A model generated the notes under the pieces. That model was given only the letters and a program-made list of their open reading frames with translations. It was not told the origin of the DNA and did not search any database. Positions 1-64,000 of a stretch of 64,000 nucleotides of DNA are shown here, one piece after another (position 1 is the stretch's first letter; every line of letters starts with the position of its first letter). Both the position numbers and the translations under genes were made by a program. The DNA lies in the NCBI RefSeq assembly GCF_016698645.1, contig NZ_CP068047.1, forward strand, positions 3,011,001 to 3,075,000. The letters run 5' to 3'. Source of the DNA: Devosia oryziradicis. Lineage in GTDB: Bacteria > Pseudomonadota > Alphaproteobacteria > Rhizobiales > Devosiaceae.

Positions 1-1339
1 AAATGGTGGCACCGCCCAGCGCCGAAATCAGGATCGCCGCAAAGATCGCCAGTGCCGCGGCGCCGATCAACCGTTGCGCGGCGGCCACGATATCGGCGCG
101 CTTCCAGGCCAGCAGTGGACCGAAGGGCAGCACCAGTAACAGCGGCGCCATCAGCGCGCCGAAGGTGAGATTGAAGAACGGCGCGCCCACCGAGATGGTC
201 GTGCCGGTGAGGGCGTCGAGCAGCAGCGGATAGAGGGTGCCGACCAGCACGGCGCCGACCGCCGTTGCCAGGAACAGGTTGTTGAGGATCAACGCGCCCT
301 CGCGGCTCACCGGAGCGAACAGCCCGCCCTGCCGCAGCGACGCCGCGCGAAAGGCAAAGAGCGCGAATGCCCCCCCGATGACCAGCGCCAGCAGCGTCAG
401 GATGACCAGGCCGCGGGTCGGATCGCTGGCAAAGGTATGGACCGAGGTCAGGATGCCCGAGCGCACGAGGAACGTGCCGAGAAGCGACAGGGAAAAGGTG
501 ATGATCGACAGGAAGATCGTCCAGATCTTGAGCGCGTTGCGCTTTTCCATCACCAGCGCCGAATGCAGCAGTGCGGTGCCCGCCAGCCAGGGCATGAAGC
601 TGGCATTTTCAACCGGGTCCCAGAACCACCAGCCGCCCCAGCCGAGCTCGTAATAGGCCCAGTAAGAGCCCATGGCGATGCCCAGGGTGAGGAAAGTCCA
701 GCTCAGTACCGCCCAGGGGCGCACCCAGCGCGCCCAGGCCTGGTCGATGCGGCCAGATACCAGCGCGGCGACTGCGAAGGAGAAGCAGATCGAAAATCCC
801 ACATAGCCGGCATAGAGCAGCGGCGGGTGGATCGCGAGGCCGATATCCTGCAGCACCGGGTTTAGGTCATTGCCTTCCAATGGCGCGGGGATCAGCCGGG
901 CGAAGGGGGTGGACGTGAAGATGGTGAAGCCGGCGAAGGCCGCGGTCAGCAGGCTCTGCGTTGCCAGCACCAGCGTCAGCAGATCGCTGGGCAGCCGGCG
1001 TCCGAACGCTGCGACCATGGCGCCGAAGGCGACCAGGATGGAAATCCAGAGGACCATCGAGCCCTCGTGATTGCCCCAGACACCGGAGATCTTGAAAATC
1101 AGCGGCTTGAGCGAATGCGAATGGCTGGCCGCCAGCAAGAGGCTGAAATCGGAGGTGACGAAGGCCTGGATCAGCGCAGCAAAGGCCACTGCGACCAGGA
1201 TGAACTGGAGGATCGCCCCCTGGCTCAGCACCAGTGCGATGCGCTGGCCCGACCGCCAGAATACAAAGCCGCCGATCGCGGACAGGGTGGCAACTGCAAA
1301 GGCGAGGATGAGGGCGAAGTGACCGAGTTCGATGCTCAT
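1..1339 (-). CDS. ccmF: Cytochrome c heme lyase subunit CcmF (C-terminus cut by window edge)
   Basis: CcmF is the polytopic inner-membrane subunit of the system I heme lyase that attaches heme to apocytochrome c in the periplasm. The frame opens with ATG at 1339 (MSIELGHFAL) and stays open to base 1, giving about 446 of the usual roughly 650 residues. The family signature is clear: WGNHEGS at residues 88-94 and the tryptophan-rich WWD heme-handling motif WGGWWFWDPVEN at about 234-245, with many hydrophobic segments between. It lies downstream of ccmE and ccmI on the same strand, the standard ccmI-ccmE-ccmF order. A 184-bp gap containing a palindromic repeat separates it from ccmE. Missing are the C-terminal residues only, because the window ends. 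Confidence 0.94.
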   Translation of the reverse strand, partial: MSIELGHFALILAFAVATLSAIGGFVFWRSGQRIALVLSQGAILQFILVAVAFAALIQAFVTSDFSLLLAASHSHSLKPLIFKISGVWGNHEGSMVLWISILVAFGAMVAAFGRRLPSDLLTLVLATQSLLTAAFAGFTIFTSTPFARLIPAPLEGNDLNPVLQDIGLAIHPPLLYAGYVGFSICFSFAVAALVSGRIDQAWARWVRPWAVLSWTFLTLGIAMGSYWAYYELGWGGWWFWDPVENASFMPWLAGTALLHSALVMEKRNALKIWTIFLSIITFSLSLLGTFLVRSGILTSVHTFASDPTRGLVILTLLALVIGGAFALFAFRAASLRQGGLFAPVSREGALILNNLFLATAVGAVLVGTLYPLLLDALTGTTISVGAPFFNLTFGALMAPLLLVLPFGPLLAWKRADIVAAAQRLIGAAALAIFAAILISALGGATI

Positions 1340-1380
1340 GGACCGGCAGCCTCGACATTCGTGACTGCGGCGGCATCACC

Positions 1381-1497
1381 CTCATCCTTGATCCCTCCCC
1401 ACAAGGGGGAGGGAGACGACTGCACCACTGGTGCCCACGATAACCCGGCAAACACTGAGCAGGCTTCCCTCCCCCTTGTGGGGAGGGAATGAGGGTG
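1381..1497. repeat. Intergenic palindromic repeat, family A (CCCTCCCC type), copy 1
   Basis: Two arms face each other at 1381-1414 and 1464-1494. Each contains CCTCCCC and GGGGGAGG around ACAAG, and each is itself a hairpin. The pair sits between ccmE and ccmF. Related elements occur at 19508-19622 and 27909-28032. It would fold in the ccm transcript and may act on mRNA stability or attenuation between ccmE and ccmF; that role is inferred. Confidence 0.75.
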
Positions 1498-1523
1498 GGG
1501 GTCGGTTCCGCACGAAAGCAAGA

Positions 1524-1997
1524 TCACTCCCCACCCTCCGGCCGCCATTCGCCGCTGGCTTTCAGCGCGTCGACGACTTCTTTGGGAATGTAGTTCTCGT
1601 CGTGCTTGGCCAGGACATTGGTGGCCACAAACGAACCATCCGGCCCCAGGCTCCCCTCTGCGACCACGCCCTGCCCTTCGCGGAACAGGTCGGGCAGAAT
1701 GCCAGTATAGCGGGCCGCAATGTCGGTAGCGCCATCGGTCACGGTGAAGCTGTTGTCCTGCCCCTCGCGAACCCAGGAGCCCTCCTTGACCAGGCCGCCG
1801 AGGCGGATCGGCGTGCCCGCGGAAACCTCGCGCGCCACAACGTCGGAGGGTGAATAGAAGAACACGATCTGGTCGCGCAGCGCTACCAGCACCAGCGTCG
1901 TGGCCAGCGCCACCACCACGGCCAGGCCCGCGATGACCGCAAGCCGCTTCTGTTTGCGCGACCAGCCCTTCTTGCGGACGATGGTGTCGGTGGTCAT
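1524..1997 (-). CDS. ccmE: Periplasmic heme chaperone CcmE
   Basis: CcmE is a membrane-anchored periplasmic chaperone that binds heme covalently and hands it to CcmF/CcmH. The 157-residue product has an N-terminal cytoplasmic stretch, one membrane segment at about 18-40 and an OB-fold domain. The heme-binding motif LAKHDENY is intact at 129-136, with the covalent ligand His132 and Tyr136. The C-terminal tail is flexible and acidic, as usual. The start ATG overlaps the ccmI stop by four bases (ATGA), so the two are translationally coupled. Confidence 0.96.
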   Translation of the reverse strand: MTTDTIVRKKGWSRKQKRLAVIAGLAVVVALATTLVLVALRDQIVFFYSPSDVVAREVSAGTPIRLGGLVKEGSWVREGQDNSFTVTDGATDIAARYTGILPDLFREGQGVVAEGSLGPDGSFVATNVLAKHDENYIPKEVVDALKASGEWRPEGGE

Positions 1998-3079
1998 GGC
2001 TGGGCTCCATTGATGGTGAGGCCGGCGCCGAGCGCCAAGGTGTCGAGGTCGCCGCGGTCAAACGCCTGTGGATAGGCGGCAACGGCATCGTCAAAGGCTG
2101 CCTGGGCGCGCTCGGTGTCGCCAAGCACGAGATAGGCGCGCACCAGTTGGGTCCATTCCTCGATCGTACCGCCGCTGGCCGCCAGGCGCTCGGCGAGCCC
2201 GCTGACCATCTGGCCGATCATCTCGGCCTCCTGGTCGTTGGTCGACGCCACCCCGCCATTCTGCGCCACAGCCAATCCCTGCTGCGCGCTGGCCAGCCAC
2301 GGCTCGTCGCCCTTGGCCAGAGCCAGGACCTGCGTCCATACCGGAACGGCTTCGGCATATCGCTCCGCCCCCGTCAGCACGGAGGCGAGATAGAGCCGTG
2401 ACATCACATGGCTTGGGTCCGCCGCAGCGGCCGCCTGCAGCAGCGTCGTAGCTTCGCCGATGTCGGTATCCTGGCCTTCCAGCAGCAGGGCTTCGGCGAG
2501 GCTCGTCTGTAGGTCCGGGGTCGCCCCGCCAAGCTCGATGACACGGCGATAGGCGCGTATGGCGTCGGCATAGCGCGCCTGCTCAACATAGGCCGGCGCG
2601 ATGACCGTCCAACCGCGCAGGTCATCCGGCGTGGCCGCGAGCTGCTCCTCGATCCGCGCAATGGCGGTGTCGAGGTCAAGTTGCTGCGCCGCGACATCGG
2701 CCCTGCCGCTGAGGGGCTGGCTGGGCAGGTCGGGCTTGCCGAGCCAACCATAGACGGCGAAGGCCAACAGTCCGACAAGCAGCAGTCCGCCAAGCAAGGG
2801 GCCGCGTCCGAAACCAGGCCCGGCAGGCGCGACATGGCCGCTCTCGGCCTTGAGACGCAGGATTTCCCGGGCAAGCTCGCCCTTGGCCGCTGTCGCCTCG
2901 CTCTCCCCGAGCTTGCCGGCAGCCAGATCGGCGTCGATCCCCGCCAGAACGAGGCGAAAATGGCTGTTGGCATCGTCCGATTCAGGCGTGTCTGCGTTGA
3001 CCACGCGCCAGCCGGCTGCGTAGTAGAGTGCAGCGCAGGCAATGGCGGTAACGGCGATGGCGATCAACCAGAAAAGCAT
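1994..3079 (-). CDS. ccmI: Cytochrome c biogenesis protein CcmI (TPR)
   Basis: CcmI is the apocytochrome c chaperone of the heme ligation complex. I chose ATG at 3079 (MLFWLIAIAV), which puts the first membrane helix at the very N-terminus, as in the family; a TTG at 3100 would add seven residues. The 361-residue product has two membrane segments (about 1-20 and 95-115) flanking a cytoplasmic loop, then a periplasmic TPR region with the motif YADAIRAYRRVIEL. Downstream overlap with ccmE is four bases. The 255 bp upstream separate it from the divergent oxidoreductase pair and must hold the ccm promoter; I see no clear -35/-10 there. Confidence 0.9.
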   Translation of the reverse strand: MLFWLIAIAVTAIACAALYYAAGWRVVNADTPESDDANSHFRLVLAGIDADLAAGKLGESEATAAKGELAREILRLKAESGHVAPAGPGFGRGPLLGGLLLVGLLAFAVYGWLGKPDLPSQPLSGRADVAAQQLDLDTAIARIEEQLAATPDDLRGWTVIAPAYVEQARYADAIRAYRRVIELGGATPDLQTSLAEALLLEGQDTDIGEATTLLQAAAAADPSHVMSRLYLASVLTGAERYAEAVPVWTQVLALAKGDEPWLASAQQGLAVAQNGGVASTNDQEAEMIGQMVSGLAERLAASGGTIEEWTQLVRAYLVLGDTERAQAAFDDAVAAYPQAFDRGDLDTLALGAGLTINGAQP

Positions 3080-3334
3080 GGCCCCTGGACGCTCAGGCAA
3101 GGCGCGAAAAGGTGCAAACCGGCTTTTCGCTGATAACCTTGCGACAACAAAACCTAGAGCCAGCCATCACTATGGCTCGGATGGCGAAAGGCTCTGCCCG
3201 CCGACGCATGGCAGGACGGCGTCATCTATAAGCCCACTGCGCGGAAAAACCACCAAAACACGCGATCGTGGGGCGGACGCATTGCCACAGGCAGACGAGC
3301 CGATGCCAACGCCTGCATCGGCAAGCATTGTGGC

Positions 3335-4402
3335 ATGAACGAAGCCCGCATCGACTTCGCCATCGTCGGATCGACCCCGACAGCCCGGTTGGTCGCCGGG
3401 CTGCTGGCCTCCGTGCACGGCAAGAGCGTCGTGTTTTCCGGCGAGAGCCAGTCGAGTTATCGTCTGCCACGCGGTCTGGACCTGTCCGTCGCGCCGATCA
3501 CGCGCCCGGAGACCTGGTCGCTCCTCAAGGCGGGCCTGCCAGAAACCCTCAAGCTGATCACGCGTTTGGGTGGTCGAAGGGCATGGTCGCGGGTCGATCC
3601 CATTCTGTTCAGCGAGGCCGCGGCCGGTCGGGAAGCCCTGGCCCACATCCGGCACATGGCAGTGGCCTTTGGCCACGCGGCCGAGCGGCTGCATGCCAAG
3701 ACGATTGGCGCCGGGCGGGACGGCTTGATGTTGCGAGACGCGGTTCTGCTGCACCGACCAAGCCTCGAAGTGGCCCTCGACAGGTGGCTGGACCAGCAAG
3801 GGGTACGGCGGTTGCGCGACGAAGAGGTGCTCACCGTCCGTGACGACGGTAGCGCCGAGCTCGTCTCGGGCGAGGATCGCGTTGAAATCGCCCAGACCAT
3901 ACTGGCCGACGATCCGGCAATCCTGGCCCATGTGCCCGCCGCGCGGTGGCCCGCGCTGCTGGTCCCGCGCGTTGCCAGCACGATCCAGACCGAGCCCACC
4001 CGGCCCATCGCCGCGCCCGTCATGCACCAGCTCGAAACGGGTCTTACCCTTGTGCAGCAGCAGACACGGCGGGGCGTTGCGGCCATGGGGCCGGGCGCGA
4101 TCGATCCATTTGCCGCGGCTTTGGGCATACTGCTCGACAAGGAAAGGCAGTTTCGCCAGGCGGGGCAGTCCAGCTACCAAACCCTGGTGACGAGCGACTT
4201 TGCGCCGGCCGTGGGTCGCCTGGGCGGCACCGGCCCGGACGTGCTGGCAGGCCTGGGTCCAAACGGCGCGTTCCTCGCCCCAGCCATTGCCCGCTGGCTA
4301 TGCGGCAAGGCCACCCCGGCGGAGAGCGCCTGGCTTGGCGCGCGCCTGGTAAATCGCAATGCCGCTTCCTCTCCGGTTGCCGATTTCGGGGCGGCGGCAT
4401 GA
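3335..4402 (+). CDS. FAD-binding-like oxidoreductase partner protein, degenerate nucleotide site
   Basis: A 355-residue protein translated together with the downstream SoxA-like gene: its TGA overlaps the next ATG. It begins with a beta-alpha-beta-like stretch, DFAIVGSTPTARLVAGLLAS at residues 7-26, where a Rossmann GxGxxG would be expected but is replaced by GSTPTA. The C-terminal part reads like a flavoprotein end (GLGPNGAFLAPAIARWL). I infer a subunit derived from a D-amino-acid-oxidase-type flavoprotein such as the beta subunit of a sarcosine-oxidase or opine-dehydrogenase complex, but the family call is weak. No signal peptide or membrane segment is seen. No convincing ribosome binding site precedes the start. 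Confidence 0.55.
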   Translation: MNEARIDFAIVGSTPTARLVAGLLASVHGKSVVFSGESQSSYRLPRGLDLSVAPITRPETWSLLKAGLPETLKLITRLGGRRAWSRVDPILFSEAAAGREALAHIRHMAVAFGHAAERLHAKTIGAGRDGLMLRDAVLLHRPSLEVALDRWLDQQGVRRLRDEEVLTVRDDGSAELVSGEDRVEIAQTILADDPAILAHVPAARWPALLVPRVASTIQTEPTRPIAAPVMHQLETGLTLVQQQTRRGVAAMGPGAIDPFAAALGILLDKERQFRQAGQSSYQTLVTSDFAPAVGRLGGTGPDVLAGLGPNGAFLAPAIARWLCGKATPAESAWLGARLVNRNAASSPVADFGAAA

Positions 4403-6399
4403 AGGATCAACCCAACCGCATAGGCGTCGACCGGCCGCATCAATTTCATGGCAGCGCCATCGATCGCGGTCGGCCCCTTAAGTTTAGACTGGATGGCCGT
4501 TTGATATCCGGCCTTGCAGGCGACACGGTGCTGAGCGCGGTGCTGGCGTCTGGCCTCGACACGATCGGCGAGCACAACGGCACTGCTCTGGCATTGTCGC
4601 AGCGTCACGCGCCGACCATCAGCTTTGCTGCCCTCGCCGCCGACCACCAGCGTACACTGCCGATGGAGCGGACGCCGGCCACCGACGGCGCCGACTACAT
4701 CTCCACGGCGCGCAAGCTGCAGCGCAACCCACTGCTGCGGCTCATGCGCCGCGGCCGCTCGCTCAACATTGACCTCGATCGCGGCGACGCCCTGGCTCGG
4801 CCATGGATCGGCAGCCCCGCCGAGGCGGGGCCAGCGGCCGATCTTGTGGTCGTGGGCGGGGGCGTGGCAGGCCTCTCGTCCGCCCTGGCCGCAGCCAAGC
4901 GGGGCCTGCGCGTGGTGTTGATCGAGGCCACGCCGATGCTCGGCGGCAATTCGCGGCTGTTCGGTACGCTGGAAGGCGAGCAGACGCCCGATGAACAGAT
5001 CGACCGCCTCGCCACCGCGGTCACCAACGCAGAAGCAATCACCGTCCTTACCAATGCGGAAGCATTCGCGTTGCGACCGGGCGTGGTGCGGCTGCATCAG
5101 GTGGAGATGATCGACGATACGCCGACCGGTCGCGTCGTCGAGATCAAGGCGCCCCATATCGTCCTTGCTACCGGATCGTTCGAGCGGCTGCCGATATTTC
5201 CTGGCAACCGGCTGCCCGGGACGATTGGCGCGCTGGAGGCGTTCGAGCTGGCGCATCGCTACGGTGTGTGGGCCGGCAGTTCGGCCTTGGTAGCGACCAG
5301 CAGCAGCCCTGCCTACCGGCTCGCCATGCTGGCGAACGATGCCGGCATTACCGTGCCGCGTATCATCGACTCGCGGCCAAATCCGCAGTCCCGGTTCATT
5401 GAGTTCTCCAAGGCCTATGGCATCACCCTGGCCGCCGGAACACTGGTTGCCTCGGCCGCCTCCGCCTCCAAGGGCCGCGGACTCGTCGCGACGCCGCTGG
5501 TGGCACTCGGGGCCTTTCAGCGGTCGGAACCGGCCATTTCGGTCGACCGGCTGGTGCTTTGCGGCGGCTGGCAGCCTGACCTGACGCTCTGGCACATGGC
5601 AGGAGGACAAAGCGCCTGGAACGCCGCGCGTGCTCGTCTTGAACCCCGCTCCGGGCCAGCCGGCATCGCGTTGGCCGGCAGCGCGGCTGGCTGGTTCAGC
5701 CGCGGCGCCTGTGTCGAGAGCGGCGGTGATGCGGTCGACGCCCTGCTCGGTCGTCAGCGTCGGGTCGTCGAAGAGCGCCTGATCGACCCGATCTACGAAA
5801 CGCCGGATGCGCCTGCCCCGATCGGGGAGGTCCCCGACGAGGTGGCGCCGCCCTCCTATCTCGATGGCGGCTGGCGTCATATCGAACGACCGCGCCTCAA
5901 GGCGTCCCGCTGGCCCTCCTGGCTTCCCTTCGCCCCGGCGCTGCCGGGCTGGTCGCTCGCCGACACGCCGCAGCCGCTCGACATTGCCGATATCGCCGCC
6001 GGCGTGCAGCTCGGCGCCATTCCGGCGGCCAGCGCCGGCATCGTGGCGCAGGAGCGGGTGGCCATGGTCGTCATCGAGGCCGGCGGCAATGACCCGCAGC
6101 CGTCGCAGGCGCTTGCCATGCCCCCACCCTATCTCGAGGGCCGTTACGATGGTGCCAGCCTGTGGCTCGTGGCCCCGAAAGAAGCGCGGGCGCTCGATGT
6201 CGGCGCCCTTATCTATCGCGATGCCGATGAAACCGACCCGCTCAAGGCGATTGGCGTGGTGGTGCGGATCGTCGATGGAAAGGCCGTCGCCCTGGTTGCC
6301 GGCCAGCATGGCCAGTCTGCGAGCGTGCGCGAGCCGGGTCGCGCCGTCGGCATCACGCTGGCCGCGCCCTATCGCGAGGGCGGGTCGGCAAACGCCTAG
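4399..6399 (+). CDS. SoxA/HcnA-HcnB-like FAD-dependent oxidoreductase lacking the folate domain
   Basis: The 666-residue product starts with ATG at 4399, overlapping the previous stop. Residues 18-75 match the ferredoxin-like N-terminal domain of sarcosine oxidase alpha subunits (IDRGRPLKFRLDG, GLAGDTVLSAVLASG) and, as there, carry no cysteines. Residues 149-176 are a perfect dinucleotide fold (VVGGGVAGLSSALAAAKRG), followed by IVLATGSFERLPIFPGN and an LCGG motif of pyridine-nucleotide disulfide oxidoreductases. The last about 200 residues do not look like the aminomethyltransferase (GcvT) folate domain that completes a roughly 1000-residue SoxA. The enzyme therefore probably oxidises an amine or amino acid without folate transfer. 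The substrate is unknown. It ends 4 bp into the convergent gene. Confidence 0.75.
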   Translation: MKDQPNRIGVDRPHQFHGSAIDRGRPLKFRLDGRLISGLAGDTVLSAVLASGLDTIGEHNGTALALSQRHAPTISFAALAADHQRTLPMERTPATDGADYISTARKLQRNPLLRLMRRGRSLNIDLDRGDALARPWIGSPAEAGPAADLVVVGGGVAGLSSALAAAKRGLRVVLIEATPMLGGNSRLFGTLEGEQTPDEQIDRLATAVTNAEAITVLTNAEAFALRPGVVRLHQVEMIDDTPTGRVVEIKAPHIVLATGSFERLPIFPGNRLPGTIGALEAFELAHRYGVWAGSSALVATSSSPAYRLAMLANDAGITVPRIIDSRPNPQSRFIEFSKAYGITLAAGTLVASAASASKGRGLVATPLVALGAFQRSEPAISVDRLVLCGGWQPDLTLWHMAGGQSAWNAARARLEPRSGPAGIALAGSAAGWFSRGACVESGGDAVDALLGRQRRVVEERLIDPIYETPDAPAPIGEVPDEVAPPSYLDGGWRHIERPRLKASRWPSWLPFAPALPGWSLADTPQPLDIADIAAGVQLGAIPAASAGIVAQERVAMVVIEAGGNDPQPSQALAMPPPYLEGRYDGASLWLVAPKEARALDVGALIYRDADETDPLKAIGVVVRIVDGKAVALVAGQHGQSASVREPGRAVGITLAAPYREGGSANA

Positions 6400-7604
6400 T
6401 TGCGGCGCTCGGCGGAAGCGCGGGCCCGCCGCAGGGTTTCGGCATATTCGGGGTTGAAGCGCACCTCGGCCATCTTGATGCCCGCATCGAGCCGCGCGCC
6501 GATGACCGGATCGGCTGGGTACTGGCGGATCAGGTCTAGGTTGCGCTGCAGGTGCATTTCCAGCGCTTGCCCGGTCTGGCTCCAGGCCTGCTCGAACAGG
6601 GCGTTGAGCGCCAGCGAGTCGCGGCATTCGCGTATGGTGCTGAGCAGGTAGACGCCGTTGATGGCCGCCAGGATGCGGTCGTCGTCGAGCCGGTCACTGC
6701 CCTCGCGGCCCCGGCGCAAGGCTTGGTTGAGGTCGGAGACGACGTCGCGCAGGCGGGGCTCGATGCGGTCCGAGGCCTGCTTTGTCACCCCGGCCAACAC
6801 CGTGGCCCAGCGGCTGCCGCGGGCAAACTCGATATAGCCCGTCAGCGAACGCACCAGCCGGTGGAAGCGATCGAGGCTGCGGCAGACCAGGTCGATATCG
6901 GCAAAGGCGCCCATCGGCTGCAGCACATGCAACTGGTTCTGCGCATGCGCCAGGATGGCGTCGATCACGGGCGTGAAGCCCATGCGGATCATCGAGGCCT
7001 CGGTGGCGTTCCCGGCCAGGCGAATGAGGGTGGTGATCAGCCGTGTCGGATTGGCGACCTGTCCGATGGCCGCGTGGAACAGCAGCGCGGCGAGCGGCGG
7101 GTCCTGGAGGGGCATAGACTGGAGGGCGACGCCCAGCGCCGCCTCGTCGGTGATGGTGTTGATAGCCTTGCCGAAGGCCTGGGCCTTGGCCAGAAGGGCC
7201 CGGTTGCGCAGCGCGGACACGATGACTGGAATGGCATCGCGGGCTTCGTGGCTGCCGAGCGCCGAGCGCAGCCGCTGATCCTTCTCGGGGTCCTGGGCGA
7301 CCACGGCCAGCGCTGCCTTCACGCGCGCCAGCACTTCGGGTAGCACCACTTCGAGGTCGGTGGCCACGAAATTGCCGTTGGCGACACCGTCGGCCGAAAT
7401 CAGGTCGGGGCAGAGATCGCGATAGACCCAGGTCCAGATGGCGTCCGCATATTTGCGGGCCACGGAGCCGGCAAACGGAAATGGCACCGGATCCTGCACC
7501 AGGATCACGTCGATCAGGCCCGCAAACGGCCGAGCTGCGACACGCACAGCCCGGCGGGCGACCGTCGAGACGGGCATTTCAGTTTGTTTGGCGGCTTGAG
7601 ACAT
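6396..7604 (-). CDS. Conserved hypothetical protein, 402 aa
   Basis: I do not recognise a named domain. The protein is soluble and almost entirely helical by eye, with repeated leucine- and alanine-rich stretches and Arg/Asp pairs. An amphipathic, mildly hydrophobic N-terminal part (residues 20-50) contains a VARKYADAIWTW patch. There is no signal peptide, membrane helix or cysteine cluster. It is monocistronic, with its stop overlapping the tail of the convergent SoxA-like gene by four bases. The upstream 84 bp contain GGTAA-N7-TTACC at 7653-7669, a possible operator. The coding call rests on length, codon bias like its neighbours and an otherwise empty region. Confidence 0.72.
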   Translation of the reverse strand: MSQAAKQTEMPVSTVARRAVRVAARPFAGLIDVILVQDPVPFPFAGSVARKYADAIWTWVYRDLCPDLISADGVANGNFVATDLEVVLPEVLARVKAALAVVAQDPEKDQRLRSALGSHEARDAIPVIVSALRNRALLAKAQAFGKAINTITDEAALGVALQSMPLQDPPLAALLFHAAIGQVANPTRLITTLIRLAGNATEASMIRMGFTPVIDAILAHAQNQLHVLQPMGAFADIDLVCRSLDRFHRLVRSLTGYIEFARGSRWATVLAGVTKQASDRIEPRLRDVVSDLNQALRRGREGSDRLDDDRILAAINGVYLLSTIRECRDSLALNALFEQAWSQTGQALEMHLQRNLDLIRQYPADPVIGARLDAGIKMAEVRFNPEYAETLRRARASAERRN

Positions 7605-7688
7605 CAGCGCTGCGGGTACGGAAAGCTTGGCTAACCGACACTATAGCGCGTTGGTAAACAATCCTTACCAGCCGCTGCTCGAACTGTG

Positions 7689-8162
7689 TCAGGCGGCGCC
7701 CTGCACCACGGCCCAGTTGCCGTTCTGCTCGCGGCAGGCAGTGCCCTTCTTCACGTAGTCCTTGCCACCGGCCTTGACGGTGTGGGTGAAGTCGCGGCAG
7801 TCCAGATTGTTGACCCGGACATAGGGGCCGACCGCCACGGTGCCGGTCGTGCCCTTGTCGCCGGCCCACTGGCGCGGTGCGCCGGGGCGGCCGAACTGCA
7901 AGGCGTAGAACTGGGCGCTGTTGGCCTCGGCAGAATCCTTCGCCGTCATCAGCGCCAGCGCTGCCGGATCGACGAAACCATTGGAGACGCTGGTCGTCAG
8001 CAGTGCCTGCTGCGTCGTCTGGGCAGGGCTCGCCACCAGCGGCTGCGGCGTAACGGGCGCCGCCACGACCGGGGCCTGCACCACTTGGGTGGGGCCAGTG
8101 CTGGCGCAACCAGCCAGGGTCAGGGCGAGCAGCGGAGCGGCGATCAGGGCAAAGCGGTTCAT
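7689..8162 (-). CDS. Lipoprotein with RT0821/17-kDa surface antigen-like domain
   Basis: The 157-residue product has a lipoprotein signal (LLALTLAGC, lipidated Cys19) followed by a Pro/Ala/Val/Gln-rich linker to about residue 55. The C-terminal 50 residues carry CRDFTHTV and KKGTACREQNGNWAVV, typical of the 17-kDa surface-antigen-like domain of alphaproteobacteria; the two cysteines could form a disulfide. It should sit in the outer membrane or periplasm. It lies 57 bp downstream of feuQ on the same strand, so it may be read through from the feu operon or from its own promoter. Confidence 0.82.
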   Translation of the reverse strand: MNRFALIAAPLLALTLAGCASTGPTQVVQAPVVAAPVTPQPLVASPAQTTQQALLTTSVSNGFVDPAALALMTAKDSAEANSAQFYALQFGRPGAPRQWAGDKGTTGTVAVGPYVRVNNLDCRDFTHTVKAGGKDYVKKGTACREQNGNWAVVQGAA

Positions 8163-8219
8163 GGGTGCAATCTCGTGGTCGGTCAGAGGCTCTTGTTGTC
8201 GTATTGCGGCAAAAGTGCG

Positions 8220-9593
8220 TCAGGCCGCGTTGGGCCTGGCCATGGCGCCCAGGCGCGCCGTCGGCAACCGCAATTCCACCAGCAGGCCGCCCAGCGCGGA
8301 GCGTTTCAGCGCCAGGCTGCCGCCATACACATCCACCAGTTCCTTGACGATATCGAGCCCCAGTCCGCTGCCAGGCGTTTTCTCGTCCAGCCTGACACCG
8401 CGGCGCAACACTTTCTCCACATCGGCTTCGCTCAGCCCCGGACCATTATCATCGATCCGAATCAACAGCATGGTGCCGGTATTGCTGCGCTCGGCATCGA
8501 GCCGCACGCCCACCTGCCCCTTGGACCATTTGCAGGCATTGTCGAGCAGGTTGCCCGCCATTTCCTCGAGATCGGCCTCGTCCCCCCTGAACCAGGGCAG
8601 CGATGCATCCGGGCGCTGGAAGGCAATGGTACAATCGGGATTGATCTTGCGCATCACCCGGGTCAGCCGAAGCATGATCATGGTTGCGTCGGCCTTCTTG
8701 CCCACCACCGACGTGCGCGCGGCCAGCCGGGCGCGCTCGAGATAGGTGGCCACCATCGTGCTCATCTTCTCGGTTTCCGAGACCACGACGTCGGCCAATG
8801 CCCCCTTCTTGTTGGCCGCCTCGTTGCGCAGCACGGCGATGGGCGTCTTGAGGCCATGCGCCAGGTTGCCAACCTGGTTGCGCGCGCGCTCGATGATCTG
8901 CGCGTTGGAGCGCAGCAACTCGTTCACCTCTTCGGCCAGCGGCGCGATTTCGCGCGGATAGGTGCCGGTCACGGTCACGCTGTCACCCTCGCGCACGCGT
9001 TCGACGGCGGCGCTGAGCCGATCTATCGGCCGCATGGCGAAGCGCGCCACAATGGCGCTCATGATAGCCAGCATCACACCCACCGCACCCAGGACGATAA
9101 AGGCCTGGCCGCGGAAATTGCCCACTAGGTCGAGGATCTCGCTCAGATTGCCCGTGACCACGATCTGGTAGGTATTGGGCGCCAGGGTAACGGAGCGCTC
9201 GACCACGCGCATCCGGGTGCCGAACGCATCGTCGAGGATGGCCGTGCGACGCCCGCCACTGAATGCGCCGCTGATGACCGGCAAGCCAATGCCGACCACG
9301 GAGGTGGAGAGATTATAGAGCTTGCCGTCGGCGTCGCGAATGGCCCAGTACCAGCCCGAGCGCGGCCGCTCGAAGCGGGGGTCGCTGAGCACGATGTCAG
9401 GGCTTGATGGATCGCCGGCCTCGAGCAGGTCGCCGGCCAGGGTCTCGAGGTGGAAGTCGAGCGTATCGGACAGGGATCGGTCGAGCGCGCGTGAATAGAG
9501 ATCGGTCAACAGGAACCCGGTCGCCACCAGCGCCACGACCAGCCAGCCGGCAGAGAGCCAGAACAGCGAAGCTGCAATCGAGCCTTTTCTCAA
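8220..9593 (-). CDS. feuQ: Sensor histidine kinase FeuQ-like
   Basis: The 457-residue kinase has two membrane helices (about 9-30 and 165-184) bracketing a periplasmic sensor domain of about 135 residues, then HAMP, a dimerisation helix with NLAHGLKTP (phospho-acceptor His246), an N box (LLDNACKWS), DNGPGL and GSGLGLDIV. The AHGLKTP H-box is typical of the FeuQ/PhoQ-type group. FeuPQ in Sinorhizobium controls cyclic glucan export (ndvA) and osmoadaptation. Here feuQ follows feuP but is separated by a 153-bp hairpin element, so kinase and regulator levels may be uncoupled. Confidence 0.85.
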   Translation of the reverse strand: MRKGSIAASLFWLSAGWLVVALVATGFLLTDLYSRALDRSLSDTLDFHLETLAGDLLEAGDPSSPDIVLSDPRFERPRSGWYWAIRDADGKLYNLSTSVVGIGLPVISGAFSGGRRTAILDDAFGTRMRVVERSVTLAPNTYQIVVTGNLSEILDLVGNFRGQAFIVLGAVGVMLAIMSAIVARFAMRPIDRLSAAVERVREGDSVTVTGTYPREIAPLAEEVNELLRSNAQIIERARNQVGNLAHGLKTPIAVLRNEAANKKGALADVVVSETEKMSTMVATYLERARLAARTSVVGKKADATMIMLRLTRVMRKINPDCTIAFQRPDASLPWFRGDEADLEEMAGNLLDNACKWSKGQVGVRLDAERSNTGTMLLIRIDDNGPGLSEADVEKVLRRGVRLDEKTPGSGLGLDIVKELVDVYGGSLALKRSALGGLLVELRLPTARLGAMARPNAA

Positions 9594-9603
9594 CGGGGCA
9601 CCA

Positions 9604-9748
9604 AGGATGGGTCGAGATTTGGATCAGGGCGAGCCGAAAGGGTCGGTTTTTGAGAACCGGCGCGCAGCGTATGTAAACATACGTGAGCACCGGAAGCGGA
9701 GAAAACCGGCGCTTGCAGGCCGGCCTCATCCAAATATCGACCCATCCT
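9604..9748. repeat. Long inverted repeat between feuP and feuQ, family D copy 1
   Basis: Outer arms at 9604-9627 and 9725-9748 (GGATGGGTCGAGATTTGG and its near-perfect complement) reach the feuP stop codon. Inside lies the palindrome CGTATGT-AA-ACATACG at 9668-9683, followed directly by TGAGCACCGGAAGCG. The core and the GAGCACCGGA motif recur at 21154-21232. It fills the whole intercistronic space and should form a strong RNA structure in the feuP-feuQ transcript. Confidence 0.75.
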
Positions 9749-10406
9749 AGTCTTCCGCTATCTGATAGCCCAACCCGCGCACCGTCTGGATGCAGTCATC
9801 GGGCAGCTTCTTGCGCAGGCGGCCGACGAACACTTCGATCGTGTTGCTGTCGCGGTCGAAATCCTGGTCATAGAGGTGCTCGGTCAGCTCGGTGCGCGAA
9901 ATGACCTTGCCCTTGTGGTGCATGAGATAGCTCAAGAGCCGCAGTTCGTGGCTGGTGAGCTTGACCGACTGGCCATCGACCGTCACCTTGCCCGAGCGGG
10001 CATCGAGCCGGACCGAACCGGCGACGATCTCGTTGGATGCCAGGCCTGCGGCGCGCCGTACCAGGGCGCGGATGCGGGCCAGCACTTCTTCCATGTGGAA
10101 TGGCTTGGCGACATAGTCGTCGGCACCGGCATCGATGCCCTGCACCTTGTCGCTCCAGCGGTCGCGCGCCGTCAGCAGCAGCACCGGCGTGGTCCGGCCG
10201 GCACGGCGCCATTCCTCGAGCACGCTGAGCCCGTCCATCTGCGGCAGGCCGATATCGAGCACGATGGCATCATAGGGTTCGGTATCGCCGAGGAAATGGC
10301 CCTCTTCGCCGTCGAAGGCGACATCGACGGCATAGCCCGCCTCTGTCAGCGCTTCCTTGAGCTGCCGGTTGAGATTGGTATCGTCTTCGACAACAAGAAT
10401 ACGCAT
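9747..10406 (-). CDS. feuP: OmpR-type response regulator FeuP
   Basis: The 219-residue regulator has a complete receiver domain: acidic pocket EDD at 7-9, phospho-acceptor Asp51 in LDIGLPQMDG, Thr79 and Lys101. A winged-helix OmpR-type DNA-binding domain follows (about 125-217, with SRTELTEHLYDQDFDRDSNTIEVFVGRLRKK as its core region). The stretch HFLGDTEPYDAIVLDIGLP is characteristic of FeuP orthologues in rhizobia and Brucella. It starts 18 bp after the FeuN-like gene and is the partner of FeuQ downstream. Confidence 0.9.
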   Translation of the reverse strand: MRILVVEDDTNLNRQLKEALTEAGYAVDVAFDGEEGHFLGDTEPYDAIVLDIGLPQMDGLSVLEEWRRAGRTTPVLLLTARDRWSDKVQGIDAGADDYVAKPFHMEEVLARIRALVRRAAGLASNEIVAGSVRLDARSGKVTVDGQSVKLTSHELRLLSYLMHHKGKVISRTELTEHLYDQDFDRDSNTIEVFVGRLRKKLPDDCIQTVRGLGYQIAED

Positions 10407-10424
10407 GCTGGCCCCCGGTGCGTC

Positions 10425-10718
10425 TTACTGCGCGCTCAAGACAAGGTTCTGTGCATCCCCGTCCGGCGTCAGTACGCCGATAATATAGACCAGGCCACCG
10501 CCTTCGTCACATACCTGAACGGAAAGGATTTCGGCGCTGCCATCGATGCCGGCCGAAGCCAGCACATCGGCAAGCGACATGATCTGGCCCGACGACACCG
10601 CTTCCTGGATCTGGCGGTTATCAAGACAGGCCTGGGCATGGGCCGGCGCAATGCCCGCCAGCCCGATGGCCAGCGCGACGGTCACCGGCGCAAACAATTT
10701 TGAGGTCAAGGTTTTCAT
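10425..10718 (-). CDS. FeuN-like small exported protein
   Basis: A 97-residue product if ATG at 10718 is used (MKTLTSKLFAPV); an upstream ATG at 10775 would add 19 residues and bury the signal peptide. Residues 1-29 form a Sec signal ending APAHA-QA. The mature part is about 68 residues with two cysteines (CLDN and QVCDE) and a central helix-strand pattern. In Sinorhizobium, FeuN is a small exported protein encoded next to feuP that restrains FeuPQ signalling. Position, size, export and orientation match that role. The assignment is positional, because I cannot align it. Confidence 0.55.
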   Translation of the reverse strand: MKTLTSKLFAPVTVALAIGLAGIAPAHAQACLDNRQIQEAVSSGQIMSLADVLASAGIDGSAEILSVQVCDEGGGLVYIIGVLTPDGDAQNLVLSAQ

Positions 10719-10778
10719 GCCGGCACCATAGGGCGCTGTTGCTGAATGGGACATGAATGAGGCAAAGCCGGCCAAATC

Positions 10779-10970
10779 TTACAATTTCGTTTTGCTGCCG
10801 GCATCGCGCAGAATGGAATTCGCTGTGTGCCGGCTCATCAAATTGCGTGGCACGATCAGGGTTGTGCCCTGCGCATTCGTCCACCTTTCATGGAACCCTT
10901 TGGCATTGTTCACGTAGTGAAAGCCATGGGCTCGCAATACTTTGACGACGGCTGAATAGTAGCCGTCGAC
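10779..10970 (-). pseudogene. HicA-family toxin frame without a start codon
   Basis: Immediately after the DUF1902 gene an open frame encodes 63 codons that read as a complete HicA/YcfA mRNA interferase: helix YYSAVVKVLRAHGFHYV, then KGFHERW around the catalytic His (families usually have GSHE), IVPRN and the hallmark SRHTANSILRDAG. The frame is closed by TAA at 10779-10781. Upstream it begins right after an in-frame TAG (10971-10973), and the first codon is GTC, so no ATG, GTG or TTG precedes the conserved start. The first in-frame alternative is TTG at 10937, which would drop 11 residues of helix 1. I call it a silenced toxin; a nonstandard start or coupling by frameshift is possible. Confidence 0.65.
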
Positions 10971-10974
10971 CTAT

Positions 10975-11223
10975 TCAGGCTGCCTTGCCCGTTGGCCGCT
11001 GCCAAAGGATGGCCGGGATGAGGTCTTCCGGAGCGGAGGACTCCCATTCAGCCTTGCTCACGTGATTGGCGATGACCAATCCGGGGGCAACCTCCATCAT
11101 CACCGATTCGAATTCCTCGATGGTTTCAGCCTCGATGTGGAGGCCGACAATGTCGCTGTCCGAGTAGAAAACCTTCGCCTCGTCATCCCAATGAGCGGTG
11201 ACGCTGAACATGCGCTTGATCAT
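10975..11223 (-). CDS. HicB-like antitoxin, DUF1902
   Basis: An 82-residue acidic protein with the DUF1902 pattern: FSVTAHWDDEAKVFYSDSDIVGLHIEAETIEEF, a partial RNase-H-like HicB fold. No separate DNA-binding domain is seen at its C-terminus. The start ATG at 11223 has GGGAG seven bases upstream. It is the first gene of a two-gene unit whose second member is the HicA frame at 10779-10970, five bases downstream. In this subfamily the antitoxin gene precedes the toxin. Confidence 0.75.
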   Translation of the reverse strand: MIKRMFSVTAHWDDEAKVFYSDSDIVGLHIEAETIEEFESVMMEVAPGLVIANHVSKAEWESSAPEDLIPAILWQRPTGKAA

Positions 11224-11251
11224 GCATCACTCCCTTTGTTATGCCCCTGGG

Positions 11252-11280
11252 AATATGAGTTAGCCTCCTGCCCTTGGCAA
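11252..11280 (-). promoter_or_regulatory. Candidate sigma-70 promoter for the HicB-like gene
   Basis: On the minus strand TTGCCA (11280-11275) is followed after 17 bp by CATATT (11257-11252), about 30 bp before the start codon. Both hexamers are near consensus. No experimental support. Confidence 0.42.
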
Positions 11281-11285
11281 GCACC

Positions 11286-11471
11286 TCACGCCCGCTCGAT
11301 ATCCGCCTTCAGCCCCTTGCGCAGGAACAATACCGCCAGCGCTTCCATGATCAGGTGACCAGCCGAGCCACCATCGAGCGCCGGTAGGTCGATGCCGAGC
11401 ACTTGCGCCACGCCAGCCAACAGCATGAAGGCAGCGACGAGGTAGGTCTTGTAGCCGTTGAGCATATCCAT
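11286..11471 (-). CDS. Possible internal in-frame start for a 61-aa holin-like protein
   Basis: Inside the endolysin frame, ATG at 11471 (MDMLNGYKTYLVAAF) is preceded by GGAGA six bases upstream, a better ribosome site than most in the window. Translation there would give 61 residues with two hydrophobic segments and a basic end, the size and shape of phage holin-like proteins. A nested product would separate membrane permeabilisation from the muramidase. Inferred only from sequence. Confidence 0.42.
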   Translation of the reverse strand: MDMLNGYKTYLVAAFMLLAGVAQVLGIDLPALDGGSAGHLIMEALAVLFLRKGLKADIERA

Positions 11472-12053
11472 GAGCAGTCTCCATTGGGAAATTTTGGTTT
11501 GAGGGTTTGCCGTGGTGCCGGCGGACGCGATGGCCGCCTTGCGCACGGCCGCGACGCGCGCGGTCCAGCCCCTGCCGAAGGTGGCAAAGGTCGGCAGGCG
11601 ATGGAGGAAGGCGAGCCGCCGGTCGCAGAAGGCGCCGATCAAGGTACCGAGCCCCTTGCGATCAGCGTAGGCATCGATAGCGTCGAGCGTCAGCGGCCCG
11701 ACCTGTCCGTCCGTCGCCACACCGAGTTCGGCCTGCAGGGTGCGGATCGCCCGATCCGGCCCGGAATTGACGGCAAAATCGAACAGCGCCAGGTCGAGTC
11801 CGTACGGCAATTGCCCGGCGTGAACGCGGTCCCAATAGCTGGCGCGATAGATCTTTGCCGCTTCGCTGCGCTGCAACTCCATCACCGCGCTTTTGGGCAG
11901 CTTCCACCACGGCGAAATCCGTCGCCAACGCGCCAGGGTTTTGTGGGTGATGCCCAGATTGGTGGCGCCGCCGGGGTCGGACGGGTGATCGGCATAGCCG
12001 CCCTCATGCCGCAACACCTCATCGAGGCAGATGTCGAACCGGCTCCTAGTCAT
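11286..12053 (-). CDS. GH108-type endolysin fused to a holin-like C-terminal module
   Basis: The 255-residue product begins with the glycoside hydrolase 108 (lysozyme-like) domain: LRHEGGYADHPSDPGGATNLGIT region with catalytic Glu17 in HEGGY, then FDFAVNSGP, typical of phage and secretion-linked muramidases. Residues about 195-255 form a second module with NGYKTYLVAAFMLLAGVAQV and HLIMEALAVLFLRKG, two hydrophobic helices resembling small phage holin-like proteins. The start overlaps the g15 stop by eight bases, so it is the last gene of the GTA operon. In RcGTA the lysis genes are elsewhere in the chromosome; here lysin is linked to the particle genes. Confidence 0.85.
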   Translation of the reverse strand: MTRSRFDICLDEVLRHEGGYADHPSDPGGATNLGITHKTLARWRRISPWWKLPKSAVMELQRSEAAKIYRASYWDRVHAGQLPYGLDLALFDFAVNSGPDRAIRTLQAELGVATDGQVGPLTLDAIDAYADRKGLGTLIGAFCDRRLAFLHRLPTFATFGRGWTARVAAVRKAAIASAGTTANPQTKISQWRLLMDMLNGYKTYLVAAFMLLAGVAQVLGIDLPALDGGSAGHLIMEALAVLFLRKGLKADIERA

Positions 12054-15000
12054 GAAATTCTCCCTGTGCGGTGTGCCCGGCGCCCAGCACCGGGCTCATC
12101 TGCGCGACCGTGAAGACAAAGGCGCCGGGCGGTGCGCCGAAATCGGCAAGCTGCTCACTGCTGGCATAGACCGCCGCCGGCGCGCCGACCTCGATCGTCC
12201 GGACGACCGAGCTGCCGTCGAAAATCGTCAGCCGGTAGCGCTCTGGCACGTGTTCGAGGGGGCTCTCCGCCGCGCCCCATCCGTCGCCATCGGCGCGGCT
12301 CCGCCGCACCCAGCGCAAGCCAATGTCGCCACCGCTGGTGCGCACGGCGCGCAGATGGACCGGTGCCAATGGCAAAGCCGGTTTCACCGCGGTCGCAACA
12401 GTCATGGGCACGCCTTCGATGTCAGCTGCGCCTGCATAGACGCGAAAGTCCCTGGTCTCCCCGAGCCAGCTCGGCTCGACCGGCAGCGTCGTGGCCCGCG
12501 CATCGATGACGATGACGGAATTTCCGATGGCCGCCGTGGAAACCTGCGTCCCATCCAGGCCGCGCAGCAGGCGGGTCAGCCGATAGCGCCCGGGAGACAC
12601 CAGGTTGGCCTGAGCAAAGCCGACGATTTCCCAGTCGCCGCCATCGGCCTGGATAGCCAGCCGATTGCAGCCCGAGAGCACCGCCATGGTTTCCGCCGAA
12701 CTCAGGTGCCCCGCCAGGAGGTTCACTTCGACGACGCCGCCCTTGTCCCAAACGGCATTGGGGCCTGTCGGCATCGGCGCCGCCAGGGCCCCCAGTGTCC
12801 CGCGCCGCGGCAGGTTCGCAACCAGCGCCCCCGACGCCTCATCCACCATTTGGACGCTGCCTGGCCAGGGCTGCGCATAAGCAACGAAAGCTATTCTCGA
12901 ATGCGCTGGATCGGCCGGCAAAGGCGGCAGGTGCGCGACTTCCACATACGGCAGAGACCGCGCGGCAGGGCCGCCACTCATGGAAATCGGCCGATCGATG
13001 CCGGTCGCAACTGCCGTGCCGGATGGCAGCGTCCGCGCGGTGACGCGTCGCGCCAAACCATCGCGGATTTCGCTGATTTCGAACGGCCCCTCGGCAAGGC
13101 CATCGATCTGGACAAGGTCGCCCGGTTCCAGCGCCAACGCCGTCGGCGGCAGGCTGAACTCGATCGTTTCGCGTCGCCCGTTGCGGGTATCCAGCATCCG
13201 CTCGGCAGCCAGTCTTGCCCCGGAGGCATCCAGCGTCATGCCGCTGGCCTCACCCGCCAAGGGTCCCTCGGCGCGGCTCAGCGCCGTCACCGTGCCCGTC
13301 AGGTAGTCCCGCTCCCGATCGAGATAGGTCAGCGCCAGCCGGCCCGGCGCCTCCGCCGGATCAACGCGCCGCCGCGACAGCGTGGCACCCTCCTCCTGGG
13401 CCAGTCCATCGGCCTGGATCATCACGGCTTCGCCGCGCCGAGCGAGGCCCAGATGCAGTCCGGCATTATGATTGCGCAGGCTGAGACCACTCGCGGCAAT
13501 CAAGGGCTCCAGCGCCTCGCGCGCCGTGGTGGCCTGGCCCAGCACCACCCCACCCACCCATGGAGGCGCGGGTTCGGCGGTCAGCGCCACGCCATGATCC
13601 CTGGCGATCGCCGCGGCCAGTTCGTCGCTCGCCAGGCCGCCCAGCCGCCCGGTCAGCCAATGGCCATTGCGGTGGTTCGGGCCATCGGCCCACACCTCTG
13701 TCAGGCCAGGAAAGGCGGGATAGGGCCGCGCGTCCCAGGTCCAGAGATACATCCGGTCCACATCGACCATGCCAGCCGGATTGTTGACCGGATCGCGCCA
13801 CCAGGCCTGATGCGCGCGCAACACCTGCCGCTGGATCAGTGGATCGGGCAGTCCGCTCGAGAAATACGGCCGACCATCTTCGGCGCTCTTGGCGTCGCCA
13901 AAGATGTTGGGCTGGTTGGCGCCCTTGTCGACCGCGCCGCAGCCCAGTTCGGTGAACAGCACAGGCTTGGAACCCGGCACCCACGCCGTCGGGCTCGCAT
14001 TGCGTACCCCGCCCGGCCGGTCGTGATGAGCGTGGCTCCACCAGTTCCTGATATCCTTGAACCGCCACACCCACGGTTCGCCATGCGCCCCATCGGTGAT
14101 CGGCGTCCGCGCCTGTGCCTGCCGATCGGCATCGCTGGCGTAGAACCAGTCGTACCCCTCCCCGCCGGCAATATTGCCCTTGAGATAGGCGAGGTCATAG
14201 CCGTCAGCCGACAATGCCGCGTCCAGGTGCCCGTGCCCGTCGCGCCAGTCAGCCAGCGGCATGTAGTTGTCGATGCCAACCGCATCGATATGGGGTGAAG
14301 CCCAGAGCGGGTCGAGGTGGAAGAACTTCTCGCCGCCGCCCGGTTGGTAGCCCGAATATTCGCTCCAATCGGCCGCATAGGTCAGGACCGTTTCCGGTCC
14401 CACCACCGCCCGCGCATCGGCGGCCAGCGCGACAAGCGCCGATACGAACGGAAAGCTGTTGCCCAGGCCACGGACCGTCGTCAGGCCGCGCATCTCAGAG
14501 CCGATAATCAAGGTATCGACCCCTCCAGCCGCCACTGCCAGCCCGGCATAGTGCAGCACCATCTGCCGATAGCTCGCCGCGAACGCCGCCACCTGTGCCG
14601 CCGCGGCCGCCGTCTGGTCGGGAGCACCCGCCCGCCCCGGCGCTGGATGGCAGGTGATCCGCCCGCGCCAGGGATAGGCCGACTGCTCGGCGGCACCATG
14701 GGGATCCGGCAGTCCGTTGCCGGCAGGAATGTCCATCATCACCATCGGATAGAGCGTCACCTTGAGTCCGCGCGCCTTGAGGTCGGCGATGGCCGCCAGC
14801 ACCGACGCGTCGCTCGGCGTGCCGCCATAGGCCGCGCCACCGCCATGGCTGGACACGACCGGCACATCGCCCCGGCCGAGCCCCATCACGCTCCACTCTG
14901 TGCCCTGCACCACGCGCTCGGCAGCCTCGACCCGCGGCCCGATGCTGCAGTGGCCGCAGCGCAGGTCGTTGCCAAACCAAGCCACGACCAGGGCCACAAG

Positions 15001-15777
15001 CTCGAGGTTGGGGCAGAGCGCCACCAGCTCGTCGATCGATGCCGTCCAGTCGCTTACCGATGCCGACAGATGGGTATTCTCGGCCTCGGTGTGCCCACGA
15101 CCGGCAATCCGCACCCGCGGCACGGGGTCGTATCCGAACTCGGTCGCCCCCGGGATCACAGTCACGGCCCTGATATCAGGCTCCAGATGACCCACCACGC
15201 GGCACAGTTCGACGCTGAGATGGGGAATGCGGTTGCCGAAGCGGTTGAGCGGCAATTGCTCGACCACGAGATAGCACAGTCCCCGATATGCTGGCGCCAC
15301 CCCGCCCTGCGTTGCCGCGATCAGCCCGTCAGGCAGCTGGTCCTCGGTGCCGCGATAAAAGCGCACTGTCAGCCCGGCCGTATCGAGCAGTTGTCCGTCG
15401 GCCCAGATGCGGCCCAGCCGGTGCACCTCGCCCTCGCAGAAGGCCACCGCAAAGCTGGCGCCGACCACGTCCTCGTCCTTGCCGAGCCCGAAGCCTTTGG
15501 CTCCGGCATTCTCGCCACCGAGCAGCTCGAGTTCACGCGCCCAGATGATATTTCCGGAAAGCCTGCTCCAGCCATAAAGCCGCGGCACCGCGCCGCCCTC
15601 GCTCGAGCCCTGCAGCCTTATATCACTGCCCGCGCGCTCCGGCTTGTCGCCAAACAGCAGCCCATCCACGGCGCTCCCCGCGAGTGCCCCGAGCGCCCGC
15701 CCGATGGTCGCGCCGAGAGGCCCGCCCACGAAGCCGCCGACAAACTGCCCGGCCAGGGACAGAGCAAGTGTGGCCAT
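12046..15777 (-). CDS. GTA g15 homologue, megatron baseplate/host-contact protein
   Basis: The 1243-residue protein is the largest of the cluster, close to RcGTA g15. It opens with a glycine/alanine hydrophobic stretch (residues 1-45) thought to cross the cell envelope during DNA delivery. The middle (about 390-650) is the GTA TIM-barrel glycosidase-like domain: LIIGSEMRGLT, YAADWSEYSGY, WASPHIDAVGIDNYMPLADW and VLFTELGCGAVDKG, retaining acidic residues at strand ends. The C-terminal third is the phage-tail_3-type domain with beta-rich repeats. In RcGTA it forms the tail tip with g12-g14. It follows g14 by three bases. Confidence 0.92.
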   Translation of the reverse strand: MATLALSLAGQFVGGFVGGPLGATIGRALGALAGSAVDGLLFGDKPERAGSDIRLQGSSEGGAVPRLYGWSRLSGNIIWARELELLGGENAGAKGFGLGKDEDVVGASFAVAFCEGEVHRLGRIWADGQLLDTAGLTVRFYRGTEDQLPDGLIAATQGGVAPAYRGLCYLVVEQLPLNRFGNRIPHLSVELCRVVGHLEPDIRAVTVIPGATEFGYDPVPRVRIAGRGHTEAENTHLSASVSDWTASIDELVALCPNLELVALVVAWFGNDLRCGHCSIGPRVEAAERVVQGTEWSVMGLGRGDVPVVSSHGGGAAYGGTPSDASVLAAIADLKARGLKVTLYPMVMMDIPAGNGLPDPHGAAEQSAYPWRGRITCHPAPGRAGAPDQTAAAAAQVAAFAASYRQMVLHYAGLAVAAGGVDTLIIGSEMRGLTTVRGLGNSFPFVSALVALAADARAVVGPETVLTYAADWSEYSGYQPGGGEKFFHLDPLWASPHIDAVGIDNYMPLADWRDGHGHLDAALSADGYDLAYLKGNIAGGEGYDWFYASDADRQAQARTPITDGAHGEPWVWRFKDIRNWWSHAHHDRPGGVRNASPTAWVPGSKPVLFTELGCGAVDKGANQPNIFGDAKSAEDGRPYFSSGLPDPLIQRQVLRAHQAWWRDPVNNPAGMVDVDRMYLWTWDARPYPAFPGLTEVWADGPNHRNGHWLTGRLGGLASDELAAAIARDHGVALTAEPAPPWVGGVVLGQATTAREALEPLIAASGLSLRNHNAGLHLGLARRGEAVMIQADGLAQEEGATLSRRRVDPAEAPGRLALTYLDRERDYLTGTVTALSRAEGPLAGEASGMTLDASGARLAAERMLDTRNGRRETIEFSLPPTALALEPGDLVQIDGLAEGPFEISEIRDGLARRVTARTLPSGTAVATGIDRPISMSGGPAARSLPYVEVAHLPPLPADPAHSRIAFVAYAQPWPGSVQMVDEASGALVANLPRRGTLGALAAPMPTGPNAVWDKGGVVEVNLLAGHLSSAETMAVLSGCNRLAIQADGGDWEIVGFAQANLVSPGRYRLTRLLRGLDGTQVSTAAIGNSVIVIDARATTLPVEPSWLGETRDFRVYAGAADIEGVPMTVATAVKPALPLAPVHLRAVRTSGGDIGLRWVRRSRADGDGWGAAESPLEHVPERYRLTIFDGSSVVRTIEVGAPAAVYASSEQLADFGAPPGAFVFTVAQMSPVLGAGHTAQGEFHD

Positions 15778-15780
15778 GCC

Positions 15781-16203
15781 TCAATTCCTCTCCGGAAACA
15801 CAAAACGCCCGCTCACCCGCCGCGCCCAGGGCTCGGTCAAATCCGCCTCGACCACGCCAAGCCTCTCCTGCGCATGGATGAAGCGCGTATCGCTCAGCAA
15901 AATTCCGCAATGCTTGGGCTCTGCCATGCCGCCCAAACGGAACAGCACCACCTGCCCCGCCGCCAGCGGACCGTGTTCGGCAACCAGCAGCGTCTCCGCG
16001 GCCCGGCGCAGGGCCCCGGCATTGCCGGGGTCGCGCATATCGGCGCGATAGGGAGGCACCACCATCGGCTCGCCCCCATAGAGCGCCCGCCACACCCCGC
16101 GCAGCAGGCCCAGGCAATCGCAGCCCGCGCCCGCCAACGACGCCTGGTGCCGATAGGGCGTGCCGAGAAACTCGCGCGCCGCCGCAACGACCGCGTCGCT
16201 CAC
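15781..16203 (-). CDS. GTA g14 homologue, NlpC/P60 tail peptidase
   Basis: A 140-residue cell-wall peptidase carried at the tail tip. GTG at 16203 overlaps the g13 stop (GTGA), which decides the start. The NlpC/P60 catalytic Cys30 is in DCLG and the His98 in PKHCG, followed by a polar third residue region. It probably cleaves peptidoglycan cross-links so that the GTA tail can reach the inner membrane. Confidence 0.9.
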   Translation of the reverse strand: MSDAVVAAAREFLGTPYRHQASLAGAGCDCLGLLRGVWRALYGGEPMVVPPYRADMRDPGNAGALRRAAETLLVAEHGPLAAGQVVLFRLGGMAEPKHCGILLSDTRFIHAQERLGVVEADLTEPWARRVSGRFVFPERN

Positions 16204-17090
16204 TTCACCACCGCCCGCCCATCCAGCGCATCGCCATTGCGCGGATGGCGCAACACGAAATCGCTGCCCGGAATATGCGGAAAGCCGCGGAAATTGACGG
16301 CATTGGCGAACTTCTCGCGGCAGGTGGCAAACCGCCGGTCGCAACCGGCAGTCACCTCGAGCGTATCGCCCAGCACGACCCAGTCGCCCACGGCAACGCC
16401 AAAGGCCAGCACGTCGCCGGCAGCCATGCGCTGATGCGTCACCACGCCGTCGCGCAGCCCGACGCGCCGCCCATCCGTCCACAGCGCCGAACCGAAGCCG
16501 AACCAGCCCTCGGCGAACCCGCCGAGGCCGGTGACCACGATGCGGTGGTCGTCTTCGAGCGCCGTTACCGTGGCAAATCCCAGGAACTCCGGCCCCGTCA
16601 GGTTCACCCCACAGCGCGCATCCCCCACCACCGCATCGCACAGGCCCTGATAAATCCGCCCAAGCGTCGCATTGAGCCCCTGCTGCGCCGAGCGCAGCTC
16701 CGCCCGGAACACCCCATCCTCGCGCACAATCTCGCCGATCGTGTCGCTGCGCAGCCTTACGCGCTGGCTCACATCGGCCCAGTTGACGCGCCAGGTCTCG
16801 ACCACGGCGCCGTCATAGCGCCCGAGCAGGATGTCATCCTCGGTGATATCGTCGGCGCTGAGCACGCCCAGCACCTCCGACGTCTCCACCTGCGCCCCCA
16901 GCCGCGCCGGCACCTCGCCCCCGTCGAGGCCATGCGCCGGCACGAAATCGGTGCCACCAAAGCTCAGCACCCCGTCATGGTCGGTAAAGCCCAACACGAC
17001 GCCATCGCCGCGCACCAGCTTCCAGCACGTCGCCAGCGTCGTCTCGCTCTGCGCCAGATGCGCCGCCAGCCCGATATCGAGCACCCTCAT
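16200..17090 (-). CDS. GTA g13 homologue, tail hub protein (DUF2163)
   Basis: The 296-residue protein has the DUF2163 domain followed by the phage BR0599-type C-terminal domain. Four cysteines, Cys151, Cys160, Cys250 and Cys257 (GLCDAVVGDARCGV and GCDRRFATCREKF), are spaced as in RcGTA g13, where they bind an iron-sulfur cluster in the tail hub. It overlaps g12 upstream by four bases and g14 downstream by four. Confidence 0.92.
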   Translation of the reverse strand: MRVLDIGLAAHLAQSETTLATCWKLVRGDGVVLGFTDHDGVLSFGGTDFVPAHGLDGGEVPARLGAQVETSEVLGVLSADDITEDDILLGRYDGAVVETWRVNWADVSQRVRLRSDTIGEIVREDGVFRAELRSAQQGLNATLGRIYQGLCDAVVGDARCGVNLTGPEFLGFATVTALEDDHRIVVTGLGGFAEGWFGFGSALWTDGRRVGLRDGVVTHQRMAAGDVLAFGVAVGDWVVLGDTLEVTAGCDRRFATCREKFANAVNFRGFPHIPGSDFVLRHPRNGDALDGRAVVK

Positions 17091-17707
17091 GGGATGATCT
17101 CCACCAACGGAATGCTGGGCGCCTCGGCCCCATCGAAGCTGCTGAGCTCCACATCGAGCCGGTCGGTATCGAAACGGACAGGCACGTCGAACAGGAACCC
17201 GGCCGTCAGCGCGGCACCATTGGCCGGCGGGACCGTGAAGCCGACCACGCCCGTGGCGACATCGACGCTCCAGCCACTCACCTGTTCGACGCCCGCAACC
17301 GCCACTTTCACGCTGCCCGCAACCGGCCGCGTGATCGGCCGGAAATACGGATCGAAGCTGGCGCCATAGCGCTTGGTCAGCTGGAAGCCCGTGCGGCTGC
17401 CATTGCCGGTCCCGATGGGCTGGTCGAGGGCAGTCGGCACCGGGCCGCCGCTGGAATAATCCAGCCCGTCGCGCCAGAGAAAGCCATGCAGTCGTCCGCG
17501 ACGCTCCTCGAAAAACGCCAGCACATCAGCCATGTCGGCCCGCGATTTCACGCCATAGCCGGCATTGTAGCGCCGCCGCGAGTGCTGCCAGCGCCCATTG
17601 CGCTGCTCGCGCCCCGAGGCCAGCGTGACCACGTCTGTCCGGCGCTCCGGCCCACCGCGGGAGCCAAGGGCGACATCGAGCGGAAACCGCACTGCGTGAA
17701 AGGCCAT
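17087..17707 (-). CDS. GTA g12 homologue, distal tail protein (DUF2460)
   Basis: A 206-residue DUF2460 protein: FPLDVALGSRGGPERRTDVVTLASGREQRN region, RRRYNAGYG and the FLWRDGLDY segment are family hallmarks. In RcGTA it forms the ring connecting the tail tube with the hub. Its stop overlaps the g13 ATG. Confidence 0.92.
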   Translation of the reverse strand: MAFHAVRFPLDVALGSRGGPERRTDVVTLASGREQRNGRWQHSRRRYNAGYGVKSRADMADVLAFFEERRGRLHGFLWRDGLDYSSGGPVPTALDQPIGTGNGSRTGFQLTKRYGASFDPYFRPITRPVAGSVKVAVAGVEQVSGWSVDVATGVVGFTVPPANGAALTAGFLFDVPVRFDTDRLDVELSSFDGAEAPSIPLVEIIP

Positions 17708-17761
17708 GGTTTACTCCTCAGAATTGGGAAACTGATCCGCAGCCTGCCCTACCCGCCGGCC

Positions 17762-17845
17762 GTCACCCTCGGGCTTGACCCCAGGGCTCTTCACTTGCTC
17801 TGGGTTCGGGAAGTGTAGTGCCCTCGGGTCAAGCCCGAGGGTGAC
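17762..17845. repeat. Intergenic palindromic repeat, family B copy 1
   Basis: Arms GTCACCCTCGGGCTTGACC (from 17762) and the complementary end at 17845 enclose about 35 bp including TTCACTTG. The element lies between g11 and g12 in the 167-bp gap. A close relative is at 27273-27388. It should fold as a stem-loop in the GTA mRNA. Confidence 0.78.
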
Positions 17846-17874
17846 GATCGAGTTCTTGAAGCGCGCTCAGCCCA

Positions 17875-18429
17875 TCAAGCGCTGCGCGTCCCGCGCCTCA
17901 CCGCCCGCAACAGCATCGCGCTGATCTCCGCCTCGCTCGCGGCAAAGCTGCGCGCGTCGGTCGCGGTCACGTTGAACGTCACATTCACCGCGCCGCCGCC
18001 ACCGGCGACGCCCAGCCGGCCGTCGGGGCCGCGGGCCAGAGGCATGATCGCCTCCGGCCCCGCTTCCCCCGCCAGGCCGACAGGAGGGGATGAGCCCAGC
18101 GGAAAGTAGCTCGGCGTCGCGATCACCCCACCCTTGGCGAAGGGTGTGACATTGCCGAGCGCCGGATTGGTTCCGGCAAACAGGTTGCCGATCAGCCCGC
18201 CGACCATGTCGCCCAGCGGCTTGATGGCGGCCTTGAGGGCGATATCGGCGAAGCTGCGGGCGATATCGCCCAGTACGGATTTGAGCGACTTGCCCTCGAG
18301 CAGCGCGCCGCGAAAGCCGGCGCTGATCGAGCGCGCCACGCCATCGGCCAGGTTGCCGATACGCCCAAGTTCGATCTCCACGCTGTCGAGTTCATCGTGG
18401 AAACTGTCGGGAAATAAACTATCGGCCAT
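17875..18429 (-). CDS. GTA g11 homologue, tail tape measure protein
   Basis: A 184-residue tape-measure-like protein: an N-terminal helix with alternating acidic residues, GFRGALLEGKSLKSVLGDIARSFADIALKAAIKPLG, then a Gly-rich FAKGGVIATPSYFPLG stretch and a GEAGPEAIMPL motif typical of phage tape measure C-termini. GTA tails are short, and this protein is correspondingly small. Its start overlaps the preceding 62-codon gene by 11 bases. Confidence 0.85.
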   Translation of the reverse strand: MADSLFPDSFHDELDSVEIELGRIGNLADGVARSISAGFRGALLEGKSLKSVLGDIARSFADIALKAAIKPLGDMVGGLIGNLFAGTNPALGNVTPFAKGGVIATPSYFPLGSSPPVGLAGEAGPEAIMPLARGPDGRLGVAGGGGAVNVTFNVTATDARSFAASEAEISAMLLRAVRRGTRSA

Positions 18430-18607
18430 CGGGAAAGCGCTCCATCAGTCCATCGAGTTCATTGCGGGCAAGCGGCCCCCGGTCGCCCATCACCGCGCCC
18501 CAGGCCGAAGCCAGCTCGCGCGGCGTCATGCGCCAGAAGTCGCGCGGCGGCAGCCGCAGCACGCCCAGCCCGAAACGCATCGCCGTGTCCCAGGGAAAGG
18601 GTGTCAT
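18419..18607 (-). CDS. GTA g10.1 homologue, tail assembly chaperone (rcc01693 family)
   Basis: A 62-residue protein, FPWDTAMRFGLGVLRLPPRDFWRMTPRELASAW in outline, the signature of the small rcc01693 family that pairs with g10 as tail assembly chaperone. It overlaps g10 by four bases and g11 by eleven. Confidence 0.85.
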   Translation of the reverse strand: MTPFPWDTAMRFGLGVLRLPPRDFWRMTPRELASAWGAVMGDRGPLARNELDGLMERFPDGR

Positions 18608-18918
18608 GCCGCGTCTCCAAACGTCGCCTTGAGCAGCCGTGCCGCGATCTCCGCCGCGCCCTTGAGTCCGCCCTCGATGGCAAACCGGGCCAGATCATCG
18701 TCGGTGATGGCATTGCCCCCGCCACGCAAGCCGGCCCCCAGGATCGCCGTCAGGTCGCGCGCCGACACCCGCCCGGCCGAAAACCGCTCCGCCAACCCAA
18801 CCAGATCCCCGGCCTGCAGCCGGCTCTCCAGCTCCGCCAGCGCCCCCAGCGTCAGGCAAAGCGTCCGCGTCTCGCCGCCTATGACGGCATCGATCTCACC
18901 ACGCTGCGTGATGGCCAT
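18604..18918 (-). CDS. GTA g10 homologue, tail chaperone (GTA-gp10)
   Basis: A 104-residue protein, MAITQRGEIDAVIGGETRTLCLTLGALAELE in outline: the family core TLGALAELE is present. ATG at 18918 was chosen because the open frame upstream runs through a palindromic repeat and reads as non-coding. It works with g10.1 during tail assembly. Confidence 0.88.
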   Translation of the reverse strand: MAITQRGEIDAVIGGETRTLCLTLGALAELESRLQAGDLVGLAERFSAGRVSARDLTAILGAGLRGGGNAITDDDLARFAIEGGLKGAAEIAARLLKATFGDAA

Positions 18919-18952
18919 GTGTTTGTTCCTTGCTTGATGAAGCCCGCCCACC

Positions 18953-19053
18953 GGGTCATTCCGGCGAAGGCCGGAATCCATGTCCGGCAACCTCCACAGA
19001 CACCTTGTTCGGGGCGACATGCGGATCTGGATCCCGGCCTTCGCCGGGATGAC
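18953..19053. repeat. Intergenic palindromic repeat, family C copy 1
   Basis: Left arm GGTCATTCCGGCGAAGGCC begins at 18953 and the complementary right arm ends at 19053. The copy at 20985-21087 is nearly identical, including the loop side TCCATGTCCGGCAAC. It lies between g9 and g10, 34 bp upstream of the g10 ATG. Confidence 0.82.
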
Positions 19054-19064
19054 ACCGTGGAAAA

Positions 19065-19478
19065 TCAGATCGCCGTAAACGTCACTTCCCCAGCGCTTTC
19101 CAGCGCCAGGTCGAAGGTCACTTCCCCCGCATGGTCGGCTGCAAATTCCAGCGCCACGATCTGGAAAGGTCCCTGCACCGTGCCGAAATCGGGGATGATC
19201 AGCTGCCAGTTGCGGATGGTGCCGCCAAAGAACAGCGAGCGCACCTGTGCGTCCGACGTGGTGTCCTTGAACACGCCCGCGCCGGTCACAGAAGCCCGCT
19301 TCACCCCGCCGCCGGCCAGCAGTTCCCGCCAGCGTCCCGCGCTTTCCTGGTCGGTCGTATCGACCGTCGGGGCATTGAAGGCCAAAGCCCGCGTCCGCAG
19401 GCCCGCCACCGTCAGAAAGCTCCCCGACCCGGCCTGGTCGAGCTTGAGCAGCATGTTCTTCCCGCTCTGAGCGGCCAT
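19065..19478 (-). CDS. GTA g9 homologue, major tail protein
   Basis: A 137-residue major tail tube protein of the TP901-1/GTA type when started at ATG 19478 (MAAQSGKNMLLKLD), the same length as RcGTA g9. Conserved segments are AFNAPTVDTTDQES and ALEFAADHAGEVTFDLALESAGE. An open extension to 19511 lacks conservation. It sits between two palindromic repeats. Confidence 0.92.
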   Translation of the reverse strand: MAAQSGKNMLLKLDQAGSGSFLTVAGLRTRALAFNAPTVDTTDQESAGRWRELLAGGGVKRASVTGAGVFKDTTSDAQVRSLFFGGTIRNWQLIIPDFGTVQGPFQIVALEFAADHAGEVTFDLALESAGEVTFTAI

Positions 19479-19507
19479 GTGTTTGTCCTTTGTCAGTGCC
19501 CAAAACC

Positions 19508-19622
19508 TCACCCCCTCCCAACCTCCCCATCAAGGGGGAGGTGCCGTCCGGTGAGTGGACCGGATCGAGTCAAGTGAGCGGAGAGAAACCTCCCCCTCGA
19601 TGGGGGAGGTAGGAGGGGGTGA
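19508..19622. repeat. Intergenic palindromic repeat, family A copy 2
   Basis: Arms 19508-19542 and 19588-19622 are complementary (TCACCCCCTCCCAACCTCCC against its reverse). The middle contains CCGGTGAGTGGACCGG, itself palindromic. It fills the gap between g8 and g9. Confidence 0.8.
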
Positions 19623-19640
19623 CCATCCGCTTGCGCGGCA

Positions 19641-20039
19641 CTAAGCGCCCTCGCTCAAAAATCGCAGCCCCACCGCAGCCCGCGCCAGCCCAGTATCCTT
19701 GTCGATCACCGTCTCGGTCCGCACATGCTCGCGATGCGTCACCATGATCCCGGCGGACGGAAACCCTAGCGCCACCGCGACCACGCGCTCGGCCATATCG
19801 AGCGCACGTTTCCGGCTGGGCTGGTCGCCCCAGCAATGCAGCAGCAGCCGGTGCTCCTGGCCCGGCGTCTCGTCGCCGTCCCGCTGCACCACGTCATGCC
19901 GCGCGATCACCACATAAGGCGCCGGCCGGCCCTGGGGCGCTGCGTCGAACACGCCGTCGGCGCCCGCAATCGCCATCAGTGCCGCGTCGGCCTTGAGCGC
20001 CGTCACCAGCGCCCCCTGCAACATCGAAATCGGATGCAT
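19641..20039 (-). CDS. GTA g8 homologue, tail terminator (DUF3168)
   Basis: A 132-residue DUF3168 protein: MHPISMLQGALVTALKAD start, VFDAAPQGRPAPYVVI and LLLHCWGDQPSRKRALDMAERV are family hallmarks. It caps the tail at the head side in tailed phages and RcGTA. Confidence 0.88.
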   Translation of the reverse strand: MHPISMLQGALVTALKADAALMAIAGADGVFDAAPQGRPAPYVVIARHDVVQRDGDETPGQEHRLLLHCWGDQPSRKRALDMAERVVAVALGFPSAGIMVTHREHVRTETVIDKDTGLARAAVGLRFLSEGA

Positions 20040-20043
20040 GGCC

Positions 20044-20385
20044 CTACCCCGTAAAGCTGGTTTCGCTGCAGGCGCAGCTGAGATAGGCCCGCCGCCCGTT
20101 GAGGTCGGCGGCGCTCACCACATCGAGGTTCCGTCCGCGATAGACGATGCGGTCGCCCGGCTTGATGTCGTTGCGAAAGCGGAAGACCACGGCATGCGAA
20201 ATCTCCACCGCCCGGCCATCGGCGCTGGTGCCCTGGCGCCCGGTCAGCGAGCGCACGCGCGCCCAGAGGTTGGTCACCGGCACGAACATGGCCACGTGCC
20301 CGCCCTCGGTCTCCCCGGTCATTTCCCGTCGCTTAAGCTGCACGCGATCGGTCAAGCTCCCCAGCGTCGGCGTCTGCTCGTTCAC
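20044..20385 (-). CDS. GTA g7 homologue, head-tail stopper/closure protein
   Basis: A 113-residue SPP1 gp16-like head closure protein: LTDRVQLKRREM at the N-terminus and LWARVRSLTGRQ plus FRFRNDIKPGDRIVYRGR in the beta barrel. Four bases overlap g6 at its start (20382-20385). Confidence 0.88.
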   Translation of the reverse strand: MNEQTPTLGSLTDRVQLKRREMTGETEGGHVAMFVPVTNLWARVRSLTGRQGTSADGRAVEISHAVVFRFRNDIKPGDRIVYRGRNLDVVSAADLNGRRAYLSCACSETSFTG

Positions 20386-20948
20386 AGCCGCACCCGCTTG
20401 TAGCTCGCGACCATGCGGTCGAAGCCCGATGGCACCACCGCGCCCGATCCAGCCACGATCACGGCATCGCGGTGTTCGAACCAGTACCCGACCAGCAGCA
20501 ACAGCGCCTGGCGGATATCGGCCGGCACGTCCCCCGGCTCCGTGCCGAAGCCGGCGACATAGTCGATCTCGATGCCCTGCCGCTCGCGCAGCACGGGCAT
20601 GCCGCTGACCGTCGCCGGCAGCAGCAACCGATCCGGCGCGCGCAGGAACTGCGCCAGCGGAACGTCGTGCCCCGCGCCATTGGCGTCATAGGCGGTGACT
20701 TCGGTCAGCGCGATGAAGGGCGACACCGGCAACTTGACCTGCCGATCGTCCGGCCAGCCGTCGAGCATGACGCGCCAGCTCTGCGCCAGCAGGGCCCGCC
20801 CTGTAACGCCCTCGACATGCAGCCGCGCCGCCCCGATCAGCGTCGTGATCAGACCGTCCTCGGCACCGTCATCGACGCGAAGAAATGCCTTGGCCTCGGC
20901 AAGCGAAACCGGCTCCTCCGCGGGCCCCGCGAGAAGGTATGAAGTCAT
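20382..20948 (-). CDS. GTA g6 homologue, head-tail adaptor
   Basis: A 188-residue phiE125 gp8-like connector: PVSLAEAKAFLRVDDGAEDGLI at the N-terminus is the family signature, and QALLLLVGYWFEHRDAV lies near the end. ATG at 20948 is preferred, as the upstream extension reads through a palindromic repeat. It starts 37 bp from repeat C2. Confidence 0.9.
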   Translation of the reverse strand: MTSYLLAGPAEEPVSLAEAKAFLRVDDGAEDGLITTLIGAARLHVEGVTGRALLAQSWRVMLDGWPDDRQVKLPVSPFIALTEVTAYDANGAGHDVPLAQFLRAPDRLLLPATVSGMPVLRERQGIEIDYVAGFGTEPGDVPADIRQALLLLVGYWFEHRDAVIVAGSGAVVPSGFDRMVASYKRVRL

Positions 20949-20984
20949 GGTGTTGCCTTTGGCTTGTTTGTCTTTACCAACCAC

Positions 20985-21087
20985 CGGGTCATTCCGGCGA
21001 AGGCCGGAATCCATGTCCGGCAACCGCCACGAACACTGGGGTTTGGGTGACATGCGGACATGGACCCCGGCCTTCGCCGGGGTGACA
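20985..21087. repeat. Intergenic palindromic repeat, family C copy 2
   Basis: Same structure as 18953-19053: GGTCATTCCGGCGAAGGCC at 20987 and its complement ending at 21087, with the same TCCATGTCCGGCAAC flank. Together with D2 it occupies the 300-bp gap between g5 and g6. Confidence 0.82.
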
Positions 21088-21153
21088 CAGCGTTTGGGGA
21101 GGAAGGGTGAGGGAGGCACGACGCCGCGAAGTAGGAGCCGTCAGCCTGAGTCA

Positions 21154-21232
21154 GATAGCGCGGAAAGCCGAGCACCGGAGCGGAGCGTACATAAGTACGT
21201 GAGCACCGGAGCGCAGGCTTTTCGCGCTAGAT
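21154..21232. repeat. Inverted repeat, family D copy 2, downstream of the capsid gene
   Basis: Arms ATAGCGCGGAAAGCC (21155-21169) and its complement (21216-21230) enclose two direct copies of GAGCACCGGAGCG separated by the palindromic core CGTAC-ATAA-GTACG. The core plus GTGAGCACCGGA matches the element between feuP and feuQ. It lies just after the major capsid stop and could protect or terminate the capsid message. Confidence 0.72.
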
Positions 21233-21248
21233 GGCCGCGCTCGGGGAC

Positions 21249-22490
21249 TTAGCTTGCGGCGAACTTCAGCAGCTTGATCGCGTCATAGTCCGCGATGCCG
21301 CCGCCAACGCGCTTGGTCGTGTAGAACAGCACATAAGGCTTGGAACTGAACGGGTCGCGCAGCACGCTCACGCCCTGGCGGTCGACGATCAGATACCCGC
21401 GCTTGAAGTCGCCGAAGGCGATCGACAGCGAGTTGGCGGCGATATTGGGCATGTCCTCGGCCTCGACCAGGTCAAAGCCCATCAGCCGTGCCTTGCCGTC
21501 GGCGGTCAGCGCCGGCTGCCACAGGTAGTTGCCATCGGCATCCTTGAGCTTGCGCAGCGCGCCCTGCACCTTGCGGTTCATCACCCAGGTGGCGTTCTGC
21601 CGGTAGCCCGCCTTGAGCGCATAGACCAGGTCGATCAGCACGTCGCTGGCATTGCTGGCCGGCAGCGCGCCGGCCGAGCCGGTGGCGATGTAGCCGAGGT
21701 TACCCCAGCTCCAGCTGGTTTCCGCCACGGTGGTCGCCGCCAGGAAGCCGGTCGGCTTGTTAACGCCATTGCCGGAAACGAATGCCGTGGTCTCCTGCGC
21801 CGCAAAGGCCGCATTGACCTCATCGGCGATCCACTGGCCGACATCGACAGCCGCATCGTCGAGGAAAGCCGAGGTCGCCGCCGGCATGGCATAGAGTTCC
21901 ATGGTCGGATAGCTGAGCTCGGCCAGGGTCTGCGAATTGGTAGTCGGTCGCGCCCCCGTTTCACCCACCCAGCCGGTCGCCGGACCGGTGACCGAGATCG
22001 GCCGCTTGTAGACTGCGGCGCTGACCTGGCGGATGCCAGCAATGGCGCGGATCGGCGACACCGCCGTCATCAGCCGGGTGATTTCCGTTTCGGTCTCGGG
22101 CGGCACCACATAGCCGCCATCGGCGGCGACGCCGATCGACAGCGCCTTCTCCTCGCCGCGCTTCACATAGGAGGCAAAGGCTTCCTTGTACTCGCCGTCG
22201 ACCTGGCGGCCCTTGCCGTCCAGATGGATCGCCCTGCCGTCGAGCAGCGGGCGGGCGCGTTCCACCAGCGCCCGATCCATGGCCGCCTTCTGCCCGTCGA
22301 GCACGGCGTTGAGCCGGTCCAGCTTGTCCTCGAGCAGCCCATCGGCCGAACCGCGCTTTTCGATCTCGCCCAGGCGCTGGTCGTTGGTGCGCTTGAATTC
22401 CTCGAAGGCCGTCGAGAATTCGGCGAAGAGCGCGGCAATGTCGCTCCCCGCGCCGGCCTTGGTTTCAAGGCCGTCACTGGTCATGTCCAT
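21249..22490 (-). CDS. GTA g5 homologue, HK97-type major capsid protein
   Basis: The 413-residue product (ATG 22490, MDMTSDGLETK) has an N-terminal scaffold-like delta domain rich in charged helices (about 20-100), then the HK97 fold: SIGVAADGGYVVPPE, VSPIRAIAGIRQVS, WVGETGARPTTNSQTLAELS and GFDLVEAEDMPNIAANS. The GTA capsid is cleaved after the delta domain by g4. An upstream open frame to 22631 overlaps g4 and is not used. Confidence 0.94.
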   Translation of the reverse strand: MDMTSDGLETKAGAGSDIAALFAEFSTAFEEFKRTNDQRLGEIEKRGSADGLLEDKLDRLNAVLDGQKAAMDRALVERARPLLDGRAIHLDGKGRQVDGEYKEAFASYVKRGEEKALSIGVAADGGYVVPPETETEITRLMTAVSPIRAIAGIRQVSAAVYKRPISVTGPATGWVGETGARPTTNSQTLAELSYPTMELYAMPAATSAFLDDAAVDVGQWIADEVNAAFAAQETTAFVSGNGVNKPTGFLAATTVAETSWSWGNLGYIATGSAGALPASNASDVLIDLVYALKAGYRQNATWVMNRKVQGALRKLKDADGNYLWQPALTADGKARLMGFDLVEAEDMPNIAANSLSIAFGDFKRGYLIVDRQGVSVLRDPFSSKPYVLFYTTKRVGGGIADYDAIKLLKFAAS

Positions 22491-22501
22491 GTAGGGTGTC
22501 C

Positions 22502-22978
22502 CTATCGGTTGCGGATGGTGTTGGTGGCGGCCACGATGGCGGCGCCGGTCGAGTAACCGGAGGGCGCGATGCGGGCGTCCTCCATCATCGGAAAAGTCAC
22601 GATCGAGATCTCGAACAAGTCGATTTCCCAAAGCTTGCGGTGCCCACCCTCGCGGGTGGCCTTCACCGTGCGGAAGCCGATGGAGAGCCCATCGAGCGCC
22701 CCGCCCTCGATCAGCCGCCTGAGCGCATCGGCCCGCTCGACGCCGGGTACCAGTCGCCCGGCCACAAAGAGGCCATGGCTGTCCTCGCCAATGGCGTCCC
22801 AGGTGCCCACCGGCTCCTTGGGGTCATGCTGGAACAGCAACCGGATCCGGTCGCGCCGCTTGCCGAGGCTCTTCGCAAACGCCCCCGGCATGACGATATC
22901 GCCACCGCCATCGAGCCGGTTGAAAATGCTGGCATAGCCGGAAAACCGCCCCTCGCCGTCGATGGGTATTCCCGCCAT
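22502..22978 (-). CDS. GTA g4 homologue, prohead protease
   Basis: A 158-residue HK97-type prohead serine protease. His (LLFQHDPKEPVGTW) and Ser (GALDGLSIGFR) of the catalytic site are present. It matures the capsid during head assembly. ATG overlaps the stop of the 39-codon frame upstream (ATGA). Confidence 0.93.
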   Translation of the reverse strand: MAGIPIDGEGRFSGYASIFNRLDGGGDIVMPGAFAKSLGKRRDRIRLLFQHDPKEPVGTWDAIGEDSHGLFVAGRLVPGVERADALRRLIEGGALDGLSIGFRTVKATREGGHRKLWEIDLFEISIVTFPMMEDARIAPSGYSTGAAIVAATNTIRNR

Positions 22979-23097
22979 CAGCGCTTGCCCGGCTTGGCGA
23001 TGGCCGCCTTGCCGGGCTTGGCCAGGGTGCCCGCCAGGTTCCAGGCGAATTGGCGGAACGTCTGCTGCGCATTGTGCACATTCTGCTTATTGGCCAT
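22978..23097 (-). CDS. Small basic ORF between g3.5 and g4, 39 aa
   Basis: Thirty-nine codons from ATG 23097 to a TGA that overlaps the g4 ATG. It is basic and ends in two KPGK repeats (AKPGKAAIAKPGKR). Coupling to both neighbours suggests it is translated; an in-frame ATG at 23109 overlapping g3.5 is also possible. I recognise no family. Confidence 0.45.
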   Translation of the reverse strand: MANKQNVHNAQQTFRQFAWNLAGTLAKPGKAAIAKPGKR

Positions 23098-23101
23098 GGA
23101 C

Positions 23102-23290
23102 TTAGTCATCCTTCCTGAAAAGCCGATTCAGAGATGCGATCTCCTGCACGAAGTCGTTGAAGTGTTGATTCACCTTGGCCATCTCGCGCAGCGCCCACAC
23201 CAGCAGCGTGCTTGCCCCCGTCGCCCACAGAAATAAGGCAAGGTGCGCGAGATCGCCCCGCTCGATGACCGTTTTGGTCAGCTCGTCCAT
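23102..23290 (-). CDS. GTA g3.5 homologue, head formation protein (rcc01685 family)
   Basis: A 62-residue protein with one membrane-like helix (LAHLALFLWATGASTLLVWAL) and a helical tail VNQHFNDFVQEIASLNRLFRKDD, matching the small rcc01685-type GTA protein by position, size and hydrophobic profile. GGAGG six bases before ATG is a strong ribosome site. Its promoter region is shared with the divergent DUF4160 gene and holds tandem palindromes. Confidence 0.78.
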   Translation of the reverse strand: MDELTKTVIERGDLAHLALFLWATGASTLLVWALREMAKVNQHFNDFVQEIASLNRLFRKDD

Positions 23291-23307
23291 GTCGGCCTCC
23301 GCTCAAG

Positions 23308-23348
23308 TTTTGCACTTCTGGCAAAGAGTTTTTGCACCCGGCGCAAAA
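23308..23348. promoter_or_regulatory. Two tandem palindromes, candidate operators between g3.5 and the DUF4160 gene
   Basis: TTTTGC-N7-GCAAAG at 23308-23326 and TTTTGC-N7-GCAAAA at 23330-23348. Half sites and the seven-base spacer are identical in design and the repeats are exactly 22 bp apart, two helical turns, which is what cooperative dimers of one repressor would need. They lie 18 bp from the g3.5 start and 42 bp from the DUF4160 start, so one regulator could control both directions. Confidence 0.6.
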
Positions 23349-23389
23349 GCAGCTGTGCTTCATTGACTCGAACTCAGCGAGCACTAGAC

Positions 23390-23632
23390 ATGCCCACAGT
23401 CCTTCGCCTCGACGGCTACCGGTTCTTTTTCTTCAGCAACGAGAATGACGAGCCGCCGCACATCCACGTTGAATTCGGCGACAAGCTCGCCAAGTATTGG
23501 CTTGAGCCTGTGGAACTGGCATCATCGCAGCGCGTCCGCTCCCACGAGTTGGGCGCGGTCCGGCGACTGGTCGTCGAACACCGCAATGAGTTCCTGAAGG
23601 CCTGGCATGACCACTTTGACGCTGCAGACTGA
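23390..23632 (+). CDS. DUF4160 protein, putative toxin-antitoxin-like pair member
   Basis: An 80-residue protein: MPTVLRLDGYRFFFFSNEN, EPPHIHVEF and a C-terminal EHRNEFLKAWHDHF match DUF4160. This family is almost always encoded next to DUF2442, and the pair is suspected to be a toxin-antitoxin-like module. The ORF extends upstream but the family start MPTV decides ATG at 23390. It lies inside the GTA cluster on the opposite strand. Confidence 0.82.
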   Translation: MPTVLRLDGYRFFFFSNENDEPPHIHVEFGDKLAKYWLEPVELASSQRVRSHELGAVRRLVVEHRNEFLKAWHDHFDAAD

Positions 23633-23867
23633 ACCGCTCGCCGTTGACGTCGCCGTCACCGCGACGGTGCTTCGCGTCACCCTCGATGACGGCCGCGAAC
23701 TCTCGGTGCCGGTTGAGTGGTTCCCACGCCTGCGCGATGCGTCCGACCTCGACCGCGCCAACTGGCGCCTGATCGGCCGCGGCGAAGGCATCCATTGGCC
23801 CGCCATCGACGAAGACATTTCCGTCCGCGGCCTGCTGGCCGGCCACCGTCAGACGCGGGCGGCCTGA
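23607..23867 (+). CDS. DUF2442 protein, partner of the DUF4160 protein
   Basis: An 86-residue protein overlapping the preceding gene by 26 bases. The DUF2442 pattern is clear: VTLDDGRELSVPVEWFPRL, NWRLIGRGEGIHWPAIDEDISVRGLL. Some members are DNA-binding or partner proteins of helix-turn-helix antitoxins; no helix-turn-helix is visible here. It is transcribed against g3. Confidence 0.82.
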   Translation: MTTLTLQTEPLAVDVAVTATVLRVTLDDGRELSVPVEWFPRLRDASDLDRANWRLIGRGEGIHWPAIDEDISVRGLLAGHRQTRAA

Positions 23868-23872
23868 CCGGT

Positions 23873-24019
23873 TTGGATATCTTCGTTGCGCTCCTGCCCG
23901 TCATGCTTTTGCCGTTCGTCATTGCCGTCGGCGTGGTGGCGATTGCTCGCGGGGTCTATAGGATTGGGCTTCCACTCCTGGGTCTGGCGGTCGTGATAAT
24001 CGCCTACTACGGCCTCTAA
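23873..24019 (+). CDS. Possible small membrane protein after DUF2442
   Basis: TTG at 23873 opens a 48-codon frame five bases after the DUF2442 stop. The product is two hydrophobic helices (FVALLPVMLLPFVIAVGVVAI and LPLLGLAVVIIAYYGL) separated by ARGVYRIG. Its TAA overlaps the g3 TAG on the other strand. There is no good ribosome site, so it would depend on coupling. Confidence 0.38.
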   Translation: MDIFVALLPVMLLPFVIAVGVVAIARGVYRIGLPLLGLAVVIIAYYGL

Positions 24020-25170
24020 ACCCCCAACATCGCCCGCTTCTCCGCGTCGCTCAGAAACTCCGCTCCGCCCACCCTTGCCCACAGCGCCGCGCGATCCTCC
24101 GCCAGAGCCTCCACCCCATCGAAATCCGGGCTGACCACCGCCCCGCCAAAGGCCGGCGACAGCCAGTTGCTCAGCTCCTCGGCCACCCGCACCACCAGCG
24201 GGATCAGCGTCTGCCGCCATAGCGCCCGGTTGGCCTCGGCCAGGTTGGCATAGGTATTGTCGCCCGGAATGCCGAGCAGCATGGGCGGCACGCCGAAGGC
24301 CAGCGCGATGTCGCGCGCCGCGGCATGCTTGGCCTCGATGAAATCCATGTCGCGCGGCGACAGCGCGAGGGCCTTCCAGTCGAGACCACCCTCGAGCAGC
24401 ATCGGCCGGCCGGCATTGGCGGCGCCGGAAAAGTTCTGCTCCAGCTCCGCCTTGAGCCGGCTGAACTGGTCCTCGGTGAGGCTCTGCCCCGCCGCCGAAT
24501 AGACCAGCGCGCCGCTGGGCCGCGCCGCGTTGTCGAGCAGCGCCTTGTTCCACAGCCCCGCCGCATTGTGGATGTCGAGGCTTGTCTGCGCGGCCTCGAG
24601 CGGCGCCATGCCGTAGTGGTCGTCGAGCGGATGGAACAAAGCCATATGCAGCACCGCGGGCACCACGCCCTCGTCCTGCCGCAGCCGCGCCGTCCGCCCG
24701 CCGGCGGTATAGTCATAGGCCACGGGCCAGCCATCGGCCCCGGCCACCACCTTCATGCGGTCCGGCCTGAGCCCAAAGATGCCGCGCACCTCGCCATCGA
24801 CGATGCCCGCCTGCAGGTAGGCATTGCCCGCCGTCTGCAGATAGGCATAGACCGCCTCGAGCAGCTCTCCGCCCGATTGCCGCCCATTGGGCCGCGCCAG
24901 CAGCGTCGCCAGCGGGTGCTCATCCACCCGCCTGCCCCCCTCGCTCACCACCAGCGGCACGCGATTGGCCGTCTCGGCAATCAGCCTTACGCAGCGGTAG
25001 ACCACCGGATTGCGCGCAAAGCCCTGGTTGACCAGGCTGGCAAAGCCCCGATTGCTCCAGCTCGCCGCGCCAAGTTGGCTGAGGCTCAGCAGCGTATGCC
25101 CGGCAAAGCTCTTCCGCTCCGCAGGCGTGTTCATTCGCCCGCCCAGGAGGCGGCTGATCCAGTTCGGCAT
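24016..25170 (-). CDS. GTA g3 homologue, portal protein
   Basis: A 384-residue HK97-type portal: N-terminal SLVNQGFARNPVVYRCVRLIAETANRVPL, the central GVPPMLLGIPGDNTYANLAEANRALW signature and a helical C-terminus. ATG 25170 (MPNWISRLLGGR) has GAGGA about nine bases upstream; longer open frames lack a site. It lies 17 bp downstream of g2. Confidence 0.94.
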   Translation of the reverse strand: MPNWISRLLGGRMNTPAERKSFAGHTLLSLSQLGAASWSNRGFASLVNQGFARNPVVYRCVRLIAETANRVPLVVSEGGRRVDEHPLATLLARPNGRQSGGELLEAVYAYLQTAGNAYLQAGIVDGEVRGIFGLRPDRMKVVAGADGWPVAYDYTAGGRTARLRQDEGVVPAVLHMALFHPLDDHYGMAPLEAAQTSLDIHNAAGLWNKALLDNAARPSGALVYSAAGQSLTEDQFSRLKAELEQNFSGAANAGRPMLLEGGLDWKALALSPRDMDFIEAKHAAARDIALAFGVPPMLLGIPGDNTYANLAEANRALWRQTLIPLVVRVAEELSNWLSPAFGGAVVSPDFDGVEALAEDRAALWARVGGAEFLSDAEKRAMLGV

Positions 25171-25187
25171 GAGTTTGGTTCCTCGCC

Positions 25188-26444
25188 CTACAATCCGCGT
25201 ATCCGCGGCCGCATCTCGTTGAGCAGCAGGTCCGTCACCGCCCAGACCAGGGCATCGACCCGGTCCGGCGAGTGCCCGTCGCTCCGCCCATCCACGCCAA
25301 AGGCGCACATCTCGTCCTCAAGGGCCGTCAGCCCGTCGGCGTGGCTCACCAGCCCGCGGCCATAGAGCGCCGCGACGGGTTCGGCGCGCAGCCACTTGCC
25401 CCTGATAGCCCGCACTTCCCGAACCGGCACGGCGCCGTCGACCTGGGCGATCACCGAGCGCACCAGGTCGCCGCCCTGGTTCACCTCCACCACGATGGCA
25501 TCGGCCTGGTGTGCATGAAACGCCGCCACCGCCCGCCGCGCCCAGGCCAGCGGCGCCGCCGGCCTGACCGTGCAGTCTTCCAGCACCGCCACCCCCTCGC
25601 CCGCCCGACCGGCCACGACAATGCCGCAGGCATCCGAGCTGGCATTGCCCGTCACCGGTGGATCCACCGCCACGACGATCCGCCCGATCTGGCCGCCCTC
25701 GAAGCGCCGGAACATGCCACGCTGCCACAGCGCCCCCGGATCATCCTCGATCAGCTCGCCATCGAGCTCCTGCCGGCCGAGGAGCGTCCCCTCATAGCGC
25801 CCGACAACCGCCGTCATGAAGTCCGGCGCCAGGTGGGCGTGGTTGTCCGCGGTCCGCATATGGGTGAACACCGTATTGCTGTCGGTCAGCAGCCTTCTGA
25901 GCAGCGGTATCGGTCGCGGCGTGGTCGTTGCCAGTTGCCGTGGCTTGTCGCCAAGGCGAAGTGCGAACTGCAGGTTGTCCCAGGCCGAAGTTGCGTTGGG
26001 CCACTTCGCCACCTCGTCGCACCATGCTGCCGCAAATTGCGGTCCACGAAAGCGATCGGGGTCGGAGGCCGACATCAGCATGGCTTCCACGCCATTGGGA
26101 AACAGCAGCGTTCCCTGCCGAATGCGCGGCTGCGCGTCATCGGGAAAGACATCCAGGATGCCGCTTTCGCCCCGCACCATGATGGCCATGGCCTCCGTCA
26201 TTGTTTCGCCGACCAGGGCGATCGGCCCCACCCCGGCATTGACCTGTTCCCTTACCCATTCCGCGCCCGTCCGCGTCTTGCCGCAGCCTCGTCCACCCAT
26301 GAACAGCCAGGTCGTCCAGTTGCCCGCCGGCGCCCGCTGCGCCGGATAGGCCCAGTCCTGCCAGTCGAACAGCTGCTTGATGACCTCCTCGTCGGAAAGC
26401 TTGGCGACGCGGCGTTCGAACTTAGCGACGGCTGCGCTGTTCAA
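25188..26444 (-). CDS. GTA g2 homologue, terminase large subunit
   Basis: The packaging ATPase-nuclease of the GTA, about 418 residues. Walker A is GGRGCGKT within FMGGRGCGKTRTGAEW; the Walker B region is AAAWCDEVAKWP. RuvC-like nuclease acids are in VVAVDPPVTG and the end DRVDALVWAVTDLL. No ATG is near the conserved beginning; TTG at 26444, overlapping the g1 end by 23 bases, is the best start. Longer open frame to 26606 would overlap g1 too far. Confidence 0.93.
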   Translation of the reverse strand: MNSAAVAKFERRVAKLSDEEVIKQLFDWQDWAYPAQRAPAGNWTTWLFMGGRGCGKTRTGAEWVREQVNAGVGPIALVGETMTEAMAIMVRGESGILDVFPDDAQPRIRQGTLLFPNGVEAMLMSASDPDRFRGPQFAAAWCDEVAKWPNATSAWDNLQFALRLGDKPRQLATTTPRPIPLLRRLLTDSNTVFTHMRTADNHAHLAPDFMTAVVGRYEGTLLGRQELDGELIEDDPGALWQRGMFRRFEGGQIGRIVVAVDPPVTGNASSDACGIVVAGRAGEGVAVLEDCTVRPAAPLAWARRAVAAFHAHQADAIVVEVNQGGDLVRSVIAQVDGAVPVREVRAIRGKWLRAEPVAALYGRGLVSHADGLTALEDEMCAFGVDGRSDGHSPDRVDALVWAVTDLLLNEMRPRIRGL

Positions 26445-26835
26445 GGCGCTTGGCCAGCTTGGCACGCAGTTCCTGCATGTCGCGACGCGGCCGTGGTGCC
26501 TCGTCCTTGCTGTCATGGCCTGAAAGATGCGCCATCTTCTCGAAGTTCTTGATGATGTCGGCCAATTGCTGTGTCTCCTTGTCGCCCAGGGTTGCGCCGG
26601 TCGCACTGGCCAGCTTGCCCACCTGCTGTTCCAGCACGCCGAAAATCTTGTCGAAGGTCGCGGTCTGGCGTTCCCTCAGGGTCGACCGTCGCGACGGCCA
26701 ACGCTCCCGCCTCTGGCGATGCTCGAGCTGCCCCTTGGTTACGCCGAACCGCTCGCAGATCGTCCTGAGCGTATCGTCACTGTGCTCATAGGCATGCCGG
26801 ATTGCCGCCCAGTCCGGCGCTTGCGTTTCATCCAT
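26422..26835 (-). CDS. GTA g1 homologue, terminase small subunit-like
   Basis: A 137-residue protein beginning DETQAPDWAAIRHAYEHSDDT; residues 15-50 form a helix-turn-helix (LRTICERFGVTKGQLEHRQ), then a helical dimerisation region and a basic tail (RAKLAKRLEQRSRR). It is first in the cluster, and g2 overlaps it. The upstream 99 bp contain the GANTC-rich leader. RcGTA g1 is the small terminase, needed for packaging. Confidence 0.82.
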   Translation of the reverse strand: MDETQAPDWAAIRHAYEHSDDTLRTICERFGVTKGQLEHRQRRERWPSRRSTLRERQTATFDKIFGVLEQQVGKLASATGATLGDKETQQLADIIKNFEKMAHLSGHDSKDEAPRPRRDMQELRAKLAKRLEQRSRR

Positions 26836-26840
26836 CCAAT

Positions 26841-26915
26841 GACTCACTTGTGAATCGTCCCGACATCGCTGCCCGGAACCCATCGAATCCGCCACGGATT
26901 CGTCCATGCGGAGTC
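26841..26915. promoter_or_regulatory. GANTC-rich bidirectional leader with palindrome, upstream of GTA g1
   Basis: Five GANTC sites occur in 75 bp: GACTC 26841, GAATC 26852, GAATC 26885, GATTC 26897, GAGTC 26911. The middle two form the perfect palindrome CGAATCCG-CCA-CGGATTCG at 26884-26902. GANTC is the CcrM methylation site and marks GcrA-controlled promoters in alphaproteobacteria. The leader is shared by g1 (minus) and the KTSC gene (plus). Confidence 0.55.
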
Positions 26916-26934
26916 CAACCGGGAGAGACCCCCG

Positions 26935-27165
26935 ATGTCCGCTGCCATCCGCCATATCCATTACAAGCCTGCCGACGAGGAACTCTCGATCTGGTTCGGA
27001 CCCGAAGGCCGGCGCTACAAATATTTCGGCGTGCCCGAATTCATCTACGAAGCTTTGCGCGACGCCGAGTCGCGCGGCCGGTTCTTCAACCAGGCCATCC
27101 GCGGCCGCTTCGAATGCCGCTATGTCGACCCCGCTGAAAAGCGTAACCGCCGCTCGGCTTCGTGA
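26935..27165 (+). CDS. KTSC domain protein
   Basis: A 76-residue KTSC-domain protein: IRHIHYKPADEELSIWFGPEGRRYKYFGVPEFIYEAL, with AESRGRFFNQAIRGRF at the end. KTSC is a small domain named after its Lys-Thr-Ser-Cys core; its function is unknown. Ribosome site GGGAGAG precedes the ATG. Divergent from GTA g1. Confidence 0.85.
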   Translation: MSAAIRHIHYKPADEELSIWFGPEGRRYKYFGVPEFIYEALRDAESRGRFFNQAIRGRFECRYVDPAEKRNRRSAS

Positions 27166-27272
27166 CCCAATTTCGTGACCATGCCTGAACTATAGCCGAT
27201 CACCGTGACGCGGGGATAAGTCAGGGTGATTTTTCTGGCAAACGGCGGTGAACTGACCCTCTCCCGCCGGTC

Positions 27273-27388
27273 GTCACCCTCGGGCTTGACCCGAGGGCTC
27301 TTCACTTGACGATGTTGGGGATCGTGCCGCGGATGGCCCATCACCCGTGCTGAAAGTGGAGATCCCACGGGTCAAGCCCGAGGGTGAC
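27273..27388. repeat. Intergenic palindromic repeat, family B copy 2
   Basis: GTCACCCTCGGGCTTGACCC starts at 27273 and its complement ends at 27388. The same arm sequence is at 17762-17845. It lies in the 261-bp gap between the KTSC and DUF2147 genes, convergent there, so it may be a bidirectional terminator; the loop is much longer than in copy 1. Confidence 0.75.
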
Positions 27389-27426
27389 GGCAGGTGGATT
27401 TCTAGGGACGCTGCCCTCCCCCAGCC

Positions 27427-27819
27427 TCAGATCCTTACGAAATCCACGTTCTGGCAGGCGATCAGCTGGCAGCCGCGCAGGCTCATCTTGTTGCGGTTCA
27501 CCAGGGTCACCGATCCGGACACCGTCTGGCCATCATACTTCACCGTGCCGCGCCATTTGTTGGCGCCGGTCGACCGCGCGCCCTGCACCACATGCTTGTT
27601 GAGCAAAGCCAGGTTTTCCGGAGTGCGGGCATCCTTGCGCAGCCAGATCAGCTTGGCGCAGAGCGCCGTGCCGTCCCCGCAATAGCTGACCGAATAACGC
27701 GACTCGCCCGTCGTGGTCTGCCAGGTGCCGACCGGGGTCAGGTCCTGGGCAAAAGCAGGGGCCGCTGCACAAAGGGCAAAGGCGGCGGCGGCGATGGTCT
27801 TGAACATGGTCATGGTCAT
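27427..27819 (-). CDS. DUF2147 exported protein
   Basis: A 130-residue exported protein. The signal peptide ends at AAAPAFA-QD, followed by the DUF2147 beta-barrel: GTWQTTTGESRYSVSYCGDGTALCAKLIWLRKDA and KYDGQTVSGSVTLVNRNKMSLRGCQL. Four cysteines probably make disulfides. ATG at 27819 is nearest upstream to AGGAG, but 27813 has the better spacing. Function is unknown. Confidence 0.8.
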   Translation of the reverse strand: MTMTMFKTIAAAAFALCAAAPAFAQDLTPVGTWQTTTGESRYSVSYCGDGTALCAKLIWLRKDARTPENLALLNKHVVQGARSTGANKWRGTVKYDGQTVSGSVTLVNRNKMSLRGCQLIACQNVDFVRI

Positions 27820-27908
27820 CTCTCCTCTGTTGCAGCACAGAGTCGCCGCCCCGGGTTGAACGGGTTGAGAACCAATCGTTCGGATTGGGTTCATGTTCGG
27901 GCTTCCTT

Positions 27909-28032
27909 CACCTCTCCCTCTGGGGGAGAGGTCGACCGAAGGTCGGGTGAGGGGCCCTTTCTTTTATACCGCTGGGGAAAGGCCCCCTCACCCGCGGCTT
28001 CGCCGCCGACCCCTCCCCTAAGGGGGAGGTGC
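27909..28032. repeat. Palindromic repeat, family A-related, copy 3
   Basis: Several nested inverted repeats: CCTCTCCCTCTGGGGGAGAGG at the left, GGGTGAGGGGCCC against GGCCCCCTCACCC, and GCGGCTTCGCCGC between. It occupies almost the whole space between the DUF2147 and Hsp70-like genes and could act as a terminator for the Hsp70-like gene upstream of it on the minus strand. Confidence 0.72.
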
Positions 28033-28036
28033 CCCC

Positions 28037-29293
28037 TCACCCAAACTTCCGGGCCGCATCCATGGCCAGCCCCAGACCCACGCTGCCCAGAACGTCGGTG
28101 CGCACCAGTTCCGCTTCGGGAAACAGGCCCCTTAGCCGGCTGGAGATCGCCGGCACCTGGGTCGAACCGCCCGTCAGGATCAGGCTGTCGATGGCCGCGC
28201 CGGCCACCCCTGCGCGGCGCAGCGTCTCGGCAATGGTGTCCTCGATGCGCTCGACCGAATGCTGCAGCGCCTTGGTGAGGTCGCCCTTGCTCATCACGGT
28301 CTCGATCCGGCGCTCGCGCACCGGAAAGGCAAAGTCCGTCGTCTCGTCATCCGAAAGCGCGATCTTGGCGGCTTCCACTGCCCCAACCAGCCGGTGCCCG
28401 AGGCGATCCTCGATCAGCTCGATCATCATCTCGACGCGCCCGGGCGCGCGCGCCTCGCGCTGGGTACCGCGCAGGTCACGCAGCGTCTGCGCGTTATAGA
28501 GCCGGTTGATCCGGTGCCAGGTGGACAGGTCATAATAGGGCGCCACCGGCAGGTGCCGCTTGCCATCCAGCGTCATCGTGCCCAGGCCCAGTTCGGGCAT
28601 CACCTTGCCCATCGACAGCAGCCGATCAAAATCGGTGCCGCCGACATGCACGCCCGCCGTCGACAGGATGTCCTGGCTGCGGTCCACCGCCCGCGCCCGC
28701 TCCGGCGAAACGCGGATCACCGTAAAGTCCGAGGTGCCGCCGCCCAGGTCGACGATCAGCGCCAGCTTCTCGCCCGTCACCTGCCGCTCATAGTCGAGCG
28801 CCGCCGCGATCGGCTCGAACTGGAAGTCGACATGCTTGAACCCCTGCGCCCGCACAGCGCCCTCGAGCTGGCTCTGCGCCGCCGCATCGGCCACCGGATC
28901 GTCGTCGACGAAATGCACCGGCCGGCCGCACACCACCGTATCGACTTCCCCACCCAGTTCCGCCTCGGCGCGGCGCTTCAACTCGGCGATGAAGATACCC
29001 AGGATCGCGATGAAGCCATAGCTGCGCGCCTTGACGCGGGTGGTGTCGCCGATCAGCGCGGTGCCCAGCACGCTCTTGAGCGAGCGCATCAGCCGGCCCT
29101 CGGCCCCGGTCACATATTCGGCCACCGCCTGCCGTCCGAAATGGATGCTGTCATCCTCGAAGCCGAAAAAGATCACGCTGGGAATGGTCTCGCGGCCATC
29201 CTCGAGCTTCAGCAATTGCGGCACGCCGCCGGAATCGCGGCGCGCAATGGTGGAATTGGACGTGCCGAAGTCGAGGCCGCAAACAAGGGTCAT
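28037..29293 (-). CDS. YegD-like Hsp70-family protein
   Basis: The 418-residue protein is a short Hsp70-family ATPase: phosphate-1 motif GLDFGTSNSTIARRD at the N-terminus, LALIVDLGGGTSDFTVIRVS (phosphate 2) and LILTGGSTQVPAI (adenosine loop). It ends soon after the nucleotide-binding domain, so a substrate-binding domain is missing, as in E. coli YegD. It may act as an ATP-dependent partner of another protein. Monocistronic. Confidence 0.87.
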   Translation of the reverse strand: MTLVCGLDFGTSNSTIARRDSGGVPQLLKLEDGRETIPSVIFFGFEDDSIHFGRQAVAEYVTGAEGRLMRSLKSVLGTALIGDTTRVKARSYGFIAILGIFIAELKRRAEAELGGEVDTVVCGRPVHFVDDDPVADAAAQSQLEGAVRAQGFKHVDFQFEPIAAALDYERQVTGEKLALIVDLGGGTSDFTVIRVSPERARAVDRSQDILSTAGVHVGGTDFDRLLSMGKVMPELGLGTMTLDGKRHLPVAPYYDLSTWHRINRLYNAQTLRDLRGTQREARAPGRVEMMIELIEDRLGHRLVGAVEAAKIALSDDETTDFAFPVRERRIETVMSKGDLTKALQHSVERIEDTIAETLRRAGVAGAAIDSLILTGGSTQVPAISSRLRGLFPEAELVRTDVLGSVGLGLAMDAARKFG

Positions 29294-29373
29294 GGCATGC
29301 CGTCCATCTGGGAAATGCGCCAGGTCGGCGCGAGGGACGGGCTTCTTAGTGTCTCAAGGCGGCGATGGCAACC

Positions 29374-30036
29374 TCAAGCCGCGCGGGCCGGTTTCCGCTT
29401 GCGTTCGAGAGCCGGGCGGAGGTCGACGGCCTCCATGCGGCCCATGCCGCGGCGCTGGGCCTTCTTGAGCGCCTCGGCCCCGGCCTCGAAGAACTTGCGG
29501 TCATAGTTGCCGCTCGGATTGGTCACCGCCAGGCCCATGCTCAGGGTGACGATCCCGGCATGGCTCTCCTTGTGCGGCAGGGCGAGGTCCCGCACCGCGT
29601 CGCCCATCTTGGCCGCGATGGCCCGCGCCATCAGTGCCGGCAGGTCGGGCATCACGATGACGAAGCTTGCCGCGCCCAGCCGCAGGCAACTGTCCCCGGA
29701 TCGGGGCAGGATATCGGTGATCGCGCGCATGACCGTGAGCAGGCAGTCATCGGCCTCGGCACGGCCATAGGCGGTGAAATAATCGGCGAAGCGGTCGATC
29801 TCGATCACCACCAGGCTCAGCGATACCCGGCGCGCCGCCGCCTGGCTCCAGCCCTGGTGCAATTCTTCCTCGATCCGCGCCCCCAGCTTGGGCTTCATGC
29901 CGATCGACCGCGCGATCGCCGCCTGGCCATAGGCCGGCGCCCGCTCCTGCTGCACCGGGCGCATTGCCCCCAGCGCCGCGCGCACGCGCGTCCAGAAGGG
30001 TTCACTTGGCTCTTTGCTGATCGCAGTGTCGGTCAT
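29374..30036 (-). CDS. Degenerate GGDEF domain protein
   Basis: A 220-residue soluble protein with a GGDEF-like fold (residues 55-200: LSLVVIEIDRFADYFTAYGRAEADDCLLTVMRAI and SLRLGAASFVIVMPDLP in outline). The GGDEF active-site tetrad is RLGAAS instead, so it cannot be a normal diguanylate cyclase; it may sense nucleotides or be a scaffold. Arg/Lys-rich N- and C-termini. It stands alone. Confidence 0.82.
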   Translation of the reverse strand: MTDTAISKEPSEPFWTRVRAALGAMRPVQQERAPAYGQAAIARSIGMKPKLGARIEEELHQGWSQAAARRVSLSLVVIEIDRFADYFTAYGRAEADDCLLTVMRAITDILPRSGDSCLRLGAASFVIVMPDLPALMARAIAAKMGDAVRDLALPHKESHAGIVTLSMGLAVTNPSGNYDRKFFEAGAEALKKAQRRGMGRMEAVDLRPALERKRKPARAA

Positions 30037-30104
30037 GGTAGCCGCCTGTCCTGGGCTGGGGCACCGCAGGATCAGGCCACAACATGGTTAACGGTGTGTA
30101 AAGA

Positions 30105-30560
30105 TCACAGCCGCTCGGGCGGTTCCCATTCGGGCCAGTCGACCGCATGGTCTTCCCATTCGCCCGGCGCCACGTCCTGTTCGGCGAAAGTGCGGCCGCG
30201 GGCGGAGACGCCGACATCGACCACCGTCTGCGGGTCGCCCGAGATCAGCGGGTGCCACCAGGCCAGGCCCTTTCCCTCGGCAATGCGGCGATAAGCGCAG
30301 GTCGTGGGGATCCACTTGATCTCGGTGACATTCTGCGGCGTCAGCTTGATGCAGTCGGGCACCTTGGCCTGCCGGCCCGGATAGTCGGTGCAGGTGCAGG
30401 TATCGCCATCGAGCAGCTGGCAGCGGACGTCCGAGGTTATCAGCAATCCGCTGTCCTCATCCTCGAGCTTGATCAGGCAACAGCGGCCGCAGCCGTCGCA
30501 GAGCGCTTCCCACTCCGCCTCGGTCATTTCGTCCAGGGTTTTTTCGTCCCAGAAGGCCAT
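30105..30560 (-). CDS. YcgN/UPF0260 cysteine-cluster protein
   Basis: A 151-residue protein with CDGCGRCCLIK near the N-terminus and further cysteines at TCTCTDYPGR and DCIKLTP, the pattern of YcgN proteins, which are thought to bind zinc or iron-sulfur. The motif TTCAYRRIAEGKGLAWWHPLISGDP is invariant in the family. Divergent from the penicillin-binding protein. Confidence 0.9.
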   Translation of the reverse strand: MAFWDEKTLDEMTEAEWEALCDGCGRCCLIKLEDEDSGLLITSDVRCQLLDGDTCTCTDYPGRQAKVPDCIKLTPQNVTEIKWIPTTCAYRRIAEGKGLAWWHPLISGDPQTVVDVGVSARGRTFAEQDVAPGEWEDHAVDWPEWEPPERL

Positions 30561-30691
30561 CTTAATCCGTTGCTGTTATCGCTGTTGCCGGTTTGCTCTT
30601 GTCGGCAGCCGAGTGCAATCATATTCCAGCGATCATGTTGCGTTGATCGCGACGCGCGGACAACAGTCCGTGACCAAGTCAGGGGCCGTTG

Positions 30692-32848
30692 GTGCAGGAT
30701 CCGTTCTATACCAAGGAAAAGCGCAAGAAATCGGGCGGCATGCTTGCCGCCGATGCGTGGCTGGATTCCTCGCTCTACGAATTCTGGCAGGCGCTGGGCC
30801 GCGGCTATACGCGCTTCCAGGATTTCATGAGCATTTTCCACGTCGCCGGCTTCAAGCGCCTGTTCGTGGAACTGCTCAGCGACGGCTTCTCGTTTTTCGC
30901 CATCGGCTGCGTCCTGATGACGGCTCTGGCCCTGCCCGCCTTCGACGCCACGGCGTCGGGCGAGTTCAACAAGGCCGAGGACTACTCCGTTGTTTTCCTT
31001 GATCGTTTCGGGACGGAAATCGGTCGCCGCGGCATACGCTCCGACGACTCGGTGGCGCTCGATGACATGCCGGACTTCCTGATCAAGGCGACGCTCGCTA
31101 CCGAAGACCGCCGCTTCTACGACCATTTCGGCATCGATGTGGTCGGCACGCTGCGCGCCCTCGCCAGCAATGCCGGCGGCGAGAACTCCACCCAGGGCGG
31201 CTCCTCGATCACCCAGCAGCTGGCCAAAAACCTGTTCCTCAGCTCGGAACGAACCATCGAGCGCAAGATTATCGAGGCCTTCCTCGCGGTGTGGCTCGAG
31301 TGGCACTACACCAAGGACGAGATCCTCAAGCTCTATTTCGACCGCGCCTATATGGGCGGCGGCAATTTCGGCGTAGTGGCGGCGTCGGACTACTATTTCG
31401 GCAAGAAGGTGCAGGACATCAACCTGGCCGAGGCCGCCATGCTGTCGGGCCTGTTCAAGGCCCCCACCCGCTACGCGCCGCACGTGGACCTTGCCGCAGC
31501 CCGCGGCCGCGCCAACCTGGTCCTATCCAACATGGTTGCCGCCGGCTTCCTTACCGAAGGCCAGGTGACCGCAGCGCGGCGCCATCCGGCCACCCCGGTG
31601 AGCCGCGCGGCCGATGCCAATTCCCCCAACTACTTCCTCGACTGGGCATTCGAGCAATCCAAGCTGCTGATCGAGCGCAGCCACCATGCCACCAACAATT
31701 TCGTGGTGCGCACCACCATCGACACGACCCTGCAGAAATATGCCGAAGAGGCCGTCATTTCGACCGTGCTCGAACAGGGCGAGCAGTACAACGTGACGCA
31801 GGCGGCCATGGTGGTCACCGATACCCAGGGCGGCATCCGCGCCATGGTCGGCGGCACCGACTATGCTAAGAGCCAATTCAACCGCGCCATCGTGTCTACC
31901 CGGCAGCCGGGCTCGGCCTTCAAGATTTTCGTCTATTCGGAAGCCTTCGAGCAGCTCGGGCTCACCCCGTCGGACACGATCACCGATCGCCCGGTCTGCA
32001 TTGGCGACTGGTGCCCGCAGAACTATGGGCGCAGCTACAAGGGCACGGTCACGCTGGCCTCGGCGTTTGCGCAGTCGCTCAACACGGTGCCCGTCACGCT
32101 CTCGATCAAGACCGGCCGCGATCCCATCGCTGCGCTCAGCCACCGCATGGGGCTACAGGCCGACTATCCCGTCACGCGTTCGCTGGCGCTCGGTGTGGCC
32201 TCGGTGTCCGTGCTGGACATGACATCATCCTATGCGGTCCTCGCCAACCACGGCTACAAGACACCAGCCTATGGCATCACGCGCATGACCACGCTTACCG
32301 GCGAGCTGGTTTACGAAGTCGATCCTGATGCACCACGCGAGCGGATCCTGAGCGAAACCACCGTCGCCAACATGAACTCCATGCTGCGCGGCGTGATCAC
32401 CGGGGGCACCGGCCGTCGCGCCGACGTGCCCGGCGTGCCGGCCGTCGGCAAATCGGGCACGACGTCGTCCTATCGCGACGCCTGGTTCTGCGGCTTTACC
32501 GGCAATTATGTCGCCGCCGTTTGGTTCGGCAATGACGACTATCACCCGACCAACAACCTGACGGGTGGCACCCTTCCGGCCATAACCTGGCAGAAGTTCA
32601 TGGCCTATGCGCATACCAATATCGACATCCAGCCGGTATTCGGCGTCGATTTCGCCATCGAACCCACGGTCGTGGCCGAAGCCGACCCAGCCGCGGTGGA
32701 AGAGGAAGTCGCCCAGCGCCCGCCCAGCCTCACCCCTGCCGCGGCTCGCAAGCTCGTCGACCTCGCCGATCGCTTCGCGGCGAGCCTGGAGTCGCAGGCG
32801 CCCCCAGTCGATCAGGCGAGCGTGCAGGCCGGTACGCAAGGACTTTAG
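30692..32848 (+). CDS. Class A penicillin-binding protein (GT51 transglycosylase-transpeptidase)
   Basis: About 718 residues. A long N-terminal cytoplasmic part, a membrane helix at about 66-83, GT51 with catalytic Glu in ATEDRRFYDHFGID, GGSSITQQLAKNLF, and a transpeptidase with SAFK (Ser near 408), SLN and KSGT (near 587). GTG at 30692 has AGGGG six bases ahead; TTG at 30689 is an alternative. It polymerises and cross-links murein. PBP1A-type by motif order. The C-terminal 90 residues are disordered and acidic. Confidence 0.9.
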   Translation: MQDPFYTKEKRKKSGGMLAADAWLDSSLYEFWQALGRGYTRFQDFMSIFHVAGFKRLFVELLSDGFSFFAIGCVLMTALALPAFDATASGEFNKAEDYSVVFLDRFGTEIGRRGIRSDDSVALDDMPDFLIKATLATEDRRFYDHFGIDVVGTLRALASNAGGENSTQGGSSITQQLAKNLFLSSERTIERKIIEAFLAVWLEWHYTKDEILKLYFDRAYMGGGNFGVVAASDYYFGKKVQDINLAEAAMLSGLFKAPTRYAPHVDLAAARGRANLVLSNMVAAGFLTEGQVTAARRHPATPVSRAADANSPNYFLDWAFEQSKLLIERSHHATNNFVVRTTIDTTLQKYAEEAVISTVLEQGEQYNVTQAAMVVTDTQGGIRAMVGGTDYAKSQFNRAIVSTRQPGSAFKIFVYSEAFEQLGLTPSDTITDRPVCIGDWCPQNYGRSYKGTVTLASAFAQSLNTVPVTLSIKTGRDPIAALSHRMGLQADYPVTRSLALGVASVSVLDMTSSYAVLANHGYKTPAYGITRMTTLTGELVYEVDPDAPRERILSETTVANMNSMLRGVITGGTGRRADVPGVPAVGKSGTTSSYRDAWFCGFTGNYVAAVWFGNDDYHPTNNLTGGTLPAITWQKFMAYAHTNIDIQPVFGVDFAIEPTVVAEADPAAVEEEVAQRPPSLTPAAARKLVDLADRFAASLESQAPPVDQASVQAGTQGL

Positions 32849-32970
32849 TGGCGCTACGGCCGTCACTTGACCCTTCCGCGTCCATGGCCCCCTTGCTACA
32901 AGCGTCATAGCCATTCCGCGCGCAGGTCTCCCGTCAATGCCGTCCACCGCATCTCCGAGCCGCTAGACCC

Positions 32971-33543
32971 GTGCGTTTCGTCCTCTACCTTCTCATGATG
33001 ATCGCGGTGGCGCTGGGGGTGGGCTTCGGCCTCAGCTACTATGCGCTGACTGATGGACGCTTGTTCGGCGTGGCGCAGGTCGGCCCCTGGCATGCCTGGC
33101 CGGATGTGGGCTCCAGCGCGCCCAACCCCTATACGCGAGGCCATCTGGCCCGCACCGCAGCCCTTGAACTGGGTCAGGCCGAGGGTCTGCAGTTCACCGC
33201 GACAGTCGACAGCGATGGCGAGCCGCTGACGCGCAACTGCGGCTATCGCATCGATGGCAAGACACCGCTCGCCACGTTCTGGACGCTGGTGGCGGTCGAC
33301 GAGGCCGGCATCAACATTGCGGCGCCCGATGTGGCTCCGGCCATGCACAGCAACGCCATTGCGCGCGCGCCGGACGGGTCGATCATCATCAACGTGGGCA
33401 CGCGGCTGCTGCCGCAGAACTGGCTCGAGCTGACCGGCGAGGGGCCGTTCAAACTGGTATTGACCCTCTACGACACAGCGGCCTTTTCCGGCTTCTCGAG
33501 CGACGCCTCGATGCCATCGATCGTGCGGAGAGATTGCGCATGA
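32971..33543 (+). CDS. DUF1214 membrane-anchored protein
   Basis: A 190-residue protein with an N-terminal membrane anchor (VLYLLMMIAVALGVGFGL) and a DUF1214 beta domain (NPYTRGHLARTAALELGQAEGLQF, GKTPLATFWTLVAVDEAG). In other bacteria DUF1254 and DUF1214 are one protein; here they are two overlapping genes. Function unknown. Confidence 0.83.
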   Translation: MRFVLYLLMMIAVALGVGFGLSYYALTDGRLFGVAQVGPWHAWPDVGSSAPNPYTRGHLARTAALELGQAEGLQFTATVDSDGEPLTRNCGYRIDGKTPLATFWTLVAVDEAGINIAAPDVAPAMHSNAIARAPDGSIIINVGTRLLPQNWLELTGEGPFKLVLTLYDTAAFSGFSSDASMPSIVRRDCA

Positions 33544-34085
33544 TCCGTCCCCTGCTCTGGCTTATTGGCGGCGTGGTGCTGGGCGGCATCATCCACATCA
33601 TCGTGATCCTGACCCTGCCCGCCCTGGCCGAACAGTCGGTCTGGAGCCGCGTCGCATCGCTTGACGCCGACAATCGCATGGTCATCCTGCCTGCCATTGC
33701 GGCGGGCGAGCCAAATCCCCTGGGCCTCGATCCGGAGCTGGCCTACGGCCTGTGCCGCATCGACCTGGCCAATGGTCCGGCCTATATCAGCGGCGTCCTG
33801 CCCGATGCGTTCTGGTCGGTTGCGCTGTTCGACCCCTCAGGCATAGTCACCTATTCGACCACCAACCGCGACGGCATCGGCCAGACGCTGGAGCTTGGCA
33901 TCTTCAACGCCGCCCAGACTAGGCTCCTGGCCCAGCAGCAGCTCGATATCGCCGAGGGCCTTCTGGTCGTCGAGTCGGCAAGCGACAAGCTCCTCGTCCT
34001 CGTCCGCCTCGCCCCTCCCCACCAAGCCATGCGCGCCCGCTTCGAGCAGCAACTATCCGCTGTAAGCTGCGGAACGCGAGGCTGA
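33540..34085 (+). CDS. DUF1254 membrane-anchored protein
   Basis: A 181-residue protein, ATG overlapping the DUF1214 stop. N-terminal membrane helix (LLWLIGGVVLGGIIHIIVI), then DUF1254: SVWSRVASLDADNRMVILP and DPELAYGLCRIDLANGPAYISGVLPDAFWSVALFD. It completes a split DUF1254/DUF1214 pair, presumably one complex in the cell envelope. Confidence 0.83.
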   Translation: MIRPLLWLIGGVVLGGIIHIIVILTLPALAEQSVWSRVASLDADNRMVILPAIAAGEPNPLGLDPELAYGLCRIDLANGPAYISGVLPDAFWSVALFDPSGIVTYSTTNRDGIGQTLELGIFNAAQTRLLAQQQLDIAEGLLVVESASDKLLVLVRLAPPHQAMRARFEQQLSAVSCGTRG

Positions 34086-34205
34086 GGCGGGCATCTCCAC
34101 GACCGAAACCTTCGGAGATGCGCAGGGGGCGACTGGAACAGTCATTCCAGCGCGAACGGACCGACAACCCGGCACGAGTGCTAGGTCGCAGGACCATTGT
34201 GACCT

Positions 34206-36314
34206 TCAGAAGATAAAGTCGTCCGCTGCCAGGTTGCCCTTCAGAAAATTCGTGATGACGAGAACGTCGTCGGGGTTGATGCGGATTTCGACGTTGTTCC
34301 CCACCTGAATGGCAGAAGCCATGGCCGCGCTGTAATTAGCGAAGCCTGCACCTTGCAGGTTTATTCGATCGCCTGCTCCAGTGCCGCCCTCGAACCCGTA
34401 GATTGTATCGCGGCCATAGCCGGCGCCGCCGTAGCGGTAGATGTCATTTCCGGCACCGCCGGTAAGGCTGTCGTTGCCGATACCACCATCAAGATAGTCA
34501 CTGCCGCCCCGCCCATCGAGGGTGTCGTTCCCGCCCAGGCCATACAGGTAGTTGTCGCCAGCGGTGCCGTAACCGTAGTCCGAGTTCTTGGTAAGGATAA
34601 GGCCTTCTATGTTGACGTAGGTATCGCCCGCCGCCGCACCGGTTCCCGCAACGATGTTGGCGAGATCCGCGGTAAGCCCACCATATCCGGCATCGTCGAA
34701 GCGAGCATAGTCTAGACCATTGCCACCATCGAGATAGTCTGCGCCGTTCGAGCCGAACAGGTTGTCATTGCCATCCTGGGTGTAGATGTAGTTGTTACCT
34801 CCATCACCGTAGACGTAGTCATTGCCATAATAGGTGATGATGCCTTCAATGCCGGTGAAGGTGTCGCCCTTGGCAGCCCCAGTGCCGACCGCAGCGCTGG
34901 CGAGCGAAACTCGAATATCGCCATAGGCCGCGTCATCGTAGCGGGCATAGTCGACGGTACCGTCGCCGCCATTGAGGGCATCAGCCCCCCACCCGCCGAA
35001 AAGCTGATCGTTGTCACTTCCCCCAAACAAAGCGTCGTTGCCCGTGCCGCCATACAGCCTGTCGGCTCCAGCATCACCACGTAGGGTATCGGACCCGGCG
35101 TCACCCTTGAGCAGGTCCGCGCCGCCGCCGCCTGATACCGTGTCGTCCCCATCACCGGTGATGATGGTGTCTACGAATGTTGATCCAACATAGTCGTCGT
35201 TGTCGCTGGTACCGGCAAGTTCGATCCCTCGCTCCCGGGGGTCAAAGATTTTCATTACCAAATCCCGGGCGTTTCCGTCTGCTACACCATTAGACGAGTA
35301 GGATACCGCAAAGCGGCCATCCGCCAGCATCGCAAGGAACGGTTGGTTTTGAACGTACCCATTGCTTTCAATAGTGAACGCGTTGCTGTTCGCTGTCCCA
35401 TCGGCGTTGAACATTTGCCCGACGATGTTGTCATTGCTGGCCGTTACAATGACAAACCGGCCATCCGGCAATCCTAGAATTTGGGGGGAAAAGTCGGAGC
35501 CTCCCAGCTGAGCTGGAGTCAACAACCCCGTAACAGGTTGACCGACTTGGTCAAAAATCCTGTACTGCAACACGCCGTCGACGCCTGACCCCGCCCGATA
35601 GGCAATCGCAAAGCCACCACTCGCTAGGCCGGTAACACTGACTTCATGGTCCTGGCCACTAGCGGCTGGTACTGAGTTAGCTAGAAGCAGCGCCTCCCCA
35701 AAACGCGCGCCCTCATCAAGGCGCGAGCCGCGGATCGTATTATCGCTCCGATCGATCCACACAGCAATCTGAAGGCCATTTGCAAGTACGGCGATGTCCG
35801 GGTTGTCTTGAACGCCAGCAACCCCAACTCCGCCAGTGACCTCGTCCGGGCTGAATCTTAGATTGCCGAAGCTATCGTATGCCGATCGATAGATATCTCC
35901 CTCGCCGGCGCCAGGAGAACTATTGACGACAACAACATATCCTCGGCTTGACGCAATAGCTACGCTGTCCTGCTGTCCAGCCGTTGCCTGTGTAATGACA
36001 GCAGACCTCATCCCACTTACTGCCAATGTTTGAAGGTTGACGTCGCCAGCTTGGTCGATCCAGGCCACTCCCACTCGACCTCCACCGAGGCTAGCAACAT
36101 CGATGCTTTGCGTGCCCCCCGAAGGAGCCGCAAATGTCGAGATCAGGCCGTAGCTACCAAAGAACCCACCCTCGTATCCGTTTACCGACTGCCAAGCAGC
36201 AAATATATGTCCGCTAGCGGTACCCACAATATGTGGGAAATACTGCCCACCTGCCGGCGGAAACCATCCAACGTTTAAATTGATTGTTCCGCCGACCTGA
36301 ACAGGCACACCCAT
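34206..36314 (-). CDS. RTX (hemolysin-type calcium-binding) secreted protein
   Basis: The 702-residue protein starts with ATG 36314, behind GGAGG. No Sec signal. Residues about 1-370 are beta-propeller-like repeats ending in AVWIDRS, GFAIAYRAG, RFVIVTAS and RFAVSYSS. Residues about 390-470 hold RTX nonapeptides (GGTGNDALFGGSDNDQLFGG). Two 80-residue modules follow, each opening DYARYDDA/DYARFDDA and ending GADYLDGG. The end, FLKGNLAADDFIF, resembles a type I secretion signal. No T1SS transporter genes lie nearby. The gene has visibly lower GC (about 55% in parts) than the window, consistent with transfer. Confidence 0.85.
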   Translation of the reverse strand: MGVPVQVGGTINLNVGWFPPAGGQYFPHIVGTASGHIFAAWQSVNGYEGGFFGSYGLISTFAAPSGGTQSIDVASLGGGRVGVAWIDQAGDVNLQTLAVSGMRSAVITQATAGQQDSVAIASSRGYVVVVNSSPGAGEGDIYRSAYDSFGNLRFSPDEVTGGVGVAGVQDNPDIAVLANGLQIAVWIDRSDNTIRGSRLDEGARFGEALLLANSVPAASGQDHEVSVTGLASGGFAIAYRAGSGVDGVLQYRIFDQVGQPVTGLLTPAQLGGSDFSPQILGLPDGRFVIVTASNDNIVGQMFNADGTANSNAFTIESNGYVQNQPFLAMLADGRFAVSYSSNGVADGNARDLVMKIFDPRERGIELAGTSDNDDYVGSTFVDTIITGDGDDTVSGGGGADLLKGDAGSDTLRGDAGADRLYGGTGNDALFGGSDNDQLFGGWGADALNGGDGTVDYARYDDAAYGDIRVSLASAAVGTGAAKGDTFTGIEGIITYYGNDYVYGDGGNNYIYTQDGNDNLFGSNGADYLDGGNGLDYARFDDAGYGGLTADLANIVAGTGAAAGDTYVNIEGLILTKNSDYGYGTAGDNYLYGLGGNDTLDGRGGSDYLDGGIGNDSLTGGAGNDIYRYGGAGYGRDTIYGFEGGTGAGDRINLQGAGFANYSAAMASAIQVGNNVEIRINPDDVLVITNFLKGNLAADDFIF

Positions 36315-36382
36315 TTTGACCTCCGCAATCAAGGAAGATGAGGCTATGCCGACGTGCGGCCGGAGGCAAGAGACGGTCGAAT

Positions 36383-36388
36383 ATTATA
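36383..36388 (-). promoter_or_regulatory. Candidate -10 element of the RTX gene
   Basis: On the minus strand a perfect TATAAT hexamer lies 69 bp before the RTX start codon in AT-rich surroundings. No good -35 is seen at 16-18 bp, so the promoter may need an activator. Confidence 0.35.
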
Positions 36389-36509
36389 GCGCAGTGAGCC
36401 CAATAAGAAAGGCACTCTGACGTGCACTGTCAGACAAGGCCATTCCTGCAGACTACGGGCAAATAATACAATGTCTTGGCCTTAGTAACTCTCACTTTGG
36501 GCCCGCGCC

Positions 36510-37700
36510 TTACAGCACCCCCAACACCCCGCCCGCCACTCCCAGTGACACGACTACGATCCAGGGCGGTGACTTCCAGGCCACCAGCGCGACGAAGCCG
36601 ACCAAGGCCAGGGTGAAGTCGGTTGGGGTGAGCACGGCGCTGGTCCAGACGGGGTTGTAGAGGGCGGTGCCGAGGATGCCGACCACCGCGGCATTGGCCC
36701 CCCGCATCCCTGCCTGCATGAGTGGCCTAGTCCGCAGGGCATCCCAAAACGGCAGCACACCCACAAGCAGCAGGAAGCCGGGCAGAAAGATCGCCACCAG
36801 CGCAATAGCCGCGCCGACGAGCCCGCCATCGGCCGCGCCGAGATAGGCCGCGAAGGTGAAAAGCGGCCCGGGCACCGCCTGGGCCGCGCCATAGCCGGCA
36901 AGAAAAGTGTCCCGGTTCACCCAGCCGCTCGCCACGGTCTCCGCATCGAGCAAGGGCAGCACCACATGCCCGCCGCCGAAGACCAACGCCCCGGCGCGGT
37001 AGAATGCATCGAACAGGTCGAGCCAGTGGCCACCAGACGCCGCGGCAAACAGGGGCAGTCCGACAAGCAGGGCCGCAAAGAGCGTGAGGCTGGTGAGCCC
37101 AGTCATGCGGCTGATGGTAAAGCGGCTGGCCGATGTCGCGCCTTGTCCGCCATCACGGCAAATGACCAGCCCAGCCAACGCGCCCAGGGCAATAGCCGCC
37201 ACCTGCGCCAGGGCACCGCCCAGAATGGCGGTGATAGCGACGGCGACCACCGCAATGGCGGCCCTGTTGGCATCGGGCGCCAGGGTCCGGGCCATGCCCC
37301 AGACGGCCTGCGCGACCACCGCGACTGCGACCAACTTCAGCCCGTGCAGCACGCCCTCCGCCGCGGCCCCATCCAAGGCAGCAGAGCCAAGGGCCAGCAT
37401 CGTCATCAGCAGTGCCGAGGGCAGGGTGAAAGCGGTCCAGGCCGCGAGGGCGCCTAGTGGGCCAGCGCGCCAGAGCCCGAGGGCGAAACCGACCTGGCTC
37501 GATGCCGGTCCGGGCAGGAACTGGCAAAGCGCCACCAGGTCGGCATAGGCCACTTCGCCCATCCAGCGCCGACGGACGACGATTTCGTCGCGAAAATAGC
37601 CCAGATGGGCGATCGGCCCGCCAAATGAGGTGAGCCCGAGCTTGAGGAAAGCCAGGAATACCTCGCCCGCCGAACCGATTCTGGCTGCTGGCTGCTCCAC
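36510..37700 (-). CDS. chrA: Chromate transporter ChrA
   Basis: A 396-residue, two-half CHR family membrane protein: FLAFLKLGLTSFGGPIAHLGYF and LCQFLPGPASSQVGFALG in the first half, RAGALVFGGGHVVLPLL and AQAVPGPLFTFAAYLG in the second. It exports chromate or a related anion. Start GTG 37700. Monocistronic, with about 180 bp to the RTX gene. Confidence 0.92.
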   Translation of the reverse strand: MEQPAARIGSAGEVFLAFLKLGLTSFGGPIAHLGYFRDEIVVRRRWMGEVAYADLVALCQFLPGPASSQVGFALGLWRAGPLGALAAWTAFTLPSALLMTMLALGSAALDGAAAEGVLHGLKLVAVAVVAQAVWGMARTLAPDANRAAIAVVAVAITAILGGALAQVAAIALGALAGLVICRDGGQGATSASRFTISRMTGLTSLTLFAALLVGLPLFAAASGGHWLDLFDAFYRAGALVFGGGHVVLPLLDAETVASGWVNRDTFLAGYGAAQAVPGPLFTFAAYLGAADGGLVGAAIALVAIFLPGFLLLVGVLPFWDALRTRPLMQAGMRGANAAVVGILGTALYNPVWTSAVLTPTDFTLALVGFVALVAWKSPPWIVVVSLGVAGGVLGVL

Positions 37701-37719
37701 ACCCGCCCCTTTTGCCGCG

Positions 37720-38595
37720 CTACTTGGGCAGCACGACCTCGGTGTCGCCCATATGCTGGAAGCGTGACGGTATCACGACATCGCCGCCGCCATGGGCTGC
37801 ACTGGCGTCGGAGCAGAAGTCCCGGCGGTTGGCCCGGTTCACGTAGACCGACATGCGCCGCAAGGCCTCGTCCACCGCAAGCGACTGCTCATGGGGCGTT
37901 TCGACCAGCAGGTTGTCCAGCGCGTAGTCGTAGCTCGAATAGCGGTAGTTCAGGGCCCGCACGAACCAGTCGATGAAGGCCGTGTTCTCATACTTGCGCG
38001 CCGCCACTTCCTGGCCGATGCGGGGCGGCAGGTCGTGGCCCAGCCCGTCATAGGCAATGGCGCGCTGGCGGTCGATTTCAATCACCTTGCAGATCGCGAG
38101 GAAGGTGGTGGGCAAGGTGTCGATATCGGCGGTGATATGCCGGCCAACGGTTGAATAGCGCGTGCGCGAGGACTGGTATTCGGTTCGGCTCAGCCACTGG
38201 TAGTAGCGCTCGATGGTGAAGGTCTCGTCGCGCGGCGCGACGATGCGGGTGCGCTGCAGCTCGACGGCGCTGTCGAACTGCCAGTCCTGGGCGTGGGCCG
38301 CCACCAGGAAGCGCCAGACGCGGTCATGCATCTCGTCTTCCTGGTCGGTCTTGTTGAAGCGCGACACCGGCTCGCCGCGATTGGCGGCGATGAAGTCGCC
38401 CACGGCCGGCATGGCCGTATCATGGGTCCAGCTGGGGGCGGCGCGGCCGAAATCGCCCACCGGGCGCGCAACGCAACCGGCCAGTATTGCGGTCAGGGCC
38501 AGAGCGACTGTCGAACGAACGAGGTTAGCCACGCCTGCGCTTTGGCCGCGTCGGATCGAGCCTGGTATTTGGCGGCTGCGACGTCCCGCGCTCAT
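37720..38595 (-). CDS. Lipoprotein of unknown function
   Basis: Lipobox LTAILAGC near residue 41 if ATG 38595 is used; GTG 38532 would give a normal-length signal. The mature protein (about 250 residues) is helical with many aromatic and Arg/Asp pairs (FTIERYYQWLSRTEYQSSRTRY, FVRALNYRYSSYDYALDNLL). I recognise no family. It lies 20 bp upstream of chrA on the same strand and could share a transcript. Confidence 0.68.
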   Translation of the reverse strand: MSAGRRSRQIPGSIRRGQSAGVANLVRSTVALALTAILAGCVARPVGDFGRAAPSWTHDTAMPAVGDFIAANRGEPVSRFNKTDQEDEMHDRVWRFLVAAHAQDWQFDSAVELQRTRIVAPRDETFTIERYYQWLSRTEYQSSRTRYSTVGRHITADIDTLPTTFLAICKVIEIDRQRAIAYDGLGHDLPPRIGQEVAARKYENTAFIDWFVRALNYRYSSYDYALDNLLVETPHEQSLAVDEALRRMSVYVNRANRRDFCSDASAAHGGGDVVIPSRFQHMGDTEVVLPK

Positions 38596-38894
38596 AACGC
38601 ACCCCGGTAAAAATCAGTATCTGGGCACCGCCGGGCCGGTCGGCCCCGCTGGTGGCAGCTTTGCGCCGCCGATCAAATTTGACGAGCTTTCCCAAGCTGT
38701 CCTCCAGTTGCTCGCTCCTCCATTCCCATTGGAGGCCACGGTTCGCGTTGCAAATCGGTGGTGTGACGCCCCTCGCACCCCTTGCTCAGGTCCCTATTAA
38801 GAGATCGTCAAGGTTAACAGTCTGCTAACGAATTGGCGGCAAGAGTGAATGCGCACCGAATGTGGTGCGATTCCGAATAGACGGTTGCCCGGAC

Positions 38895-40043
38895 ATGCTT
38901 GGTTTTCAGCCTTACGAGACGTTTCAACTGCTCATCGAGACGGGTGGCGTCGACCGTACGAATACCTTGCTGATCGCGGCCTGCGACGCCTATGCGCGGC
39001 GCGGCAAGCCCACGCCTCCCGAAATGGAACAGTTCGAAGCCCTGGCCGGCCGGCTGTTCCCCATTGCCGGCCCGCAGGCCCGCGCCAAGGGCGCTGCTAT
39101 CCTGGGCCGGGCCGAGATGCTGTCCCCTGCCCTGGAGCAGCTGGTGGTCGATCATATCGGGGAAGACCTCAACACCTTCCTGGCCGGCGCTGCGGAATTG
39201 AGCGAGCCGACCATGCTCGAGATCATCGCCCGCTATGACGTGCCGGGTGCCGCCACCATTGCGGCGCGCGACGACCTCAGCAATGTCGTGCTGGCCAAGC
39301 TCTTCCAGATGAATTCGCGCAAGGTTTACCGGGCCTTGGCGTCCAATCTCGCCATCGTGCCGCGCGGCGCCTATCTCAGCGCCCTCGCCCGATCCGCGCA
39401 GATGGACCACCTGGTTGCCGATTCGCTGGCCAAGCGCGCCGATTTCGATGCGGCCCTGCTGGCTCCGGCCTTTTTCGACCTGTCAGATATCGATCGCGTC
39501 AAGGTCATCCAGGCCTTCGCCCATCGCGAGACGCCCAAGGCGCCGATCAGCAAGACCATCGAGCAACTCACTGTCGCCAATCAGGAATTGACCAAGGCGC
39601 TGATGAAGCTGTTCTCCGAGAACCGCCGTCCCGAGGTCACGCGCCTGTTGTCGCAGATTACCGGGCTCGATGAGGTGCGGTGCGGGCAGATTGCCCATGA
39701 CGTGACCGGCGCGTCGCTCTTCGTCATCCTGCGGGCCTTTGGCTGCACGGCCTATGACGGTCTCAAGGTGCTGATCCATGCCACCAGCCACGACGCCGAG
39801 CGCTCCCGGGCCCTGGCGGATTTCGCCACCTTGTTCGGCAATGTCAGCCCGGAATCAATGGCTTACCTGATGAGCGCCTGGCGCGGCGAGGTGAACCTGC
39901 TCGAGCTCAACAAGCCCGAATACAAGCCCTTCGTCGAAACCAGCCGTCGTACGCCGGCCAATACGCTGGCGCCGGCGCACAACCCGGTGGTGGACCAGGC
40001 CATCGAAGCCCTGGCACGCATCGGCGTGCGGCGTGCCGGCTGA
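38895..40043 (+). CDS. DUF2336 protein
   Basis: The 382-residue soluble alpha-helical protein carries the DUF2336 region: LGFQPYETFQLLIETGG, LSEPTMLEIIARYDVPGAATIAARDDLSNVVL. ATG 38895 fits the family start; GTG 38862 would add 11 residues. The family is common in motile alphaproteobacteria and has no agreed function. A 266-bp gap upstream has no gene. Confidence 0.85.
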   Translation: MLGFQPYETFQLLIETGGVDRTNTLLIAACDAYARRGKPTPPEMEQFEALAGRLFPIAGPQARAKGAAILGRAEMLSPALEQLVVDHIGEDLNTFLAGAAELSEPTMLEIIARYDVPGAATIAARDDLSNVVLAKLFQMNSRKVYRALASNLAIVPRGAYLSALARSAQMDHLVADSLAKRADFDAALLAPAFFDLSDIDRVKVIQAFAHRETPKAPISKTIEQLTVANQELTKALMKLFSENRRPEVTRLLSQITGLDEVRCGQIAHDVTGASLFVILRAFGCTAYDGLKVLIHATSHDAERSRALADFATLFGNVSPESMAYLMSAWRGEVNLLELNKPEYKPFVETSRRTPANTLAPAHNPVVDQAIEALARIGVRRAG

Positions 40044-40082
40044 TTGCTGCAAGACTTCTTGCGGATTGCCTGCACGTGCACG

Positions 40083-40415
40083 CTAGACGACTTCGATGCC
40101 GAGGTCATCGCCGCGCAGGTCGATGCTGAGCACCCACAGGTCGGGATCGAACTCCACCTCGCGCGCGATGCGCTCGCTGACCTTGGCCGGCTCGACATGG
40201 TCGAAGCGGCGTTGAAACACCAGGCTGGCATCGTCTTTCCGGCTGGCCATGGGCGCGGGCGTGAACAGCGATCGCGTCCCGTCGAGATGGTCGACCTCGA
40301 TGAACACCTGGCCGGCGATGGGGTCGCCCCGCCGGGCGACCACGCACATATGGCCTAAATCGTTGTGACGGCGCACGAAGACGCTGCACCACAGGTCGCT
40401 GCGCAGCGTGCTCAC
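40083..40415 (-). CDS. DUF1491 protein
   Basis: A 110-residue protein: STLRSDLWCSVFVRRHNDLG, GRQ-like and FIEVDHLDG segments, LFTPAP, and SERIAREVEFDPDLWVLSIDL match DUF1491. GTG 40415 is placed just after the stop of the peptidoglycan-binding gene, so it is coupled. Typical of Rhizobiales operons with a DivJ-like kinase. Confidence 0.83.
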   Translation of the reverse strand: MSTLRSDLWCSVFVRRHNDLGHMCVVARRGDPIAGQVFIEVDHLDGTRSLFTPAPMASRKDDASLVFQRRFDHVEPAKVSERIAREVEFDPDLWVLSIDLRGDDLGIEVV

Positions 40416-40416
40416 G

Positions 40417-41607
40417 CTAGATGGCGGCCCCGGCCTGGCGCAGCAGGCCAACCAGATCGGGGTTGACCTGGCCGGTCACCCGGTAGCTGTGGAAGTTCTC
40501 GAATTCGCGGATGGCCTTGGCCGTGGCATCGCCAGGGTGGCCGTCGATCGAGCCGTGATAGAAGCCCAGGCTCGCCAGGCCCCGCTGGATGGTGCTGACC
40601 AATTGCACATTGTTGGCCGGCGCCACATTGGCTGCCACCGCCTGCGTCGGCTGGGCCTCTACGGCGACTGCCGGCCGTGGCGCGGCCATGGGTTCGAGCG
40701 AGGCGACCTGCACGGGGGCGGGCATCTGCTGGGTCTGCGGCGTCGCCATCAGCGGCAGCGCGGGAACCGGCTTGACCGCGGGAGCGGGCGGCGTGGTGCG
40801 CCCGCCATCCACGGCGGCCACGATGGAATCAATGGTCTGGGCGGCAGCGTTGCCGATCGTGTCGACGGCCTGATCAACCGGAGACAAGGTCGGCAGGCGT
40901 GCCACCATGCGGTCGGGCTCGGGCGCCGCGACAAGTGCGGCCTGGGGCTGGACGGCGGGCTGGACAGCGATGGCCGGCTGAACCACGGGGGCAGGCTGAG
41001 ATGCCGGCGCCGCCATCGCCACGGGCACCTTGCCGGCGGCATCGGAACGCAGGATGGCGTCGATCACGTCCGGCGTCAGGGCGCCGGTTGGCTCAAGCCC
41101 ATTGCGCTGCTCGAAGGCGCGGATGGCATTGGCCGTCATCGGGCCATAGAAACCGTCGACGGTGCCGCTGAACAGGCCAAGCTCGGTGAGCTTTTTCTGG
41201 ACGGCGAAGGCATCGGTGTTGCCCACTGGCGTGCTGGGAACCGGTGCGGGAGCGGAGGCAACGCTGCCCGTCGTTTCCTGGGTAACCGGAGCAGGAAGGG
41301 TTGCGGGAGGGGCCGTTACGACAGCCGTCTGGCGCTGTGGCGCCGGCATTGGCTGCGGCGCGGCTTCAGGTTCGGCAATCGCTACATTGGTGGCCGGCGC
41401 GAAGAACGGCGCCGGATGGCGCGCTGTCTGGAAATAGAGGGCATTGCTGGCCGCCAGGGCGGTCAGCGTGACGAGAGCGAGCATGCCGGTCGAGGCGAGC
41501 GGCGTCCGCATGTAGCGTGAGATGGTCCACAGGCCGGCGCGGCCAAGGGTGGCTGCGACGGCGCTACCCGCCAGCAAAGGCAGGCGCGAAAGGGTGGTTG
41601 CGGTCAT
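40417..41607 (-). CDS. Peptidoglycan-binding protein with two PG_binding_1 domains
   Basis: A 396-residue protein. ATG 41607 overlaps the kinase stop (ATGA). Residues about 40-65 form a membrane anchor, then a Pro/Ala/Gln-rich linker. Two PG_binding_1 units: VQKKLTELGLFSGTVDGFYGPMTANAIRAFEQ and IQRGLASLGFYHGSIDGHPGDATAKAIREFEN in outline. They bind the wall peptide and are separated by a low-complexity PAPV-type linker. It belongs to the kinase operon. Confidence 0.85.
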   Translation of the reverse strand: MTATTLSRLPLLAGSAVAATLGRAGLWTISRYMRTPLASTGMLALVTLTALAASNALYFQTARHPAPFFAPATNVAIAEPEAAPQPMPAPQRQTAVVTAPPATLPAPVTQETTGSVASAPAPVPSTPVGNTDAFAVQKKLTELGLFSGTVDGFYGPMTANAIRAFEQRNGLEPTGALTPDVIDAILRSDAAGKVPVAMAAPASQPAPVVQPAIAVQPAVQPQAALVAAPEPDRMVARLPTLSPVDQAVDTIGNAAAQTIDSIVAAVDGGRTTPPAPAVKPVPALPLMATPQTQQMPAPVQVASLEPMAAPRPAVAVEAQPTQAVAANVAPANNVQLVSTIQRGLASLGFYHGSIDGHPGDATAKAIREFENFHSYRVTGQVNPDLVGLLRQAGAAI

Positions 41608-43430
41608 TGCGCTTTTCTTTTTTCGTCTTGCCATGAATAGGTCTGGGCAGTGGCCGGTTCTTTGCGGAATGGTGTGACCGAGGCAGTTTCTTCGGACTTG
41701 GTTGCCGGACCGTTTATGGGCAGCAAAACAGTTACCGTTGTCCCCGCCCCAATCTCGGACATTGCGCGCAGCGTGCCCTGGTGCAGCTCGACCAGGCCCT
41801 TGACGATGGAGAGGCCCAGGCCCGTCCCTTCATAACGGCGGGACAGGCCATCCTGCACCTGGAAGAAGGGCTCGCCGATTCGGGTCAGCGCTTCTGGCGC
41901 CATACCGACGCCCTGGTCGGCGATGGAGAGGTTGAGGCTCTGGCCCTGGCGCTTGAGGCTGACCGTCACGCGGCCACCGGGATGGCTGAACTTGATGGCA
42001 TTGGACAGAAGATTGAGCAGGATCTGCCGGCAGGCGCGCTCGTCCGCAACCAGCAGCGGCAGGTTGCCGGCAATGTCGGTAACCAGGGTAACCTGCTGCT
42101 TGGCTGCCATGGCCTCGACCATGCCGAAGCAGGGCTCGATCATGTCCTCGACCACGAACGGCTCGGTCTGCAATTCAAACTTGCCGGCCTCGAGGCGCGA
42201 CATATCGAGCAGCATGCGCACCACTTCGAGCAGATGCTTGCCGCTCTGGTGAATCAACCCGGCATATTCGCGGTGGGTCGTCGACAGTTCGCCGCCAATG
42301 CCTGATGTCATCATTTCCGAAAAGCCGACCACGGCATTGAGCGGCGTGCGCAACTCGTGGCCGATGGTCGCCAGGAAGCGCGATTTGGCAGCTGACGCTT
42401 CTTCGGCCGCGCGTCGGGCTTCCGCCATGGCAATCTCATTGTCCTTGCGGCTGGTGATGTCGCGGAACAGCGCCACGACCTCGTGCCGCTCACCCGCGGT
42501 TTCGGCGTCCAGCACGGGCGACAGGCTGATTTCGACCCAGATGAAGCGTGGAACGCCGGTGGCGGCGCGGGGATCGTCCTGCCGCATGCGGACTTCGATA
42601 ACGCGCGACTTGCCACCTTGGTTGGCATCGGCGAACGCCGTCAGGTAAGCCGGCCGATCGAGCACATGCAGGCGATCGCCCAGCCCGCCATTGGACAGTT
42701 CGTAACGGCGGCAGCCGAACAACTGCTCGGAGGAATGCGATGCCAGCAGAATCTCGCCATCGCTGGAGAAGCGGATGACACCATCCTGCACATGTTCGAG
42801 CAGGTGCCGGTAGGCGGTGACCTGCGCCTTGTCATGCACTTCATAGGCAGTGTTGATGCGATTGGCCGTGTGCGCCACCAGGCAAACACTGGCCACGAAG
42901 GCTGCGAAGTTCGTCGCCATCAAGGCGGCCGAACCGACGGGAATGGTGGGCAGGGCAAAGAGAGAGGCAAGGCCAGCCACCAAAGCCAAGGCGGCGAGCA
43001 GGAGCCAGCCCTGGCGACGGAGGGGCTCGCGCCCCACCAGCGAGGCCATGATCGGCGCCATGGCCGATATGGCAAGGCCCGTGTCGCCAAACCGGTTGTC
43101 CGCCAGCGTCAGGATGCAGCCCAATATCAGAAGGGTATAGACCTGGCCGGCGGCCGCCTCTTCGAACAGCTTGCGCTGGTGCAGCGACAGCGTGACCATG
43201 CCGCCGGCCAGGCCAAGCGCGGCAATGACGAAAGGAAGGGCAGCGCCCGTCACCAGACCATAAACGGCAAACGGCATTGCCAACGCGCCAAGCCCGATCA
43301 GGATGCGGGAATTGTTCGCAAGCGTCTTGCGGCGAAGCATCTCGGGGCGGTGGCCGGTGCCGGCAACGGCCAGGGACATCTCTTTGCTTGCGCCAAAAGA
43401 GAACAGCCTACGCATTACGCTTTTACTCAC
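41604..43430 (-). CDS. PAS histidine kinase, DivJ/PleC-like
   Basis: A 608-residue kinase with about six membrane helices in residues 43-187, a PAS domain (about 205-328), H box HELRTPLNAVVGF (His358), LLSNAIKFS, DQGVGM and GTGLGLSIVKGLVELH. The architecture is that of DivJ/PleC, cell-cycle kinases acting on DivK; which of them it is cannot be told. Start GTG 43430 or ATG 43415. Heads the operon kinase, PG-binding, DUF1491. Confidence 0.85.
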   Translation of the reverse strand: MSKSVMRRLFSFGASKEMSLAVAGTGHRPEMLRRKTLANNSRILIGLGALAMPFAVYGLVTGAALPFVIAALGLAGGMVTLSLHQRKLFEEAAAGQVYTLLILGCILTLADNRFGDTGLAISAMAPIMASLVGREPLRRQGWLLLAALALVAGLASLFALPTIPVGSAALMATNFAAFVASVCLVAHTANRINTAYEVHDKAQVTAYRHLLEHVQDGVIRFSSDGEILLASHSSEQLFGCRRYELSNGGLGDRLHVLDRPAYLTAFADANQGGKSRVIEVRMRQDDPRAATGVPRFIWVEISLSPVLDAETAGERHEVVALFRDITSRKDNEIAMAEARRAAEEASAAKSRFLATIGHELRTPLNAVVGFSEMMTSGIGGELSTTHREYAGLIHQSGKHLLEVVRMLLDMSRLEAGKFELQTEPFVVEDMIEPCFGMVEAMAAKQQVTLVTDIAGNLPLLVADERACRQILLNLLSNAIKFSHPGGRVTVSLKRQGQSLNLSIADQGVGMAPEALTRIGEPFFQVQDGLSRRYEGTGLGLSIVKGLVELHQGTLRAMSEIGAGTTVTVLLPINGPATKSEETASVTPFRKEPATAQTYSWQDEKRKAQ

Positions 43431-43756
43431 TCATCACGACGCCAGCAGTCATGGAATGCCTTGGGAAACTTGCTGTTTCCGTGGCGCACCAGTCGCCTGA
43501 ATGGCTTCAGGTCTTGTTGGGCTCACAGTGCGGGGGAAGAGTTGAAGGCGACCTTAAATCTGGAGCCACGCGGGTGCCTGGAGAGCAAACCGCGGGGTGG
43601 TTTCTCGGGTTAGCGTAAACAACATATTGCCCGTGTCGGAGCGGTCGCCGGCATTTGCCTCAAATTTTATCGAAATGTCCCAGCGGCGCTTAAGAGGGGC
43701 GGCCTAGGGTGGTTGGTGCAGGTCGAGCTTGCACCTGTAAAGTTCTGGTAGAGGCT
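43431..43756. other. Intergenic region without genes
   Basis: This 326-bp divergent region must hold promoters for the kinase operon and the small plus-strand gene. It contains GGTGCA-N9-TGCACC at 43715-43735, a palindrome 22 bp before the small gene, and an AT-rich patch near 43660. I see no clear CtrA site. Confidence 0.5.
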
Positions 43757-44050
43757 ATGTTTCTGGTCGTTCGCTCCGTTTTCTGGCTGACGGTCGCCTA
43801 TATGGTGATCAAGCCCGGCGTTGATTTTGCCGACGCCCAGCAGGTGTCATCCCAGGCGATGGCCGCCGGCCAGCAGGTCATTGCCGAGCAGATCCAGGCG
43901 ATCGATTGCGACAGTTTGCAGTGCCTTGGCGGCAAGGCCGTCATTGCCGCTGCCCTTCAGACTTCCCCGCCCGTCGGCACACCCATGCATGCGTTGCCGC
44001 CGACCCGTACGGCCCCAATCCCCCGACCTCGGCCGGACTGGGCGGGATAG
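43757..44050 (+). CDS. Small membrane-anchored conserved protein
   Basis: A 97-residue protein: hydrophobic N-terminus FLVVRSVFWLTVAYMVIKPGVDF, a helix QAMAAGQQVIAEQIQAIDCDSLQCLGGKAVIAAAL with CxxxxC, and a Pro-rich tail. Similar small proteins (possibly DUF5330) are widespread in Hyphomicrobiales. GAGG lies close to ATG. It is followed by a terminator. Confidence 0.65.
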   Translation: MFLVVRSVFWLTVAYMVIKPGVDFADAQQVSSQAMAAGQQVIAEQIQAIDCDSLQCLGGKAVIAAALQTSPPVGTPMHALPPTRTAPIPRPRPDWAG

Positions 44051-44136
44051 CGGGAGCCCTGCCCCAGGGCCCCGATCCAGACCCCAGGGATCGCGTCACT
44101 TCCCCAAGCGACGCACTCCAGCGATCCCTGGCCTTA

Positions 44137-44177
44137 GCCGCAGGCACGCTGCCCCGTGCTTGCGGCTTTTTCTTTTG
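44137..44177 (+). terminator. Rho-independent terminator
   Basis: AGCCGCAGGCACG, six-base loop, CGTGCTTGCGGCT, then TTTTCTTTT. A 13-bp stem with a clear U tract, ending the small gene at 43757-44050. A second inverted repeat (44084-44094 with 44122-44132) lies just ahead. Confidence 0.8.
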
Positions 44178-44364
44178 CCTTGTTATGGACACCACAAGCG
44201 CCTACATGATGCGCATACGTTTGAGCTACATGGCTATTTGATCCCCGGTTCGCCGGACATCGTATCCCCTGTTTTTGTGAGCGTTTAGGCCTGTCCGGCA
44301 TGTTGCCGGGCAGCAATGATGCTTGCTGGCCTCAGGCCAGGGCACGATTTGAAAGACATCAACC
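44178..44364 (+). promoter_or_regulatory. Leader region of the cold shock gene
   Basis: This stretch of about 187 bp is AT-rich compared to its surroundings and holds no gene. It fits the long 5-prime leader of cspA-type genes that folds differently at low temperature. A compact hairpin near 44284-44312 (CCTGTCCGGCATGTTGCCGG) could be part of it. Role inferred. Confidence 0.42.
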
Positions 44365-44574
44365 ATGATCACCGGCACCGTAAAATTCTTCAACGCAACC
44401 AAGGGTTTCGGCTTCATCTCGCCCGAAGACGGCAGCAAGGACGCTTTTGTCCATGTGTCGGCTGTCGAGCGCGCAGGCCTGCAGGGTCTGTATGAAGGCG
44501 ACAAGGTTACCTATGAGCTCGAGACCGGCCGTGACGGCAAGGCTTCGGCCGGCAACCTGACCCTCGTAAAGTAA
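44365..44574 (+). CDS. Cold shock protein CspA family
   Basis: A 69-residue one-domain cold shock protein: KGFGFI (RNP1) at 14-19, DAFVHVS (RNP2) near 29, and a complete OB fold. It binds single-stranded RNA/DNA and acts as RNA chaperone. Long AT-rich leader upstream; UUCG hairpin downstream. Confidence 0.94.
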   Translation: MITGTVKFFNATKGFGFISPEDGSKDAFVHVSAVERAGLQGLYEGDKVTYELETGRDGKASAGNLTLVK

Positions 44575-44581
44575 GATCTGT

Positions 44582-44607
44582 GCCAGGCCCGCTTCGGCGG
44601 GCTTGGC
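44582..44607 (+). terminator. UUCG-loop hairpin after the cold shock gene
   Basis: An 11-bp stem with a TTCG loop starts seven bases after the csp stop. It has no T tract, so it is either a factor-dependent terminator or a 3-prime stabiliser. Confidence 0.42.
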
Positions 44608-44675
44608 CACGCTTCGCGCCACTGGCCGAAGCCTAGACAAGGTCCTGGGCACCGCTCGGGCCATCAGAGACAATA

Positions 44676-45020
44676 ATGACATTTCCAGACTTTCACGCTC
44701 GCGCCGAGCTTTATCTCGGCAGCGATCGTCACACTGCAATCGAACAGGGTGCGCGCCGTTTTGCGAGCGCCGCCCAGGCCATTCGCTTCGCCTTCGAAGA
44801 AGCGGCCCCCGTGAGCCTTCATGGCGCAATGCTGAAGATCGGCGAGGCGACATTTGCCGGCGATGACCTTGCGGCCCTCTACCGCAGTGAGGCCTTTCCA
44901 CTGCCACGCAAGCAAGATATGCGGCGCGCCCGCAGGCATCGAGTCGCAGGACGGCGGACCTGGGCACGTGCCCTGACGCGCCTTGCGCATGCTTCACACC
45001 AGAACGCTGCCACTGCCTGA
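44676..45020 (+). CDS. Hypothetical protein with arginine-rich tail
   Basis: A 114-residue protein: AELYLGSDRHTAIEQGARRFASAAQAIRFAFEE helix, GAMLKIGEATFAGDDLAALYRSE and a strongly basic end RRARRHRVAGRRTWARALTRLAH. The first 80 residues look conserved; the tail may bind nucleic acid. Not recognised. Confidence 0.62.
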   Translation: MTFPDFHARAELYLGSDRHTAIEQGARRFASAAQAIRFAFEEAAPVSLHGAMLKIGEATFAGDDLAALYRSEAFPLPRKQDMRRARRHRVAGRRTWARALTRLAHASHQNAATA

Positions 45021-45085
45021 CGATCAGGTACCAGGGCGGTACTCCGCTCTGGTAATGGCGCCCGGCTTTGACTAGATAACCGGCC

Positions 45086-45511
45086 ATGAGCGAGCCCCAG
45101 GCCTTCCAGGACATTGCCGAAAACCTTTCCTTTCTCGACGATTGGGAAGACCGGCTGAATTATCTCATCGAACTGGGCCAGGCCCTGCCCCCGATGGCGG
45201 ACGAAGACAAGTCGGCCGAGAACAAGGTCAAGGGATGCGTGTCCAATGTCTGGCTCGTATCCAGCGTCGACCGGTCCGGCGGCTCGCCGGTCATGTGCTT
45301 CCGGGGGCAGTCGGACGCCATCATCACCAAAGGATTGGTGGCCGTGCTGATCGCGCTCTATTCGGGGCGGCCCGCCAACGAGATTGCCGATACCGATGCC
45401 ATCGAATGGTTCAGGAAAGTCGGCCTGAGCGAGCATCTGGGCATGCAGCGCTCCAATGGCCTGGTGGCCATGGTCAACCGGATCAGGACGGAAGCGAAAG
45501 CCCTGAGCTGA
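45086..45511 (+). CDS. sufE: SufE-like sulfur acceptor
   Basis: A 141-residue SufE: residues 25-55 contain the active-site loop KVKGCVSNVW with Cys51, which takes persulfide from SufS, and WFRKVGLSEHLGMQRSNGL near the end. It activates the cysteine desulfurase for iron-sulfur assembly. It stands apart from a suf operon, as often in rhizobia. Confidence 0.94.
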   Translation: MSEPQAFQDIAENLSFLDDWEDRLNYLIELGQALPPMADEDKSAENKVKGCVSNVWLVSSVDRSGGSPVMCFRGQSDAIITKGLVAVLIALYSGRPANEIADTDAIEWFRKVGLSEHLGMQRSNGLVAMVNRIRTEAKALS

Positions 45512-45512
45512 C

Positions 45513-46586
45513 CTATTCGGCCGGAGCCTCGGCGGCCTTGACGGGTCTGCGCCGTCCGAAAATGGCATTTGCGGCGCGCAGCACGGGCTGCTCAACGAAG
45601 CGATAGACCACCAGGCCCGCAATCGTGCCGCCGGCGATCGAGACGACCGCGACGGAATAGTCAGCCACGAGGTCGGCCGGGTTCAGCAGCATGAAGGCTA
45701 AGCCGGCCAGCACGGCTACTTCGTAGATGTGGACCAAGTAGATCGAATAGGACGCATCGCCGATGCGCCCGAGCAGCGTGACGCGTGGCAGGCTGCGCTC
45801 GAGGCGAACAGCCAGCAGGACCAGCGCCGAGGCAAAAACCACGAAGCCCGTGAACGCCAGGCCGTCCTCGAGCAGGCCGGCGCGATCGACCGCGAAGCCT
45901 TCGCCCAGCCCTGCAGCACCCAGTGCAAGCGCAATCCAGATCCCGGCGCGTGGCAGGGCGGCGACCTGGCCGCGCAGGGTACCCAGACCCAGCCAGGCGC
46001 CGGCGCAGAAGGCCAGCGGCATGAAACTCGTATAGAATTGGGGAATGGCCGGTTGCGGCTGGAACAATGCTCCCAGCACGGCGAGCAGCGAGAAAGCGGC
46101 CGTCAGCCCCACTACGCGCGCCTTGGCGCCCAGGAAAGCCAGCACCGCAAAGCACAGGTAGAAGAACACTTCGTAGTTGAGCGTCCAGCCCAGCTTGTAG
46201 AGCGGATGAATGCCGCCACTGACCGGGTTGTAGAACGGCACGAAGAGCAGGGACAGCAGCAGCTGGCCGGTGTCGTAGACCGTGGTCTTGAACAGGTGCG
46301 GCGCCACCAGCGCCAAGGCGGCGGCCAGCAGGGTGGCGCCCCAATACATCGGCACGATGCGGATGAAGCGGCGGCGCAGGAAATCGAGGGGCGAGAAGCG
46401 CCCCTCTCCCGTCACCACCACCATGATGAACCCGGAAATGACGAAGAACAGGATGACGCCGAGCCAGCCCAGCCGGCTATATCCGAGGTGGGGGCCGGTC
46501 AGCGGATAGAGCAGCGCATGCGATGCCAGCACCAGCATGGCGGCCAGTCCGCGCAGATACTGTATCGAGATGAACTTGTGGCGCAT
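45513..46586 (-). CDS. Acyltransferase 3 family membrane protein
   Basis: A 357-residue polytopic acyltransferase (OafA/NodX group): SIQYLRGLAAMLVLASHA at the N-terminus holds the RxxA and catalytic His motif, FFVISGFIM the second, YKLGWTLNYEVFFYL the third. It acylates a surface glycan, substrate unknown. Convergent with sufE with one base between. Confidence 0.9.
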   Translation of the reverse strand: MRHKFISIQYLRGLAAMLVLASHALLYPLTGPHLGYSRLGWLGVILFFVISGFIMVVVTGEGRFSPLDFLRRRFIRIVPMYWGATLLAAALALVAPHLFKTTVYDTGQLLLSLLFVPFYNPVSGGIHPLYKLGWTLNYEVFFYLCFAVLAFLGAKARVVGLTAAFSLLAVLGALFQPQPAIPQFYTSFMPLAFCAGAWLGLGTLRGQVAALPRAGIWIALALGAAGLGEGFAVDRAGLLEDGLAFTGFVVFASALVLLAVRLERSLPRVTLLGRIGDASYSIYLVHIYEVAVLAGLAFMLLNPADLVADYSVAVVSIAGGTIAGLVVYRFVEQPVLRAANAIFGRRRPVKAAEAPAE

Positions 46587-46621
46587 GGCGCCATTCTACC
46601 GCGCAAGACATGCAGCAAGTG

Positions 46622-47128
46622 TTACCGAGCGTCGCCAAGTTCGGGTCTATCGTCAGCGATCAGCGGCAGGCGCTCCTCCAGCCAGTGCCGTGATGCGGTC
46701 CCGGTGCCGGTGGCATGGGGGGAAAGGCCGAACTGGCCGGCGAGCTGGTCGAGCCCGATGCGCAGCACCAGCTTGGCGCTGCGCCGCGGCCAGCGCCGTT
46801 CCGTCTCGACCAGTTGCAGGCCCTTGCCCAGGCCGCAGACATCGAATAGCACGCCCCAGCAATCCGCCGGCAGCGCCGCAGCCAGCCGGCTGAGCTTGAG
46901 CCGCGCATCGGCAGCCGCGTCCGAAGCCGTCTCCACGCCATTGGACCGCCCTCGCCCGCCGACATGGGCGGGGCTGTAGGACATGGTGACCCGCGGGGCC
47001 AGTTGCGCCCGCTGCACCAGCCGCTCGAACCGATCGGCCGCTGCCAGGTGATGCGGGGCGAGGAAGCTTGTCCCGTCGCGGCCCGAAGACAGGCGCGCAA
47101 GCACGTCGTCGTCGCGACCACTAGCCAT
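46622..47128 (-). CDS. DUF6456 protein
   Basis: A 168-residue protein; the family region is PADCWGVLFDVCGLGKGLQLVETERRWPRRSAKLVLRIGLDQLAG. It overlaps the DnaA-like gene by eight bases, so they are one unit. The pair is conserved in Hyphomicrobiales and probably works on DNA or gene control, but this is unproven. Confidence 0.75.
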   Translation of the reverse strand: MASGRDDDVLARLSSGRDGTSFLAPHHLAAADRFERLVQRAQLAPRVTMSYSPAHVGGRGRSNGVETASDAAADARLKLSRLAAALPADCWGVLFDVCGLGKGLQLVETERRWPRRSAKLVLRIGLDQLAGQFGLSPHATGTGTASRHWLEERLPLIADDRPELGDAR

Positions 47129-47477
47129 GGGTCACCGTTTCGATCTGCTGCTCCAGCATGGTGACTTCATCGTCGAAGCGGGGGTCGTCGCGCATATCTT
47201 CGATCAGCGCACAAGCATATGAGACCGTAGTCCTATCCCTGCCGAACACTTCGCCGATTTCCGACAGCGTCCGACCCAGGACGACATGGGACAGGTACAT
47301 GGCCAGCTGACGCGCGCGGGCAATCGGCAAGCGATTGCGGCGGCGGTTGGTAAGCGACTGTTCCGGCACGTTCTTCTGCCGCGCAACCAGCGTGATTACC
47401 TGATCGCAGTTGCGCGGCGCGCCAGGGGAACGCCGGCCGGGCCGGCATGGTGCTGCGCTGGATACTGAATCGTACAT
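47121..47477 (-). CDS. DnaA domain IV-like DNA-binding protein
   Basis: A 118-residue protein with a DnaA C-terminal type helix-turn-helix: ARARQLAMYLSHVVLGRTLSEIGEVFGRDRTTVSYA is close to the DnaA domain IV motif RQxAMYL...GRDHTTVxxA. It has no ATPase domain. It may recognise a DnaA-box-like sequence. A 14-bp palindrome lies 22 bp upstream of the start. Confidence 0.83.
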   Translation of the reverse strand: MYDSVSSAAPCRPGRRSPGAPRNCDQVITLVARQKNVPEQSLTNRRRNRLPIARARQLAMYLSHVVLGRTLSEIGEVFGRDRTTVSYACALIEDMRDDPRFDDEVTMLEQQIETVTHG

Positions 47478-47498
47478 CCGTAGGCCTCATCACATTCA

Positions 47499-47512
47499 AG
47501 GAATTTATTCCT
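47499..47512. promoter_or_regulatory. Palindrome AGGAAT-TT-ATTCCT
   Basis: A perfect 14-bp inverted repeat in front of the DnaA-like gene, suitable as an operator, perhaps for the encoded protein itself. Inferred. Confidence 0.33.
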
Positions 47513-47560
47513 AGATACTGCGATGGGTAAAGCCAGACGGGGATAAGTGTGCGCAACAAA

Positions 47561-47592
47561 ATCAAACGGCCGCCTCGCGGCGACCGTTTGAT
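47561..47592 (-). terminator. Terminator after mucR
   Basis: ATCAAACGG and CCGTTTGAT with an inner GC stem enclose a four-base loop. Read on the minus strand it is followed by TTTTGTTG, a good U-rich tail after the mucR stop. Confidence 0.75.
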
Positions 47593-47646
47593 CTCATTTG
47601 TCGCCGGGGCCCGGAAAGGCGCGACGTCTCGTAGCGTAAGAGGGGC

Positions 47647-48069
47647 TCAGGCGGCCTTGCGGCCCAGGCCATTGTCCTTGGCAAGCTTGGAGCGGGTCGC
47701 CGAGTAATTCGGAGCAACCATCGGGTAGTCGGCCGGCAGGCCCCACTTCTCGCGGTATTCTTCCGGCGAGAGATTGTAGTGGGTACGCAGGTGGCGCTTC
47801 AGCGACTTGAACTTCTTGCCGTCTTCCAGGCAGACGATGTAGTCGGCGGCGACAGACTTGCGCACTGGCACGGCCGGCTTGAGCTCTTCGACTGGGGTGG
47901 GGACTTCGTTGTTCTGAAGAGCGCGCAGGGCACCGTGAACATCAGCGATAAGCTTGGGCAGATCGGTAACGTTGACGGAGTTGTGGCTCACATAGGCTGA
48001 GACGATTTCAGTGCTGAGCTCGATCAGGTCGTGCTCGTAGCCGTTCGCCGCGCCAGCGGTGTCACTCAT
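47647..48069 (-). CDS. mucR: MucR/Ros family zinc-finger regulator
   Basis: A 140-residue MucR-type regulator: N-terminal oligomerisation half, then the zinc finger [21 protein letters not shown] with ligands Cys80, Asp83, His93 and His97 (Cys-Asp-His2 type) and the invariant [18 protein letters not shown]. MucR is a global H-NS-like regulator of surface polysaccharide, motility and cell cycle genes. Ribosome site AAAGG. A palindrome and AT-rich patch lie upstream, as expected for autoregulation. Confidence 0.94.
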
Positions 48070-48176
48070 ATTTCAACCTTTCATTGTTCTTATTGGGTCG
48101 CGACGACGCATAGTCACGGCCATGTTTCATTCCTATGGCCGTTTAACCGTATTCGCAACCCAATATGCCGCAATTA

Positions 48177-48196
48177 ACATGCTACAATAGGCATGT
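48177..48196. promoter_or_regulatory. Palindrome ACATGC-N8-GCATGT between mnhG and mucR
   Basis: A 20-bp inverted repeat immediately after the mnhG stop and about 110 bp before the mucR start. It could be part of the mucR promoter, which MucR itself may bind, or a weak terminator of the mnh operon. Confidence 0.33.
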
Positions 48197-48550
48197 TCAT
48201 GCGCCGGGACTTTGGCCGGTTTTAGACTTGAGTTCGTCCAGAACCATGTTCCCGCCCAATTGATCACTGGTGCGATAACTTGCCCTTGCTAGCAGATGCG
48301 CCCCGACAGGCGTGGTGAGCAGAAGAAATACGACGCCGACTATTGCTCGCAATGCAACGCCGGCATCGCCGCTCAACAGCGCGACCGCAATCAATACGAA
48401 TCCGGCGCCGACCGGCCCGGCCTTGGAGGCGGCATGCATGCGGGTCAGCAGATCGGGCAGCCGAACAACGCCGATGGCGGCGACCAGGCTGAACAGCGAC
48501 CCCACCAGCAACAGGCCGCAGCCGGTGTAGATGGCTATGGCTTCCATCAT
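48197..48550 (-). CDS. mnhG: Mrp antiporter subunit G
   Basis: A 117-residue subunit: three membrane helices, GVVRLPDLLTRMHAASKAGPVGAGFVL is the family motif. ATG 48550 overlaps the mnhF stop. Last gene of the operon. Confidence 0.92.
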   Translation of the reverse strand: MMEAIAIYTGCGLLLVGSLFSLVAAIGVVRLPDLLTRMHAASKAGPVGAGFVLIAVALLSGDAGVALRAIVGVVFLLLTTPVGAHLLARASYRTSDQLGGNMVLDELKSKTGQSPGA

Positions 48551-48846
48551 GGTGCGCCTCCATCGCGCCCGGCAGCGCGGGTCATCACATAGCGGGCCAA
48601 GGCGATCGTGGCGAGGAAGCCCAGGAGGGCCAGGGCGATGGCGATGTCGACATAGATCATCTGTCCGGTCCGCAGGGCAATCGCCCCGACGAAACCCATG
48701 GCGATCACCGTCATGAGGTCCAGCGCCAGTACGCGATCGGACAGCGTGGGGCCAACAACGATGCGAACCACCGAAATCAGCAGCGCCAGGCCCAGCACGA
48801 TCAGCGCCACCAGCGTCGTCCACTGCAGGGCGTCGGCCGGGGTCAT
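48547..48846 (-). CDS. mnhF: Mrp antiporter subunit F
   Basis: A 99-residue subunit with three membrane helices; RIVVGPTLSDRVLALDLMTVI is the family signature. Overlaps mnhE and mnhG by four bases each. Confidence 0.93.
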   Translation of the reverse strand: MTPADALQWTTLVALIVLGLALLISVVRIVVGPTLSDRVLALDLMTVIAMGFVGAIALRTGQMIYVDIAIALALLGFLATIALARYVMTRAAGRDGGAP

Positions 48847-49322
48847 GCGTAGACCTCCCGCACCTTGGCCTCGAAACCGCTGGCAATGTCGGCGATGAGC
48901 GCCTCCCGTGTGTCCAGCGTCAGCGTGTGCACGTAGAGCAGGCTGCGGTCTGCGCTCACATCGACGCTCAGCGTTCCCGGGGTCAGCGTGATGAGGTTGG
49001 CCAGCAAGGTAATCTCGGCATCGGACTTGATGGTGAGCGGGAAGGCGACGATGGCAGGCCGCAAGGTCGCCCGCAGGTTTGGGCTCAGCACGACCAGCGT
49101 CACCTTCACCGCGCTGACGAGAAGCTCATAGATGAACAGCAGGCCCAGCGAGATGGCGCTGCGCAGCCTGCGCAAGCTTCTGCCGGAGCCAGAAATGCGG
49201 CTCAGCAGGACCACGGCGATCGCGCCGATACCGGCGCCCAGCAGCAGGTTCAGGCCGCTGAAATTGCCTGAAATAGCCCCCCATACCAGAGCCAGAACGA
49301 TGACTGTCATGAGCGGGTTCAT
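48843..49322 (-). CDS. mnhE: Mrp antiporter subunit E
   Basis: A 159-residue subunit, membrane helices at the N-terminus then a cytoplasmic part: LLVSAVKVTLVVLSPNLRATLRPAIVAFPLTIKSDAEITLLANLITLTPGTLSVDVS is typical. Overlaps mnhD (ATGA). Confidence 0.94.
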   Translation of the reverse strand: MNPLMTVIVLALVWGAISGNFSGLNLLLGAGIGAIAVVLLSRISGSGRSLRRLRSAISLGLLFIYELLVSAVKVTLVVLSPNLRATLRPAIVAFPLTIKSDAEITLLANLITLTPGTLSVDVSADRSLLYVHTLTLDTREALIADIASGFEAKVREVYA

Positions 49323-50875
49323 GGCGTGCCTCCTGCCAGGCCAATGGCGGCGACGTAGCGCGCGGGATCAAGCAGATCGGGCGCCCCCAGCCGCACGGCC
49401 TCGAACATGCCGTTGGGCCAAAGCCCGGCGGCGACCACCAGGACAACCAATGCCCCGGTTGCCGCAATGCGAAGCAGGTGACCCGTCCCAAGCTGGCCGG
49501 GGGCAAGCTCCGCCGGAGCAGAGCGCCAGAATATGTGCGCCCATAGACGCGATCCGGCGATCAGGGTCAGCACGGCATTGACGACCAGCGCTACCGTGAC
49601 CAATCCGCCAATCCAGCCGTTTTCCGCCAGGCCTGCCTGCAGCAACAACAGCTTGGGCCAGAAGCCGAGGAAGGGTGGAACGCCCGCCGTTGCCAAGATC
49701 AGCACGAGGAACGCGATGGAGACCGGAGCACCGGCAGCATACAGCCCGCCCATGCGTCGCGTGTCGAACTGGCCCGTCTGCCGCTCGATGAGACCGGCCA
49801 CCAGGTAGAGCGCAGTCATGGTCAGGATGGCATGGAACACATAGAGCCCCGCGCCGCTGACGCCGGCCAGCGACGGAATAGCGATGCCGGCCAGGACGGA
49901 GCCAATGCCGCCGATGACCAGGAAGCCGATGGCTCGGCGCAGGTTCGTTTCGGCAATGGCACCCAGGGGCGCGACCAGCAGCGTCAGCACCGCAACGGAT
50001 ATAAGGACGGGCTCGAGCAAGTCCCGGCTGGCCGGCAGCAAGACTACCAGCGCCCGCAGCAGGGCATAGACGCCGACCTTGGTGAGCAGGCCGGCGAACA
50101 GGGCCGATATTGCCGCCGGGGGCGTGTGATAGGCCGCCGGCAACCAGGCATTGACCGGGAACGCCGCAGCCTTCATGCCGAAAGCCAGAAGGAGCAGCGC
50201 CGCCACCCCGGCCATGGCTGCCGGATTTGCAGCGGGCGCTACGCGGAGGATATCGGCCATGTTCAGCGTACCGAGCAGCCCGTAGAGCAGGCCCAGGGCC
50301 ATCAGGAACAGGGTGGTCGCGAGGAAATTGAGGAAGCCGTATTTGACCGCGCCGTCGAGCTGCGACGGACTGCCGCCCAGCACGATCAATCCGAACGAAG
50401 CAATCAGCATGACCTCGAACCACACATAGAGGTTGAAGAGGTCGCCTGTCAGGAACGAGCCGGTCACGCCCGCGAGGAGCAGCAACACCATCGCATGGAA
50501 GCCGTCGCGGCCGTCTTCTGCGCCGCGCTCGCCCTTGGCGTAGATCACCACCACGAGCGTCACCACAGCCGCGGCGAGGGCAAAGCCGGCACCGAAGACA
50601 TCGGCGGCAAAGCTGATGCCGAAGGGCGGCAGCCACTTGCCCATCGTCATGCTCAACGGACCGGCATCGACCACCCGGAGCAGCAGGCTGACCTCGCAGG
50701 CAATGACCCCTGCCAGGATGAGCAGCGAGAACACGAAGGTCAGCGCGCCGGCGCGGCGCAGCATCAGCGTGGCGGCAGCACCGATCAGGCACAGCACCAG
50801 CGGCAGCACCACGACCCAGTCGGCCGCGGCGGTCACGGCATCGATCATTGCAATTGGCAGTGCCTGTTCCACCAT
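49319..50875 (-). CDS. mnhD: Mrp antiporter subunit D
   Basis: A 518-residue proton-conducting antiporter-like subunit related to NuoM/NuoN: FNLYVWFEVMLIASFGLIVLGG and LLLAFGMKAAAFPVNAWLPAAYHTPPAAISALFAGLLTKVGVYALLR are conserved, with the key Lys and Glu residues in helices. About 14 membrane segments. Follows mnhC by one base. Confidence 0.95.
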   Translation of the reverse strand: MVEQALPIAMIDAVTAAADWVVVLPLVLCLIGAAATLMLRRAGALTFVFSLLILAGVIACEVSLLLRVVDAGPLSMTMGKWLPPFGISFAADVFGAGFALAAAVVTLVVVIYAKGERGAEDGRDGFHAMVLLLLAGVTGSFLTGDLFNLYVWFEVMLIASFGLIVLGGSPSQLDGAVKYGFLNFLATTLFLMALGLLYGLLGTLNMADILRVAPAANPAAMAGVAALLLLAFGMKAAAFPVNAWLPAAYHTPPAAISALFAGLLTKVGVYALLRALVVLLPASRDLLEPVLISVAVLTLLVAPLGAIAETNLRRAIGFLVIGGIGSVLAGIAIPSLAGVSGAGLYVFHAILTMTALYLVAGLIERQTGQFDTRRMGGLYAAGAPVSIAFLVLILATAGVPPFLGFWPKLLLLQAGLAENGWIGGLVTVALVVNAVLTLIAGSRLWAHIFWRSAPAELAPGQLGTGHLLRIAATGALVVLVVAAGLWPNGMFEAVRLGAPDLLDPARYVAAIGLAGGTP

Positions 50876-50876
50876 G

Positions 50877-51254
50877 TCAGTAGCTCAAGGGTGGATGGGG
50901 CTCGTCGACCGGTTCGGCGACGCGCATGTTGTCGGTGTTGTCGGCGTCGAGGCTCTGATACGCGCGGAAGGCCAGCACCAGCAGGAAGCTGAACATGGCA
51001 AAGCCGATGACGATCGCGGTCAGGATCAGCGCCTGGGGCAGCGGATTGGCAATAGGTCCGGTGGGTTGATCGAGACCAGCGGGCACGATGGGCGCCGCGG
51101 CCCTGGTCAGCCGACCGGCGGTGAAAATCAGCAGGTTGACCCCATTGCCCAGCACCACGAGCCCCAGCAGCATGCGGATGACCGAACGCGACAGCAGCAA
51201 GTAGATACCCAGCGCGACAAAGAAGCCGACTAGGGCTGCGAGCACATAATCCAT
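50877..51254 (-). CDS. mnhC: Mrp antiporter subunit C
   Basis: A 125-residue NuoK-like subunit: YLLLSRSVIRMLLGLVVLGNGVNLLIF, NPLPQALILTAIVIGFAMFSFLLVLAFR. Three membrane helices. Overlaps mnhB by one base. Confidence 0.94.
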   Translation of the reverse strand: MDYVLAALVGFFVALGIYLLLSRSVIRMLLGLVVLGNGVNLLIFTAGRLTRAAAPIVPAGLDQPTGPIANPLPQALILTAIVIGFAMFSFLLVLAFRAYQSLDADNTDNMRVAEPVDEPHPPLSY

Positions 51255-51679
51255 CAGAGGCCGTCCCCGCCATCGCTCTCGAGGGCCAGTGCAATTGTCG
51301 CAATGGTGCCGAAGACCACCAGGTAGACACCGATATCGAAGACCATTGGCGTCGAGATCGGCACGGTGGTCTCGCCAAGCTCAAGGTGAAGCCAGATGCT
51401 GGTCATGAAGGGCGAGCCGGTGAACAGCGACAGCAGCCCCGACATGCCGGCGATGACGACGCCAAAGCCGGCAATGGCCATTGGGTCGAGACGCAGGGCG
51501 CGGCGGGCCGCCTGCGCACCGCTGGCCATGCCCAGGACGGCGATGGCCGAGGCGGCAATCAGGCCACCGATGAAGCCGCCACCCGGCTCGTTGTGGCCAC
51601 GCAGGCAGACATAGGCGGAAAAGACCAGCATGATGGCCACGATCAGCGGCGCGATGGTGCGGAAGATGATCGTGTTCAT
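51254..51679 (-). CDS. mnhB: Mrp antiporter subunit B
   Basis: A 141-residue subunit: RGHNEPGGGFIGGLIAASAI and STPMVFDIGVYLVVFGTIATIAL are family hallmarks. Four membrane helices. Overlaps mnhA by four bases. Confidence 0.94.
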   Translation of the reverse strand: MNTIIFRTIAPLIVAIMLVFSAYVCLRGHNEPGGGFIGGLIAASAIAVLGMASGAQAARRALRLDPMAIAGFGVVIAGMSGLLSLFTGSPFMTSIWLHLELGETTVPISTPMVFDIGVYLVVFGTIATIALALESDGGDGL

Positions 51680-54081
51680 GGCGCCACCTTTCCCCGCCGG
51701 GGGGCGCGGATGGGCGTGGGTGCGGGTGGGACAGTACGCCTCGCCCGGCTCCGCAATAGCGCCATGATGGCTATGCCGGCGCCCATGACCACGGAGATTT
51801 CGCCCAGGGTATCCAGACCGCGATAATCCACCAGGATCACGTTGACGATGTTGTGGCCATGGGCGATCGGGACACTGGTGGCCGCAAAAAGATCCGACAG
51901 CCGACTGTCGAAACTGCCGGAGAGGATGACCATGAGGAACAGGCTGACACCCGCCCCGCAGACCAGGGCCAGCGTTCCATCGCGCGCCAGATCCTCGAAT
52001 TGCCGGCTATCACGCTCGTCGAGTTGCAGGCGGGTCATCACCAGCGCCAGAATGACCACCGACAGGATTTCCACCATCAACTGGGTGAAGGCGAGATCGG
52101 GCGCGCCGAACAAGAGGAAGATGAGCGCCACAGCCGTGCCCTGGATCCCCAGGGCCACGATGGCCACCAGACGATTTGCGGAAAACAGCACCGCCCCCAG
52201 GCCCAGCAGGGCCAGTGCGATCACGCCCCATTCATGGACCTGCAAATCTGGCCAGGTAAGCTTGGCCGACCAGTTGCCCAGCTCGGCCGTAGGTAGCAGG
52301 GCCGCATAGCCGTCGAGCATCAGCAATGGCCCGACCAGCGCCAGCGCCAGCATGACGAACACGGTGACCAGATAAATCTCGAGCAGGCCGTGATGCAGCA
52401 AGCGGGTCACCGCGCCCGAGAAGCGGATCAGCCCGAACATGGCGCCATCGAAAGCCGTATCGGCCGTCCAGCCAAGCGCCACTTCGAAACGACGGGACAA
52501 AGTGCGGAGCGCTGCTGCCTGGCGATAGACGAGGTAGCCGAGCGCCCAGGTCGCCACCGACAGCCAGAGCAGCGGGTTGGTGGGATCGACGGCAAGCGAC
52601 AGGTGGCCGCTGATGGCCTCGCCCAGAACGGCCAACGTGCCGGGCTCGAGCAACGCAAGGCCCAGCCAATCGGGCATCACCGACGCGACGATGCCAGCGG
52701 CGCCCAGAACGATGGGCCCGACCAGCATGGCAATGGGGGCCTCATGCGCCGTTTTCGGCGTCGACAGCACCGGCCCCAGGAACGGCCTGATGAGGATCAG
52801 CATGGCCACACCGGCCAGCATGGCATTGCCCACAAGGAGCACGGCCAACGTGGCGATGTCGGGCCATTGCAGGCTCAGAAGCCCCAGATACATCTCTTCC
52901 TTGGCAAAGTAGCCCAGTGTCAGCGGCAGCCCGATCATGGCCAGGCAGGCCAATGCAGCGGCAATAAAGGTCACCGGCATGCTGTCGGCAAGGCCACCGA
53001 GCACGGTGATGTCGCGGGTGCCCGCCTCATGGTCCACAGCCCCCGTCACCATGAACAACCCGGCCTTGTAGAGGGCATGCGCCACGAAATAGAGCAGCAT
53101 GGCCGAAATGGCCGCAGGGGTGCCCAACCCCAGCAAGAGGACTGACAGTCCGAGCGAAGCAATGGTAGTCTGCGCCAGCATCTGCTTGAGGTCGGTTTGC
53201 CTGATGGCGCCGATTGCGCCCCACAGCAGCGTCGCTCCGCCAAGGCAGACCAGGATCAGCGTCCAGGCCTGGGTATTGCCGAGCCAGGGCGTCGTCCGCG
53301 CCAGCAGATAGACGCCGCCCTGCACCATGGTGGCCGAATGCAGGAACGCCGAAACCGGCGTGGGCGCTTCCATGGCGTTGGGCAGCCAGAAATGGAATGG
53401 CAGCTGCGCCGATTTCGTGAACGCTGCCAGCAGGAATACGGCCAGCACCAAGCCATAGAGGCCGCTGGAACGGACTTCGCCTCCCAGCGCGCTCATGTCC
53501 CAGGTACCGGTGAGCTGATACACAGCGATTGCGCCGATCAGCAGGCCCATGCCCCCGATATTGGTGATGACGAGGGCCTGGATTGCCCCCCGGCGGGCGG
53601 CCTGCCTGGTATGGTCAAACCCGATCAGCAGGAAGGAGGTGACCGAGGTCAGCTCCCAGAACATGAACAGCGCCAGCAGGTTGTCTGACAACACCAGGCC
53701 CAGCATGGCGCCCATGAAGGCCAAGAGGAACATGAAGAACCGGCCCAGATGGGGATGGCCTTTGAGATAGGCACCCGAATAGAGGACAATCAGCATGCCG
53801 ATGCCGCTGATCGTCAGCGCGAAGGTGAGGCTGAGCCCATCGACCATGAACGAAAGGTCGAGGTCGAACGCTGGCACCCAACCGATGCGTGCAGATATCG
53901 CGCCGCCGGCCATGACCGGCTCCACCAGGCGCAGCAGGAGCATGAACAGGCTCGCCGGCACCAGGGCCAGGACCCAGCCGGCAAAGGGTCTGGCGATGCG
54001 CTGAACCAGCGGCGCAAGCGCAGCGGCAGCAAATGGCGCTATCGCCACCAGCGCAATGCTTGCGTCCAAACCAGGCCCCAA
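51676..54081 (-). CDS. mnhA: Mrp antiporter subunit A
   Basis: The 801-residue largest subunit. The N-terminal two thirds are NuoL-like (ENLLALFMFWELTSVTSFLLIGFDHTR, KSAQLPFHFWLPNAMEAPTPVSAFLHSATMVQGGVYLLAR, LKQMLAQTTIASLG); the C-terminal part is an MbhD/DUF4040 domain (GAPDLAFTQLMVEILSVVILALVM) and an MbhE-like end. It forms with B-G a seven-subunit Na+(Ca2+)(K+)/H+ antiporter for pH and salt tolerance. Start ATG 54081 region; the other strand upstream holds oligopeptidase B. First gene of the operon. Confidence 0.96.
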   Translation of the reverse strand: MGPGLDASIALVAIAPFAAAALAPLVQRIARPFAGWVLALVPASLFMLLLRLVEPVMAGGAISARIGWVPAFDLDLSFMVDGLSLTFALTISGIGMLIVLYSGAYLKGHPHLGRFFMFLLAFMGAMLGLVLSDNLLALFMFWELTSVTSFLLIGFDHTRQAARRGAIQALVITNIGGMGLLIGAIAVYQLTGTWDMSALGGEVRSSGLYGLVLAVFLLAAFTKSAQLPFHFWLPNAMEAPTPVSAFLHSATMVQGGVYLLARTTPWLGNTQAWTLILVCLGGATLLWGAIGAIRQTDLKQMLAQTTIASLGLSVLLLGLGTPAAISAMLLYFVAHALYKAGLFMVTGAVDHEAGTRDITVLGGLADSMPVTFIAAALACLAMIGLPLTLGYFAKEEMYLGLLSLQWPDIATLAVLLVGNAMLAGVAMLILIRPFLGPVLSTPKTAHEAPIAMLVGPIVLGAAGIVASVMPDWLGLALLEPGTLAVLGEAISGHLSLAVDPTNPLLWLSVATWALGYLVYRQAAALRTLSRRFEVALGWTADTAFDGAMFGLIRFSGAVTRLLHHGLLEIYLVTVFVMLALALVGPLLMLDGYAALLPTAELGNWSAKLTWPDLQVHEWGVIALALLGLGAVLFSANRLVAIVALGIQGTAVALIFLLFGAPDLAFTQLMVEILSVVILALVMTRLQLDERDSRQFEDLARDGTLALVCGAGVSLFLMVILSGSFDSRLSDLFAATSVPIAHGHNIVNVILVDYRGLDTLGEISVVMGAGIAIMALLRSRARRTVPPAPTPIRAPRRGKVAP

Positions 54082-54260
54082 CTGCCGATACTCCCCACGC
54101 CGACTCTGTGTGGGCCGGCTTGGGCAAGACCTTACCGATTAGGTCCCCATCGACAAGCCAAAACGGCCGGGCGCGACGCGTTGTCCAAGGAAGCTCGCTT
54201 GCCCCTTTCTTTCGCGGAAGGCCGAGCCTATGTGAATGGACCCGCCTAACGGATCTTCCC

Positions 54261-56357
54261 ATGACCAAAGCCGCCCCGCCCGTTGCAGCCACCAAGCCGC
54301 ATGTCGTCACGTTCCACAATATCCGGCGCGATGACCCCTATCACTGGCTGCGGGCCGACAACTGGCAGGAGGTGATGCAGAAGCCCGAGACGCTGGACGC
54401 GGAAATCCGTGCCTATCTCGAAGCGGAAAATGCTTTCTACGAAGCCGAATTCGGCGAGCCGACCAAGGCGCTGCAGGACACGATCTACAAGGAAATCCGT
54501 GGCCGCATCAAAGAGGATGATAGCGGCATTGCCTCGCCCGACGGCCCCTACGCCTATAATTCGCGCATGCTCGAGGGCAAGCAGTACCCACTGATCGTGC
54601 GCACCCCGCGCAACGGCGGGCCCGAAACGGTGCTGCTCGACTGCAATGTGGAAGCCCACGACGCCTATTTCGGCTTTGCCGGCGCCGAACACGATCGTTC
54701 GCACCGCTTCCTCGCCTGGGCGGCCGACCGCGCCGGCTCGGAATATTATGACATCGTCATCCGCGATATCGAGACCGGCGTCGACAGCGCCGAGGTCATC
54801 AAGGAAACCGCCGGCTCCTATGTTTGGAGCAATGACAGCAAGGCAATCTACTATACCGAATATGATGACAACCACCGCCCCTACAGGGTGCGCCTGCATG
54901 TCATCGGCACCGACCAGGCCAACGATCCCATCGTCTTCGAAGAGCAGGATCCGGGCTTCTTCGTCGGCGTGGGCCGCACGCTCAGCGACAAGTTCATCGT
55001 CATCGATGCGCATGACCACCAGACATCGGAATGCTGGCTTATCGATGCCGAGCACGGTGGCGAGCCGCGGCTTGTGGCGCCCCGGGTCACCGACCGCGAA
55101 TACGACATCGATGAGCGCGATGGCATGCTCTTTATCCGGACCAATGCCGATGGCGCAGAGGACTTCAAGGTCGTTACCGCGCCGGTGGACAATCCGGGCG
55201 CCGAGAACTGGACGGACCTGGTGCCGCATAACCAGGGCGTGCTGATCCTTGATACCATTGTCATCCGCAACCATTTGCTGCGCCTCGAGCGGCATGATGG
55301 CCTGCCGCGCATCGTCGTCCGCGACCTCAGGACCAACAGGGAAGAGACGGTCAAGTTCGACGAGGAAGCCTATTCGCTGGGTATGTCGGTCGGTTACGAG
55401 TTCGACACCTCGGTGTTCCGCCTCACCTATTCGTCGCCCACGACGCCGTCGCGGACCTATGACGTCGATCTCGAAACCGGCACGCGGACCTTGCTCAAGG
55501 AGCAGGAAGTGCCCTCGGGCCACAATTCCGATGACTACGAGACGCGCCGTCTGTTCGCACCCGCTCCTGATGGCGAACTGGTGCCGGTCACCGTGCTCTA
55601 CCGCAAGGGCACTAGGCTCGATGGTTCTGCCCCAGCTTTGCTCTACGGCTATGGCGCCTATGGCATGTCCATGCCGTCGTCCTTCTCGATTTCGGCGCTG
55701 TCGCTCGTCGATCGCGGCTTCATCCACGCCACGGCGCATATCCGCGGCGGCATGGAGAAGGGCTATCGCTGGTATGTGCAGGGCCGGCGCGAGAACAAGA
55801 CCAACACCTTCACCGATTTCATCGCCGCCGCCGAAATGCTGGTCGATCGCGGCTACACGGCCAAGGGGCGTATCGTCGCCCAGGGCGGCTCGGCAGGCGG
55901 CATGCTGATGGGTGCCATTGCCAATCTGCGGCCGGACCTGTGGGGCGGCATCATCGCGCAAGTGCCGTTCGTCGACGTGCTCAACACGATGCTGGACGAG
56001 ACCCTGCCGCTGACGCCGCCCGAATGGCCTGAATGGGGCAATCCCCTGGCTTCGGCGGAAGACTATGCCCGTATCGCCGCCTATGCGCCATACGAGCAGG
56101 TGGCGGCCAAGGACTATCCGCCCATCTTTGCGCTGGCGGGGCTGACCGATCCGCGCGTCACCTACTGGGAGCCGGCCAAGTGGGTGGCCCGGTTGCGGGC
56201 AACCAAGACCGGCACGGCGCCATTGTATCTCAAGACCAATATGGGCGCCGGCCACGGCGGCGCCTCGGGGCGGTTCGACCGGCTGAAGGAAACTGCCGAA
56301 TGCTACGCCTTTGCGCTGAACGCGGTTGGTTTGGAAGGATCGTTCCCGTCCAACTGA
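54261..56357 (+). CDS. ptrB: Oligopeptidase B (S9 family prolyl oligopeptidase)
   Basis: The 698-residue protease: N-terminal beta-propeller (HNIRRDDPYHWLRADNW as in the family) and C-terminal alpha/beta hydrolase with Ser544 in GGSAGG, Asp630 in LTDPRV and His665 in GAGHGG. It cleaves short peptides after Lys/Arg in the cytoplasm. ATG 54261 (MTKAAPPVAATKPH). The promoter is in the 179 bp shared with mnhA, divergent. Confidence 0.9.
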   Translation: MTKAAPPVAATKPHVVTFHNIRRDDPYHWLRADNWQEVMQKPETLDAEIRAYLEAENAFYEAEFGEPTKALQDTIYKEIRGRIKEDDSGIASPDGPYAYNSRMLEGKQYPLIVRTPRNGGPETVLLDCNVEAHDAYFGFAGAEHDRSHRFLAWAADRAGSEYYDIVIRDIETGVDSAEVIKETAGSYVWSNDSKAIYYTEYDDNHRPYRVRLHVIGTDQANDPIVFEEQDPGFFVGVGRTLSDKFIVIDAHDHQTSECWLIDAEHGGEPRLVAPRVTDREYDIDERDGMLFIRTNADGAEDFKVVTAPVDNPGAENWTDLVPHNQGVLILDTIVIRNHLLRLERHDGLPRIVVRDLRTNREETVKFDEEAYSLGMSVGYEFDTSVFRLTYSSPTTPSRTYDVDLETGTRTLLKEQEVPSGHNSDDYETRRLFAPAPDGELVPVTVLYRKGTRLDGSAPALLYGYGAYGMSMPSSFSISALSLVDRGFIHATAHIRGGMEKGYRWYVQGRRENKTNTFTDFIAAAEMLVDRGYTAKGRIVAQGGSAGGMLMGAIANLRPDLWGGIIAQVPFVDVLNTMLDETLPLTPPEWPEWGNPLASAEDYARIAAYAPYEQVAAKDYPPIFALAGLTDPRVTYWEPAKWVARLRATKTGTAPLYLKTNMGAGHGGASGRFDRLKETAECYAFALNAVGLEGSFPSN

Positions 56358-56427
56358 TTGTTGCAGCGTCATAATCGGCCTATACCAGGGCCACTCCCCT
56401 CAGCGTCTATTCCAACCGGAGGCCACA

Positions 56428-57036
56428 ATGTCCACCAAGTTCACCCTGCCGCCCCTGCCCTATGCCTATGATGCACTGGGCCCCTACATGTCGGCGGAAA
56501 CGCTCGAATTCCACCACGACAAACACCACCAGGCCTATGTGACCAATGGCGAGAAGCTGCTGGAAGGCTCGGGCCTCGAAATCCTGCCGCTGGAGGACAT
56601 CGTCAAGGAGAGCTACGGCAAGAATGCCGGCCTCTTCAACAATGCCGGCCAGCACTACAATCACGTGCATTTCTGGAACTGGATGAAGCCCAATGGCGGC
56701 GGCAAGAGCCTGCCGGCCAAGCTGCAGGCGGCCATCGATTCCGACCTGGGCGGCTTTGACAAGTTCCGCGCCGATTTCATCGCCGCCGGCACCACCCAGT
56801 TCGGTTCGGGCTGGGCCTGGCTGTCGTTCAAGAACGGCAAGCTCGAAGTCACCAAGACCCCGAACGGCGAGTCGCCGCTGGTCCATGGCGGCAAGCCGAT
56901 CCTGGGCGTCGACGTATGGGAACACTCCTATTACATCGACTACCGCAATGCCCGGCCGAAGTATCTTGAGGCCTGGTTCGACAACCTGGTGAACTGGGAG
57001 CATGTCGAGCACATGTTCGAGGAGGCCCGCGGCTAA
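56428..57036 (+). CDS. sodB: Fe-type superoxide dismutase
   Basis: A 202-residue SOD: ligands His29, His79, Asp162 and His166; Gln75 in NNAGQ, where manganese enzymes have glycine, suggests the iron type. GGAGG seven bases before ATG. It removes superoxide in the cytoplasm. A strong terminator follows. Confidence 0.95.
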   Translation: MSTKFTLPPLPYAYDALGPYMSAETLEFHHDKHHQAYVTNGEKLLEGSGLEILPLEDIVKESYGKNAGLFNNAGQHYNHVHFWNWMKPNGGGKSLPAKLQAAIDSDLGGFDKFRADFIAAGTTQFGSGWAWLSFKNGKLEVTKTPNGESPLVHGGKPILGVDVWEHSYYIDYRNARPKYLEAWFDNLVNWEHVEHMFEEARG

Positions 57037-57060
57037 GCGCCAGCAACAGCCATGGCAATC

Positions 57061-57092
57061 AGCCCGCCGCGCCCTGCGCCGGCGGGCTTTTT
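57061..57092 (+). terminator. Terminator of sodB
   Basis: AGCCCGCCG, ten-base loop, CGGCGGGCT, then TTTT: a 9-bp GC stem with a short T tract, 24 bp after the sodB stop. Confidence 0.85.
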
Positions 57093-57200
57093 GCTGCGCC
57101 GCCGCCGGGCTTTTCCCCAGCCGTTAGCCATGTCACAAACCCGACACTTCAATGCCCCGCCGCCACATGGTAACGGTCTGTTTACCATTGGGGGAAATCA

Positions 57201-57746
57201 GTGTCAGAGCCGACCAAGGTCGTTGCCATCATTGCGGCGAACACCGCACTATCGTCCTTGCTGGCGATGGTGGTGGCTGGGGACTCGCGCCTGCGGGTCA
57301 GGCAGTTCGATAGCGATATCGACCTGATGGCCTATATGCGCATCGCGCCGATCGACATGCTGGTGTGCGATTTCGACCGTGAGGGGCGTCCGGCCTATGA
57401 GATGGTGGAAGCCATTCGCCTCAACAATGCCCTGCTCAGCCAGGAAGTGCCGGTCATCGCCCTGACGCGCACCATTACTCCACCGATGCGCCACCAGGCC
57501 ATCAGCGCCGGCATTGACGAAGTCATCATCAAGCCGATGTCGCCGCGCCACCTGCTGCAGCGCATCCAGACGCGGCTGCGGACACGCAGCGTCGTTGGCG
57601 TGCTCGGTGGCTATCGCGGGCCGGAGCGGCGCAACCGCATGCCGTTGCCCACACCCCATCCGGTGCCGACCCGCCGCAGCAGCGACAATGTGGTGCCGCT
57701 GTTTCCGGATCGGCGCAAGCCGCGCCAGCCGGGGTTGGACGCGTAA
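57201..57746 (+). CDS. Atypical receiver domain protein
   Basis: The 181-residue protein has a receiver-like fold: Asp57 in VCDFDREG and Lys111 in IIKPMSP, with LTRT (Thr91) before it. The acidic pair at the start of a true receiver is IIAANT here, so magnesium binding and phosphorylation are doubtful. A basic Pro/Arg tail of about 45 residues ends it. GTG start with GGGGGA upstream. No kinase nearby. Confidence 0.78.
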   Translation: MSEPTKVVAIIAANTALSSLLAMVVAGDSRLRVRQFDSDIDLMAYMRIAPIDMLVCDFDREGRPAYEMVEAIRLNNALLSQEVPVIALTRTITPPMRHQAISAGIDEVIIKPMSPRHLLQRIQTRLRTRSVVGVLGGYRGPERRNRMPLPTPHPVPTRRSSDNVVPLFPDRRKPRQPGLDA

Positions 57747-57754
57747 CTGCGGGC

Positions 57755-58324
57755 CTACCGCCCCTCGCCCACCAGCCGCATCAGCCGCGCCCACAAGTCC
57801 TCGATCGTGTCGGCAAACTGCACGGCGCGATCGTAGCCAGGCAGGCCCGGCGACAGCACGTCGGCAGCATAGCCACGCATGACTTCATAGGCCCGGTGCC
57901 GGTTGAGCATCACCACCGGCGGGGTGCGCCCCTGTGCCTTTGCGGCGGCCCAGGCACCGAACAGGGAGGAGGCCGAGGCCAGCGACCCGGGCAGCGCCAC
58001 ATAGGCCTCGACCCGCTGCGCGATGCGGGTCAGTCGCTCGGCCTTTTCGGCCAGCACCTCCATCGTCACACCGGCCAGCGCGGGAGGCAGGGTGATCGAG
58101 GTGTCGGCGATAATCTCGACGCTGCCGCCCGCCGTGCGCGCAGCGGTAATCAAGGGCACGGGAATGATGCCGTTCTCCGCCAGGCACACGATCCGGGCGC
58201 CGCGCTTGGCAAAATAAGTGCCCGCCTGGCTCATGATGGAGGCCCTTTCGGGATCGCCCGGCCCCTTGTCCGACGCGAAGACAGCGATAACCGGGCCGGT
58301 CACGGTGGGCTCCATCATGCTCAT
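57755..58324 (-). CDS. LOG/SLOG-like protein, degenerate
   Basis: The 189-residue protein has the Rossmann-like LOG fold order: [58 protein letters not shown] and PVVMLNRH. The LOG active-site PGGxGTxxE reads PGSLASASS, so phosphoribohydrolase activity is unlikely. It overlaps the HerA-like gene by four bases and is encoded before it is... downstream of it; linkage suggests a nucleotide-sensing partner. Confidence 0.58.
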
Positions 58325-59808
58325 CGCCCCCGCTTCAGACCGCCGAGAATGCCCCGCACCAGCGCGCTTCCAAGCCGATTGGCTACCGTGCGAGCCAGCG
58401 AGTTCATCGCCGCCTCGGCCGGTGTCTGTCGGCTCGACGTCCGGCGCGGGCGGTCGTCCTGGTAGGTCCGCTCGGCCTTGCGCAGCTCGTCGTCCTGCCG
58501 CTGCCGTTCTTCTGCGAGCTGGCGGTCGCGGGCGCGCCTGGTCAGGATCTCAAAGGCCGACTCGCGATCGGTCGGATTGTCGTAAAGCCCGGCCACCGGC
58601 GAACTGGCAATGATTGATTCGCGCTCGGCCGGGCTGAGCGGCCCCACCTGCGCCGATGGCGGACGGATCAGCGTGCGACCGACGACGGACGGAATGCCCT
58701 TGGCTTCGAGCACCGAAACCAGTGCCTCGCCGATGCCCAGCTGGGTGATGACCTCTTCGGTGGAGAAATCGGGATTGGGCCGGAAGGTCTCCGCTGCAAC
58801 CCGCACTGCCTTCTGTTCCCGCGGCGTGTAGGCGCGCAGGGCATGCTGCACCCGGTTGGAGAGCTGCGCCAATACGGTCTCGGGGATGTCGACGGGGTTC
58901 TGGGTGACGAAATAGACGCCGACGCCCTTGGAGCGCACCAGGCGCACGACCTGCTCGACCTTGTCTATCAACACCTTGGGCGCATCATCGAACAGCAGGT
59001 GCGCTTCGTCGAAGAAGAAGACCAGCTTTGGCTTGTCCGGGTCACCAACCTCGGGAAGCTCCTCGAACAGCTCGCTCAGCATCCACAGCAGGAAAGTCGC
59101 ATAGAGCCGCGGCGCCCGCATCAGCTCGTCAGCCGCGAGAATGGAGATGAACCCGCGCCCGTCGCGATCCGTCCGCATCAGGTCGGCAATCTCCAGCGCC
59201 CGTTCACCGAAGAACGATTCGGCGCCCTGCTGTTCGAGCACCAGCAGAGCGCGCTGGATGGAGCCGATGGAGGCGGTGGTGACGTTGCCGTAGCGGGTCG
59301 AGATCTCCTTGGCCCGCTCGCCGATATTGACCAGCAACGCGCGCAGGTCCTTGAGATCGAGCAGCAGCAGGCCCTCGTCATCGGCCAGCTTGAAGGCGAT
59401 GTTCAGCACGCCTTCCTGGGTATCGTTGAGCTCGAGCATGCGGCTGAGCAGCAAGGCGCCCATTTCGGAAACGGTGGCACGAATCGGGTGTCCTTGCCGG
59501 CCGAACAGGTCCCAGAAGACCACCGGGAACACGTCGTCCTTGAAGTCAGCGAAGCCGATGTCGGCGGCCCGTTGCGTCTGCCAGCCCTGGGCCGCGCCCA
59601 TCTTGCCGACGCCGCTGAGGTCGCCCTTGATGTCGGCCGCGAACACGGGCACGCCAGCGGCCGAAAAGCCTTCGGCCAGCACCTGCAAGGTCACGGTCTT
59701 GCCGGTGCCGGTGGCGCCGGTGATGAGCCCGTGCCGGTTGCCGTATTTGAGCGCCAGATATTCGGGGTGGGTGCTGGTCCCGAGAAAAATCTTGTCGTCA
59801 ACGAGCAT
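58321..59808 (-). CDS. HerA-like ATPase (DUF853)
   Basis: The 495-residue protein is a DUF853/YjgR ATPase: Walker A GATGTGKT at 31-38, Walker [42 protein letters not shown], and a basic C-terminal helix. It belongs to the HerA/FtsK group of hexameric DNA pumps; the YjgR subgroup has no assigned role. Starts with ATG 59808 and overlaps the LOG-like gene downstream. Confidence 0.91.
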
Positions 59809-59924
59809 GCGCCGCTACCCCTGTGAGTTCGTTCTTATAGCCGCCGCCATCGGAGCGGGACAACTCGTAACTCTGTTTTCCATTGCCGATGGCGGAGTGC
59901 CCGCGCGCAAGGCATCATGGCGCC

Positions 59925-61235
59925 ATGATCAAACGCCGACATCTCCTTGCCGGACTGGCCGCCATGGCAGCCGTCCCCGCGCGCGCCCAGGGCAGCCTCG
60001 ATTCCATCATGGCGGGCCTGGTGCCGGACTCCGAGGCCGATCAAAGCCAGATCCTGCAGGACGCAATCGACCATGCAGTCGGTTCCGGCCAACCGCTGCG
60101 CCTGCCGCCGGGCAATATCCGGGCCCAGGGACTGAACCTGCCCTGGGGGCTGGTCATGGAAGGCGTGCCGACGCTGTCGTCGATCACCCCGCATCCGGAC
60201 AAAGGCAATTTCGCCATTGCCAGCATCTATGAGCGGGGCTCGGTGCTGTTTCGCGACATCACCTTCTATGGCAACGCGGCAAGTGGCGGCGAGCCGGCGA
60301 GCCTGTTCAGCTTTGAATATACCGACGACGTGGTGTTCGAGCGCTGCAGCTTCCGCGAGGTGTCGGGCAGCGCGATCACCAGCTATGATGCAGGCCTGAT
60401 CGTCCGGGACTGCGAGTTCAGCGATATCGGCGACGCCGCCATTCACTCCATGGATGGGCGGGGACACACGATTGCGGGCAATCGCATCGCGCGGTGCGGC
60501 AATGCGGGCATCCGTATCTGGCGCGGCGAGAGTGGTCCGGATGCCTCGATCATCACAGGCAACCGCATCTCCGACATCGACTGGAAGGGTGGCGGGAACG
60601 GGCAGAACGGCAATGGCATCAATATCTACAAGGCGGACGAAGTCATCATCGCCGACAACCATATCGCCGATTGCGCCTTCACCGCCATTCGGCTGAACGC
60701 GACCAAAAATACGCAGGTGAGCGGCAATACCTGCCTGCGCTCGGGCGAGGTGGCGATTTTTTCGGAGTTCGAATTCTCCGGCTCGGTCATCGCCAGCAAC
60801 ATTGTCGACGGTGCCGCAACGGGCATTTCCATCACCAACCTGGACAGTGGCGGACAACTGGCCGTGTGCCAGGGCAATATCGTGCGCAACATCGCCCCGG
60901 CTTCGGCGGTAAATCCCGACACGATCCCGATCGGCATCTTTGCCGAGGCGGAAACCGCCATAACGGGCAACACGGTTCAAGGTGTGCCTGGCATCGCCAT
61001 CGCCGCCGGCTACGGCACCTTCCTGCGCAATGTGCTGATCTCGGGCAACGTCGTCAGCGAAAGCGATATCGGCATCGGGGTCAGCGTGGTGGATGAAGCC
61101 GGGCCGGTCCAGATCGGCAGCAATGCGATCGCGGCGCTCCAGCATGCCATGGTCGGCCTCGCCTGGACAGACGTGGTCGAAACCGACCTCGCCGCCAATG
61201 CCGGGCGCTATCCGAATGTGACCATCAGCTTCTAG
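59925..61235 (+). CDS. Tat-exported right-handed beta-helix protein (TIGR03808)
   Basis: The 436-residue protein begins with a twin-arginine signal (MIKRRHLLAGLAAMAAVPARA). Then come parallel beta-helix repeats: ITSYDAGLIVRDCEFSDIGDAAIHS, ITGNRISDI, NGINIYKADEVIIADNHIADC. Similar to TIGR03808 Tat proteins of Rhizobiales; probably binds or cuts a polysaccharide, unproven. ATG 59925. The end overlaps asparaginase by four bases. Confidence 0.87.
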   Translation: MIKRRHLLAGLAAMAAVPARAQGSLDSIMAGLVPDSEADQSQILQDAIDHAVGSGQPLRLPPGNIRAQGLNLPWGLVMEGVPTLSSITPHPDKGNFAIASIYERGSVLFRDITFYGNAASGGEPASLFSFEYTDDVVFERCSFREVSGSAITSYDAGLIVRDCEFSDIGDAAIHSMDGRGHTIAGNRIARCGNAGIRIWRGESGPDASIITGNRISDIDWKGGGNGQNGNGINIYKADEVIIADNHIADCAFTAIRLNATKNTQVSGNTCLRSGEVAIFSEFEFSGSVIASNIVDGAATGISITNLDSGGQLAVCQGNIVRNIAPASAVNPDTIPIGIFAEAETAITGNTVQGVPGIAIAAGYGTFLRNVLISGNVVSESDIGIGVSVVDEAGPVQIGSNAIAALQHAMVGLAWTDVVETDLAANAGRYPNVTISF

Positions 61236-62230
61236 TCGACCGACCGCATCTCGCCCACTTCGGCGCCGCGCACATTCTTGATGGGCTGGTGGGCGAGCGT
61301 TTCGATCAGCGCCAGCTGGTTTGCATCCGGATCGGCAAATCTACGCAGCACGCCAGCGAGCATGGCATGGGATGCCGCCATGTTGCCGTCGTCGCATTTG
61401 AGGGCATAGCCCCAGCCCTTGTCCCTGATGGCGCCGCACTGCACGCCTTCGGCGCCGCCCTTCTGCATCAACCGGCCCTTGAATGCCTGCATCAGCAGCG
61501 TATCGGGGTGGCCGGTGCCAGCCACCAGGTGCGGGTGGGTGGTGGCCGCGTTAAACAGCCGCTGTGCGGCCGCGGCCAGATCCGCGGGCAACCCCTTGCC
61601 GGTCGACATGCGGGCGAAACCATAGGCAAAGGCGCGCAGGGGCGCGGCGAAAGTGGGGATCGAACAGCCATCGGTGCCGCACTTGCCATCGGTCAGGCTC
61701 TCGCCGATGACCGCTTCGACGGCGGCGCGAACCACCTTCTGTACTTCGTGCTCCCGGCTGACATAGCCCGCGGTGGGTACGCCCATGGCCAGGGCCACGC
61801 TCAGCATGCCGGAATGCTTGCCCGAGCAATTGTTGTGCAAGGGGCTCGGCTCCGCGCCGGCGGCCCGCAGTGCCTCGCGCGACGCGGCATTGGTTGGGGC
61901 ATGGGCGCCACATTCGAGATCGGCGGCGGAGAGCCCGATCCGGGTCAGCAATCCGTTGGCGGTGGCGACGTGGACCTCCTCGCCGTGATGGCTGGCGCAG
62001 GCCAGCGCCAGCTCCTCTTCGGTGTGATGGAACTTGCCCTCGGCCTGGCGCGCGAAGATCGGCAAAGCCTGCATGGACTTGATGGCGGACCGCGGAAAGA
62101 CCGCACGCTCGATATCGCCGCCCGAGGCGATGATCGTGCCATCGGCATCGACGACCACATAGGCGCCACGGTGGCGGTTTTCGACCCAGTTGCCGCGAAC
62201 GGCTTCGGCAAGAATGGGATTGGCTTCCAT
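61232..62230 (-). CDS. Type II-like L-asparaginase (Rhizobium etli type)
   Basis: A 332-residue asparaginase of the PF06089 family: PRSAIKSMQALP, ASHHGEEVHVATA, HNNCSGKHSGMLS and KCGTDGCSIPTFA hold the conserved Ser, Lys, His and Cys residues. The family has a serine active site different from E. coli AnsA/B. It hydrolyses asparagine to aspartate. Monocistronic, with a hairpin region upstream. Confidence 0.92.
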   Translation of the reverse strand: MEANPILAEAVRGNWVENRHRGAYVVVDADGTIIASGGDIERAVFPRSAIKSMQALPIFARQAEGKFHHTEEELALACASHHGEEVHVATANGLLTRIGLSAADLECGAHAPTNAASREALRAAGAEPSPLHNNCSGKHSGMLSVALAMGVPTAGYVSREHEVQKVVRAAVEAVIGESLTDGKCGTDGCSIPTFAAPLRAFAYGFARMSTGKGLPADLAAAAQRLFNAATTHPHLVAGTGHPDTLLMQAFKGRLMQKGGAEGVQCGAIRDKGWGYALKCDDGNMAASHAMLAGVLRRFADPDANQLALIETLAHQPIKNVRGAEVGEMRSVD

Positions 62231-62355
62231 CAGAAAAAACTCCGGTCCAGGCCGTTCTCACGAACAGCGCAGGACCGGAAAAGTCAACAGAGCATGGGAA
62301 GGAGGTAGGCACGAAAACTTGGGGGAGGCGCTGAGAAGCGCCTCTGGCGGGAGCG

Positions 62356-62490
62356 CCAAGGGGCGCCCCGGGTATCAGCGAGGGTGGAGACCCGGAAGGC
62401 CTGCAACGGTGATCTGCGGCGATGTTGAGCCACAAGCCAGCCGGGTCTCCGCCATCGCCGATACCGGGGCGCATCTTCAGCGCCCCTTGG
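62356..62490. repeat. Long imperfect inverted repeat
   Basis: Arms 62356-62395 and 62441-62490 pair over about 40 bp with one bulge; short segments are CCAAGGGGCG, GGGTATC and GGAGACCCGG. The loop is 45 bp. It lies between asparaginase and the SH3 gene. Nothing else in the window matches it. It could be a terminator for the SH3 gene, an sRNA or a remnant of a mobile palindrome. Confidence 0.65.
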
Positions 62491-62502
62491 CTCCGACTGG
62501 GA

Positions 62503-62841
62503 TCAATGGCCCCAGTCGGGAACGGCGCTCAGGTAGCGCGAATTGACCCAGCCTGTGACGTGATGCTGGCCAACCAGGCACCAGTCCGAACCAGTCTGGG
62601 CTTCGATGCAGCGCTCGACCCAGACATGGCTGCCGGGTGCAAACGCAGCAATCTTCTGCGAATAGGAGGCCGGCCACTTGCGGACATTGAGCTTGTCCCA
62701 CTGGGCGACGCCGGTAACCTGAGCCACCTGGTCGACCTGGTAGCCGGCGGCCATCGCGGGCTGTACGGCAAAAGCACCAGCGGCGGCGATCACCAGGCCA
62801 CAGAGGGCGGCGACCAGAACTTTTTCCTGCTGCTTGTTCAT
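62503..62841 (-). CDS. Exported SH3-domain protein
   Basis: A 112-residue protein with an N-terminal signal or anchor (VLVAALCGLVIAAAGAFAV...AMA) and a bacterial SH3_3 domain: QWDKLNVRKWPASYSQKIAAF, GSHVWVERCIEAQTGSDWCLV, GWVNSRYL. Such domains bind cell-wall peptides. The two cysteines could form a disulfide. Confidence 0.87.
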   Translation of the reverse strand: MNKQQEKVLVAALCGLVIAAAGAFAVQPAMAAGYQVDQVAQVTGVAQWDKLNVRKWPASYSQKIAAFAPGSHVWVERCIEAQTGSDWCLVGQHHVTGWVNSRYLSAVPDWGH

Positions 62842-62956
62842 GTTGTCCTCGGGACAGTTCGTTTGTTGAGATCACCCTGCCCGATGCGGCTTGAACTGAT
62901 CGTGAGAGCGACGTTCAGAAACCGTTCATCTGGGCAGGATCGGGATGGCCCTTGCC

Positions 62957-63361
62957 TCAGCGCATGTTGCGCTGATGGACATAGAGCATGATGCTGTTGC
63001 CGCCGCCGACGCGCAGCGAGATCACGTCCTGGTGGTCGTAACCCTGGGCCTGGAGGGCAGCCATCAGCGTCGAATTCTGGGCGATCGGCTGGCGCAGCGT
63101 GCTCACGTTGCCCGAGATGAAGAGCGAGCCGTAGTCGTCGTTCGGGTTGCCGGTTTCGCAGACGGGGATGAGGTAGACAGACTGGTCATTGATCCCCTCG
63201 ATGGTCGCGCGGGTCACGCGGGCCATGTAGTCGAGCTGGTAGCCGCAATTGTCGGTCGAGGACGCCTTGGGCTTGGGCACGAGGACGGCCGCGTTGCTGG
63301 GCAGAACGGCGGTGGCGGTGAGAATGCCGACGAGGGCGGCGAGAACGGTGGTCTTGATCAT
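62957..63361 (-). CDS. Exported protein of unknown family, paralogue 1
   Basis: A 134-residue protein, ATG 63361 behind CGGAGA. Signal peptide ends PSNAA. The mature part has Cys39 in CGYQLDYMARV and Cys68 in PVCETG, and ends GYDHQDVISLRVGG...LYVHQR. Highly similar to the next gene, so tandem duplication. Family unknown. Confidence 0.72.
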   Translation of the reverse strand: MIKTTVLAALVGILTATAVLPSNAAVLVPKPKASSTDNCGYQLDYMARVTRATIEGINDQSVYLIPVCETGNPNDDYGSLFISGNVSTLRQPIAQNSTLMAALQAQGYDHQDVISLRVGGGNSIMLYVHQRNMR

Positions 63362-63515
63362 TTCAGTCTCCGGTGAGTTGAGCGGCCATGTGGCGCTATC
63401 GATGTTCGTCATCGACCTTGATGCGGGTTTTGCACGATCGCCTTTGAACCGCCCCTGAGGCGGACATTCAGGTTTCGTTTACCTGGTCCGACAAGGGCGG
63501 TTCTGCTGGCTCGCC

Positions 63516-63935
63516 TCAGCGCAAGTCGCGCTGGTGGACGTAGAGGACGACGTCGCCGTTGCCGCCGAAGCGCAGCGAGATGACGTCCTGGTGGTCGTAG
63601 CCCTGGGCAGTCAGCGCGGCCATCAGCGTGCGGTTGTTGGCGATGGGCAGGCGGAGCGTGCCGACATTGCCTGTGGTGAACAGCCAGCCGTAGTCGTCGC
63701 GACCCAGGCCGGTTTCGCAGACCGGGATCAGATAGACCGGCTGGCTATGAATGGATTCGATCAGTGTCCGGGTCATGCGCGGCATGTAGTTGAGCTGATA
63801 GGCGCATTCGTCTTCCGAGACCGTGGGGGCCGGCTTGTTCTGCGGCACACCCGCAATGAACTGGGCATTGCTGGGCATGATGGTGGCAGCGGTGGCGATG
63901 CCGGCGAGCAGGGTGAGAACAGTGGTCTTCAACAT
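63516..63935 (-). CDS. Exported protein of unknown family, paralogue 2
   Basis: A 139-residue protein, ATG 63935. Signal peptide MLKTTVLTLLAGIATAATIMPSNA. The mature part shares CAYQLNYMPRMTRTLIE, VYLIPVCETG and GYDHQDVISLRFGG with paralogue 1; both cysteines are kept. The spacer of about 154 bp between the copies has no gene. Function unknown. Confidence 0.72.
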   Translation of the reverse strand: MLKTTVLTLLAGIATAATIMPSNAQFIAGVPQNKPAPTVSEDECAYQLNYMPRMTRTLIESIHSQPVYLIPVCETGLGRDDYGWLFTTGNVGTLRLPIANNRTLMAALTAQGYDHQDVISLRFGGNGDVVLYVHQRDLR

Positions 63936-64000
63936 TTCCAATCTCCTGGTTGGGCCGCTGCGTGCGGCCATGTCGATGCCTGTGATCGACCTTGGGACCA

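Follow-up and report, generated by a model that had tools for sequence, protein, structure and literature searches.

An antisense DhiTA-type gene pair occupies a variable slot between gene transfer agent head genes in Devosia

The window, the whole 64-kb stretch of DNA that was analyzed, covers positions 3011001–3075000 of the one-contig, 3.5 Mb genome of Devosia oryziradicis. Its minus strand carries RcGTA-type head and tail genes in RcGTA order, which mark it by gene content as a gene transfer agent (GTA) cluster. The labels g1–g15 are borrowed from the RcGTA nomenclature. The large terminase gene g2 (25188–26570, the stretch as scanned, with a provisional start; PF03237/PF17289) and the portal gene g3 (24016–25170; PF04860, E 1.9e-85) lie on one side of an accessory slot, with the portal gene as its edge. 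The opposite edge is g3.5 (23102–23290), a 62-aa gene that had no match in the family profile scans; its homologues share 67–95% identity and lie past the slot at other junctions, with a fragmented copy in L065. Beyond it are the prohead protease gene g4 (22502–22978; PF04586, E 1.7e-29) and the HK97-type major capsid gene g5 (21249–22511, again as scanned with a provisional start; PF05065, E 4.7e-90). Genes g6–g15 (12046–20948), from the connector to the baseplate megatron, were assigned by NCBIfam and Pfam matches in a profile scan that left out g14, which was mapped in relatives. The products of g6, g7, g9, g10.1, g12, g13, and g15 scored above NCBIfam cut-offs and those of g8 and g10 above Pfam cut-offs; the families include the rcc01693 family, the Rcc01695 family, the GTA baseplate hub, GTA_TIM, and GTA_megatron (1453 bits, cut-off 800). 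The g11 tape measure reached 140.6 bits on the RcGTA model, under the cut-off of 220. A basic 39-aa ORF on the minus strand (22978–23097) occupies the space between g3.5 and g4, which measures 120–144 bp in 21 of 21 clusters; the ORF is therefore a candidate for a further short, conserved gene of the GTA. A repeat that translates as PAKAG...MDSGLRRNDP is present in two copies, at about 18920–19060 (g9/g10) and about 20950–21120 (g5/g6). An Rfam scan of 20000–28000 gave no match, and no tRNA genes were found in the 64-kb window.

Two plus-strand genes lie between g3 and g3.5, antisense to the GTA cluster. The first is a dhiT-like toxin gene encoding an 80-aa DUF4160 protein (23390–23632; PF13711, E 1.8e-19, 70.2 bits, cut-off 23), and the second is a dhiA-like antitoxin gene encoding an 86-aa DUF2442 protein (23607–23867; PF10387, E 9.8e-22, 77.4 bits, cut-off 23.9). 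The genes overlap by 26 bp; the dhiT start was taken at the conserved ATG at 23390, and the listed ORF opens upstream at 23243. The family assignments and the strand confirm the initial annotation, which had placed a DUF4160/DUF2442 pair antisense among the minus-strand GTA genes and had called it toxin–antitoxin (TA)-like. The second point is strengthened by a tested system with the same domains in the same order: dhiTA of Dickeya dadantii 3937 is described as a DUF4160/DUF2442 type II TA system with the toxin gene first and with overlapping, co-transcribed, and autorepressed genes (PMC8198452). DhiT overproduction inhibits growth in both Dickeya and E. coli, and the pair relieves the inhibition (PMC8198452). 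With a DUF4160 toxin-like gene followed by a DUF2442 antitoxin-like gene, the window pair is of the DhiTA type. By analogy with Dickeya, the window DhiT would poison, DhiA would neutralize, and the pair would be autoregulated. The window DhiT scores 31 bits on the NCBIfam DhiT model NF048015 against a cut-off of 100, and it is therefore a relative of the same kind and not a member of the same ortholog group. In the comparisons between carriers that could be computed, dN/dS was 0.02–0.28 for dhiT and 0.08–0.29 for dhiA, values that indicate purifying selection on both genes. The pair is not a chance pair of ORFs because other genomes have the same pair antisense at the same junction and because these ratios are low. 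DhiA resembles the solved, uncharacterized chain 3k8r (E 2.8e-6), and a comparison of DhiT with solved structures gave nothing meaningful (best E 0.6). The PADLOC defence models matched none of the three plus-strand proteins at the locus. DhiT matched one phage record at 38% identity, and it matched 1476 homologues, of which the best 120 were listed.

The third plus-strand ORF (23873–24019) is hydrophobic, 48 aa long, and opens with a TTG; it is probably not a gene. The family profile scans gave no match, and a search of 75 same-genus genomes at E ≤ 0.01 recovered it from the window's genome only, a count of 1 to be read with the proviso that distant relatives may escape so short a query. A longer frame that ends in this ORF resembles an ORF of L065, but only in the stretch opposite dhiA. 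In two other carriers (L044 and L058), dhiA reaches into the portal stop codon and leaves no room for a third ORF. The small membrane ORF had been proposed as part of the insert; on these grounds of conservation, family, and room, we rejected it as a third member of the unit.

The divergent region between g3.5 and dhiT (99 bp; 23291–23389) is the putative site of the dhiTA promoter. It measures 37–118 bp in the seven carriers of an intact antisense pair, with 37 bp in D. enhydra, and is mostly unconserved among them. The similarity z-score of the window's region is at least 3.0 in three of its six comparisons (with L065, L147, and L150), and the other 18 pairs among the seven regions have z below 2. 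A conserved operator or promoter was looked for among the carriers and was not found. One copy of a TTTTGC/GCAAAA inverted repeat is present in the window's region and is not above chance; for 6-bp inverted repeats, P was 0.16 in the window, which is the chance level, and 0.04 in L065. A scan of 22900–24200 for promoters of the sigma-70 type alone found no sigma-70-like site, and one terminator-like site was found in the same interval against 1.4 expected by chance.

The variability of the slot was measured across the genus. A portal match was present in 62 of 75 same-genus genomes, and 54 of the other 61 regions were taken besides the window's; those left out were six with distant prophage-like portal matches and one (G054) with pieces at contig edges. 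L055, L084, and L085 are without a complete junction, and the comparison therefore covers 52 complete g3/g3.5 junctions including the window's. In L081, L082, and L083 (G028, G002, and G004) the portal match is in two pieces, and these clusters may be broken or misassembled. The g3/g3.5 gap ranges from 2 to 3521 bp and is below 60 bp at 13 of the 52 junctions. Sense genes with a GGQW N-terminus are present at 19 junctions. Intact antisense dhiTA is present at 4 (window, G074, G027, and G038, where toxin-like genes accompany it) and dhiTA remnants at 2 (G013 and G018, both also with toxin-like genes). At two junctions (L057 and L062) the only genes are of the type that makes up the downstream part of the toxin-like cassettes, and one (L042) has a sense DUF1902 gene (25.2 bits, cut-off 22), presumably HicB-like, with a small partner that has no family. 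A further 14 hold 68–473 bp with no identified gene, as judged without a family scan of their ORFs. Neither dhiTA nor a remnant is found at 46 of 52 junctions, where the GTA head genes are still present.

Mapping of 21 clusters over the interval between g2 and the lysis gene gave 20 or 21 values for each junction; gaps above 400 bp occur only at g2/g3 (10–1019 bp) and g3/g3.5 (2–3462 bp), and the remaining junctions measure −11 to 396 bp. The g3/g3.5 junction is the larger of two cargo sites in the GTA head module, and g2/g3 is the second variable site. At g2/g3, PIN-like (VapC-like) genes lie antisense to the GTA in L051, L054, L061, and L068. PIN was above the cut-off in all three of these loci that were scanned, and the Phd/YefM partner scored 35.9 bits in L061 (cut-off 29.8) and 28.4 bits, just below the cut-off, in L054. 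A g2/g3 ORF of L034 considered as MazF-like had no Pfam match and was dropped. The tally over the junctions is six dhiTA and four PIN loci in antisense and 19 toxin-like loci in sense. This orientation bias is a tendency and not a rule, because the DUF1902 gene and its partner in L042 are in sense. The slot of G018 reads cassette, second copy of the portal 3' end, dhiA, and g3.5, and copies of g3.5 sequence lie between cassettes in G038 and G053. These duplicated portal and g3.5 pieces suggest that cargo is inserted through recombination in the flanking genes.

The toxin-like family comprises 23 ORFs at the 19 junctions, all in sense with the GTA. They have a common N-terminal domain, DQPRxPxGxxxGGQW (17 aligned), and their C-termini differ. 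A Pfam scan of seven of the Devosia proteins found a known toxin domain above cut-off in L068 alone, whose C-terminus is a CdiA-CT RNase A domain (PF18431, E 1.7e-11, 45.4 bits, cut-off 27); no family reached its cut-off in the remaining six, of which L061 had a weak DUF4258 match. A CDGFS-type C-terminus occurs at 12 junctions (degenerate in L050, variant in L067), and all 12 have one downstream gene family. Full-length members of this family are about 216 aa, and it is also present at L057, L061, L062, and L072 without the CDGFS C-terminus. The downstream small genes that were scanned did not match known immunity families; their recurrence is the pattern expected of immunity genes, and they are putative members of that class. 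The cassettes in L048 and L050 look broken. The G+C content of the toxin-like inserts is below that of the portal in 19 of 19 cases (mean 0.579 versus 0.666), and the three dhiTA-only inserts are also below the portal. No MuF domain (Pfam) was found in these seven proteins or in ten toxin-like proteins from outside Devosia, and the one GGQW protein tried had 0 matches in 50,697 phage records. The sense cargo would be toxic and carried with the particle, if its domains and position are a guide. MuF toxins adjoin portals in temperate phages, and the term 'gene transfer agent' is absent from the part of that text available to us (PMC5576092); PMC13236601 concerns GTA release and a defence operon at a distance from the GTA cluster. 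Among the papers listed by a search of titles and abstract openings, with partial coverage of the literature, none described a GTA head operon that carries TA or toxin genes.

The GGQW genes extend beyond Devosia. An alignment of the N-terminal domain was used as the query and matched 51 of 397 genomes of the order, and one region each was taken from 40 of these. In 15 of the 40 regions, from four further Hyphomicrobiales families, the match lies beside or between GTA head gene homologues. It follows g2, g3, or g4 or is in the portal frame, and the GGQW genes shown there are in sense. Contig ends truncate several of the 15, and in L226 the sole GTA homologue is g4. The other 25 regions, three of them from Devosia, have no GTA homologue at E ≤ 1e-5, and the N-terminal domain is therefore not confined to GTAs. 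A clean fusion is encoded at L238:6588–8552 (G432), where a 654-aa protein combines a portal domain (E 2.1e-87) with an RNase A domain (E 6.9e-13) through a GGQW linker; its cluster (L256) has 15 of 17 GTA query genes. P0141 has the same two Pfam domains as this fusion. In L232 the portal runs into the GGQW domain without a change of frame, but the portal start lies in a different frame, and the portal end occurs again afterwards. The portal of L260 (G092) is split, with about 13 kb between its two pieces and an antisense GGQW-motif ORF in that interval. Eight clusters were mapped further: L256 as above, L257, L258, L262, and L263 with 14–16 of the 17 query genes, and the other three with 3, 3, and 8. 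A known toxin domain above cut-off was found in L238 alone of ten non-Devosia toxin-like proteins scanned, and a deaminase match in L227 was below cut-off (E 0.0017). Their gene content suggests that the non-Devosia clusters are GTAs rather than related prophages.

Intact antisense dhiTA at g3/g3.5 is known from seven carriers: the window, G074, G027, G038 (Devosia sp. Root685), two Devosia MAGs (L147 and L150), and D. enhydra (L151). Seven further Devosia genomes were found to contain a DhiT relative at 69% identity or more, and in six of them it lies at this junction with its orientation unchanged, the exception being D. indica. This bears out the tie between the pair and the GTA locus that the initial annotation had drawn. 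The alternative that it raised, a pair scattered over random sites, does not describe the window lineage but does describe the distant DUF4160 genes. DUF4160 occurs in the genus at 37 places in 25 of 75 genomes, with 4 at g3/g3.5; the DUF4160 tree used the 30 of 37 places with loci, and one row of fewer than 46 residues was left out. No GTA homologue lies within the up to 6 kb viewed on each side of the DhiT relatives (67–72% identity) in D. indica (L148), which has the pair, in a Hyphomicrobiales MAG (L149), and in a Mesorhizobium MAG (L152). Further DUF4160/DUF2442 pairs lie about 48–87 kb from the portal in G074, G025, G027, G037, G062, and G066, and the distant copy in G027 has an internal stop.

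The divergence of the pair follows that of the portal. Across the seven carriers, dN correlates with portal dN for both dhiT (r 0.89) and dhiA (r 0.84), with an exact Mantel P of 8/5040 (0.0016) each from dN values used to two decimals. In dS, the pair is for the most part level with the flanking genes or above them, and many values are near saturation. Decay is visible in G018, where dhiA is whole and dhiT is lost, and in G013, where both genes are broken. The nearest relative on the tree (L032, 94% portal identity) has a toxin-like cassette in place of dhiTA. On a FastTree portal and capsid tree of 55 rows, rooted by choice on L147, L150, and L151, all of them carriers, dhiTA with its remnants takes 7 changes (shuffled mean 8.5, minimum 5), toxin-like cargo takes 13 (mean 15.9, minimum 11), and the empty state takes 10 (mean 11.8, minimum 7). 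With 7 changes against 8.5, the clustering of dhiTA therefore barely exceeds that of shuffled labels. The distances agree with an old resident that was lost many times, without proving it, and repeated exchange of dhiTA between GTA loci is the alternative to one old gain.

Two regulatory genes on the minus strand of the window bear on transcription through the pair. One encodes a DUF6456 protein (46622–47128; PF20057, E 1.1e-26), which we take to be GafZ and thus a candidate anti-terminator of the GTA operon, and the other encodes a Bac_DnaA_C helix-turn-helix protein (47121–47477; PF08299, E 6.2e-18), which we take to be GafY. A DUF6456 match in 1 of 14 control genomes, that of Caulobacter, backs the GafZ identification. 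With these putative identities, the window contains the GafYZ regulators of an RcGTA-like cluster. Caulobacter GafY and GafZ activate the GTA promoter, and there is evidence that GafZ lets polymerase pass terminators in the cluster (PMC11150451). Producer cells die to release the particles, according to the introduction of the same paper (PMC11150451). Since GafY/GafZ-like genes are present in the window, read-through of dhiTA is likely; given anti-termination by GafZ, the GTA operon would be expected to cross a 0.5-kb antisense gene pair.

The reading that we favor, and consider reasonably probable, is that the pair is a self-contained DhiTA-type module with its own promoter, an old and often-lost resident of a tolerant GTA cargo slot that is crossed by anti-terminated polymerase and whose commoner cargo is sense toxin sets with immunity-like genes. 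It builds on what sequence comparison provides: the family, place, and orientation of the pair, the hypervariability of the slot, the co-divergence, the purifying selection, the remnants, and the cargo types. The module would be expressed from its own plus-strand promoter; a TA pair would have to be expressed in resting cells irrespective of the GTA, which its own strand would provide. The module would go back to the ancestor that the carriers share, would have passed down together with the GTA locus, and would often have been lost or displaced; the GTA operon would cross it by means of a GafY/GafZ-type anti-terminated RNA polymerase. The commoner sense sets would be made together with the particle, and GTA particles might deliver their toxins.

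Several other readings were weighed. The initial annotation held that the insert would block or collide with transcription of the operon, that g3.5–g15 probably need their own promoter in the 99-bp region, and that the unit may switch between packaging and capsid/tail genes. That the antisense unit splits the operon in this way, with g3.5–g15 starting from 23291–23389, is scarcely credible. The unit is antisense, long enough for collisions, and has a divergent region of 99 bp, but junctions of 2–3521 bp are accommodated in the 52 clusters and 13 are shorter than 60 bp. The divergent region of 37–118 bp is mostly unconserved, the sigma-70-type scan found no site, and a GafZ-like gene is in the window. 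Very improbable, too, is a coupling in which a polymerase from the activated GTA silences dhiTA, leaving DhiA to decay and DhiT to arrest the producer cell. The antisense orientation in seven of seven intact carriers and both remnants agrees with it, as does the release of particles by producer death (PMC11150451), but 46 of 52 GTA junctions in the genus do without the pair.

The same 46 junctions weigh on the proposal that the pair is an addiction module, in which a deletion across the locus would remove labile DhiA and free DhiT, and the GTA cluster would be retained. We judge it improbable. Co-divergence, purifying selection of both genes, and the whole antitoxin gene left in G018 after loss of the toxin gene are in its favor. 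Against these stand the head genes kept at junctions with neither pair nor remnant, and a section heading and a figure title of PMC8198452 credit improved plasmid maintenance to ccdAB2 and not to dhiTA. With 4 intact carriers among 52 junctions, the comparison has little statistical power. The TA-like character first assigned to the pair stands, and its role as keeper of the GTA is weakened. A neutral passenger, a common TA module in a permissive gap whose tie to the GTA is hitch-hiking only, is somewhat unlikely. DUF4160 is common elsewhere (only 4 of its 37 places are at g3/g3.5) and the gap tolerates many inserts, but the relatives of at least 69% identity sit at g3/g3.5 in six of seven further Devosia genomes and the co-divergence with the portal is strong.

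Beyond the resident DhiTA-type module that we favor, the cargo types invite a wider and more doubtful proposal, made here tentatively, that g3/g3.5 is a GTA conflict locus. Many Hyphomicrobiales particles would carry portal-associated or portal-fused polymorphic toxins that hit non-immune recipients, transfer would be kin-biased, and antisense TA modules would be rival or protective residents. To our knowledge, GTAs are viewed as stripped-down particles without cargo genes. The turnover of toxin-like and TA genes in the head operon, together with the portal–toxin fusion, would make some GTAs possible toxin carriers, and toxin-carrying GTAs would offer a testable reason for kin-biased exchange. 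The presence of dhiTA in a GTA also provides a natural test of what happens when anti-terminated transcription meets an antisense gene pair.

The window pair and DhiTA of Dickeya have the same domain pair, the toxin gene first, and overlapping genes; the overlap is 26 bp in the window and 3 bp in Dickeya, and the window pair differs in lying within a GTA cluster, antisense to it, with a DhiT model score below cut-off. The GGQW genes resemble MuF polymorphic toxins in being toxin-like, next to the portal, and variable at the C-terminus, whereas the GGQW N-terminus is a short domain without a Pfam family, unlike the MuF domain, and sits in GTA-like clusters. With CdiA-CT RNase A toxins (PF18431), the L068 and L238 proteins have the same C-terminal domain, above the curated cut-off; unlike CdiA, the remainder of these proteins is the GGQW domain or a GTA-type portal. 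RcGTA-like GTAs and the window have in common the head and tail families up to GTA_megatron and the GafY/GafZ-like genes, but the Devosia GTAs differ in having two hypervariable junctions with TA and toxin-like sets.
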